Shown: positions 1 through 33,602 of the stretch, piece after piece
Numbering within the stretch: position 1 is the stretch's first letter
Layout: each line of letters opens with the position of its first letter
DNA from: Methyloprofundus sp.
GTDB lineage: Bacteria > Pseudomonadota > Gammaproteobacteria > Methylococcales > Methylomonadaceae
DNA length: 33,602 bases
Assembly: GCA_012960135.1 (NCBI GenBank)
Contig: DUBW01000020.1
Coordinates: 1-33,602 of the forward strand
Direction: 5' to 3'
The notes under the pieces: generated by a model
What the model saw: only the letters and a program-made list of their open reading frames with translations
What the model was told of the DNA's origin: nothing
Databases searched by the model: none
Position numbers and translations under genes: made by a program

Positions 1-1953
1 GCTTATGAGCCAGGTGTTGGCACACACTGGACTGAGGCTTGGGCTATAGTTTCTGGCACGGCATCTGCACCACTAGCAGATAATGCACCACAAGCTAACA
101 ATGACAGCACAACGGCCATTATTGGTTTAACAAAAATTATTAACGTTTTAGCCAATGACGCTGACGAAAATAAAAATACACTCAGCATTGCTAACCTGAC
201 AACACCTGTTGCCAATGGCACTGCAAGCGGTACGGCAAATTTACGTTCAGATAGAAGTATTGATTTCACTGTTAATGTTGCGGGTACATCACGCTTTAGT
301 TACACCATCAAAGATGCTGCAGGGCAAACCAGCACAGCAACTGTTAGTGTTAATGTTTTAGCTTTAGATGCCAAGAATGATAGCAAAACTATTCAAGCAG
401 GTAGCAGCACTACACTGAATGTACTTGACAATGACTTAGGTAAAAACCTTATTATTACCAATGTAGATGCAGGTACGAAAGGCACCATAACTTACACAGA
501 TACTGCGATTGTTTATACCCCAAATGATGGTGTTTCTAATATTGATACCTTGTCTTACACTGCAACAAGAACCATCAATCATATTAACTATGAAGATACC
601 GCAACCATTACACTTGACATACAAGCCGTAGCACTAACATCTAACGAAGGCGGCTTTAATCAAGACAGCGGCAAAGTAGTCGGTACCTATTTTGTTGAAT
701 GGGGTGTTTATGGCAGAGATTTTCATGTGAAAGACATTGACGCCGAAAACTTAACGCACATTCTATTTGGCTTTTTATCACTCTGCGCCCCTATTCCAAA
801 TGCTTATTGGGGTGCCATTACAGCGGTAGAAAAAGAATGCGCAAATAAGGCGCCTTATGAAGTAACAATGGTAGATAGCTATGCCAATCTTGAAAGAGCC
901 TATGCCGCAACAGATAGCGTCAATGGCATTGCTGACAGCTGGTACGGTCCTGGCGAAATAAACCCTGCTGCAGGCGAATATAATGGTAGCTTTAAGCAGT
1001 TTCGCTTACTAAAAGAACAATACCCGCACCTACGTATCTTGCCTTCTGTTGGTGGCTGGACAATGTCTACTCCATTCTTTGCAATGGCAAATGACTCAGA
1101 AAAACGTGCGACTTTTGTTGAATCAGTAAAACAGTTTATCCGCACATACCCTTTCTTTGATGGTATAGATATCGATTGGGAATATCCAGTTATTGGTGGC
1201 GATGGCAATGATAAAGCACTCGCCTCACCAGCCGATCGTGATAATTATACCGTTCTGATGTCTGAACTGCGCACCGCTATGAATGAGCTCGGCAATGAGC
1301 TCACAGACGAAAATGGTAATGCCCGCTACTTTGAAGTAACTGCTGCGGTTGGTGCTGGTAAAGATAAAATCGATGCCATTGATTACAATACTGTCGAGCA
1401 ATACATGGATTACATCTTTATGATGACTTATGATTTTGCAGGCGGATGGGATGCAACCACCGGTCACCATGCTGCTGTATATAGCACAGGCAACTCAGCC
1501 CAACCAATTGGGTTCAGTACTTATGAAGCATCACAAAACTTTATTTCTGCGGGAGTCCCCCCTGAAAAATTGGTTGTCGGCGCAGCTTTTTATGGCCGTG
1601 GATGGCAGGGTGTTGCCCCCATCAACGGAGATCCAGTTTATGCACCTGCTGCGGGCGCTGCACCTGGGACCTGGGAACCTGGCGTATTCGATTTTTTTGA
1701 CATCGTAGAAAATTATTTATCCAATAGCAGTTATACTACAGAGTATGACAATATAGCTGAGGCCCCCTATGTTTGGAGCCCAACGACTGGCATTTTCATT
1801 ACCTATGAAAATGAACGCTCTATTGCTGCCAAAGGTCGCTTGCTAGATGAACTAAGCCTTGGTGGTATTTTTAGCTGGGAGCTTGACGGGGATGCAAAAG
1901 ACGGGCGCTTATTAGATGCAATGAACCACGCCGTCGGAAATAGCTTAAAATAA
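1..1953 (+). CDS. Secreted modular chitinase, GH18 family (5' end missing)
   Basis: The frame is open from base 1, so the gene starts outside the window; about 650 residues are visible. The first ~20 residues (YEPG..HWTEAW) look like the end of a CBM5/12-type chitin-binding module. Next come two Ig/cadherin-like linker repeats, recognisable by VLANDAD and VLDNDLG, to about residue 205. The rest is a GH18 TIM barrel with the SVGGW strand (near base 1045) and the catalytic DGIDIDWEYP motif (bases 1159-1188), whose Glu at 1180-1182 is the proton donor. It should hydrolyse chitin outside the cell. The ATG at 550 lies inside the linker repeats and is not the start. A terminator follows. The fold is certain; endo or exo action cannot be told from sequence. 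Confidence 0.93.
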   Translation, partial: AYEPGVGTHWTEAWAIVSGTASAPLADNAPQANNDSTTAIIGLTKIINVLANDADENKNTLSIANLTTPVANGTASGTANLRSDRSIDFTVNVAGTSRFSYTIKDAAGQTSTATVSVNVLALDAKNDSKTIQAGSSTTLNVLDNDLGKNLIITNVDAGTKGTITYTDTAIVYTPNDGVSNIDTLSYTATRTINHINYEDTATITLDIQAVALTSNEGGFNQDSGKVVGTYFVEWGVYGRDFHVKDIDAENLTHILFGFLSLCAPIPNAYWGAITAVEKECANKAPYEVTMVDSYANLERAYAATDSVNGIADSWYGPGEINPAAGEYNGSFKQFRLLKEQYPHLRILPSVGGWTMSTPFFAMANDSEKRATFVESVKQFIRTYPFFDGIDIDWEYPVIGGDGNDKALASPADRDNYTVLMSELRTAMNELGNELTDENGNARYFEVTAAVGAGKDKIDAIDYNTVEQYMDYIFMMTYDFAGGWDATTGHHAAVYSTGNSAQPIGFSTYEASQNFISAGVPPEKLVVGAAFYGRGWQGVAPINGDPVYAPAAGAAPGTWEPGVFDFFDIVENYLSNSSYTTEYDNIAEAPYVWSPTTGIFITYENERSIAAKGRLLDELSLGGIFSWELDGDAKDGRLLDAMNHAVGNSLK

Positions 1954-1974
1954 TAAACGCTATTGTCTCATGTC

Positions 1975-2015
1975 AAAAAGCCCCGGCCTCTTAATTGAAG
2001 TTGGGGCTTTCTTTT
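1975..2015 (+). terminator. Rho-independent terminator of the chitinase gene
   Basis: AAAGCCCC (1977-1984) pairs with GGGGCTTT (2003-2010) and is followed by CTTTT. It lies 23 bases after the chitinase stop codon. Confidence 0.85.
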
Positions 2016-2121
2016 ACATAAAATCAGCGAAACTTAACTAACACCCTTTTCACCCCCCCAATAGCACTCGCTTAAATATAAAATAACTAAAAAATAACTG
2101 TTCGGGTAATAGGGGATAGAC

Positions 2122-2168
2122 CACGTTTATTTATAGCTCATTTAATAGTGATCTGTTCCCTATTCTTT
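2122..2168 (-). repeat. Repeat copy 1: 3' end of a REP-type transposase gene
   Basis: This 47-base segment recurs at 6004-6050 with three mismatches. Read on the minus strand it encodes the C-terminal residues RIGNRSLLNEL and the stop of the transposase remnant at 2131-2388. The second copy encodes RIENRPLLNGL and a stop, so the repeat is the decayed tail of two copies of one transposase gene. Confidence 0.75.
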
Positions 2169-2388
2169 TGCTATTATTTTTCATGAACCTGAGCCATACT
2201 GCTTGCCAAAATTTTCGAAATAGCCCCCGTTGCTTTGCCCAAACTGCGACGGAGAAATGAAGATCATCACTTTCGTGACTGAAAGGAAACCAGTCGTGAA
2301 AATACGCAGGCATATCGGAGAACGGGATCATGCACCGGCGATTTCTCCGGCTCGTGACCCGCCTATATTCTGTGCGGAGATAGATCAA
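2131..2388 (-). pseudogene. Remnant of a REP-associated Y1 (IS200-like) transposase
   Basis: The 85-residue frame starts YRRVTSRRNRR, which matches the N-terminal VTSRGNRR block of REP-associated tyrosine transposases (TnpA-REP, Y1 family). It then jumps to a C-terminal-like segment ending GNRSLLNEL. The HUH motif and catalytic Tyr region of a ~230-residue protein are missing, so this is an internally deleted, inactive remnant. Bases 2389-2637 hold no intact gene. A short minus-strand reading near 2450-2545 (LLHFPEEVADLACLEGY) looks protein-like but I could not assign it. Confidence 0.6.
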
Positions 2389-2637
2389 ACTCCGTTATTG
2401 GAATGATAACGCAATTAACCCGACAGAGCGGATGATGAGTTTGATCAAATGGTAAGCTGATAGCCTTCTAAACAGGCTAAATCTGCAACCTCTTCCGGAA
2501 AATGCAACAAGTTTCTCTGTGCTTCAAAACTAATCAAGAGAAAAATTCAGAGTAATTTATCATCTTTTGCTCAAAGTATGGAATGGGTGGATTTAATCTC
2601 ATTTTACTGACGGACAGTTGATAAACTGTTTGTTGCC

Positions 2638-2684
2638 AAAATCAAATAATATCTTGACTTTGTGGCTCGGAATTCCTATTCTTC
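2638..2684 (+). promoter_or_regulatory. Repeated promoter-like cassette, copy 1 (upstream of multicopper oxidase)
   Basis: The first 24 bases are identical to 4544-4567, and the rest is similar. It contains TTGACT (2654-2659) and TATTCT (2677-2682) with a 17-base spacer, a good sigma-70 arrangement pointing at the oxidase gene 80 bases downstream. The CCTATTCTT end recurs around the transposase debris in this region, so the cassette is probably part of the REP-type element relics. Promoter activity is inferred. Confidence 0.5.
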
Positions 2685-2763
2685 AAAGGATGTTGTTGTG
2701 ATGTAAGTCGCAGCCACGACTTTTAATGCCTTAGTTACTTTACCCCTCAATTTTTAATAAAAA

Positions 2764-4185
2764 ATGAACAATAATTGTTCTTATTGCTTGCTGCGCATAC
2801 TTTTTTTTCTGAGTTTGCCTATGCACCTTTATGCCTCAGAACTCTCGGTCGTCGATACTCATGAGATCACAGAAATACTGGAAAATGAGTTTAAGGGAGC
2901 ATACCCTGAAACGATTCTTCCAACTGGAGAGATTAGAGAAATTGAATTAGTGGCAAAACCAGATATGGTGGCTATCGTGCCACCCTACAATACATCTGTC
3001 TGGGCTTATAATGGAACTATCCCAGGACCTGTTATTCGAATTAAGCTCGGCGATACACTTAAGTTGACGTTAAAAAATGAATTATCTCAACCTACAACGA
3101 TTCATTGGCATGGTGTCCGCGTTCCAAATGCGATGGATGGTGTGCCAGGAGTAACTCAGCCACCTATCCAGCCAGGAGATAGCTTTACTTATCAATTTAC
3201 TCCAAAAGATGCGGGTACTTTCTGGTTTCACCCGCATATTAATGCAGCAGAGCAGATTGAGCGCGGTTTACATGGTGTTTTAGTTGTTGAAGACCCAGAT
3301 GAGCCGAGCTATTCACAGGATCTCGTCTGGGTTCTAGATGACTGGTTGTTTACCAACGGTGGTGAAATTTATTCTAGATTTGTAACAAAGCATGACCTGT
3401 CTCACGATGGGCGCTGGGGAAACCTCTTAACGGTCAATGGAAAATATCAACCTACGTTTAAGGTTAAAGCAGGAGAAAGAATACGTATTAGAATGATCAA
3501 TGTTGCTAATGGTCGTGTCTTTATGCCTTTTTTTGAGCAATTATATCCCTTAGTAATAGCAGTAGATGGTATGTTAGCTAAGGCACCATTTGCGTTAAAA
3601 AATTTTTCCATAGCACCAGGTAATCGAGTAGATCTGGATATTATTATCCCCAAAGTAGCGGCCGGGAAAACTTTTGCTGTGCACGATGCTTTTACAAGAA
3701 ATAATATCGATTTAGCATTTATCCAGGTAACGTCTGCAGAACCCATTACAACACCTTCCTTTAATTCACCTCAGGCCAAACATTTTCCGTTATGGTCTAA
3801 TGCGATAAAAATACCAGTTGGACATGAGTTTATTCTTAATGCTAAACGTGGCGGTGTACATGGTATATCCTGGATGATCGATAATAAAGTCTGGCCAGAA
3901 GGCAAGGTTTATGAACTACAATCAGGTGAATTTACTCGATTACGAATTAGCAATAAATCATCGCGCTTACACCCTATGCATCTTCATGGACAGTTTTTTA
4001 AAGTTATTGCAAAAAATGGGATGAAAGTAGAGGCAGATTTCTGGCAAGATACTGTTCTCATTGGCCCTAAAGAGTCGATTGATATTGGTCTAGTGCCTAT
4101 GGATAAAGGTGTATGGGCTCATCATTGCCATATATTAGAGCATGCAGAATCAGGCATGATGAGTACCATTATAGTTAAGGAATGA
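2764..4185 (+). CDS. Multicopper oxidase (laccase/CueO-like, periplasmic)
   Basis: A 473-residue protein with a Sec signal (hydrophobic LLRILFFLSLPM, cleavage near YAS). All four copper-binding blocks are present: HWHG (His114, His116), WFHPH (His156, His158), HPMHLHG (His403, His406, His408) and HHCHILEHAESGM (His454, Cys455, His456, His460, axial Met465). A complete type 1 site and trinuclear cluster imply O2-reducing oxidase activity on metal ions or phenolics. There is no Met-rich insert of the CueO type, so a Cu(I) oxidase role is not specifically supported. No clear Shine-Dalgarno precedes the ATG. It stands alone, without a copper-export partner, behind a promoter-like repeat. Confidence 0.93.
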   Translation: MNNNCSYCLLRILFFLSLPMHLYASELSVVDTHEITEILENEFKGAYPETILPTGEIREIELVAKPDMVAIVPPYNTSVWAYNGTIPGPVIRIKLGDTLKLTLKNELSQPTTIHWHGVRVPNAMDGVPGVTQPPIQPGDSFTYQFTPKDAGTFWFHPHINAAEQIERGLHGVLVVEDPDEPSYSQDLVWVLDDWLFTNGGEIYSRFVTKHDLSHDGRWGNLLTVNGKYQPTFKVKAGERIRIRMINVANGRVFMPFFEQLYPLVIAVDGMLAKAPFALKNFSIAPGNRVDLDIIIPKVAAGKTFAVHDAFTRNNIDLAFIQVTSAEPITTPSFNSPQAKHFPLWSNAIKIPVGHEFILNAKRGGVHGISWMIDNKVWPEGKVYELQSGEFTRLRISNKSSRLHPMHLHGQFFKVIAKNGMKVEADFWQDTVLIGPKESIDIGLVPMDKGVWAHHCHILEHAESGMMSTIIVKE

Positions 4186-4336
4186 GCGTAGTTACCTCTG
4201 AATAAATGACAGTGCGGAACACTAAGGCCAAGAAAATTAGGCTAACTAGTAAAGTGACTTTAAGTCCTTAATTATTTTATCTTAACGGCTTAAAGCCATA
4301 TTCTATTACTAGGTTTGTTTGTACTCCTAATACGCA

Positions 4337-4516
4337 TTATATGATTTTCTGAATCCCCACTGCTTTGCGTAATTCCAGTAAAAATGGGGTACTACTAGCA
4401 CGTGCTTTTTCAGCTCCTTCCTGGAGCTGTTAAAGAATATGTGGTGGTTCTTGCATCAGTGCATCATAGCGTTCTCGCGCAGGAGTTATTTCTGTATTAC
4501 TCTTTTCAAACAGGGG
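4337..4516 (-). pseudogene. trpS: 3' fragment of trpS (tryptophanyl-tRNA synthetase)
   Basis: On the minus strand this reads LFEKSNTEITPARERYDALM, then an in-frame TAA, then EGAEKARASSTPFLLELRKAVG and a stop at 4337-4339. These match the conserved C-terminal end of bacterial TrpS (PARERYDALM and EGAEKARAIATP-type blocks). Only about 60 codons remain and one is a stop, so it is a displaced, dead fragment. It ends against a CCCCTATTCTT element end, suggesting it was carried or truncated with the REP-type element. Bases 4186-4336 show no gene. Confidence 0.75.
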
Positions 4517-4543
4517 TACTAGTGACCTGCCCCCTATTCTTTT

Positions 4544-4591
4544 AAAATCAAATAATATCTTGACTTTATGGATTGGGACTCCTATTCTTTC
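4544..4591 (+). promoter_or_regulatory. Repeated promoter-like cassette, copy 2 (upstream of MFS gene)
   Basis: This is the second copy of the 2638-2684 repeat. TTGACT (4560-4565) and TATTCT (4583-4588) are again 17 bases apart. The MFS start codon lies 32 bases after the -10-like hexamer, a normal leader length. Promoter function is inferred from the spacing. Confidence 0.5.
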
Positions 4592-4620
4592 TCCTTAATA
4601 CCATGCTTTAGGGATCTTCT

Positions 4621-5859
4621 ATGAACCTAAAAATTACACATAAGCCAAGTTATCGTTTTGTCATAGTCGGGCTTTGCTTTCTCCTGTGCCTTGTCAATTA
4701 CATGGATCGGGCAATCATTTCGTTTGCGATTGAGCCCATCAAGGCTGAATTCGGGTTGGATAATGCCAGCTTCGGATTACTCACCTCTGCTTTTGCGTTG
4801 GGCACTGTTTCGGTAAATGCACTGGCCGGTTGGCTGCTTGACCGATCCAATGTCCGCATTATCTGGAGCATAGGTATCTTTTTCTGGTCAATAATAATGA
4901 TTTTGCTGGGAATGGCCCATATGCTGATGCTTTTCATTGCCCTGCGCTACCTATTAGGCTTGGGCGAAGGCATGAATTTTCCAGCCATGAACCGTGCCAT
5001 GGCCGACTGGGTTCAACCTGAAGAATTGAGCCAAATGGTGTCGCTGGGATTACTGGGCGTACCCATGGCGATGCTGATTGGCGGGCCGTTACTGTCGCAC
5101 CTGATAGAAGCCATCGGCTGGCGAAACTCCTTCATCTCCCTTGGTGTCCTGGGTGCTTTCGTGGCACTGGCCTGTGCACTGGTGTATCGCAAGGGACCTT
5201 ACCATTCCTGCTCTGAAAAGCAGGAACCTGATGCCGATAAACTGAATGTTTCATGGCTGGCACTGCTAAAAAACCGGACTCTACTGGCCACCAGTTGGTC
5301 GTTTTTTGCCTTTGGTTACGTGCTGTTTTTCGCGATCAGCTGGATGCCTGGCTATCTGGAACAGACCTACAATATGAAGCTGACCACTATTGGCTGGTTC
5401 AGCAGTTTGCCCTGGGCGTTAGCGCTCGTACTCATGCCATTGGCAGGCTGGATCTCGGATCGGATCATGCTACGCACCGGCAGCACTCGAAAATCCCGAG
5501 TGCACGTGATCTGGATATGCCAATTGGTAGCGGTGGCGTTTTTTATTCCACTGATGTTCCGCCAATCACCCACGGTAGCTGTGTTCTGCCTGTCCTTTGC
5601 AATTGGTTTTTCCATGATGCCCAACAGCTCTTACTACTCGATCTGCACCGATCTATTCCGCGATCAAGCTGGCGCGGCAACAGGCATTATGGTGACGTTT
5701 TTCTCACTGTCAGGCGTTGTCTCTCCACTTCTCACAGGCTGGCTGACAGATATATTTAGTGGCTTTACAGCCGCCTTTGGAGCCCTGGTGGTACTGGTAT
5801 CAAGCGCTGTGTTTGGCATGATATTTGTGGCGCATCCGGATGCGCCAGAACCTGTGTGA
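4621..5859 (+). CDS. MFS transporter, anion:cation symporter (ACS)-like family
   Basis: A 412-residue inner-membrane protein with about 12 hydrophobic segments. The N-terminal half has the ACS-like signature NYMDRAIISFA in helix 1, a DRSNVR loop between helices 2 and 3, and RYLLGLGEGMNFPAM in helices 4-5. This family imports organic acids such as hexuronates, glucarate or 4-hydroxyphenylacetate; the substrate cannot be named. AGGG upstream of the ATG serves as ribosome site. The gene is visibly richer in G+C than its AT-rich surroundings and is bounded by element relics, which suggests recent acquisition. A 168-codon frame inside it is a shadow. Confidence 0.85.
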   Translation: MNLKITHKPSYRFVIVGLCFLLCLVNYMDRAIISFAIEPIKAEFGLDNASFGLLTSAFALGTVSVNALAGWLLDRSNVRIIWSIGIFFWSIIMILLGMAHMLMLFIALRYLLGLGEGMNFPAMNRAMADWVQPEELSQMVSLGLLGVPMAMLIGGPLLSHLIEAIGWRNSFISLGVLGAFVALACALVYRKGPYHSCSEKQEPDADKLNVSWLALLKNRTLLATSWSFFAFGYVLFFAISWMPGYLEQTYNMKLTTIGWFSSLPWALALVLMPLAGWISDRIMLRTGSTRKSRVHVIWICQLVAVAFFIPLMFRQSPTVAVFCLSFAIGFSMMPNSSYYSICTDLFRDQAGAATGIMVTFFSLSGVVSPLLTGWLTDIFSGFTAAFGALVVLVSSAVFGMIFVAHPDAPEPV

Positions 5860-6003
5860 TTCTGGAACTGGCACCAACCCTATTCTTGTCCGGAAATTTC
5901 ATTTAAGTCGACAGAGGATTATTGCTGATCTACCCCTCATCCAACCTTCATTGGGTTGTGCCCTTTTTTAGTTTCAAAGGACACTAGAGTTAAGATACAA
6001 GGT

Positions 6004-6050
6004 CACGTTTATTTATAGCCCATTTAATAGTGGTCTGTTCTCTATTCTTT
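6004..6050 (-). repeat. Repeat copy 2: 3' end of a REP-type transposase gene
   Basis: This copy differs from 2122-2168 at 3 of 47 positions. On the minus strand it reads RIENRPLLNGL and a stop, the tail of the same transposase. The rest of the gene is absent. The gap 5860-6255 otherwise holds a further CCTATTCTT end at about 5879 and a large hairpin (6156-6209), and no gene. Confidence 0.65.
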
Positions 6051-6155
6051 ATGCCCCCTAGTCTTTACCTCTTTTTTTATGCCTAAAATATGTAAAAAAG
6101 CATTGATGCTTAAGAAGGGTTGCTCAAACATACCTTTTGTTGGTAAAGTCTGCAT

Positions 6156-6209
6156 TCCAGCAATATGTACTTCAATTAGCCTAGACGGCGTGAAGTATAT
6201 ATTGCTGGA
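6156..6209. repeat. Large inverted repeat (19-bp arms)
   Basis: TCCAGCAATATGTACTTCA (6156-6174) and its complement at 6191-6209 pair with one mismatch around a 16-base loop. No T-run follows, so it is not a typical terminator. It lies 47 bases before the lipoprotein start codon and would form a strong hairpin in its leader RNA if the promoter is upstream. It may also be a tiny mobile palindrome. Confidence 0.7.
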
Positions 6210-6255
6210 TTGATAAAACTTAATTTTTAATGAATTTTAACTTAGAGGAAAGCCT

Positions 6256-6489
6256 ATGAAAACTGTACTACTTGTATCCTTAATACTGCCACTAGTCATT
6301 ACTTTAACCGCCTGTGATGACAGCACCAATACCGATCAAGGTACTGAGGTTTCCGCGCAGCTAAAAGAAACTGGTGCCACTGAAACAGAACAAGTGAGTC
6401 AGCCGGCACAAGGTGTGATTTCAGATACTGCTGAGGTAATCGAAGACAATCTGGAATCGATTCAGGAGAATCTCGAGAACAACCCTTGA
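6256..6489 (+). CDS. Small acidic lipoprotein, unknown function
   Basis: A 77-residue protein with a lipoprotein signal: MKTVLLVSLI, hydrophobic core, lipobox LTAC with lipidated Cys20. The mature part is short, rich in Glu, Gln and Thr, and ends in a predicted amphipathic stretch (VIEDNLESIQENLENN). Position +2 is Asp (CDD), the inner-membrane retention signal in enterobacteria; whether that rule holds here is unknown. AGAGGAAAG sits 6 bases before the ATG, which supports translation. No recognised family. Confidence 0.7.
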   Translation: MKTVLLVSLILPLVITLTACDDSTNTDQGTEVSAQLKETGATETEQVSQPAQGVISDTAEVIEDNLESIQENLENNP

Positions 6490-6659
6490 GACCCTGGTGA
6501 TAGACAACTGTTTATTACCTGGTACACCACTTGAATATGAATTTCTAACAGGCCTCTATTGAGTCAACTATAGCAAGGTGGATACTCATCCAAGTTGAAG
6601 TAGTAGATGCTACCTATAATGATCAGTGACATTTGAATCAATACGGTCATATATGGCCC

Positions 6660-6947
6660 CAATACTGCTCGGCTTGGAAAGCCAGGGAATCAATGCCACT
6701 CTCTTATGGTGGTGTTTAGAAATCGGTGTCGGCATGGGTGGTAATAGGTGCCACCTTGGATCAAGGTGCCCATGTTAATCTTATGACTTTATCTGAAAGA
6801 CTGGCAAAAGATACAGGCAATCCTGACCTGACGATCACACCAGGATTACGGATTAAAAAAGCCCCCCCTGCCATGATTACCACGCTAGTGACTTCAAGTA
6901 TTGCTAAGTGGGTGTGTTTTGATTTCTTTTTAGCACCACTTCACTAA
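6660..6947 (+). pseudogene. Frameshifted C-terminal fragment of an ArsB/NhaD/SLC13-like permease
   Basis: One frame reads INATLLWWCLEIGVGMGGN, matching the WW-LALGA-LGGN block of ion-transporter superfamily permeases. After a shift near 6740 the next frame continues VVIGATLDQGAHVNLMTLSE and ends PPAMITTLVTSSIAKW, matching the next loop and last helix of the same family. The intact protein would be over 400 residues; only its end remains. The arsenite pump ArsB, NhaD and SLC13 carriers share these features, so the original substrate is open. Bases 6490-6659 and 6948-7041 show nothing else. Confidence 0.6.
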
Positions 6948-7041
6948 TTTCACAATATTTTTTAGGCTGTAATTTATATTTGCTGATAATGCATGCAAAA
7001 AACAGCAATAATTGCATTACCCGCTCCAGCTAACCATACTT

Positions 7042-7680
7042 TTAAAATGATGAGGATATTTTTTGCCTCCATTCAAGTGAAAGCTCTGGAATAAGCAATG
7101 CTTTTGTAATGACAGACTTGCTTTCCTGATAGTTTTTATCAAATGATGCTCTAAATAAAGAGTTTATACTTACCTTAGATGGAGTTTGCTTTGTCACAAC
7201 AACCGGATTTCCTGATTCAATAAATCCTTCCTTAATGACCCGCATATAAATTCCAGTGGCAAAATGCTCAATAAATAAACGCGGCATATCTTTATTGCTA
7301 ACAGCAATACCTAATTTATGGCAAGGAACTCGTGGTTGCGTTATTTCTAATACACACTCACCAATTGTCAACTGATCACCTATATGTAAGTTAGCTTCTT
7401 CTAAGCCTGAAATAGTTAGATTTTCACCAAATATTCCCTTGCTTAACTCCGTCCGCCTGAGCACTTTAGCCCAATATTCATAATGATCAAATGAGAATGC
7501 GTAGACTGCTTTATGCTCACCGCCATGCTTTTTTAAATCTGCTTGTTGATCTCCTTGCAGGTTTTCTTTAGCAACATAAACTTTACCTCTGACGGGCTTT
7601 TTAAAAATACCCGTGCTTATTATTTTACCTTGATACTCTACCTGAGTAGGTCGTGACGTATTAATAGATATGAGTCTCAT
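7042..7680 (-). CDS. MOSC domain protein, YiiM family
   Basis: A 212-residue cytosolic protein. The MOSC beta-barrel covers residues ~1-160 with GDQQADLKKHGG, the FGENLTI strand and the PRVPCHKL motif, whose Cys is the predicted molybdenum-cofactor sulfur or metal ligand. The C-terminal ~50 residues correspond to the 3-alpha domain of YiiM. E. coli YiiM takes part in reducing N-hydroxylated compounds such as 6-hydroxylaminopurine, so a Moco-linked detoxification role is reasonable. It lies 92 bases downstream of the HPP-CBS gene on the same strand and may be co-transcribed. Confidence 0.88.
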   Translation of the reverse strand: MRLISINTSRPTQVEYQGKIISTGIFKKPVRGKVYVAKENLQGDQQADLKKHGGEHKAVYAFSFDHYEYWAKVLRRTELSKGIFGENLTISGLEEANLHIGDQLTIGECVLEITQPRVPCHKLGIAVSNKDMPRLFIEHFATGIYMRVIKEGFIESGNPVVVTKQTPSKVSINSLFRASFDKNYQESKSVITKALLIPELSLEWRQKISSSF

Positions 7681-7772
7681 AGAAAGCCCTTTTGAAGGAT
7701 GTGACGGAAAAACCTGATAAGGTGGCTAATCAACTTTGTTCTACAACAATTTATCTGGTTATATTTAAGCCA

Positions 7773-8981
7773 TTATTTTTCATAGTTATCCAGCCTTCTA
7801 TCTTTACGAGCTAACTCATCGTTGTATAGTGCAGCTATTAAATTTGCCTGATAGACCATACCCACCAGACGTTGCTCTGAATTGACAATAGGAACTTGTC
7901 TATGTCCCTGAATAGACATTAATGTAATCAGCTCGGCAATATGCGCGGTATCAGCCAGCGTAACAACTGAACTGGTCATGATGAAACCAACTGATTCTGG
8001 TTTGGAAGCCATTACACCAGGCGTGCGCTGAATAAACCTGTGGAATTCATCCTGAAAACTTTCATAGGCATCCAGGTCGATATACTTAAAAAAATTATTC
8101 CAGGTAATAATACCGATGACTCGATTTGCTGTATCAACCACAGGCATTGCTTTCAGATTGTTACCACGCATAATTCGCCAGGCATGCTCTACTTCCGTAC
8201 CATACTCAACGCTCATCACATCCCTAACCATAATGTCAGCACACAAGAGCCGCCCTTTAATTCGCTTAAATGAATTTATTTCTACTTGTGATAATACATG
8301 ACTCAATTCTGCGTGAGTCATGTCAATAAAGACATCACTTTCTTTTAAAGTCTGCTCAAGATCTTGTTCTGAAAAACCAATCTGATGACTAGGTGCTGAC
8401 ATAGTATGCCGTTGATTAACCTTTTTCTTAATAGGCAAAGGACTAGGATATTCTCTTGCCATTATCCAGCGATTTATTATTATCGCTAATAACAACATAC
8501 TCACCACATTCACTGCAACGGGAACAAGCACAAAAGAATAGCCCAAAGATGTAATTGACGTGCCGGCCATTATTGGCGTTAAACTGGTTGCCGCTCCTGG
8601 AGGATGCAAACAACGCATCATTAACATCATTAAAATTGAACCACCCACCGCTGACGCCGCTGCAGTCGATGTTTCTGAAATATTCAAAGCACAGAATACG
8701 CCAACAAAAGCAGAAACGAGTTGTCCACCAACAAAAGGCCAAGGTTGTGCTAATGGACTGCCAGGAATAAAAAACAAAATAATGGCAGAAGCACCCATGG
8801 AAGCAACAATCATTGGATAACCTGGCCAGGGTGAAATTATTCTTGTCGTTAAAGCAATGAAAAAAATTGCACAAAAACAGGCAATAAGAGACAGTATTTT
8901 CGCTTTAACGCTAAAATTAACGGGGTCAATTGCAAGATATCTAAAAACCTGAAATATTTTCATTAAATAACAACATGTCAC
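7773..8981 (-). CDS. HPP-family membrane protein with two C-terminal CBS domains
   Basis: A 402-residue protein. Residues ~25-170 form the four-helix HPP domain, with the family signature LHPPGAATSL and a YPMIVASMGASA segment. After a linker, two CBS motifs follow: ADIMVRDVMSVEYGTEV...MPVVD and a second ending RQVPIVNSEQRLVGMV. CBS pairs bind adenine nucleotides and would gate the membrane part. A plant chloroplast HPP protein has been shown to carry nitrite, and this gene sits 2.5 kb from a nitrite reductase operon, so nitrite transport is a fair but unproven guess. The start at 8981 has AGAG five bases upstream; ATG 8963 is an alternative. Confidence 0.87.
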   Translation of the reverse strand: MTCCYLMKIFQVFRYLAIDPVNFSVKAKILSLIACFCAIFFIALTTRIISPWPGYPMIVASMGASAIILFFIPGSPLAQPWPFVGGQLVSAFVGVFCALNISETSTAAASAVGGSILMMLMMRCLHPPGAATSLTPIMAGTSITSLGYSFVLVPVAVNVVSMLLLAIIINRWIMAREYPSPLPIKKKVNQRHTMSAPSHQIGFSEQDLEQTLKESDVFIDMTHAELSHVLSQVEINSFKRIKGRLLCADIMVRDVMSVEYGTEVEHAWRIMRGNNLKAMPVVDTANRVIGIITWNNFFKYIDLDAYESFQDEFHRFIQRTPGVMASKPESVGFIMTSSVVTLADTAHIAELITLMSIQGHRQVPIVNSEQRLVGMVYQANLIAALYNDELARKDRRLDNYEK

Positions 8982-9001
8982 TCTAAAATTATTGTAGATA
9001 T

Positions 9002-9996
9002 TTAATCGATAGAATTGGATGCTACATAAAAAGTATCTGTGTAAATATCTGCCATGGAAGCACCGTTTAAAAAGGCCTGACGTTTGGTTTGATTAACCAT
9101 CTCCAGATGACCACATAAATATACTCGCCACGCTTTTAAATTAGATAATACGTTGATAGCCCCACATCGCTGGCCCGACCTTTAGAAATTCCCTCAGGCG
9201 GCTCGCCATTGGTAATACAAGGCGTGTAGTGAAAATTAGGGTACTCAGTCATTAATTGCTGCATTTCTTCAATCCAATACAAACCATTTAAATCTTGACT
9301 ACCATGATATAAATGATTATTGACTTGTTGGCCTTGATTTTAACGCTTCGCTGATAATACCTGCTAAAGGAGCCAGACCACTGCCGGTACCGATTAACAG
9401 CATGTTTTTCTCGGGTTGCTTAGGTAGGTAATATCATAAGCCTTGAGGCTCAGAAACGGCTAATCGATCACCCACTTTGAGTTCTTGATGCGCCCATTCA
9501 CTAGATCTACCGCCCGCTAAACGTCGAATATGAAAACTTAAATGCTGATTATGTCATTGACTATTGGCAATGGAATAACTACGTGACAAACCATCATCAC
9601 GCTGTAAATTCACAAACTGTCCAGCATAGTAGTCTAACGGTTGATCTGTCTTTAATGTTAAAAGGATAATTTCATCATTGAGATTTTTCTTCTCAATATC
9701 CACTCCTTGTGTAGTGAAGTCGGCGTGATCCGTAAGACCAATGCGCATATCCTGCTCTGGACAACAAAGACAAGCAAGAAAGTAGTTCTGTTGCTGCAAA
9801 ACATCTTTCAAGCCATGCTGTGGACAGAAACAGGCGGTGCGACGTCTAGACTACGTGATAAACAACTTTGGCAAACGCCTTGTTTGCAACTATGGTTAAT
9901 TTCAACCAGTTCACGTAACAAGGCATCTAAAACTGTTGCGCCTGACTGACAAAGCATTTTCTGTTCGCCCAGCTGGAGTGTTTTTCCCGTCATCAC
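9002..9996 (-). pseudogene. Broken [2Fe-2S] ferredoxin/FAD/NAD reductase (globin partner)
   Basis: Starts 12 bases after the globin gene stop. The first frame (9996-9808) encodes a plant-type ferredoxin domain with CKQGVCQSC. A frameshift near 9810 leads to YFLACLCCPEQDM (fourth Cys) and the FAD block RSYSIANSQ, then a stop. Further on come GSGLAPLAG (NAD site) and the C-terminus ending at 9002, interrupted by more stops and at least one more shift. The intact protein of ~330 residues would be an NAD(P)H-ferredoxin-type reductase like those that re-reduce haemoglobins. At least four lesions make it clearly dead. Confidence 0.85.
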
Positions 9997-10008
9997 TCCC
10001 CTTCGTAT

Positions 10009-10377
10009 TTATCGACCTAAAACATCATTACGGGTTGTTTCTGCAACTGCCGCGACTTGAGTAATTAACTCTTGAGTAACTCCTAATTCGGTCAGTGTTT
10101 TAGCTAAATTTCCAACAACTGCATCGAAATGACTATCATCTAAGCCCATTTTTACAAATCTGGCATGTGCTACACGCATATCTGCACCGGTATAATTATT
10201 TGGACCACCAAATGCCATGGTTAAAAATGCTTTTAGTTTAGTGGCTTGTTTTTCCATATCTACATCATTAAAAAACCGATTAATTCTGCTATCGGCTAAT
10301 ACATGCCGGTAAAAAATATCAACCGCTGCTTCAACCGCTGCTTCACCACCTAATTGTTCATATAATGAATCTGTCAT
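10009..10377 (-). CDS. glbN: Group 1 truncated haemoglobin
   Basis: A 122-residue cytosolic 2-on-2 globin, normal for TrHbN. It resembles Synechocystis GlbN closely: LYEQLGG start, Tyr23 at the B10 position (IFYRHVL), FLTMAFGGPNNYTG, proximal His71 (RVAHARF) and HFDAVVGNL. The family binds O2 and NO and often works as an NO dioxygenase. GAGAGG lies upstream of the ATG. Its reductase partner downstream is broken, so another reductase must serve it if it turns over NO. It is divergent from an HTH regulator and lies 1.1 kb from the nitrite reductase operon. Confidence 0.93.
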   Translation of the reverse strand: MTDSLYEQLGGEAAVEAAVDIFYRHVLADSRINRFFNDVDMEKQATKLKAFLTMAFGGPNNYTGADMRVAHARFVKMGLDDSHFDAVVGNLAKTLTELGVTQELITQVAAVAETTRNDVLGR

Positions 10378-10455
10378 GTTTGCTGCCTCTCTATAAATTA
10401 TTATTTATGTAGTTGACCTACAAGTGCAGTATATAATTGCATTGCACATTATACA

Positions 10456-10543
10456 ACTTATAAGTCATATAAGTGCTTTATGCTTTAAAAGCAGCCTATG
10501 CTCATACAAGGTATAATGCTTAGTGCTTATCTAAAAGATAAGC
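10456..10543. promoter_or_regulatory. Divergent control region with palindromes
   Basis: The 207-base gap between the globin and the HTH regulator contains ACTTATAAGT (10456-10465, a perfect 10-bp palindrome), a near-palindrome TGCTTTAAAAGCA (10481-10493) and GCTTATCT-AAA-AGATAAGC (10525-10543, perfect 8-bp arms). Dyads between divergent genes fit operator sites for the adjacent regulator. The assignment is inferred. Confidence 0.45.
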
Positions 10544-10584
10544 CATCATAAAATCATTTTTAAGCTGGAGCGCCATAATACATC

Positions 10585-11208
10585 ATGCTAAACCAACGAG
10601 GATCACGACAAGAACAGATAATGAACTTATTACTGACCACCAAATCAGGTCTGAGCATTGATACCTTAGCTGAGCAGATAGAAATATCACGTAATGCCGT
10701 GAAAAAACATTTAGATACCTTAGAAAAAATTAGCTTAGTACAGGCTGCCAACCTAAATATAACGGGCGGACGACCTTCACGTAATTACAAACTGACTGAT
10801 CAAGGAATTAATTACTTTACCAAGCAATACGCATGGTTTGGAAGTCTTGTGCTAACAGAGATAAAACAAGAAATGGGGGGGCCTGCTTTTAGCCGTTTTA
10901 TGCAACGTCTGGGAGCCAAGATAGCAAGTTCCTTAGCCCCCCAATTTACAGATAAAAGTCCTGCTGAAAAAGTGCAAATACTCACCACTATTATGCAGAA
11001 TTTAGGCTATCAAGCTTCTGTCGAAAATAACGATAAAACCCTCACCATTACCGCTATCAACTGTGTTTTTCATGATTTGGCACAAGAACATACCGAACTT
11101 TGCGAATTTGACCGTGCATTGATTGGTAATTTATTAGACAACCCAGTGGAGCAAACAGAATGCATGGCAGAGCAAGGCAGTGCTTGTTGTTTTAAAACTA
11201 AGGTTTAA
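10585..11208 (+). CDS. HTH transcriptional regulator with C-terminal Cys cluster (COG2345/SufR-like)
   Basis: A 207-residue protein. Residues ~8-75 form a winged helix (SIDTLAEQIEISRNAVKKHL, then a GGRPSRNYKLTDQG wing). The C-terminal domain holds NCVFHDLAQEHTELC followed by ECMAEQGSACCFK. Two Cys 12 residues apart, followed by further Cys, recall the [4Fe-4S] ligands of SufR-type regulators. It is therefore a candidate Fe-S sensor of NO, O2 or iron. Its divergent position to the globin suggests that it controls globin and reductase in response to NO. Type I ArsR sensing is unlikely because no Cys lies in the recognition helix region. Confidence 0.75.
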   Translation: MLNQRGSRQEQIMNLLLTTKSGLSIDTLAEQIEISRNAVKKHLDTLEKISLVQAANLNITGGRPSRNYKLTDQGINYFTKQYAWFGSLVLTEIKQEMGGPAFSRFMQRLGAKIASSLAPQFTDKSPAEKVQILTTIMQNLGYQASVENNDKTLTITAINCVFHDLAQEHTELCEFDRALIGNLLDNPVEQTECMAEQGSACCFKTKV

Positions 11209-11231
11209 TCCAACGCTGATTAACATACAAA

Positions 11232-11429
11232 ATGAAACGCTATTCAAAAAAGTTTTGCCAAACACAAGGTTACGGCTGGGGGCTTTAAAAGATTACAAAT
11301 ACTGGTCAAGTTACTTGTAACGAATGTACGGATACTCAAGGCTTACAAAAATGTTACATAAAAGATATTACCGTACAATGTAAACGAATTAAGCTAGGGA
11401 CAGTCGGTATGCTGCCAGGAAAAGGGTAA
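11232..11429 (+). pseudogene. Short Cys-rich reading frame with one stop, unknown
   Basis: A 66-codon frame starting MKRYSKKFCQTQGYG is cut by a TAA after 18 codons, then continues TGQVTCNECTDTQGLQKC and VQCKRIKLGTVG to a TAA. Regular Cys spacing suggests a small metal-binding protein that has lost function. No family recognised; it could also be chance. Confidence 0.3.
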
Positions 11430-11442
11430 TACGATTGAAGAT

Positions 11443-11471
11443 CAGGTCTTCGCTACGATTGTGAAGACCTG
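11443..11471 (-). terminator. Hairpin after nirJ, probable end of nir operon
   Basis: CAGGTCTTC and GAAGACCTG form a perfect 9-bp stem with an 11-base loop, 10 bases after the nirJ stop codon. The T-tract on the minus strand is poor (ATCTTCAATC), so termination may be partial. Confidence 0.5.
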
Positions 11472-11480
11472 GAATCTAAT

Positions 11481-12629
11481 TTAATCTACGCTGGCTGAAA
11501 TTTCACTATCATCCAGGTAGCACCCCGGATCTTCCTGCCACGGGTCTTGATATATCTGCTGTGCCCTGACACGTGTATTACCATTACAGATAACTTGATA
11601 ATAACAACTCCCACAACGTCCTTTCAACGGTCTTGGAGAAGCTTTCATGCCTGCCATTAACGGGTCAGAAACATCCCCCCAAATATCAGAGAAAGCCCTG
11701 TCTTTGACATTACCTAAGCTGTAATTCCACCAGAAAGTATCCGGGTGTACATGTCCCAGATTATCAATATTGGCCACATTAACGCCTGATGCATTGCCTC
11801 CCCATTGCTCCAGTTTTGCTTTAATATGACCTACTTGTTGCGGATAATTTTTCTTGACCCAATGTAAAAAATAAACCGCATCCGCATCATTATTACCGGT
11901 CACTATTTCTCGCTCTATTCCTTGCTGTTCCCACTTCAAGCATTGCTCAAAGAGTTGATCCATCACATCTCGCGTCATCTTAAAAGCGGCATCATCTTTA
12001 CGATTTTTATTGCCTCTCCCACCATAATTCAAATGTGACAAATAAAATTTATCAATGTCCTCATCATCCATGAGTTTCAACATATTTGGAAAATCTTCAA
12101 CATTATCTTGCGTTAATGTGAAACGGATACCCGCTTTAATTCCATTATCTCTGCATAGACCAATACCTGCTAACGAGGCAGAAAATGAGCCTGGTTTCTG
12201 TCTGAATTTATCATGTGTTGCACCAATACCATCAAGACTGACGCCTACATATTGATAGTTTATCTCGGAAATCTGGCTGATGTTTTGTTGCGTAATCAAT
12301 GTACCATTACTGGAAAGCGCAACATAAAACCCCATCGCTTTGGCGCGGCGAGAAATATCGAATATATCAGGATGCAGTAAAGGTTCTCCACCTGATAAAA
12401 TTAATACAGGGACTTTAAAATCTTTTAGCTCATCCATGACAGTATATATCTCAGGGGTTGTTAATTCTCCGGGGAAATTAATATCTGCTGAAGTGGTATA
12501 ACAATGCTTACATGTTAAATTACAGCGACGAATTAAATTCCAGATAACAACCGGCCCCGATGGTTTTCGCACTGGCTTTATGGGTGTTGGATGCAATACT
12601 TCACGCATATACTGGCTTAATCTAAACAT
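11481..12629 (-). CDS. nirJ: Heme d1 biosynthesis radical SAM protein NirJ
   Basis: A 382-residue cytosolic enzyme. Cys36, Cys40 and Cys43 (CNLTCKHC) bind the SAM [4Fe-4S] cluster, followed by LILSGGEPLLHPDI (SAM-binding GGE). The C-terminal SPASM-like region has CGSCYYQVICNG and a last Cys in DPGCYL for a second cluster. NirJ removes the two propionate side chains of 12,18-didecarboxysiroheme and introduces the oxo groups on the way to heme d1. It is the last gene of the operon, 2 bases after nirH. Length and motifs are standard; PqqE-like proteins share the fold, but the context is decisive. Confidence 0.95.
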   Translation of the reverse strand: MFRLSQYMREVLHPTPIKPVRKPSGPVVIWNLIRRCNLTCKHCYTTSADINFPGELTTPEIYTVMDELKDFKVPVLILSGGEPLLHPDIFDISRRAKAMGFYVALSSNGTLITQQNISQISEINYQYVGVSLDGIGATHDKFRQKPGSFSASLAGIGLCRDNGIKAGIRFTLTQDNVEDFPNMLKLMDDEDIDKFYLSHLNYGGRGNKNRKDDAAFKMTRDVMDQLFEQCLKWEQQGIEREIVTGNNDADAVYFLHWVKKNYPQQVGHIKAKLEQWGGNASGVNVANIDNLGHVHPDTFWWNYSLGNVKDRAFSDIWGDVSDPLMAGMKASPRPLKGRCGSCYYQVICNGNTRVRAQQIYQDPWQEDPGCYLDDSEISASVD

Positions 12630-12631
12630 AA

Positions 12632-13111
12632 TTAACGCCCTATTCTCAAACCTGTTTTCTTTAAAATACGCGTACTGTATAAAACGTCTTGTCCTAAATT
12701 ATAGCCGCCTAACAGTTCAGCAATCATTCCCTGTTGTTCTTTAACACCTGCTTCTGATTTACTGTGCACCATTGCAAATAAGTTATAGGGCCATTCAGGT
12801 AAATGCCTGGGGCGATGATAACAATGGCTAACAAAATCCAGCTGTCCAATGCGCCCTCCCATTTCATTGATGTACTCATCAGCGATATTCCAGACAGTCA
12901 TCCCATTAAATTTATAGCCTAAACGATAATGATTAGGCACGGCACCTATTCGGCGAATAACGCCCTGATCCTGCATAACCATCATTCTTTGCATCACCAT
13001 TTCTGCACTGAGTCCTAATGCATTAGCAATTGTTTGATAAGGTTGTGGCGTTAAAGGCAGGCCTGCTTGTGTTGCTGTAATGATTTGCCGGTCTATCTTA
13101 TCTATATTCAT
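12632..13111 (-). CDS. nirH: Siroheme decarboxylase subunit NirH
   Basis: A 159-residue AsnC/Lrp-like protein: an N-terminal HTH (LGLSAEMVMQRMMVMQDQGVI) and a RAM-like C-terminal domain with PEWPYNLFAMVHS. The WPYNL block marks the L/H type of siroheme decarboxylase subunits, which pair with the D/G type to convert siroheme to 12,18-didecarboxysiroheme. The start codon shares one base with the nirG stop (TAATG), so translation is coupled. The HTH is a relic and DNA binding is not expected. Confidence 0.88.
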   Translation of the reverse strand: MNIDKIDRQIITATQAGLPLTPQPYQTIANALGLSAEMVMQRMMVMQDQGVIRRIGAVPNHYRLGYKFNGMTVWNIADEYINEMGGRIGQLDFVSHCYHRPRHLPEWPYNLFAMVHSKSEAGVKEQQGMIAELLGGYNLGQDVLYSTRILKKTGLRIGR

Positions 13112-13554
13112 TAAGCTTCCAGTTTAAGGCCCACAAAATATTCTTTTATTTTAGGCATGTTATAAACAGATAGAGCTGTTTTTTCTTCAATAATTTGAAT
13201 GACCTCAGGTAGTCGCTCTGGCTTATCCGTTGCAATAACAAACCACATATTTAATTCATGGTTTCTTGCATAATTATGTGCGACCTCGGGCAATGCATTA
13301 ATCATTTCTGCAACCTGATCAAACCGATCTTGCGGAGCTTTAACAGCGGCTAAAGTCAGTTCACCACCCATTTGTTCAGCATGGTACATTGGCCCAAAAC
13401 GGGAAAGTATCCCGGTTTCCAGCAAATCATTAAGACGCTTAATTAACACCGTTTCAGTCAGCCCTAATTCTGTAGCAACCACTAGATAGGGGGATTCACA
13501 GACCGGAAACCCCCCTTGAAGATGATTAATTATTTTTCTGTCTATTTCATCCAT
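13111..13554 (-). CDS. nirG: Siroheme decarboxylase subunit NirG
   Basis: 147 residues from MDEIDRKIINHLQ. It has an HTH (LGLTETVLIKRLNDL) and a C-terminal ELNMWFVIATD block of the D/G type. A longer frame opens at 13638, but that would overlap nirL by 80 bases; the ATG at 13554 lies 4 bases after the nirL stop region, has GGAAAGG upstream, and gives the normal family length. It partners the L/H-type subunits in siroheme decarboxylation. Confidence 0.87.
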   Translation of the reverse strand: MDEIDRKIINHLQGGFPVCESPYLVVATELGLTETVLIKRLNDLLETGILSRFGPMYHAEQMGGELTLAAVKAPQDRFDQVAEMINALPEVAHNYARNHELNMWFVIATDKPERLPEVIQIIEEKTALSVYNMPKIKEYFVGLKLEA

Positions 13555-13558
13555 TAGA

Positions 13559-14056
13559 TCAAACCTTTCCTGGTTCTGAATCGGCTTTATAAATAGCGCC
13601 TCGTTGTTTAAAACATTTGCGACTAAATAGTACCTCATGGTTAACTGAGGACAAACCGCAAGAAGAAATTAAATGGTCCAGTTGTTGCAAAACTTTCTCT
13701 CTGTTTTTACCATGAATCATACAATACAGATTATAAGGCCATTGCTCACCACGCCTGGGCCGTAGGTAACAAAGATTTACAAAGCTAAACTGACTGACAT
13801 GGCCTGCAATTTGTTCAACTAAAGTATCGGGGACATCAAAAACCACCATTGCATTAGCGCAATAGCCTAGTTTCCGGTGGTTAACGATTACGCCCAACCG
13901 CTTAATCAAGCCGAGCTCTTTAAGTCTGGATAAGCGCACAATGACTTCATCCTCACTAAGATTAAGCTGCTGTCCAATCAAGGCATAAGGTCTGGAAACA
14001 GTTGCCAGTCCATCTTGTAGCAGCTCTATTAATTGACGATCAATAAAATCAATCAT
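13559..14056 (-). CDS. nirL: Siroheme decarboxylase subunit NirL
   Basis: 165 residues from MIDFIDRQLIELLQ, with an AsnC-like HTH (LNLSEDEVIVRLSRLKELG) and the L/H-type EQWPYNLYCMIHG block. The ATG at 14056 overlaps the nirD stop by 8 bases (ATGATTGA), giving coupled translation; an ATG at 14071 is possible but adds five residues not found in homologues. The C-terminus has the ending KCFKQRGAIY typical of this subunit (compare ILKKTGLRI in NirH). Confidence 0.86.
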   Translation of the reverse strand: MIDFIDRQLIELLQDGLATVSRPYALIGQQLNLSEDEVIVRLSRLKELGLIKRLGVIVNHRKLGYCANAMVVFDVPDTLVEQIAGHVSQFSFVNLCYLRPRRGEQWPYNLYCMIHGKNREKVLQQLDHLISSCGLSSVNHEVLFSRKCFKQRGAIYKADSEPGKV

Positions 14057-14504
14057 CAAAGTCCATTTCAAAACCTAAATTAATAAAATAATCGGCTAAT
14101 AAAGGCAGTTGCATTGCATTAAAGCCTGACTCAGTTTCTATCGTTTCAATCACGGACTGTAAATACTCATCATCCTTGGCAATCATGACAAACCAAAGGT
14201 TAAATCGATTTTCTCTTTCATAATTATGGTTAACTTCAGGATAGCGACTCACAATATCGGCAATAGACTGTAATTGTTCAACAGGGACAGCCATAGCGAC
14301 TAAAGTACTCACACCTATATGGTTGGGCACAATAATCGAACCAATACGACTGATAAAATGTTCATCAGCTAATTCATTAAATGCCAACAAAACATCCTCT
14401 TCAGTAACCCCTAAAGATGACGCAATATCTTGATAAGGGGTGGGTGATAAAGGGAAGTCCTGCTGATAATCATTGAGCAACTGTTTATGCATCGCTGTTA
14501 GCAT
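14049..14504 (-). CDS. nirD: Siroheme decarboxylase subunit NirD
   Basis: 151 residues; AsnC-like HTH (LGVTEEDVLLAFNEL) and the D/G-type block ENRFNLWFVMIA. It begins 2 bases after the nirF stop. With NirL, NirG and NirH it forms the full four-gene set seen in Pseudomonas; many other denitrifiers fuse D and L into one gene. Confidence 0.87.
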   Translation of the reverse strand: MLTAMHKQLLNDYQQDFPLSPTPYQDIASSLGVTEEDVLLAFNELADEHFISRIGSIIVPNHIGVSTLVAMAVPVEQLQSIADIVSRYPEVNHNYERENRFNLWFVMIAKDDEYLQSVIETIETESGFNAMQLPLLADYFINLGFEMDFDD

Positions 14505-14506
14505 GA

Positions 14507-15676
14507 TTACAAACCCATTTTATGTGCTCGTGAACTGAAAAAAATACCACTGGGATTTTCAGCGGGTAAACGTATAATTTCTTTAAAACTTTCCGTGTCA
14601 TAAACAACCAGCTGATTATCATCACGTACTGAAACCCAGACTTCTTCCCCACGAGGAGTAAATTCCATATGTAAAACAGCTTTACCCGGCGCTAAAGATT
14701 TGATTATAGTTAAATCTTTAGCATCAATAATTTGTAACTTTTGATTATCCGGAAAAGCAAAATTCACCCAGATATGTCTACCATCAGGTCGAGCCATAAC
14801 AAATACAGGCTGCCCTGCTACGGGAATACGCTTAACCAGAGTCCATGAGCGTTTATCAATTACTAAGACTTCATGCTGACCTACCGCAGGAATTAACATA
14901 TAGTCTCCAGCAACCGCCCAGCCTTCCAGATGTGGCATTTTGTAGACAGGCAGTTTTTCATCTTCTTTACCATAATCGGGTAAAATTCTCTTAACACCTG
15001 TTTCAGGATTCCATAAATCCAATACAGCCAATCCCTGCTCACCAAATAAGCCAGCAATATAATAACGACCATCAGGACTTAATAAAGCATCGTAAGGCTG
15101 TTTACCAATGGCTTTAAATTTTTTAATCTCTGGTTTTTTAGGATTATTAATATCGACCAACCAGATTTCACCCGCATCAAATAGACTAAATACAAACTGC
15201 TGATTCGGTGCATCAACTAAACCTACCACTTTAGAAAGTTTATTTTCGCCATATTCTGCTGGAATCTCAGCGACTAATTCTAAGGTTTCAGTTAAAAATA
15301 TTTTGATCCCCCCTGGCGTATAATTTGAAACAGCAATGAAATGGCCATCTTGCGAAATAGCGCCTCCAATACTATTGCCTGCCTGAATAATGCGTTTGGC
15401 GACTTTATCCTGTAGTAAATCAATTTTAGTTAACCCGCCATCCCGTCCAAAAATAAAAGCATAACGTTCGTCACGTGAAAACACCACTGATGCATGTGAT
15501 AAATCACCTAAAGACTCAATTTTTGCAAGTATTGAACGCTGACTGGTGTTGATAATTAGCGCACTGCCTTTTGCGCGCTCTATAACAATACCCAAATCAC
15601 CTGTTGCACGATATTCTGCAACAGCACCATGTGAAACCAATAGGCATAAAAAGAGTGAGAATCTTAATTTGATCAT
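14507..15676 (-). CDS. nirF: Heme d1 biosynthesis protein NirF
   Basis: A 389-residue periplasmic protein with a Sec signal (LRFSLFLCLLVSHGAVA), an eight-bladed propeller like the d1 domain of NirS but without a cytochrome domain. DLSHASVVFSRDERYAFIFG is the typical N-terminal blade. NirF binds heme d1 or its precursor and acts late in d1 maturation. There is no lipobox, so it is soluble, unlike the lipoprotein form in Pseudomonas. The C-terminus (ENPSGIFFSSRAHKMG) resembles the end of the NirS in this operon. Confidence 0.92.
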   Translation of the reverse strand: MIKLRFSLFLCLLVSHGAVAEYRATGDLGIVIERAKGSALIINTSQRSILAKIESLGDLSHASVVFSRDERYAFIFGRDGGLTKIDLLQDKVAKRIIQAGNSIGGAISQDGHFIAVSNYTPGGIKIFLTETLELVAEIPAEYGENKLSKVVGLVDAPNQQFVFSLFDAGEIWLVDINNPKKPEIKKFKAIGKQPYDALLSPDGRYYIAGLFGEQGLAVLDLWNPETGVKRILPDYGKEDEKLPVYKMPHLEGWAVAGDYMLIPAVGQHEVLVIDKRSWTLVKRIPVAGQPVFVMARPDGRHIWVNFAFPDNQKLQIIDAKDLTIIKSLAPGKAVLHMEFTPRGEEVWVSVRDDNQLVVYDTESFKEIIRLPAENPSGIFFSSRAHKMGL

Positions 15677-15711
15677 GCTTTGAGAGTAGAAAAAATAACA
15701 GGATTAAAAAG

Positions 15712-16023
15712 CTAGTGGCGTTTAAGAATTGTTTGTACCAACCAAAGGGTTTCTTGTTCGCTTATAAAGGGCTTCCAGGGTGGCATCGCCGTTCCTTTAC
15801 GTCCATTTTGAATGGTATCTACTAAGTAGTCATCAGACTTAGCGGCTAAGTCACTGGCTAATAAAGCAGGACCTAACCCACCTTTTAAAGTAAGTCCATG
15901 GCAGGCTCCGCAATCATGCCTGAGCATATTGCGGAGCGTTTCTTGCCGTTCCTGAGGCGGAGGGTCGGCTAAAACCTGTGCCTGACTAAGTAAGCCAAGA
16001 CACAAGAATATAGTGCGATGCAT
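15712..16023 (-). CDS. nirC: Periplasmic cytochrome c, NirC-like
   Basis: A 103-residue monoheme cytochrome with a signal peptide (FLCLGLLSQAQVLA), heme site CGACH (Cys38, Cys41, His42) and axial Met in TAMPPW. Size and place before nirF fit NirC, which can donate electrons to NirS and is linked to d1 maturation. Its start shares a base with the stop of the preceding cytochrome gene. Confidence 0.85.
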   Translation of the reverse strand: MHRTIFLCLGLLSQAQVLADPPPQERQETLRNMLRHDCGACHGLTLKGGLGPALLASDLAAKSDDYLVDTIQNGRKGTAMPPWKPFISEQETLWLVQTILKRH

Positions 16024-16337
16024 CAGTTGTAAGGTTTTAAACGACTGTAATAAGACGCGATATTATTAATGTCGCGGTCTGACAAAGAACCAGCAATATT
16101 ATTCATAATATCTGAAACACGGGTTTTATCCCGGTATTGTTTTAACGCCATTTCCAGATATTCCTTATCTCTTCCCGCTAAAGGTGGAAAGGGAGCGTCA
16201 GCACTGGTTGATCTGATACCGTGACACTGAGCACAGACTGCGGCAGCTTTAGCTTTTCCTGCATAAATACTGGCGGCTTGCGCTGTTGCGGAAAACATCA
16301 TCGTTAATAACAGCGTTACAAGTAAACGTAAGTTCAT
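16023..16337 (-). CDS. Periplasmic cytochrome c (c553/c4-half-like), probable NirS electron donor
   Basis: 104 residues from MNLRLLVTLL, with signal peptide ending AQAA and heme site CAQCH (Cys35, Cys38, His39). The likely axial Met is in VSDIMNNIAG. It resembles one half of a cytochrome c4 rather than Pseudomonas c551 (NirM), but occupies the nirM position between nirS and nirC. The ATG at 16337 has GGAGTAAGG before it, overlapping the nirS stop; the longer frame from 16370 would add 11 residues without a ribosome site. Confidence 0.85.
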   Translation of the reverse strand: MNLRLLVTLLLTMMFSATAQAASIYAGKAKAAAVCAQCHGIRSTSADAPFPPLAGRDKEYLEMALKQYRDKTRVSDIMNNIAGSLSDRDINNIASYYSRLKPYN

Positions 16338-16341
16338 CACC

Positions 16342-17904
16342 TTACTCCATTTCATCAGGGGATAAACCACGTGTCATGTATTTAACACGACCTCTTGAAA
16401 AAATACCGGCAGGGCTTTCCATTTGTACTGAAGCCACTTTTTTCAGTGAATGTGAATCATAAACAACCACTTCATCCCCTGCATAACCCGCACTCACATA
16501 CAAATATTGCCCATCTGCACTGTATTCAGGGAAATAAGCATGGCCACCCACATCCAGAGTTTTAACAACTTCCAATGATTTTTTATCGATTAATTGTATG
16601 GTGCGAGCGCGTCTGTCTTTAGTAATAACATCAACCGCAACATAAGGAGCATTTGCATGTGCAGCGGGTGACTCTGTACCGCCGGAAACAGGCACCTGCT
16701 TAACCAGTTCCATTTTATCCAGATCCCAGACACTCACAACGGTATTGTTATCACAGGTTCCAAAATTAGTTCCAAAACCTAAAGTACGACCATTCACCTT
16801 AACAGCTGCCCCCCCTCCTACATGAGGTACACAGCCTGCTTTCAGTTTTTTGATGATTTTACGATCTTTTAAATCAATAGCAGCGACGATACTGTCATCA
16901 TAAGAGGCAACCATTAATTTACGCCCTTTATGAGTCAAAAATGCATCATGTAAATGCCTACCCACATTTTTTATTTTGGTTACTGGAAAACCGTCTTTTA
17001 AATCAACAACCCAGACTTGACCAGCATTTTCTAAGGCAATCGCAAAAATATCAGCATAAGGTGTCCCGATAATCATACCCGAATCTGATGTTACCATTTT
17101 TCCATCAGGATCTACGCCTTCAAGCTCAAACAATTTTAAAGGCTCTAAATCCGCATTTAAAATCACTGCATTATGCGGGATAAAAGAGCCTGCCATGATG
17201 TAGTTACCATCACGCGAAACTCCCATACTAGGTCCGTTATAACCTGTTTTAATACTACGCACTGCCTGCATGGAATATAAATCGACTTTAAATATTTCAG
17301 CCGTATCTGTTTTGACATAAGCCCAGCGCTCATTTGCCGGATCAAAATCAATAATATGCGCCGCTGTTCCTGTCTCTATTTCACCGACTATCTTATGCGT
17401 TTTACTATTGATAAAAACAGCTTTAGAACCAGTCCCACGCCCATATTTTCCACGCGCAGCCACACCGATCAAATCATCCATACTATCAATTTGATAAGTA
17501 GGTTTTGATGGTAATTTACTTTCATCCTTAACATAGACTTTTAAAGACGCTTGCATATCTTTAATAGTCCAGGGAGGGTTGTCTAATTTAGGTGTAGACT
17601 GCAGATGCTTCACCATTGAGCGAATATCATTGTCACTCAAACGGCCATAGAATGGAGGCATTAAGGTTTCAAAACTACCGGTCATAATTAAAGAACGTAA
17701 CGCTGTAGGACTACGGCCTTTTAGAGTTTCAGAGTTTAAAGCGGGAGCTAGATATCCACCATGGTCCGAACCGTGGCAACTGGCACAATTATCTTGATAC
17801 AATTTATGCATATTATCTGAACTTGCCTGAAGACTACCGGATGACAAGAGTAAAGCGACAGCACCCGCTAAAAAAGGTGTCTGCAATGGAATTATTTTTT
17901 TCAT
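16342..17904 (-). CDS. nirS: Cytochrome cd1 nitrite reductase NirS (divergent)
   Basis: 520 residues from MKKIIPLQTP, with AGGAAAC upstream; the ATG at 17925 is too early. A Sec signal ends near SLQA. The cytochrome c domain has CASCH (residues 40-44) and Met82 (TLMPPF). The propeller binds heme d1: proximal His183 (AAHIIDF), and His319 (HLHDAF) and His361 (CVPHVGGG) match the two catalytic histidines of Pseudomonas NirS, 42 residues apart in both. It reduces nitrite to NO in the periplasm. The HDGG and PHPGRGAN motifs of classical NirS are altered, and the PHNAVILNADLEPLK stretch recalls NirN. First gene of the nir operon; no clear FNR-type box was seen upstream. Confidence 0.87.
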   Translation of the reverse strand: MKKIIPLQTPFLAGAVALLLSSGSLQASSDNMHKLYQDNCASCHGSDHGGYLAPALNSETLKGRSPTALRSLIMTGSFETLMPPFYGRLSDNDIRSMVKHLQSTPKLDNPPWTIKDMQASLKVYVKDESKLPSKPTYQIDSMDDLIGVAARGKYGRGTGSKAVFINSKTHKIVGEIETGTAAHIIDFDPANERWAYVKTDTAEIFKVDLYSMQAVRSIKTGYNGPSMGVSRDGNYIMAGSFIPHNAVILNADLEPLKLFELEGVDPDGKMVTSDSGMIIGTPYADIFAIALENAGQVWVVDLKDGFPVTKIKNVGRHLHDAFLTHKGRKLMVASYDDSIVAAIDLKDRKIIKKLKAGCVPHVGGGAAVKVNGRTLGFGTNFGTCDNNTVVSVWDLDKMELVKQVPVSGGTESPAAHANAPYVAVDVITKDRRARTIQLIDKKSLEVVKTLDVGGHAYFPEYSADGQYLYVSAGYAGDEVVVYDSHSLKKVASVQMESPAGIFSRGRVKYMTRGLSPDEME

Positions 17905-17963
17905 TTTGTTTCCTGTTTTCCTCAAGTGAAATATTCAGATAATAATGTTAAAACATAAAATAA

Positions 17964-18228
17964 CTAATCTGGACAACCTTCTAACTTGTAAATGGCGTAA
18001 CCCTGTTCATCAATTTGTTTTCTAGGTTCGGCAGATACTTTTGCACTGTGACAAAAGATGCAGTTCTTTAGTGTGACCACCGCCCGTTCTTCGCCTATGC
18101 TTTTGAGCCATGATTACACATAAACCAATGCTTTGACAACACCTTTATCATCAAGAACCACATCAAAATGCAGTGTTCTGCACTATAGATGTTTTGGCGT
18201 AGGTATCAAAAAAGTGAGCAGTTTTCAT
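17964..18228 (-). pseudogene. DUF2024 family protein, broken
   Basis: The minus strand reads MKTAHFFDTYAKTS, then after a frameshift FDVVLDDKGVVKALVYV, an in-frame TAA, and SWLKSIGEERAVVT with CIFCHS and QGYAIYKLEGC. This is the whole ~87-residue DUF2024 protein (typical start FDTYV, conserved C-FCHS and K-EGC), with one shift near 18170 and one stop. DUF2024 has no known function. It lies directly upstream of nirS on the same strand. The CxxCH is probably not a heme site because the protein has no signal peptide. Confidence 0.8.
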
Positions 18229-19027
18229 GTGTATATCCCAAAAAAGTCGGTGGCGAGCTGATAGACGTGTCATTCATGTGCAGATACTCCCGCCTGGTTA
18301 CGCTATTTTAAAACAGGCGCGTACAACTGAATTATTCAACAAAGCGAACACTATCATTGAAGAGGTACTGACTGACACATCTGCAAAAAAACAGCTTATT
18401 TATGTGTACTCTGCCTTACAAAAATCCTTTCATTCATATCCCTTCAAAGCAGGAAATATAAATAAATTTGAGGCCATGAATAAAGCTAATATATTTGAAG
18501 TCATTGAGTGTATGGCCGCACTGATAAGGCCGGGATGTACCGAGTTAAAATTGCAGCTCGTGCATCTTCAGGTGCTGGAATATTTATCTTTATGTAATAA
18601 ATACAGTGACACTCCAGCAGCTATTGCAAATTTTTTAGGTATGACACGTGGGACGGTTTCTCAGTCGCTTATTATTCTTGAAGAAAGAGCCTATATAAAA
18701 AAAATCAGGATACTTTGGATAAGCGTGTTTTTCATGTCCTTTCTGCTTCAGAAAGGGCGTAATATTTTAAAGAAAGCAAAGCCTACTGAGCTATTCAATA
18801 AAGCATCAGCAGTTGTATCAGCGAATTCTTCAATAGTAGCTGGGGAAGAACTTTTTATTGAGGCACTTAGAGCACTGCAAAAATCTAATGATTCAAACTC
18901 TTTTGGTGTCTGTAAAACCTGTAAAAACTTTAGTACAAAATCACATAGTTTTTTCTGTGAGTTAACTCAGGAAAAATTAAGTAAAAATGATAGCGAGAAA
19001 ATTTGTCAGAAGCATGATCCGGTTTAG
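18227..19027 (+). CDS. MarR-family regulator with Cys-rich tail; fused relic of a tandem copy
   Basis: A 266-codon open frame made of two related units. Residues 1-83 are the end of a first MarR copy (wing, then ILKQARTTELFNKANTII). From Met84 (base 18476, GAGG upstream) a second copy follows: LQVLEYLSLCNKYSDTPAAI, recognition helix MTRGTVSQSLIILEE, and a C-terminal CKTCKNF...FFCEL...KICQKH cluster likely to bind metal. Between about 18700 and 18755 the proper wing (NQDTLDKRVFHVLSAS) is encoded in another frame, so a pair of opposite indels has scrambled ~18 residues while keeping the frame open. The gene may be inactive or mis-sequenced. Possible regulator of the nir locus, unproven. Confidence 0.65.
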   Translation: MCISQKSRWRADRRVIHVQILPPGYAILKQARTTELFNKANTIIEEVLTDTSAKKQLIYVYSALQKSFHSYPFKAGNINKFEAMNKANIFEVIECMAALIRPGCTELKLQLVHLQVLEYLSLCNKYSDTPAAIANFLGMTRGTVSQSLIILEERAYIKKIRILWISVFFMSFLLQKGRNILKKAKPTELFNKASAVVSANSSIVAGEELFIEALRALQKSNDSNSFGVCKTCKNFSTKSHSFFCELTQEKLSKNDSEKICQKHDPV

Positions 19028-19462
19028 AGTAGAAATTTTCTCTTCTCAAAGCGCCTTAGGCGCGTCCTCAAGGAACTCAACGATAACCCACGTTCAAAGA
19101 GCAAGGTAAGCTCCATTAATGTCGCAACGCCTGTTAGGCCACCTCCCCAGGAACCGAAGAAGGTAAAAAACAAGATAATAGAAAAATAAGCACTATTAAG
19201 CATATCCGGACCAAACAATTCAGTTGTATTAACCAATCCAGCGGCAATTACTCCAACTGCAAAACCTGAAATCATACCCAGAATGCCATGACGCATGAGA
19301 TCTAACTGTTCAAGATAATTACTAGAATGGATTTTTTCTTTTTTAAGTACCGCCTCATTATGACTGAGTACGTGGATAAACCAGTCATCTATACCAGCCT
19401 GATGTAAGTCATCGGTAATTTTTAGGTACTATCCAGCGTGGATGTGAGGTAATACATTTCAT
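19024..19462 (-). pseudogene. Small membrane protein, frameshifted (DUF1269-like)
   Basis: The start ATG at 19462 follows GGGGAATT and reads MKCITSHPRWI, then a shift near 19430 moves to DDLHQAGIDDWFIHVLSHNE and LDLMRHGILGMISG with two membrane helices (FAVGVIAAGLV; SIILFFTFFGSWGGGLTG) and an Arg-rich tail. The order, an alpha/beta start then Gly-rich helices, resembles DUF1269-type membrane proteins, but I am not certain. The 90-residue frame from 19296 alone would lack its N-terminal part. It overlaps the MarR stop by 4 bases on the opposite strand. Confidence 0.5.
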
Positions 19463-19557
19463 GGTAATTCCCCAGAAAATAACAAATATAAACTGACAGT
19501 TAAACTGTTTTAATCAGCACTCATTGTTAAGTCGTAGAAGTTTCTAGTTCTAACTGC

Positions 19558-20514
19558 TTAATTTGTTAATACACCCGTACAACTCGATCCTTGCCCAGCA
19601 GTACACCCATAACAATGCTCTGCCACAGTAATAGGCAGCCCATCTGGCATGTGATTTAGTAACTTACTCAGGTGAGTACGCTTTCCTGCTAACGGCATGT
19701 CCAGCATTTGATTAAAATCACAATCATAAACATAGCCCTGCCAATCCACGCTTAATAAGCTTTTACACATTAATTGCTCGAGGTTTTGCGCCTGATAGGA
19801 TTGTTTCAATAGTGTCATATATTCATCAAACTGACCTTTAGCCTGTAATACAGCACCAAAGCGCTGAATCGGCATATTCGTAATGGTAAACAATTGATTA
19901 AATTGCAGATCAAAATGCTCACTAAGAAAAGTGCGATAGGACTCTTCCAGTTGTAATTGTGGTGAAGGTAAAGCCATACCTTGCGGATTAAAGACCAGGT
20001 TTAATATTAAGTCGCCACCCGCCTGGCCATAACCCAATTGATTAAGTTTTTGCAGGGCTTTTATCGATGCGTTAAACACCCCTTTACCTCTTTGTGCATC
20101 AACATTATCTTCCATATAACAAGGCAATGAGGCTATCACTTCAACCTGCTGCGCTGCCAGGAATTCAGCCATATCTTCATAACCAGGTTCGACCAGAATG
20201 GTAGGATTACAGCGATCCATTACATGCAGGCCCTGATCTCTGGCGGCCTGCACTAGCCAGCGAAAATCGGGGTTCATTTCCGGCGAACCGCCTGTTAAAT
20301 CCAGAAATTCAAGCTGATGTTTAGCCGCAAATTGTAAGGCAATTTGCATCGTTTCACGCGCCATTAATTCGGTCCGGTTCGGCCCGGCATTGACATGACA
20401 ATGCGTACAACTCAAATTACACAAATATCCCAAATTCATTTGCAAGGTCTTTAACTTGCCTCGATGAATCGGGGGGAAATCACTATTCAGTAATAAGGGT
20501 TTGACGTCACGCAT
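19558..20514 (-). CDS. arsS: Arsenosugar biosynthesis radical SAM protein ArsS
   Basis: A 318-residue cytosolic enzyme. The radical SAM motif CNLSCTHCHVNAGPNR (three Cys) is typical of the ArsS/Cys-rich radical SAM group. The C-terminal DUF3641 domain has CDFNQMLDMPL and the terminal HCYGCTAGQGSSCTG. ArsS joins the 5'-deoxyadenosyl group to dimethylarsenite, giving the precursor of oxo-arsenosugars. Third gene of the arsM-glycosyltransferase-arsS unit, 20 bases after its neighbour. Normal length. Confidence 0.93.
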   Translation of the reverse strand: MRDVKPLLLNSDFPPIHRGKLKTLQMNLGYLCNLSCTHCHVNAGPNRTELMARETMQIALQFAAKHQLEFLDLTGGSPEMNPDFRWLVQAARDQGLHVMDRCNPTILVEPGYEDMAEFLAAQQVEVIASLPCYMEDNVDAQRGKGVFNASIKALQKLNQLGYGQAGGDLILNLVFNPQGMALPSPQLQLEESYRTFLSEHFDLQFNQLFTITNMPIQRFGAVLQAKGQFDEYMTLLKQSYQAQNLEQLMCKSLLSVDWQGYVYDCDFNQMLDMPLAGKRTHLSKLLNHMPDGLPITVAEHCYGCTAGQGSSCTGVLTN

Positions 20515-20534
20515 TTTAATACCGTTTATTAATA

Positions 20535-21221
20535 TTAAGTAAAGTTGAGCTGCATTACATCCAGAAAACGGATAAGTTCATATTGCTCAGGTAATGGCTC
20601 AGGAAGATTTAGCAAAGCATCGCGACAGGGTAATAAATCATGCGCTTTATCCACATCACATAAAGAGGCTAAAGTCTTAACCTCACCATATTGCACGATT
20701 TTGTTGAAAAATTGCGTACCCGTATCGACTTGGCTGTAAACCACATCTGTCCAGATATTCTCAGGTATATTGCAATTTCCACCGAATGCCCAGAATCCCC
20801 CGTCAACACTGGGAGCAAATACAAAGCGCGCCTGCTCTGCATGCGGTAACCAGGTCGATGCAATCAGCAGCTCAGCGCTCGTCATCTGGGGAATATCGGC
20901 ACCAACCAGTATCACAAAATCATGCTCTGCTAGCAGGGTCTGATAAATATGTGCCATGCGCTCACCCAGACCGCCCTCTCCTTGCCAGACACACGCTAAG
21001 TCTTGCCAGTAGTAACTATGCTGTAACGCTGTTTGCTCAGCTACCGCATAATAACTCCGCACATCCGCCAGCTTACTTAACTCCTGAACCACTGAAGATA
21101 CTGACTGAGCAGATGCAAGATGAAAAGCTTCGGCTGCTTCCTTGCCGATTGTAGCCGCGAGGCGGGTCTTTACCTGTGAAAGTCCTGGGGTTTTAACAAA
21201 TACTGCGATTGCACCACTCAT
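20535..21221 (-). CDS. TIGR04282-type glycosyltransferase of arsenosugar cluster
   Basis: A 228-residue GT-A fold protein: AIAVFVKTPGLSQVKTRLAATIG start (nucleotide-binding loop with KTPGL-KTRL), VILVGADIPQM (metal-binding Asp in GADxP) and APSVDGGFWAFGG. The family is close to CofC-type and other nucleotidyl/glycosyl transferases (DUF2064) and occurs beside arsS and arsM in many bacteria, where a step in arsenosugar assembly is supposed. It lies 35 bases downstream of arsM. Confidence 0.88.
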   Translation of the reverse strand: MSGAIAVFVKTPGLSQVKTRLAATIGKEAAEAFHLASAQSVSSVVQELSKLADVRSYYAVAEQTALQHSYYWQDLACVWQGEGGLGERMAHIYQTLLAEHDFVILVGADIPQMTSAELLIASTWLPHAEQARFVFAPSVDGGFWAFGGNCNIPENIWTDVVYSQVDTGTQFFNKIVQYGEVKTLASLCDVDKAHDLLPCRDALLNLPEPLPEQYELIRFLDVMQLNFT

Positions 21222-21256
21222 AAACTAATTCCCTTGCTGTTATTCTTGTACGATCA

Positions 21257-22303
21257 TCAGCAACATGCGGCCCCAGATTCTAGCGATATACTGGTATTTG
21301 GTGGCGCACAATCAAATAAACCGAAATGCTGCGACTTATTACCTATCAACTCAAAATGCATTGCATAACGGCCTAAAGTGAGCATCTCAAAAGTATTACC
21401 ACAGACACGTAAAGGCTTACCCGTTTCAAAATGATGGTGATCATCCAGGTCGAAAGCATGTGGGTATTCAGTGATCGTGCCTTTATAGATAGCAAGCTGA
21501 CCAAAGTCTTCACAACGATCTTCTAAGGATATTTTAAAGGCTCGAATAGTCACGGAACGGAAATTCACCATGCCAATTTTGGCGTCCACTTCTGGGTCTT
21601 CCAATGCGATTGGGCTTTCCTTTACCACGCGCACATCGGGACAGCCTAACTCCTGCATTATGCGGCGAAAGTCTTCCCAATATAAAGCGCCGCCCAGGCA
21701 TTCACCTAATAATACGGGCTCAATTTTTAGCGCCTGCGGTATACGTCGATCAGCATAAACATCAGAAAAATAGATTTCGCCACCGGGTTTTAATACCCGT
21801 AAAATTTCAGCTAAAACCTGTTTCTTATCTGGGGATAAATTAATCACACAATTCGATACCACCAAATCTATAGAGTTATCGGCAATACCAGCAGTCGCCA
21901 GATCTTCCATGTAGCCCTGCTTAAATTCGACATTAGAACTGGCATAACCATAACGTTGAGCATGCCAGTCGCAATGCTCTTTAGCGATAGCCAATTGTTC
22001 TGTCGTCATATCAATGCCTATCACGCGCCCTGATTCGCCAACTAAACGCGACAATAAATAACAGTCGCGCCCGGTACCACAGCCAAGATCCAGGACCGTA
22101 GCGCCGTCTAACGCAGGTGGTAACGGTGTGCCGCAGCCATAATAACGCTCCACAACCTCAGGATGTAAGTCGGACAATAAAGGCCGTAAATGCTGGGGAA
22201 TAGAATCTAAGGTACAACAAGCACTTGTTTTTAAGTCCTGGCTGGATTTAAGCACTTGCCCGTAATAATTTTGCACTGAGTCACTAATGCTAGTGTCGGT
22301 CAT
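21257..22303 (-). CDS. arsM: Arsenite S-adenosylmethionine methyltransferase ArsM
   Basis: A 348-residue cytosolic methyltransferase. The SAM loop VLDLGCGTGRD is at residues 70-80. The As(III)-binding cysteines are visible: Cys29/Cys30 (SACCTL), Cys152 (SNCVIN) and Cys202 (GECLGGALY). The C-terminal domain ends ESGAACC with a Cys pair common in this family. It methylates arsenite stepwise to mono-, di- and trimethyl forms; dimethylarsenite would feed ArsS. First gene of the minus arm, divergent from arsR. Confidence 0.94.
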   Translation of the reverse strand: MTDTSISDSVQNYYGQVLKSSQDLKTSACCTLDSIPQHLRPLLSDLHPEVVERYYGCGTPLPPALDGATVLDLGCGTGRDCYLLSRLVGESGRVIGIDMTTEQLAIAKEHCDWHAQRYGYASSNVEFKQGYMEDLATAGIADNSIDLVVSNCVINLSPDKKQVLAEILRVLKPGGEIYFSDVYADRRIPQALKIEPVLLGECLGGALYWEDFRRIMQELGCPDVRVVKESPIALEDPEVDAKIGMVNFRSVTIRAFKISLEDRCEDFGQLAIYKGTITEYPHAFDLDDHHHFETGKPLRVCGNTFEMLTLGRYAMHFELIGNKSQHFGLFDCAPPNTSISLESGAACC

Positions 22304-22595
22304 AAAAACTCCTAATAAAGAGACGAATTCGTATTTGAGTATATTTATAGGTCGTAAATGTACAGGATTTCTTACAACAGAGTGAGAGTTTATTATTTAG
22401 TTTTGTAAATTCAACTCAATTGATGCGCATTGATCATCAACACACCCTATGCCCCTTGGTTTAGAAACCATTAATAGTTCTATAAGACGCCTGAAAACAA
22501 ATAATCAAATAGATAATGGGTTATTTTGCTTTAGTGCTCGTTCAATATAACGCTTGGGTGACATATTGCCTAAATAAACTCAACGCAGCAAAAAG

Positions 22596-22637
22596 AGTTG
22601 CAATTGCAACTTTACATATATATGCTTATACGTATAT
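22596..22637. promoter_or_regulatory. Candidate ArsR operator and palindrome upstream of arsR
   Basis: AGTTGCAATTGCAACT (22596-22611) is a perfect 16-bp palindrome, directly followed by TATATGCTTATACGTATAT, whose core ATATGCTTATACG recurs before arsI. ArsR bends such AT-rich imperfect dyads. The 350-base gap 22304-22653 between arsM and arsR holds no gene and should contain both divergent promoters. Confidence 0.6.
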
Positions 22638-22653
22638 CAAGGTGAGATAATTT

Positions 22654-23001
22654 ATGACCCCCCCACAATTTTTTAAATGTTTATCCGATGATACACGCTT
22701 GCGTTGTATCACTCTGTTGCAAAAAGAAGGCAAACTGTGCGTCTGCGAACTAACAGTTGCACTGGCTTTATCGCAACCTAAAATTTCTCGCCATCTGGCA
22801 TCACTAAGGCTATGCAGTTTATTGCAGGACAGCCGCGAGGGTCAATGGGTTTATTATCAGATTAACCCTGAGTTACCTAACTGGACGACTTCTTTGTTAA
22901 AGAATGTCTTGGCGACTGTCGAATCCACTAAGCTTTTTAAAGACGATCTGCAACGCTTGCAAACAATGAACAACCGCCCTGACAAACTCATTTGTTGCTA
23001 A
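22654..23001 (+). CDS. arsR: Arsenite-responsive repressor ArsR
   Basis: A 115-residue ArsR/SmtB winged helix: FFKCLSDDTRLRCITLL, then KLCVCELTVAL with Cys29 and Cys31, the type 1 As(III) site in the first recognition-region helix, then SQPKISRHLASLR recognition helix. The C-terminal Cys pair (LICC) is extra. Arsenite binding releases it from DNA. AAGGTGAG precedes the ATG. It heads arsR-arsI-arsC-acr3 and most likely represses both arms. Confidence 0.94.
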   Translation: MTPPQFFKCLSDDTRLRCITLLQKEGKLCVCELTVALALSQPKISRHLASLRLCSLLQDSREGQWVYYQINPELPNWTTSLLKNVLATVESTKLFKDDLQRLQTMNNRPDKLICC

Positions 23002-23012
23002 TTTTTTTACTA

Positions 23013-23038
23013 TTAATATATGCTTATACGCATATTAA
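23013..23038. promoter_or_regulatory. Second candidate ArsR operator, upstream of arsI
   Basis: The segment contains ATATGCTTATACGCATAT flanked by TTAAT/TTAA, nearly identical to the element before arsR over 13 core bases. It lies between the arsR stop and the arsI ribosome site, suggesting an internal ArsR-controlled promoter or roadblock. Confidence 0.6.
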
Positions 23039-23059
23039 TTTATCTTCATAGGAAGTCTA

Positions 23060-23512
23060 ATGAAACGATTACATATTCACCTTGCAGTAGAAGACCTGAA
23101 GCAGAATATTGCATTTTACAGTACGATGTTTGGCTGCCAGCCAACCCTACAGCATGAGGACTATGCAAAATGGATGCTGGATGACCCGCGGGTGAATTTT
23201 GCAATTTCTAATCGTAGTCAAAAGCTTGGTCTCGATCATCTGGGTATTCAGACAGAGAATGAACAGGAATTACAGGCGATCAAACAACAACTGGATGCCA
23301 CACAGGTGCCAATTGAAGCTCAGGAAAGTACAGCCTGCTGTTATGCACGTTCGGATAAATACTGGATTACTGACCCTCAGGGCATTGCCTGGGAATCGTT
23401 TCATTCACTAAGTGAAATCCCGACTTTTAACGATCAAATACCGGTATCTGATGATGAAAATACTGTTGCTTGTCGGCCCGCGGAAAATAAGCAAACATCC
23501 TGTTGTGGCTAG
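23060..23512 (+). CDS. arsI: ArsI/CadI-type dioxygenase, C-As bond lyase
   Basis: A 150-residue vicinal-oxygen-chelate protein. The non-heme iron triad is His5, His60 and Glu112, and the organoarsenical-binding Cys pair is Cys93-Cys94 (TACCYARSDKYW), all at the places known from ArsI. It cleaves the C-As bond of methylarsenite with O2, giving arsenite. A Cys-rich tail (SCCG) is present. AGGAAG precedes the ATG. It lies between arsR and arsC. Confidence 0.92.
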   Translation: MKRLHIHLAVEDLKQNIAFYSTMFGCQPTLQHEDYAKWMLDDPRVNFAISNRSQKLGLDHLGIQTENEQELQAIKQQLDATQVPIEAQESTACCYARSDKYWITDPQGIAWESFHSLSEIPTFNDQIPVSDDENTVACRPAENKQTSCCG

Positions 23513-23565
23513 GCTTACTCGCAAAAGTTCATGCCTTACCTGCGTATGATAGAAAAGGAATAAAC

Positions 23566-24060
23566 ATGTTAAATATATTTGTAATCTGCACTGGTAATTC
23601 TTGTCGTAGCGTTATCGGCGAAGCCCTGTTGAATCATTTAGGGAAAGGTCGCATTAAGGCCTATTCGGCGGGCAGTCATCCTATTGGAAGAATCAATACA
23701 GGCGCATTGGCAACTTTAAATCGCCATAATTTACCGCCCGAAGGCTACCAAAGCCAGTCCTGGAAAGATTTTGAAGATATTCCGATGGATATTGTGATTA
23801 CTGTTTGTGATAACGCAGCAGATGAAACCTGTCCTGTTTATCTGAGTAAAGCCATCCGGACGCATTGGGGTGTATCGGATCCAGGGCATGTCGAAGGCTC
23901 AGAAGAAGAAAAGATTACCGCCTTTGAAGAAACCTTTGACCTGTTGCAGCTGCGTGTGCAAAAAATGTTGGCATTACCCCTGGAAACAATGCTCCCCGAA
24001 GAACTGACGGAAAAACTTAATACCATTGGCAAACTATCTTTAACCGAAGGTGAGAACTAA
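23566..24060 (+). CDS. arsC: Arsenate reductase ArsC, thioredoxin-coupled LMW-PTP type
   Basis: 164 residues from MLNIFVICTGNSCRS; the phosphatase-like loop CTGNSCR (Cys8-Arg14) holds the nucleophile. Cys81 and Cys89 (VCDNAADETC) are the redox pair of the thioredoxin-linked pI258 type. It reduces arsenate to arsenite for Acr3. AAAGGA precedes this ATG; a longer frame from 23503 overlaps arsI and lacks family similarity. The C-terminal extension (ETMLPEELTEKLNTIG) is usual in proteobacteria. Confidence 0.93.
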   Translation: MLNIFVICTGNSCRSVIGEALLNHLGKGRIKAYSAGSHPIGRINTGALATLNRHNLPPEGYQSQSWKDFEDIPMDIVITVCDNAADETCPVYLSKAIRTHWGVSDPGHVEGSEEEKITAFEETFDLLQLRVQKMLALPLETMLPEELTEKLNTIGKLSLTEGEN

Positions 24061-24063
24061 ATC

Positions 24064-25236
24064 ATGATAGAAAAACAACATAACATGGGCTTTTTTGAAC
24101 GCTATCTGACACTTTGGGTAGCTTTGTGTATCGGCGCAGGTATTCTGCTCGGGGCTTATACCCCGAAATTTGCCAAAACACTGGATGGTATGAGCATCAA
24201 TATTAATGGTGCGCCAGTCATCTCCCTACCCATTGCTGTGTGTCTTTTTTTTATGATGTATCCGATTATGGTGAAAATTGATTTTGCTGAAGTGGTAAAA
24301 GCAGGAAAAAGCATCAAGCCAGTTACGCTGACCTTGATTGTCAACTGGGCTATTAAACCCTTTACCATGTATGCCATTGCTTATTTTTTTCTGGGCATAT
24401 TGTTCCAGCAGTTTATTGGAGCGGATGCAGTTGATTTAATAAAAATGCCCTTTGGTTTAGATTTGCCTATAGGCAATCATTATGGATCGGGCACAGTGGT
24501 GATGCATGAAGGCATCAAAATGCTCCAAGTCCCGCTCTGGCGTAGCTATCTCGCTGGTTGTATTCTACTGGGGGTGGCACCGTGTACCGCTATGGTCTTA
24601 GTCTGGGGTTATCTAGCTAAAGGTAATGCCGGACATACTCTGGTAATGGTTGCCATCAATTCGCTGATTATGCTGGTGCTATATGGTGTTATTGGTGGCT
24701 TTCTGTTGGGTGTGGGGCAATTACCAGTGCCGTGGGAGGCACTGTTATTATCCATTAGTATTTATGTCGCCTTGCCCTTGTTCGCGGGCTACTTTTCACG
24801 CAAATGGGTGATTGCGCACAAAGGCTTGAGCTGGTTTGAACAGCAATTTTTACATATCCTGACCCCGATCACGATCATTGCCTTATTATTGACGCTAGTT
24901 TTACTTTTTTCCTTTAAAGGCTCCGTCATTATTGACAACCCATTAACCATTTTATGGATTGCCATTCCTTTAGCCTTACAAACCCTGCTGATCTTTACCA
25001 TCACCTATATGGCAGCAAAAGCCTGGGGGCTTTCTTATGAAAATGCCGCACCATCGGCCTTGATCGGTGCGTCCAATCATTTTGAAGTAGCGATCGCTAC
25101 CGCAGTGATGTTATTTGGTCTGTCATCCGGTGCAGCGCTGGCAACGGTGGTTGGTGTGCTGATTGAAGTACCTTTGATGTTAGCACTTGTGGGCTTTTGC
25201 AAACGTACAAAAGGCTGGTTTCAAGTAATAGAATAA
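24064..25236 (+). CDS. acr3: Arsenite efflux carrier Acr3
   Basis: A 390-residue inner-membrane protein with about 10 hydrophobic segments of the BART superfamily. The essential Cys174 is in [12 protein letters not shown] and the conserved Glu in SNHFEVAIA. It exports arsenite by proton antiport. A ~30-residue loop before the Cys helix ([14 protein letters not shown]-type, residues ~120-158) is longer than in the shortest Acr3 proteins; it may be a subgroup trait. It starts 3 bases after the arsC stop and ends the operon. Confidence 0.93.
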
Positions 25237-25255
25237 ATTCAGCATTGAATCGACA

Positions 25256-25293
25256 ATGTCTACTGCTTTAATACGACCCGCAGCAGTAGACAT
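25256..25293. repeat. Perfect 12-bp inverted repeat between convergent genes
   Basis: ATGTCTACTGCT and AGCAGTAGACAT flank a 14-base loop, 20 bases after the acr3 stop. There is no T-run, so it may be a weak terminator or an RNA-stabilising hairpin at the end of the ars operon. Confidence 0.6.
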
Positions 25294-25342
25294 GTGTTGA
25301 CATGCTCAATTATCCATCCTATTTACATGGTAAATCTGCGAG

Positions 25343-26086
25343 TCATTTAACGATACCATTCACTGACCAGTCATAATCAATTTCCGCATCTATAGGATAG
25401 GATACCGGCAAGTCCGAACGATAGCCGCGAATAAACCTATCTACCCCCCCTACTTTATCGAAATCCTGTTTAAACCATTTAAATATCTTGGAAACAACGA
25501 TCTCGTCTTTAGTGATATATAAACCCTTTTTATCATTACGCAGGAAGCCACTGACTTGCGCATCAAGCTGTTTATTGAGTACCGATGCCATATAAGGCTC
25601 GTTTCTTAAATCAGGGCAACTGACTGATGCACAGACTATAGCCAAATGAATGCGCGGCTCGCCCATGGGTCTAATCATTTTATTCTCGATATCATCTAAA
25701 GAAACGCTTTTACCCCCAATTGTTCCCGCTTCTTTTCCCCATACAGGACTAAAAAAATTACCGACATCTTTAATGCTTTCTAAAGGCCAATGATCAACTA
25801 CCATTTTTAGCGCCAGAATATTATAGCTATTAATATAGAAAGCCAGTTTCTCTTCTTTACCGCTAAGTGACCCCACAGGAAAACTAGAAAGCTGCTGATA
25901 GACTTTGTCTAGCAATCCACTCTTTTTTAAAGCGGCATAATCGACTAAAGTTAATGTCGTACCATGCTTCTCGCCTTGCTTAACAGCTATTAATAAACGG
26001 GCATAATCATTCCAGACGGGTTCCTCTGCAGCAACATTACTCGCCAACATAAACCCTGCAACAACTATTAAAAAATAATATTTCAT
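25343..26086 (-). CDS. DUF547 secreted protein
   Basis: A 247-residue protein with a Sec signal (MKYYFLIVVAGFMLASNVAA). It has the family blocks KLAFYINSYNILALKMVV, SIKDVGNFFSPVW, and RIHLAIVCASVSCPDLRNEPY, with the two conserved Cys of the latter. DUF547 proteins are periplasmic and of unknown function; the fold carries a conserved Cys/His core of thiol-enzyme appearance. It is convergent to the ars operon and divergent from the secreted-protein genes to the right. Confidence 0.85.
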   Translation of the reverse strand: MKYYFLIVVAGFMLASNVAAEEPVWNDYARLLIAVKQGEKHGTTLTLVDYAALKKSGLLDKVYQQLSSFPVGSLSGKEEKLAFYINSYNILALKMVVDHWPLESIKDVGNFFSPVWGKEAGTIGGKSVSLDDIENKMIRPMGEPRIHLAIVCASVSCPDLRNEPYMASVLNKQLDAQVSGFLRNDKKGLYITKDEIVVSKIFKWFKQDFDKVGGVDRFIRGYRSDLPVSYPIDAEIDYDWSVNGIVK

Positions 26087-26839
26087 ATACCACTTGTTTA
26101 ATTAAAAGAGAAAATTGTAAGTTTAAATCGCTGTCATAGCTGAAACCTTACTTTTTTAAAATACTTGGCCGGTACATTATCTAAATAAATCCGTTATAAC
26201 TTGAAAATACCTGCATATGCCAGGTTGTTAGTGCGTTAATATTTTTATGCATCATAAAGAGACAGGAATTCTCATACATTGAGTCTGAATACTTTATTCT
26301 TACACGCTAAATTAACCTCAAATGATATCTCGATTATCAACATCGCTTATGAGTGATAGCCTGGAAAGTATTTTAGACCCCTGTCACATCTCGCAGATTA
26401 ACTTTTTCATAGATTTATCCTATTGGATAGGTTCTATATAATAAAAAACTGATATACGCCTGCCGTTAAATTAAACTTTGTTATATAACTTATTATTAGA
26501 CGGTATAAGTCCCATTTCTCATAAAAATCTGCTTTTCAAGCACCCTAATGAACATAACTATGTTATATGCCCTGATCTAGATAGAATATAGCCCCTTTTT
26601 CACTAGATTTCAATTGAGTCTAGAGTCTAGTTAGTTTTTTACATAGTCCGAAATTAATTTAAATACCTGAGCTTAAATCAATACAACAGTCTGTTATAAA
26701 AGTAATTAATCCTTTTAAGAGTAGATAAATCCGTGCATATATTTATCTTGATATTTTATGGCACAAAAAATGCTTACTTTAAGTCAGTATAAATGTTTTA
26801 TGCTGGCCTACTTTTATTAACACACATTAGAGAAGATGA
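26087..26839. other. AT-rich 753-base intergenic region
   Basis: No open frame with a plausible product or ribosome site was found on either strand. It contains a short dyad AACATA-AC-TATGTT near 26560 and repeated TCTAGA/TCTAGT words around 26590-26635. It should hold the divergent promoters of the DUF547 gene and of the gene at 26840. Confidence 0.5.
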
Positions 26840-27613
26840 ATGCTTGAAAATATATCTATAAAGAAAATTATACTTTTTTCATTAACGAGTGCCGTACTGG
26901 TCGCTAGCCAAAGCAACTTTGCCCATACACGCTTCAAAACTCCAGTTATTGACGAAAATGGTAGTCGTCATGGTAGCGATTATAATGCTGAAGTTATCGG
27001 ACATACGTGTAAGACGGACGACGGCGTGGCCCTTGATCTATTAGGCACGGTTGTTGTGTTCCCTGATGGCGTAGATTCAACGCTAACCGTTGATGGTGTA
27101 GCTTCAGATAAAAAAGTGATTGATTTTGTGACTAACTGGGGAAGCCCGGTACAGTCAATTTCTAATAAGGATGTTTTTGGATACCAAGATGAAATCAATA
27201 CCCCACTTGGAAACACTGTTGGTTATTGGATGGGTGGCGGTCCAGGTTTGCAAAATAACCTAGCCGCAGTACTCCCTTTTAGAACCAGTGGAGTGGTAAT
27301 TGACGAAACATCATGTGCCAAAAGCGTTACATTTAGAACTAACATTGCGGATATCTGCGTAATCACTAAAGCTTCTGAGTTCTCTACAAATGCTCTTAAC
27401 ATCTGGTCAGTTGCAGTAGAAGGATCAAAATTTCAAATCCCAGGTTCTAAAGGTGATGATTCCCCAGCAACCCTTAAGGTAAATCGCACTAGTCCCATGC
27501 CCGAAGACTGTGGCGAGGGCGTTGACGTGATCGTAACACCAACAGCGGCACAGATCAATCGCGACATGCCTATAATAATTAACGGCGAACAAGTATGGCC
27601 GCTACCTGAATAA
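26840..27613 (+). CDS. Secreted protein of unknown family with possible His-first mature end
   Basis: 257 residues; AGAGAAG upstream of the ATG. A signal peptide (IILFSLTSAVLVASQSNFA) ends either after VAS or after FA; the second would leave His29 (HTRFKTP) first. The mature protein has four Cys (GHTCKTDDG, ETSCAKS, ADICVIT, PEDCGEG), likely two disulfides, and a Gly-rich GYWMGGGPG. The HTC-DDG stretch resembles AHITCYDDG in the next gene, so the two may be distantly related. A periplasmic or extracellular metal-binding role is a guess. A terminator follows, so it is its own transcription unit. Confidence 0.75.
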   Translation: MLENISIKKIILFSLTSAVLVASQSNFAHTRFKTPVIDENGSRHGSDYNAEVIGHTCKTDDGVALDLLGTVVVFPDGVDSTLTVDGVASDKKVIDFVTNWGSPVQSISNKDVFGYQDEINTPLGNTVGYWMGGGPGLQNNLAAVLPFRTSGVVIDETSCAKSVTFRTNIADICVITKASEFSTNALNIWSVAVEGSKFQIPGSKGDDSPATLKVNRTSPMPEDCGEGVDVIVTPTAAQINRDMPIIINGEQVWPLPE

Positions 27614-27631
27614 AATAGATTATTTATTCCC

Positions 27632-27672
27632 ATTAAAACACTCCAGTGCTTTATACACAGGAGTGTTTTAAT
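27632..27672 (+). terminator. Strong hairpin terminator
   Basis: ATTAAAACACTCC pairs perfectly with GGAGTGTTTTAAT (13 bp, 15-base loop), the 3' arm ending in TTTT. It lies 18 bases after the stop of the gene at 26840. Confidence 0.8.
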
Positions 27673-27763
27673 AAAGTTAAATTGTGCGCCAGTTTAAAAA
27701 ATAGTACTTTGTGTATTATAATAGGCAGCGCTTTTTATGTGTTAAAAAAACTGAGGATAATCC

Positions 27764-28219
27764 ATGAGCAATCGATTACTAAGCAAAGCAGCACTAAGTG
27801 CGGCTATATTAAGCATTGGAATATATAGTACTGCGCATGCACATAACGGTAGTGCAACATTAAACCCGCTGGGTGGCAACCCCAGTGCAACCGACTTAGC
27901 ACATATCACCTGTTATGATGATGGCAATGGAAATCCAGCAAAACTAAGAGTACAGATTAAAGATCAATCAGAGCCTGTTGATGGATTATTGCTTAGCGTG
28001 CAAATTTATAAAGGTCTCAAAGCAATCAGTATTACTGATCCTGTTTCAGGCGACGCTGATTATAGCCAGGCCATTGAACTAGATGCTGGCCTTGGGGTTT
28101 ACTCGGTTATGGTGGATAAAACAGCTGCGGGACCGAGAAGATTTAATTTAGTTTGGCACTGTTTAACTGCCGAAAACATACACACTGGTACGGATATTGT
28201 CGTAAGACAAATTCAGTAA
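27764..28219 (+). CDS. Small secreted protein, predicted to begin with His after cleavage
   Basis: 151 residues, GAGGATAATCC before the ATG. The signal peptide ends with a textbook TAHA|HNGSA site (Ala at -1 and -3), leaving His27 as first residue. The mature ~125 residues look like a beta-sandwich with one Cys pair (HITCYDDG, VWHCLTAE) and His at 48, in WHC and in ENIH. An N-terminal His plus an internal His is the pattern of copper histidine-brace proteins (CopC, LPMO, DUF4198), but the family is not recognised. It is 9 bases before the thioredoxin gene, so the two are co-transcribed. Confidence 0.75.
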   Translation: MSNRLLSKAALSAAILSIGIYSTAHAHNGSATLNPLGGNPSATDLAHITCYDDGNGNPAKLRVQIKDQSEPVDGLLLSVQIYKGLKAISITDPVSGDADYSQAIELDAGLGVYSVMVDKTAAGPRRFNLVWHCLTAENIHTGTDIVVRQIQ

Positions 28220-28228
28220 ATAAAACTC

Positions 28229-28789
28229 ATGCTTTATTTCAAATCCTATTATTTTTTCTTGCGATTGTTAGCGAAACGCACACTATGCTTGACTGGCCTG
28301 GCATGCATCAGCTTTACTGCTATTGCATCTACTGGCGAATCAGGTCAAATTAGCCCTCCCTGTGCACTGAGTTCGCTAACATCTGAGCAAAAAACAAATC
28401 TTAAACAATATGCAGGTCAAGTTGTTTATCTGGACTTCTGGGCTTCCTGGTGTCCACCTTGCGCCAAATCATTTTCATTTTTAAATCAACTGCATCGTGA
28501 TCTGCAGGCAGATGGCCTGGTTGTAATTGGGGTTAACATGGATGAGCATGTAGCAGATGCTACAAAATTTTTACAACGCTATCCTGCAGAATTTATGTTA
28601 GCTAGTGACCAGACAAAACAATGTGCAACAGATTTAAATGTACGTGCAATGCCCTCTTCCTATCTAATTGACCGCAACGGTGTCATCCGTTATGTGCACT
28701 TAGGTTTTCGCTCAGGGGATAGTGAGCAGCTGCTTGATGAAGTTCAACAGTTGTTAGCCGAACCTGCTATGACCGATGAGACACAGTAA
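28229..28789 (+). CDS. TlpA/ResA-like periplasmic thioredoxin
   Basis: A 186-residue protein. The N-terminal hydrophobic stretch (LCLTGLACISFTAIAS) is a signal peptide or anchor. The thioredoxin fold has the active site FWASWCPPCAKS (Cys75, Cys78), GVNMDEH and the cis-Pro loop RAMPSSYLIDRNG. WCPPC is typical of disulfide reductases of the TlpA/ResA group, which keep periplasmic Cys reduced for heme or copper insertion. Its neighbours have Cys pairs (preceding secreted protein) and a CGC tail (DUF4266 lipoprotein), likely clients. Confidence 0.9.
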   Translation: MLYFKSYYFFLRLLAKRTLCLTGLACISFTAIASTGESGQISPPCALSSLTSEQKTNLKQYAGQVVYLDFWASWCPPCAKSFSFLNQLHRDLQADGLVVIGVNMDEHVADATKFLQRYPAEFMLASDQTKQCATDLNVRAMPSSYLIDRNGVIRYVHLGFRSGDSEQLLDEVQQLLAEPAMTDETQ

Positions 28790-28881
28790 TTATTCGCCAC
28801 GCTCATGGAGGGCAATTCTACTAATGTAGTCGTTGCAGTTTTGTGTCAGAAATACAAACTCTCGCTAAAAACACTTATTTT

Positions 28882-28906
28882 TCATCAGCAAAGTATAAGC
28901 TGATGA
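28882..28906. repeat. Hairpin in the thioredoxin-DUF4266 gap
   Basis: TCATCAGC and GCTGATGA form an 8-bp stem with a 9-base loop. No T-run follows. In the 195-base gap it may end or process the upstream transcript. Confidence 0.45.
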
Positions 28907-28984
28907 CACAGCTAAAATATAAAGGTAGGACATAGCCATTACAAGCGGCAAGACATGGACGTCTAAAATTCGCAAAGAACGCTC

Positions 28985-29236
28985 ATGATCGATAACTATC
29001 CCCGCTTATTAATGAACATAACTAATCCACTTAAACTAGTGTTATCGACAATTTTACTCTTGTCATCAATCGCCTGTAGCTCAGTAGCGCCGTGGGAACG
29101 AGGTAATCTAGCCAAACCACATATGGCTATCGACCCTCACCCTATGCAGAACAGCCTGCGTGGCCATGCGTATGGCAGTCGTGAAGCAGCTGGAGCCATC
29201 AGCGCTGGCGGCGGTGGTGGTTGTGGCTGCTATTAA
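28985..29236 (+). CDS. DUF4266 lipoprotein
   Basis: 83 residues, or 74 if translation starts at the ATG at 29012. Lipobox SSIAC with lipidated Cys31. The mature part has the DUF4266 blocks SVAPWERGNLAKPHMA, DPHPMQNSLRGHAYGSREAA, a Gly run and a terminal CGCY. The protein is tiny, conserved and of unknown function; a C-terminal CGC could bind copper or heme-like cofactors, or exchange disulfides with the neighbouring thioredoxin. Its stop overlaps the start region of the DUF3570 gene, so the two are translationally coupled. Confidence 0.87.
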   Translation: MIDNYPRLLMNITNPLKLVLSTILLLSSIACSSVAPWERGNLAKPHMAIDPHPMQNSLRGHAYGSREAAGAISAGGGGGCGCY

Positions 29237-31895
29237 ACGCCCTGCCCCTGCTAAAAACAATGCACTACAGGCTTTAACCTCCGCTGCATTAGTATTACCA
29301 GGACTAGTCTCTTCTCCCGTTAAGGCACTAGAAGTCAACAGTGTTGATTTCCAGTATAGTCATTATCAGGAGGGCGGGCGTGACTTAATCAATATAAATA
29401 GTGGCCTAGCTCCGATTGAAGTAGATACTATTCATTTAAGATCCAATCTAAGCCTGGCTGATAGAATAAGATTTTCCTTTAATTATGTGCAGGACACCTG
29501 GTCAGGTGCTACTCCTGTTACTTCAGCGCCTATAGTAACAGGTGGGAATTCGCCCATATTAGTCAATACTCCAGATGGCGTTACTACGGTTGGAGCCTCT
29601 CCGTTAATCACCGGTAATATTGCGCTGAATCGGGATTTACTTCCACTCAGTCAATTCAGCTCCGGGCAAGCTGCAATACCCAATACTCAAACGGTTGAGG
29701 TGTTATCAACAGCATCCCCAGAAACCCGGAATCAAGTAGATATACGGCTGGGTTATGAATGGGATGAAGTAGCTTTGGACCTGACTGGTGGAGTCTCAAT
29801 AGAACGCGATTATACATCAGGATTTGGTGGAATTATCGGGCGCTGGGATTTAAATCAAAAACTTACCAGCCTGAATGCCGGGCTCAATTATACCTATAGC
29901 AACACATCGGCCATACTTGACCATGATGCAACCCCCTACATAACAAAAGCAGCGTATATAGATCAAATTGAATTACGCGGCGGTTCCGAGATTTTTCATG
30001 GCCATCGCCAGGATTGGGCTACCAATGTTGGCATTAGCCAGGTACTCAATAAAAACGCAGTACTCGATGCGACTCTTAGCTATATTAACAGCAGTGGTTA
30101 TCTAGGTAATCCCTATAAAGTCGTGACCGCTATATTCGTTGATCCCGACCAAATAGAAAGTGGACAAGAAGTGCTGAGGGGCGATGTTCAAGCCTTAATG
30201 GAGCAAAGGCCAGACAGGCGTAATCAAATGGCTATCGGCGGAAAATATGTGCAGTATGTAGAGCCTCTTGATGCAGCTGTCCATTTAAGCTATCAATTTT
30301 CTCATGATGACTGGGGAATCAATGCCCATATTTTCGAAGCTGACTGGGTACAACCTTTAGGCCTTGGCTGGACGGTCACCCCTAGGATTCGCTATTACAG
30401 TCAGAATGCGGCTAATTTTTATCAGCCTTATTTAACCGTGGAACAAGCTTATAGTCAGCAGGCAGTTGATGATCAGGGGCGTGAAATCTGGGTCGATGCC
30501 AGCAATCCGGATAACGGTGTGGAATATGTTCGTGATGCAAATTATAATTTGCTTGATGCTCAAGGTAATATGGTTGATGAAAGTGAACTTAATGTACGCA
30601 ATAAAACCATCCCATTTGATGCATCAAAATTGCCAGATAATTTCTCCAGCGACCATCGATTATCAGGATTCGGTGCACTTAGTGGAGGCTTGAGCATTAC
30701 CAAACAATTTTCTCGCGGGATTGGTTTACAAGCCAGCTTTGAATACTACTCACATGCCGGCGGCCTGAAATTAGGCGGTGGTGGAGCGGGCGCCTACGCA
30801 AATTTTGACTACTATGTCGCCAGTGCAGCCTTAACCGTTGACCTGTCCGCAGCGGCTAATTCATTGAGTCATAATAGCCATCATCACGGTAGTGACGATC
30901 ACCAACAACATATGCATAATGTCCCGGCAGGATTGCGTTTTGCTCATATGATGCCACAAGCGGATAGCTGGATGATTGGTTATCAATTTATGTATGGTGC
31001 TACAGGTGACGGAATGCGCCATGGAAAAAATCCTGCACGCGATCTGGACGTGGTACAAAATGGCTGTAGTGATGCGCTACCCTGTCGTTTTACACCTAGT
31101 GACATGAATATGACCATGAGTATGCTCAATATCATGTATGCCCCCACCGACTGGTTAAACCTGATGTTAATGCCACAGTTTGTTTCCAAGAGTATGCATA
31201 TACGCGAACTAGAGGGACGTCCTCCTCCCAGTCTTGATGTACATGAGCATACTGGTATTGGCGGACATGAAACAGGAGGAGTAGGTGACACCTTGTTCGG
31301 GGCTTTAGTCGATATCTGGAATCAGCCGGGGCATGAAGTGCATATGGGTTTAATGTTTAGCGCACCGACAGGCGCTGTAGATCTGGAGTTTAGACGGATT
31401 GCACGAACAGATGGTGGTTTGATACATTTTGGTATGCAGCTGGGTAGCGGTACCTGGGATTTTTTACCCAGTGTGACCTATAACGGCATGTACGCTGATT
31501 GGTCATGGGGAGCACAGCTCAGTGGAACGGTGCGCATGCAAGAGGAAAACCGCAGCGGTTATCGACTGGGCAATATTTTCCAGGCGACAACCTGGGGAAA
31601 TTATAATATCACGCCGTGGCTCTCTGCATCATTACGTGGTGTTTATACCTGGCAGGATTCAATACACGGAGACTATAACGGTTTTAATGCCGGAGCTGGA
31701 CCTATGGATTATCCAGATAATTATGGCGGCAGTTTCTGGGATGTTGGTTTTGGCTTAACAGCACGTGTGGTAAAAGGTGATCTGGTGGGAAATAGCGTTA
31801 GTTTCGAATGGTTGCAACCGGCAGGTGATGATTTTAAGGGTTATCAGCTTGCGCGTGATGGTGCATTAAGTGTTACCTGGAATTTCAGCTTCTAA
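29223..31895 (+). CDS. Fusion of DUF3570 barrel and a second His/Met-rich outer-membrane barrel
   Basis: The frame is open from 29160 (GTG), but the first ~21 codons there only mirror the Gly-Cys codons of DUF4266; the signal peptide (NNALQALTSAALVLPGLVSSPVKA) supports a start near GTG 29223, or ATT 29232 overlapping the DUF4266 stop. Up to about base 30840 it is a DUF3570 beta-barrel (FQYSHYQEGGRDL). Bases 29493-29522 encode DTWSGATPVT, fitting the ApbE target motif D-x-x-S-G-A-T. A His-rich linker (SHNSHHHGSDDHQQHMH, 30870-30918) joins a second barrel rich in Met and His (MNMTMSMLNIMYAP; SKSMHIREL) ending in WNFSF, a normal barrel C-terminus. Normally these are separate proteins. Function unknown; outer-membrane location inferred. 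Confidence 0.85.
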   Translation: MAAIKRPAPAKNNALQALTSAALVLPGLVSSPVKALEVNSVDFQYSHYQEGGRDLININSGLAPIEVDTIHLRSNLSLADRIRFSFNYVQDTWSGATPVTSAPIVTGGNSPILVNTPDGVTTVGASPLITGNIALNRDLLPLSQFSSGQAAIPNTQTVEVLSTASPETRNQVDIRLGYEWDEVALDLTGGVSIERDYTSGFGGIIGRWDLNQKLTSLNAGLNYTYSNTSAILDHDATPYITKAAYIDQIELRGGSEIFHGHRQDWATNVGISQVLNKNAVLDATLSYINSSGYLGNPYKVVTAIFVDPDQIESGQEVLRGDVQALMEQRPDRRNQMAIGGKYVQYVEPLDAAVHLSYQFSHDDWGINAHIFEADWVQPLGLGWTVTPRIRYYSQNAANFYQPYLTVEQAYSQQAVDDQGREIWVDASNPDNGVEYVRDANYNLLDAQGNMVDESELNVRNKTIPFDASKLPDNFSSDHRLSGFGALSGGLSITKQFSRGIGLQASFEYYSHAGGLKLGGGGAGAYANFDYYVASAALTVDLSAAANSLSHNSHHHGSDDHQQHMHNVPAGLRFAHMMPQADSWMIGYQFMYGATGDGMRHGKNPARDLDVVQNGCSDALPCRFTPSDMNMTMSMLNIMYAPTDWLNLMLMPQFVSKSMHIRELEGRPPPSLDVHEHTGIGGHETGGVGDTLFGALVDIWNQPGHEVHMGLMFSAPTGAVDLEFRRIARTDGGLIHFGMQLGSGTWDFLPSVTYNGMYADWSWGAQLSGTVRMQEENRSGYRLGNIFQATTWGNYNITPWLSASLRGVYTWQDSIHGDYNGFNAGAGPMDYPDNYGGSFWDVGFGLTARVVKGDLVGNSVSFEWLQPAGDDFKGYQLARDGALSVTWNFSF

Positions 31896-31921
31896 ACAGA
31901 TAAGAAATCCACTTTACAACG

Positions 31922-32827
31922 ATGCAATTATTTCATTATGAATTCAAGGCGATGGGCACAGCCTGTACTATTCAGTTATATGCGCAAAATACGCAGCTAG
32001 CCAAAAACATTTCAGCGGCAGTTATCACCGATGTTAATCGCCTGGAACTAAAATATTCACGTTACCGATCTGATAGTCTGCTTTCTAAAATCAATCGTCT
32101 AGCTGCAAAAGGCGGCAAAATCCGAGTGGATGATGAAACCGTTAGTTTATTAAATTATGCTACAACCTGTTATCAACAAAGCGGTGGATTATTTGATATA
32201 ACTTCTGGCATTTTACGCCATATCTGGCAGTTTCAACAACATGCCCTGCCAGATGAACAACAGATAGCTGCTATACGTAATAGAATAGGCTGGCAACGTG
32301 TAAATTGGTCGGCACCGCATCTAGAATTCCCTGAACCGGGATTTGAGCTTGATTTTGGAGGTATTGTTAAAGAATATGCCGTTGATCGTGCTGCTATTAT
32401 AGCTCAGGAATCAGGTATGCAATATGGCATTATCAATCTGGGTGGCGATATTAGAGTTGTAGGTCCACACGCTAATGGCCAGCCCTGGGTAGTAGGGATT
32501 CAACACCCACGAGAACAGCAACAAGTAATACAAAAAATAAACTTAAGCCAGGGAGCATTAGCAAGCAGCGGTGATTATGAGCGTTGCATTGTTGTTAATA
32601 ATCAGCGTTACGGCCATGTATTTAACCCTCGAACTGGCTGGCCGGTTAGTCATTTAGCCGCTGTTAGCGTGGTCAGTGAATTATGTGTTGTAGCAGGCAG
32701 TGCCGCGACCATTGCCATGCTCAAAGAAAGCTTAGGCACTCAATGGCTAGCACAACTTGGATTACCCTATTTATGGGTAGATGTTCAAGGAAAAAGTGGT
32801 GGCTCACTGTTAGATCAGCAAGATTAA
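31922..32827 (+). CDS. apbE: ApbE-family FAD:protein FMN transferase
   Basis: A 301-residue protein with the ApbE blocks FKAMGTACTIQLY, FDITSGIL, DFGGIVKEYAVDRA, IINLGGDIRVVG, SSGDYER and HVFNPRTGWPV. The family links FMN from FAD to a Thr or Ser in a D-x-x-(S/T)-G-A-T motif using Mg2+. No signal peptide or lipobox is present and an in-frame stop 18 bases upstream rules out a longer start, unlike most periplasmic ApbE proteins. It lies 26 bases after the DUF3570 fusion, which is the only obvious target here. Confidence 0.92.
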   Translation: MQLFHYEFKAMGTACTIQLYAQNTQLAKNISAAVITDVNRLELKYSRYRSDSLLSKINRLAAKGGKIRVDDETVSLLNYATTCYQQSGGLFDITSGILRHIWQFQQHALPDEQQIAAIRNRIGWQRVNWSAPHLEFPEPGFELDFGGIVKEYAVDRAAIIAQESGMQYGIINLGGDIRVVGPHANGQPWVVGIQHPREQQQVIQKINLSQGALASSGDYERCIVVNNQRYGHVFNPRTGWPVSHLAAVSVVSELCVVAGSAATIAMLKESLGTQWLAQLGLPYLWVDVQGKSGGSLLDQQD

Positions 32828-32909
32828 AAAAAGGCAGACATTTCAAGCTTTCTCGAGAATATGTAGGTTATTAGCTGCTCTGGCTGGGTTATGTAAGCCG
32901 ACATTATAA

Positions 32910-33451
32910 ATGTGGACCCCATTGTCAAGACTATATTCTCCAAATAATAAGGAGAAATATCTAACATTCTCATGAAAAATGTACTTCATTTGGTGTTTGA
33001 TAATCTAGGTGACAACTACCTTGAAAAATACCGCCCAACTGCTCACGCTGACGACGAATACTAATGGCTTCTACTCTGCTCTATTCCTTTTCGCTTAAGC
33101 TCAATAGGATTCGTTACCGTTTTTTTAAGCCAGTCTAATTCGACCTTTAACCCCTCTATTTCTTCATAGAGAGGTGAGATCAATGCATCCTCATCAACGG
33201 CTTTAACACGTCCTGATTCGAATAACTACACTGTTTCATCGGCTAAACAATTTAATCTGGCCTGAAGAGATTTTATGGGTGGAAATTAGCTCTGCTGCTG
33301 TTTTTTTCGCCTTTATAGGCTTCTAAGGCAACCTTCGCCTTAAATCTTGCACTGAGCGTTTTTTTGTTTTGTACTCATAATAACACCCCCTATAATTAAC
33401 CTATATTTTGAGCTAAATCGCTCCTTAGGTATTGGTCTAAATATTGGGTGC
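32910..33451 (-). mobile_element. Internally deleted IS3-family element
   Basis: Contains a decayed orfA (33061-33378) and, at about 32960-33000 on the minus strand, LDYQTPNEVHFS, the usual C-terminal end of IS3 OrfB; the catalytic DDE part between is gone. CATTATAA occurs just outside both ends (32902-32909 and 33452-33459) and may be a target duplication, though 8 bp is long for IS3. Ends GGACCCCATTG and, inverted, GGCACCCAATA are similar. Bases 33452-33602 show no gene. Confidence 0.65.
33061..33378 (-). pseudogene. IS3-family transposase OrfA, frameshifted
   Basis: Starts MSTKQK, then with shifts at A-runs reads RFKAKVALEAYKGEK, TAAELISTHKISSGQIKL, a TAG in ADETV-LFESGR, then VDEDALISPLYEEIEGLKVE and LDWLKK to a stop. 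This is the HTH and leucine-zipper protein of IS3-type elements. At least two shifts and one stop make it inactive. Confidence 0.75.
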
Positions 33452-33602
33452 CATTATAAGGGACTGTAATTGTAGCGCATGCACACAAGAGTAGTTTATG
33501 TATTCTCCAGTTTTATCCATCACTTTATCAACTGAACTAGCAAGTCCTAAAACTTTGTGTTATTTTCACTAAATTGAATACCAAAACTTGAGTTAATAAT
33601 CT

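Follow-up and report, generated by a model that had tools for sequence, protein, structure and literature searches.

A long-form DUF3570 protein with a predicted flavin site and a methionine-rich second barrel, possibly an outer-membrane reductase for copper

In the window (the whole stretch of 33,602 nucleotides of Methyloprofundus sp. DNA that was analysed), a DUF3570 gene encodes what we call the long form of this family, a single polypeptide predicted to comprise a flavin-bearing barrel, a histidine-rich linker and a barrel of 12 strands in which nine methionine residues are invariant. Residue T114 is very probably the site at which FMN would be covalently attached to the long form by the ApbE flavin transferase of the same cluster, as judged from sequence conservation. 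The features of the cluster are as follows, with T114 counted from the ATG at 29172.

26840..27613, + strand: Up2, secreted protein predicted to start with His once mature, faintly similar to DUF1775 (sequence predictions)
27764..28219, + strand: Up1, secreted beta-sandwich protein with a predicted mature N-terminal His (sequence and fold predictions)
28229..28789, + strand: TlpA/ResA-like thioredoxin-fold protein (Redoxin, AhpC-TSA; ResA-like)
28985..29236, + strand: DUF4266 small lipoprotein with a C-terminal CGCY (PF14086)
29268..30818, + strand: DUF3570 domain, predicted to form a barrel with some 16 strands (PF12094; AlphaFold2 model)
29493..29522, + strand: flavinylation motif DTWSGATPVT (translation; invariant positions in aligned relatives)
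29511..29513, + strand: codon ACT of the predicted acceptor T114 (Thr in 53/53)
29589..29600, + strand: VGAS stretch ([ST]GA[ST] at this place in 33/120 long forms)
29703..29717, + strand: LSTAS, which corresponds to the second motif of short forms (QVLSGAS) and has lost its Gly (alignment)
30837..30923, + strand: His-rich linker between the barrels (every one of 53 sequences has 4 to 11 His; low pLDDT at 564-580)
30924..31892, + strand: C-terminal 12-strand barrel with a COG4313/FapF-like fold (AlphaFold2, fold comparison)
31104..31196, + strand: methionine ladder M645, 647, 649, 651, 655, 665, 667 and 675 (Met 53/53)
31434-31436, + strand: ninth methionine, M755 (Met 53/53)
31922..32827, + strand: ApbE flavin transferase without a signal peptide (PF02424, E 3.5e-73; open frame of 16 codons ahead of the MGT motif)

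An earlier note on this DNA had proposed that DTWSGATPVT is an ApbE acceptor motif with the threonine at 29511-29513 as acceptor, that it lies in one of the best conserved stretches of DUF3570, and that apbE follows 26 bases downstream; each of these points held up. The gene belongs to DUF3570 (PF12094) with an E value of 6.4e-107 and 358.4 bits against a curated cut-off of 25, spanning profile positions 2-427 of 427. Its TAA stop at 31893-31895 and the ATG of the PF02424 neighbor at 31922 enclose a spacer of 26 bases. The pattern D-x-x-[ST]-G-A-[ST] occurs once in the 911-residue protein; it also appeared in 197 of 20,000 shuffles of that protein. The match by itself thus carries a p of about 0.01, and it is conservation among relatives that decides that the motif is real. 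In alignment A2, which holds 53 of the 82 listed long-form DUF3570 proteins, the motif residues D, W, G, A, T and P each occur in 53/53, while the serine position reads S in 48/53, G in 4 and A in 1. Across 120 distinct long forms, [ST]GA[ST] occupies the motif column in 101, the variants being DTWGGATP (14), DTWAGATP (2) and DTYVGATP (1); the two rows misaligned at this column both hold D[TI]YSGATP elsewhere. The earlier note had staked its proposal on conservation in those members that neighbor apbE, and there the motif is kept, with the full motif in 78/80 long forms that have ApbE in the fetched locus versus 26/40 that do not (Fisher p 2.5e-6, uncorrected for kinship).

Flavinylation of DUF3570 is not itself new, contrary to what the earlier note had supposed. 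Meheust et al. established DUF3570 as an ApbE substrate in 2021 (PMC8238504), which rules out describing the window protein as a new kind of flavinylated protein. As described in the available text of that paper, Chlorobium luteolum DUF3570 co-expressed with its own ApbE gave a UV-fluorescent band that was lost only after Ser-to-Ala replacement at two sites, the domain is about 420 residues long with two motifs, and the gene clusters with thioredoxin-like, DUF4266 and ApbE genes. The word "barrel" has no match for DUF3570 in that text, so the outer-membrane placement put forward here derives from our AlphaFold2 model. The interpretation in the earlier note is supported in part: its claim of novelty fails, the flavinylation having been published, and the conserved stretch does sit in a predicted barrel. 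The fused second barrel, the degenerate second site, the lack of an ApbE signal peptide and the two upstream partner genes go beyond both that note and the 2021 paper. The window protein shares with its C. luteolum counterpart the PF12094 domain, the [ST]GA[ST] acceptor motif, the adjoining apbE and the thioredoxin-like and DUF4266 partners of such clusters. By the published description, C. luteolum DUF3570 bears two motifs, both modified, whereas a single canonical motif is present in the window protein; the His-rich linker, the second barrel and the upstream Up1 and Up2 are additions on the window's side.

The site corresponding to the second published motif is degenerate. The window protein contains a single [ST]GA[ST]. 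In the alignment column where short forms carry their second motif, this pattern is found in 0/120 long forms, ruling out for long forms the idea that every DUF3570 carries both sites; 33/120 do have one in a nearby stretch. This degeneracy would fit a reading in which the long-form motif is flavinylated upon overexpression only and is otherwise without function, as would the 16/120 long forms that lack the full motif, 14 of which are also without ApbE in the fetched locus. That reading is nonetheless very improbable, given that T114 is kept throughout the 53 aligned sequences and that the motif persists in nearly all long forms with ApbE in the locus.

The AlphaFold2 model of the window protein has an overall pTM of 0.74 and places the motif within a strand at 99-120 (pLDDT about 83), in which even positions are polar and odd positions hydrophobic. 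T114 is an even position and would face the barrel lumen, toward its outer half, a placement taken from the model and residue parity. The C-terminal barrel resembles in its predicted fold the COG4313 outer-membrane channel (PDB 4rl8), Phenol_MetA_deg (PF13557) and FapF (PDB 5o65), at Foldseek TMt values of 0.66-0.72. It differs from these in being fused behind a flavin barrel and may also differ in its lining of nine invariant methionines. The PF13557 profile itself was matched in 4/22 second-barrel members, the window's not among them, and the second barrel found no PcoB/CopB match among solved chains or Pfam models. An 808-residue frame in G589 was considered as a further fusion and ruled out, having no DUF3570 match. 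Outer-membrane proteins with several barrel domains per chain are a known kind, and the window protein likewise has two predicted barrels in one polypeptide; we know of no multi-barrel single-chain outer-membrane protein with a covalent flavin.

The genes upstream divide into those common to both forms of DUF3570 and those largely confined to the long form. A thioredoxin-like gene lies upstream in 72/91 long and 29/31 short forms and DUF4266 in 74/91 and 30/31, versus Up1 in 77/91 long and 0/31 short forms and Up2 in 63/91 and 1/31; ApbE is encoded directly downstream in 61/100 long forms. The thiol-bearing partners invite the interpretation of an envelope thiol or methionine repair or redox-stress system, in which a flavin, supplied by TlpA and the CxC lipoprotein, would keep a methionine-rich outer-membrane protein in the reduced state. 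The recurrence of both partners agrees with it, but short forms have the partners and no Met-rich part, and 0/7 scanned window genes match a repair-enzyme family in Pfam, which leaves this interpretation improbable. We hold equally improbable an extracellular electron transfer conduit, an MtrB/MtrA-like porin-cytochrome module with flavin replacing haem. A covalent flavin in a barrel with periplasmic thiol donors would suit such a conduit, and extracellular electron transfer has been a subject of work on Methylococcus capsulatus, according to the available text of PMC6281684. A single canonical flavin site, however, would seem insufficient to span such a distance, and the recurrent neighbors listed include no cytochrome or multi-flavin partner; besides the named families, they include one family in 31/81 loci and another in 24. 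DsbD was not found within the window cluster, its strong match in this genome lying on another contig (C85); 316 DUF3570 clusters are described as being without DsbD in the available text of PMC8238504.

Both long-form partners have a histidine at the predicted mature +1 position, in 111/137 Up1 matches and 110/118 Up2 matches. No PDB fold matched Up1 with an E value of 0.001 or lower, and its identification as a CopC-type protein is unsupported. For Up2, the resemblance to DUF1775 is suggestive at most. None of 39 members matched DUF1775 up to E 1; a comparison of mature sequences, chosen since signal peptides inflate the score and made with ten DUF1775 sequences (an eleventh, L225, being left out), gave a profile score of 28.9 and an HH-suite probability of 11%. 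Shuffle controls reached 28.7 at most in 60 shuffles and 24.0 in 300 with the terminal His fixed. W130 of Up2, a putative counterpart of the copper-site Trp of YcnI, is invariant in 39 aligned sequences (of 84 candidates) and aligns near the WSGG of DUF1775. With the copper-binding protein YcnI, as far as the available text of PMC8424229 describes it, Up2 has in common a His predicted at the N-terminus of the mature protein, and parts of it can be aligned with the HGC and W-GG of DUF1775; in contrast to YcnI, it lacks a DUF1775 profile match in the 39 members, and its copper binding is putative.

Given that the window ApbE has no signal peptide, we asked where the flavin would be attached. A signal peptide was not seen in 82/89 ApbEs encoded directly downstream of DUF3570: i) 53 have 22 or fewer codons open before the domain, and ii) in a further 29 no window of 12 residues is hydrophobic. 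Of the remaining seven, 4 have such a window and 3 could not be scored. The hydrophobicity cut is crude, missing 18/161 DUF4266, 21/153 TlpA, 37/144 Up1 and 32/110 Up2 frames, so that only the 53 without room for a signal are firm. The missing signal makes tagging of the unfolded chain in the cytoplasm most likely, and FMN is thus probably put on before export. The unfolded chain may be a substrate, because the published test, as described in the available text of PMC8238504, used both proteins without signal peptides and DUF3570 recovered from the insoluble pellet by denaturing purification. The genome's other ApbE, which carries the lipoprotein signal LLSGC, could also act. A cytoplasmic ApbE without a signal peptide is also described for Klebsiella pneumoniae (available text of PMC12052999); its target is a soluble fumarate reductase, whereas the ApbE of the window acts on a protein that is exported and, by prediction, resides in the outer membrane. 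If true, cytoplasmic tagging of an outer-membrane protein would depart from the picture of a membrane-anchored ApbE modifying an exported protein, and a flavin-bearing chain would go through the export machinery.

Taken together, a mechanistic model can be proposed. The cluster's ApbE would attach FMN to T114 of the unfolded chain in the cytoplasm, followed by export and outer-membrane insertion; the DUF3570 part would form an outer-membrane barrel with T114 toward the outer half of its lumen. Electrons would pass from DsbD to the TlpA-like protein, on to the DUF4266 lipoprotein with its CxC tail and then to FMN. A chain of similar kind was proposed by Meheust et al. (available text of PMC8238504); the reach of the DUF4266 tail into the barrel lumen is our addition. 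A lone flavin near the outer mouth would face a long gap to the periplasm, a point that counts against the relay. At the cell surface the FMN would reduce a metal, the likeliest being copper, from Cu(II) to Cu(I). This Cu(I) would travel via the methionine-lined second barrel, and the His-rich linker together with the N-terminal-His Up1 and Up2 would catch it, supplying copper enzymes such as methane monooxygenase. We give slightly less than an even chance to the reading of the protein as an outer-membrane reductase that bears a flavin and may act on copper, with this relay and pre-export tagging. Copper as the metal handled is a tentative assignment. The fullest version, in which one polypeptide is both outer-membrane cupric reductase and cuprous channel, charged with FMN before export, with Up1 and Up2 as copper acceptors, and supplies the methanotroph and Nitrosomonas copper monooxygenases, is unlikely to hold in all its parts.

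Also unlikely is an iron relay, in which the flavin would reduce Fe(III), either at the cell surface or inside the barrel, for uptake through the second barrel as Fe(II) or a chelate. Iron ligands are usually acidic or oxygen, whereas the second barrel is lined with methionine; moreover, 0/7 scanned window genes match an iron-transport family in Pfam. On the side of iron, a copy of the second barrel on a Methylosinus plasmid adjoins feoB and a PepSY protein, and the VIT1 iron transporter occurs in 25 DUF3570 clusters in the available text of PMC8238504.

Returning to copper, the relatives of the window protein come for the most part from organisms that oxidise methane or ammonia, a hint of a putative copper-uptake system. 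In a class-wide sample of 370 genomes, the fused form was present in 5, all 5 with PF04744 (pmoB/amoB), versus PF04744 in 3 of the 54 genomes that have the standalone second barrel only; the window's genome carries pmoB and DsbD. Within Nitrosomonadaceae no link between DUF3570 and PF04744 was seen (PF04744 in 45/63 genomes with DUF3570 and 26/38 without), which rules out that the long form always accompanies a copper monooxygenase and leaves the class-wide statement alone standing. Genus g212 of that family has PF04744 and no DUF3570 match, and long forms without a PF04744 match occur in G020 (100% complete), in G002, G013 and G015 (70-77%) and in G367, the genome of L162. The conserved cluster contains no known copper gene, and the available text of two methanotroph copper-response studies (PMC4831470, PMC11784148) ties no gene to the DUF3570 cluster. 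If the proposal is true, the Met-lined barrel and the flavin barrel would be a candidate copper supply for the methane- and ammonia-oxidising enzymes encoded in methanotroph and Nitrosomonas genomes. The proposed job, copper through the outer membrane, is that of the PcoB/CopB importers, from which the window protein differs by the missing PcoB/CopB match of its second barrel; to our knowledge, no flavin is known in PcoB. PcoB/CopB is almost exclusive to comammox Nitrospira, and most ammonia-oxidising bacteria are without it, according to the available text of a 2026 study (PMC13374858). Standalone second barrels were not seen to sit in copper operons among 125 neighbors drawn from 20 of the 54 genomes (best 25 of 144 families), where CusB-like proteins and OEP each account for 2/125 and two-component kinases, at 10/125, are the commonest.

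Re-reading the window sequence returned the motif DTWSGATPVT, the codon of its acceptor Thr (T114; residues numbered from the ATG at 29172) and the spacing to apbE as the earlier note had them, and Pfam bore out both gene identities, a DUF3570 gene followed by ApbE. The motif occurred in 197 of 20,000 shuffled proteins (~1%); on sequence, a match is by itself reachable by chance, its conservation is not. The invariance expected of D, SGA and T stood for D, G, A and T, joined by W and P, across an alignment of 53 long-form relatives, in which a His-rich linker joins the predicted DUF3570 flavin barrel to a second, Met-lined barrel; it failed for S (48/53). The full motif is present in 78 of 80 long forms with ApbE in the fetched locus versus 26 of 40 without (p 2.5e-6, kinship uncorrected), where absence from the fetched stretch does not mean absence from the genome. 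The commonest exception is DTWGGATP (14/120), several copies of which belong to one genome, G035. That genome (L068, L070–L075, L078, L080, L094) has 15 DUF3570 matches, mostly long forms, an unexplained family expansion in which at least five copies read DTWGGATP instead of DTWSGATP.

Features of the window discussed here
26840–32827, + strand, genes in the order Up2, Up1, TlpA-like, DUF4266, DUF3570, ApbE
29493–29522, + strand, motif DTWSGATPVT, T114 codon at 29511–29513
29703–29717, + strand, LSTAS, counterpart of the second short-form motif QVLSGAS (alignment)

The window site is almost certainly a genuine flavinylation site; it is well conserved, and covalent flavin is already on record for its family. 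The earlier note held that a covalently flavinylated outer-membrane barrel would be new, but flavinylation of DUF3570 was published by Meheust et al. in 2021 (PMC8238504). In that paper, co-expressing the Chlorobium luteolum protein with its own ApbE led to its flavinylation, and flavin loss required changing two Ser residues. Two motifs, D-x-x-SGASP and QVLSGAS, are found in same-genus short forms without the second barrel (e.g., L101, L112). At the second-motif column, [ST]GA[ST] is absent from all 120 long forms; despite this, A181 and S182 of LSTAS are invariant in the 53 aligned long forms. Between both columns the window reads VGAS, and [ST]GA[ST] stands there in 33 of 120 long forms (35/127 including duplicates), so some long relatives may bear another flavin at the equivalent stretch.

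Counted from its first possible start, the DUF3570 protein has 911 residues, about twice the domain length of ~420. Its frame overlaps the 3' end of DUF4266 by at most 77 bases (29160–29236; candidate starts 29160, 29166 and 29172), and its hydrophobic segment ALQALTSAALVLPGL shows unusual conservation. Profiles built from the window genes were run over DUF3570 gene neighborhoods, with upstream counts restricted to the 91 long and 31 short forms that have 5 kb or more of sequence ahead of the gene. Up1 and Up2, two unnamed predicted secreted families, lie upstream of 77/91 and 63/91 long forms versus 0/31 and 1/31 short forms, respectively; DUF4266 is upstream of 74/91 long and 30/31 short forms, TlpA of 72/91 and 29/31, and ApbE directly follows 61/100 long and 24/39 short forms with at least 1.5 kb downstream. 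PMC8238504 describes clusters in which DUF3570 is accompanied by DUF4266, DsbD and a thioredoxin-like protein, and suggests DsbD as electron supplier; its text has no matches for barrel, copper, Nitrosomonas or methanotroph. Our literature search found no description of the fused variant, which makes a copper question testable.

The AlphaFold2 model built on the 53-sequence alignment (mean pLDDT 79, pTM 0.74; residues 564–580 poorly predicted) was read as giving the DUF3570 part ~16 barrel strands and the C-terminal part 12. The motif falls within strand 99–120, with T114 16 residues past the turn at 95–98. Across the 53 sequences, this strand alternates between polar even positions (mean −2.0) and hydrophobic odd ones (mean 0.7), a parity that puts D108, W110, G112 and T114 on the predicted lumen side; S182 follows likewise on the next long strand. 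In outer-membrane barrels short turns are usually periplasmic and long loops outside, and by this rule T114 would lie toward the outer half of the barrel.

In Foldseek, the C-terminal barrel resembled FapF and the channel 4rl8 of COG4313 (TMt 0.66–0.72); whole-length TonB receptor matches rank higher but with TM-scores near 0.2–0.3, a barrel likeness only. Residues M645, 647, 649, 651, 655, 665, 667, 675 and 755 are Met in 53/53 long forms, and Met makes up 6.0% of the second barrel versus 0.8% of the DUF3570 part. Because strand neighbors alternate, we infer that these Met residues face the lumen. The nine-Met ladder is complete in 17 of the 20 standalone barrels examined, out of 54 genomes that have one (exceptions L276, L277, L281); three plasmid copies have all nine in Ruegeria, eight in Methylosinus and one in Methylocystis. 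Since the ladder is common to standalone relatives, it is, judged from sequence, a property of the barrel family, and fusion to a flavin barrel is the special feature here. The standalone barrels (L263–L282) are widespread: of 370 genomes sampled across the class, 54 have one and lack the fusion. They bear only a weak Phenol_MetA_deg likeness. On the Methylosinus plasmid (L220, 6585–8801), the second-barrel domain is preceded by an N-terminal part unlike the one here and by a linker very rich in His, which may make it a further fusion of this type; the gene adjoins feoB and a PepSY protein.

In the window ApbE, 16 codons separate the preceding stop from the MGT motif, too little room for a signal peptide. 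ApbE genes directly 3' of DUF3570 numbered 89 (65 at long and 24 at short forms): in 53 no more than 22 codons precede this motif, in 29 the frame is longer but shows no hydrophobic 12-residue window, in four it shows one, and three were unscorable. The same cut detects 143/161 DUF4266, 132/153 TlpA, 107/144 Up1 and 78/110 Up2 frames; some secreted proteins thus escape it, which makes the 29 weaker evidence than the 53. The second ApbE of the same genome has a lipoprotein signal. The DUF3570-linked ApbE therefore seems to stay in the cytoplasm, as is known for Klebsiella pneumoniae ApbE, whose target, unlike a barrel, is reported as soluble (PMC12052999). An unfolded DUF3570 chain may be a substrate, since signal peptides were removed and the protein was purified from the insoluble pellet in the work reported in PMC8238504. 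In the literature searched we found no statement of an outer-membrane protein flavinylated before export.

Window Up1 and Up2 matched no Pfam family, family members gave weak, scattered profile matches only, and a profile search against solved structures returned nothing convincing. The predicted mature N-terminal residue is His in 111/137 Up1 (Asp in 11/137) and 110/118 Up2 proteins. Up1 was modeled as a beta-sandwich (mean pLDDT 88), with zero fold matches at E 0.001. Against DUF1775, Up2 reached a score of 28.9, which none of 360 shuffles equaled although the first 60 came close (maximum 28.7), at a probability of 11%. Copper-binding YcnI belongs to DUF1775, its site reported as the N-terminal His, a Glu and a nearby Trp (PMC8424229); the likeness of Up2 to DUF1775 is a lead from sequence comparison.

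The best 80 named relatives, of 540 confirmed, carry titles of Nitrosomonas, Nitrosomonadaceae or Methylococcales genera, save six general labels (L140, L162, L177, L193, L195, L199). In a class-wide sample the second barrel occurs in 59 of 370 genomes and the fused form in five (G000, G027, G032, G162, G612); PF04744 (pmoB/amoB) is present in 5/5 of these versus 3/54 genomes with standalone barrels (p 1.1e-5, kinship uncorrected, the five representing three families). The motif reads DTWSGATP in G612, from the third family. Of 299 genomes sampled phylum-wide, G000 and G162 are the ones with the long form, each together with PF04744; a third PF04744 genome, G226, has no DUF3570 match. Among 61 relatives, 23 have the long form by frame length, 19 of them with PF04744; G020 (rated 100% complete), G002, G013 and G015 have the long form without a PF04744 match. 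Of 15 picked genomes, 13 carry PF04744 (G020 and G367 do not). Inside Nitrosomonadaceae (n=101), PF04744 occurs in 45/63 genomes with DUF3570 versus 26/38 without, and there is therefore no link.

Sequence, conservation, gene order and an ApbE frame with no space for a signal peptide were observed here, and homologue flavinylation was reported by others (PMC8238504); the place, electron path and metal of the mechanism proposed next are inferred. T114 would be tagged by ApbE in the cytoplasm, and the tagged chain exported and then folded; electrons would pass from DsbD to the TlpA-like protein, the DUF4266 CxC tail and FMN, which would reduce Cu(II) at the surface, and Cu(I) would reach the His linker and Up1/Up2 by way of the Met-lined barrel. 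Iron in place of copper is a serious rival.

Two other window clusters were recognized by reading alone: a heme d1/cytochrome cd1 nitrite reductase type cluster at 11481–17925 (radical SAM, four Lrp-type regulators, NirF-like, c-type cytochrome, cd1-type protein) and an arsenic-type cluster at 19558–25236 (ArsM-like methyltransferase, ArsR, ArsC-like, ACR3).
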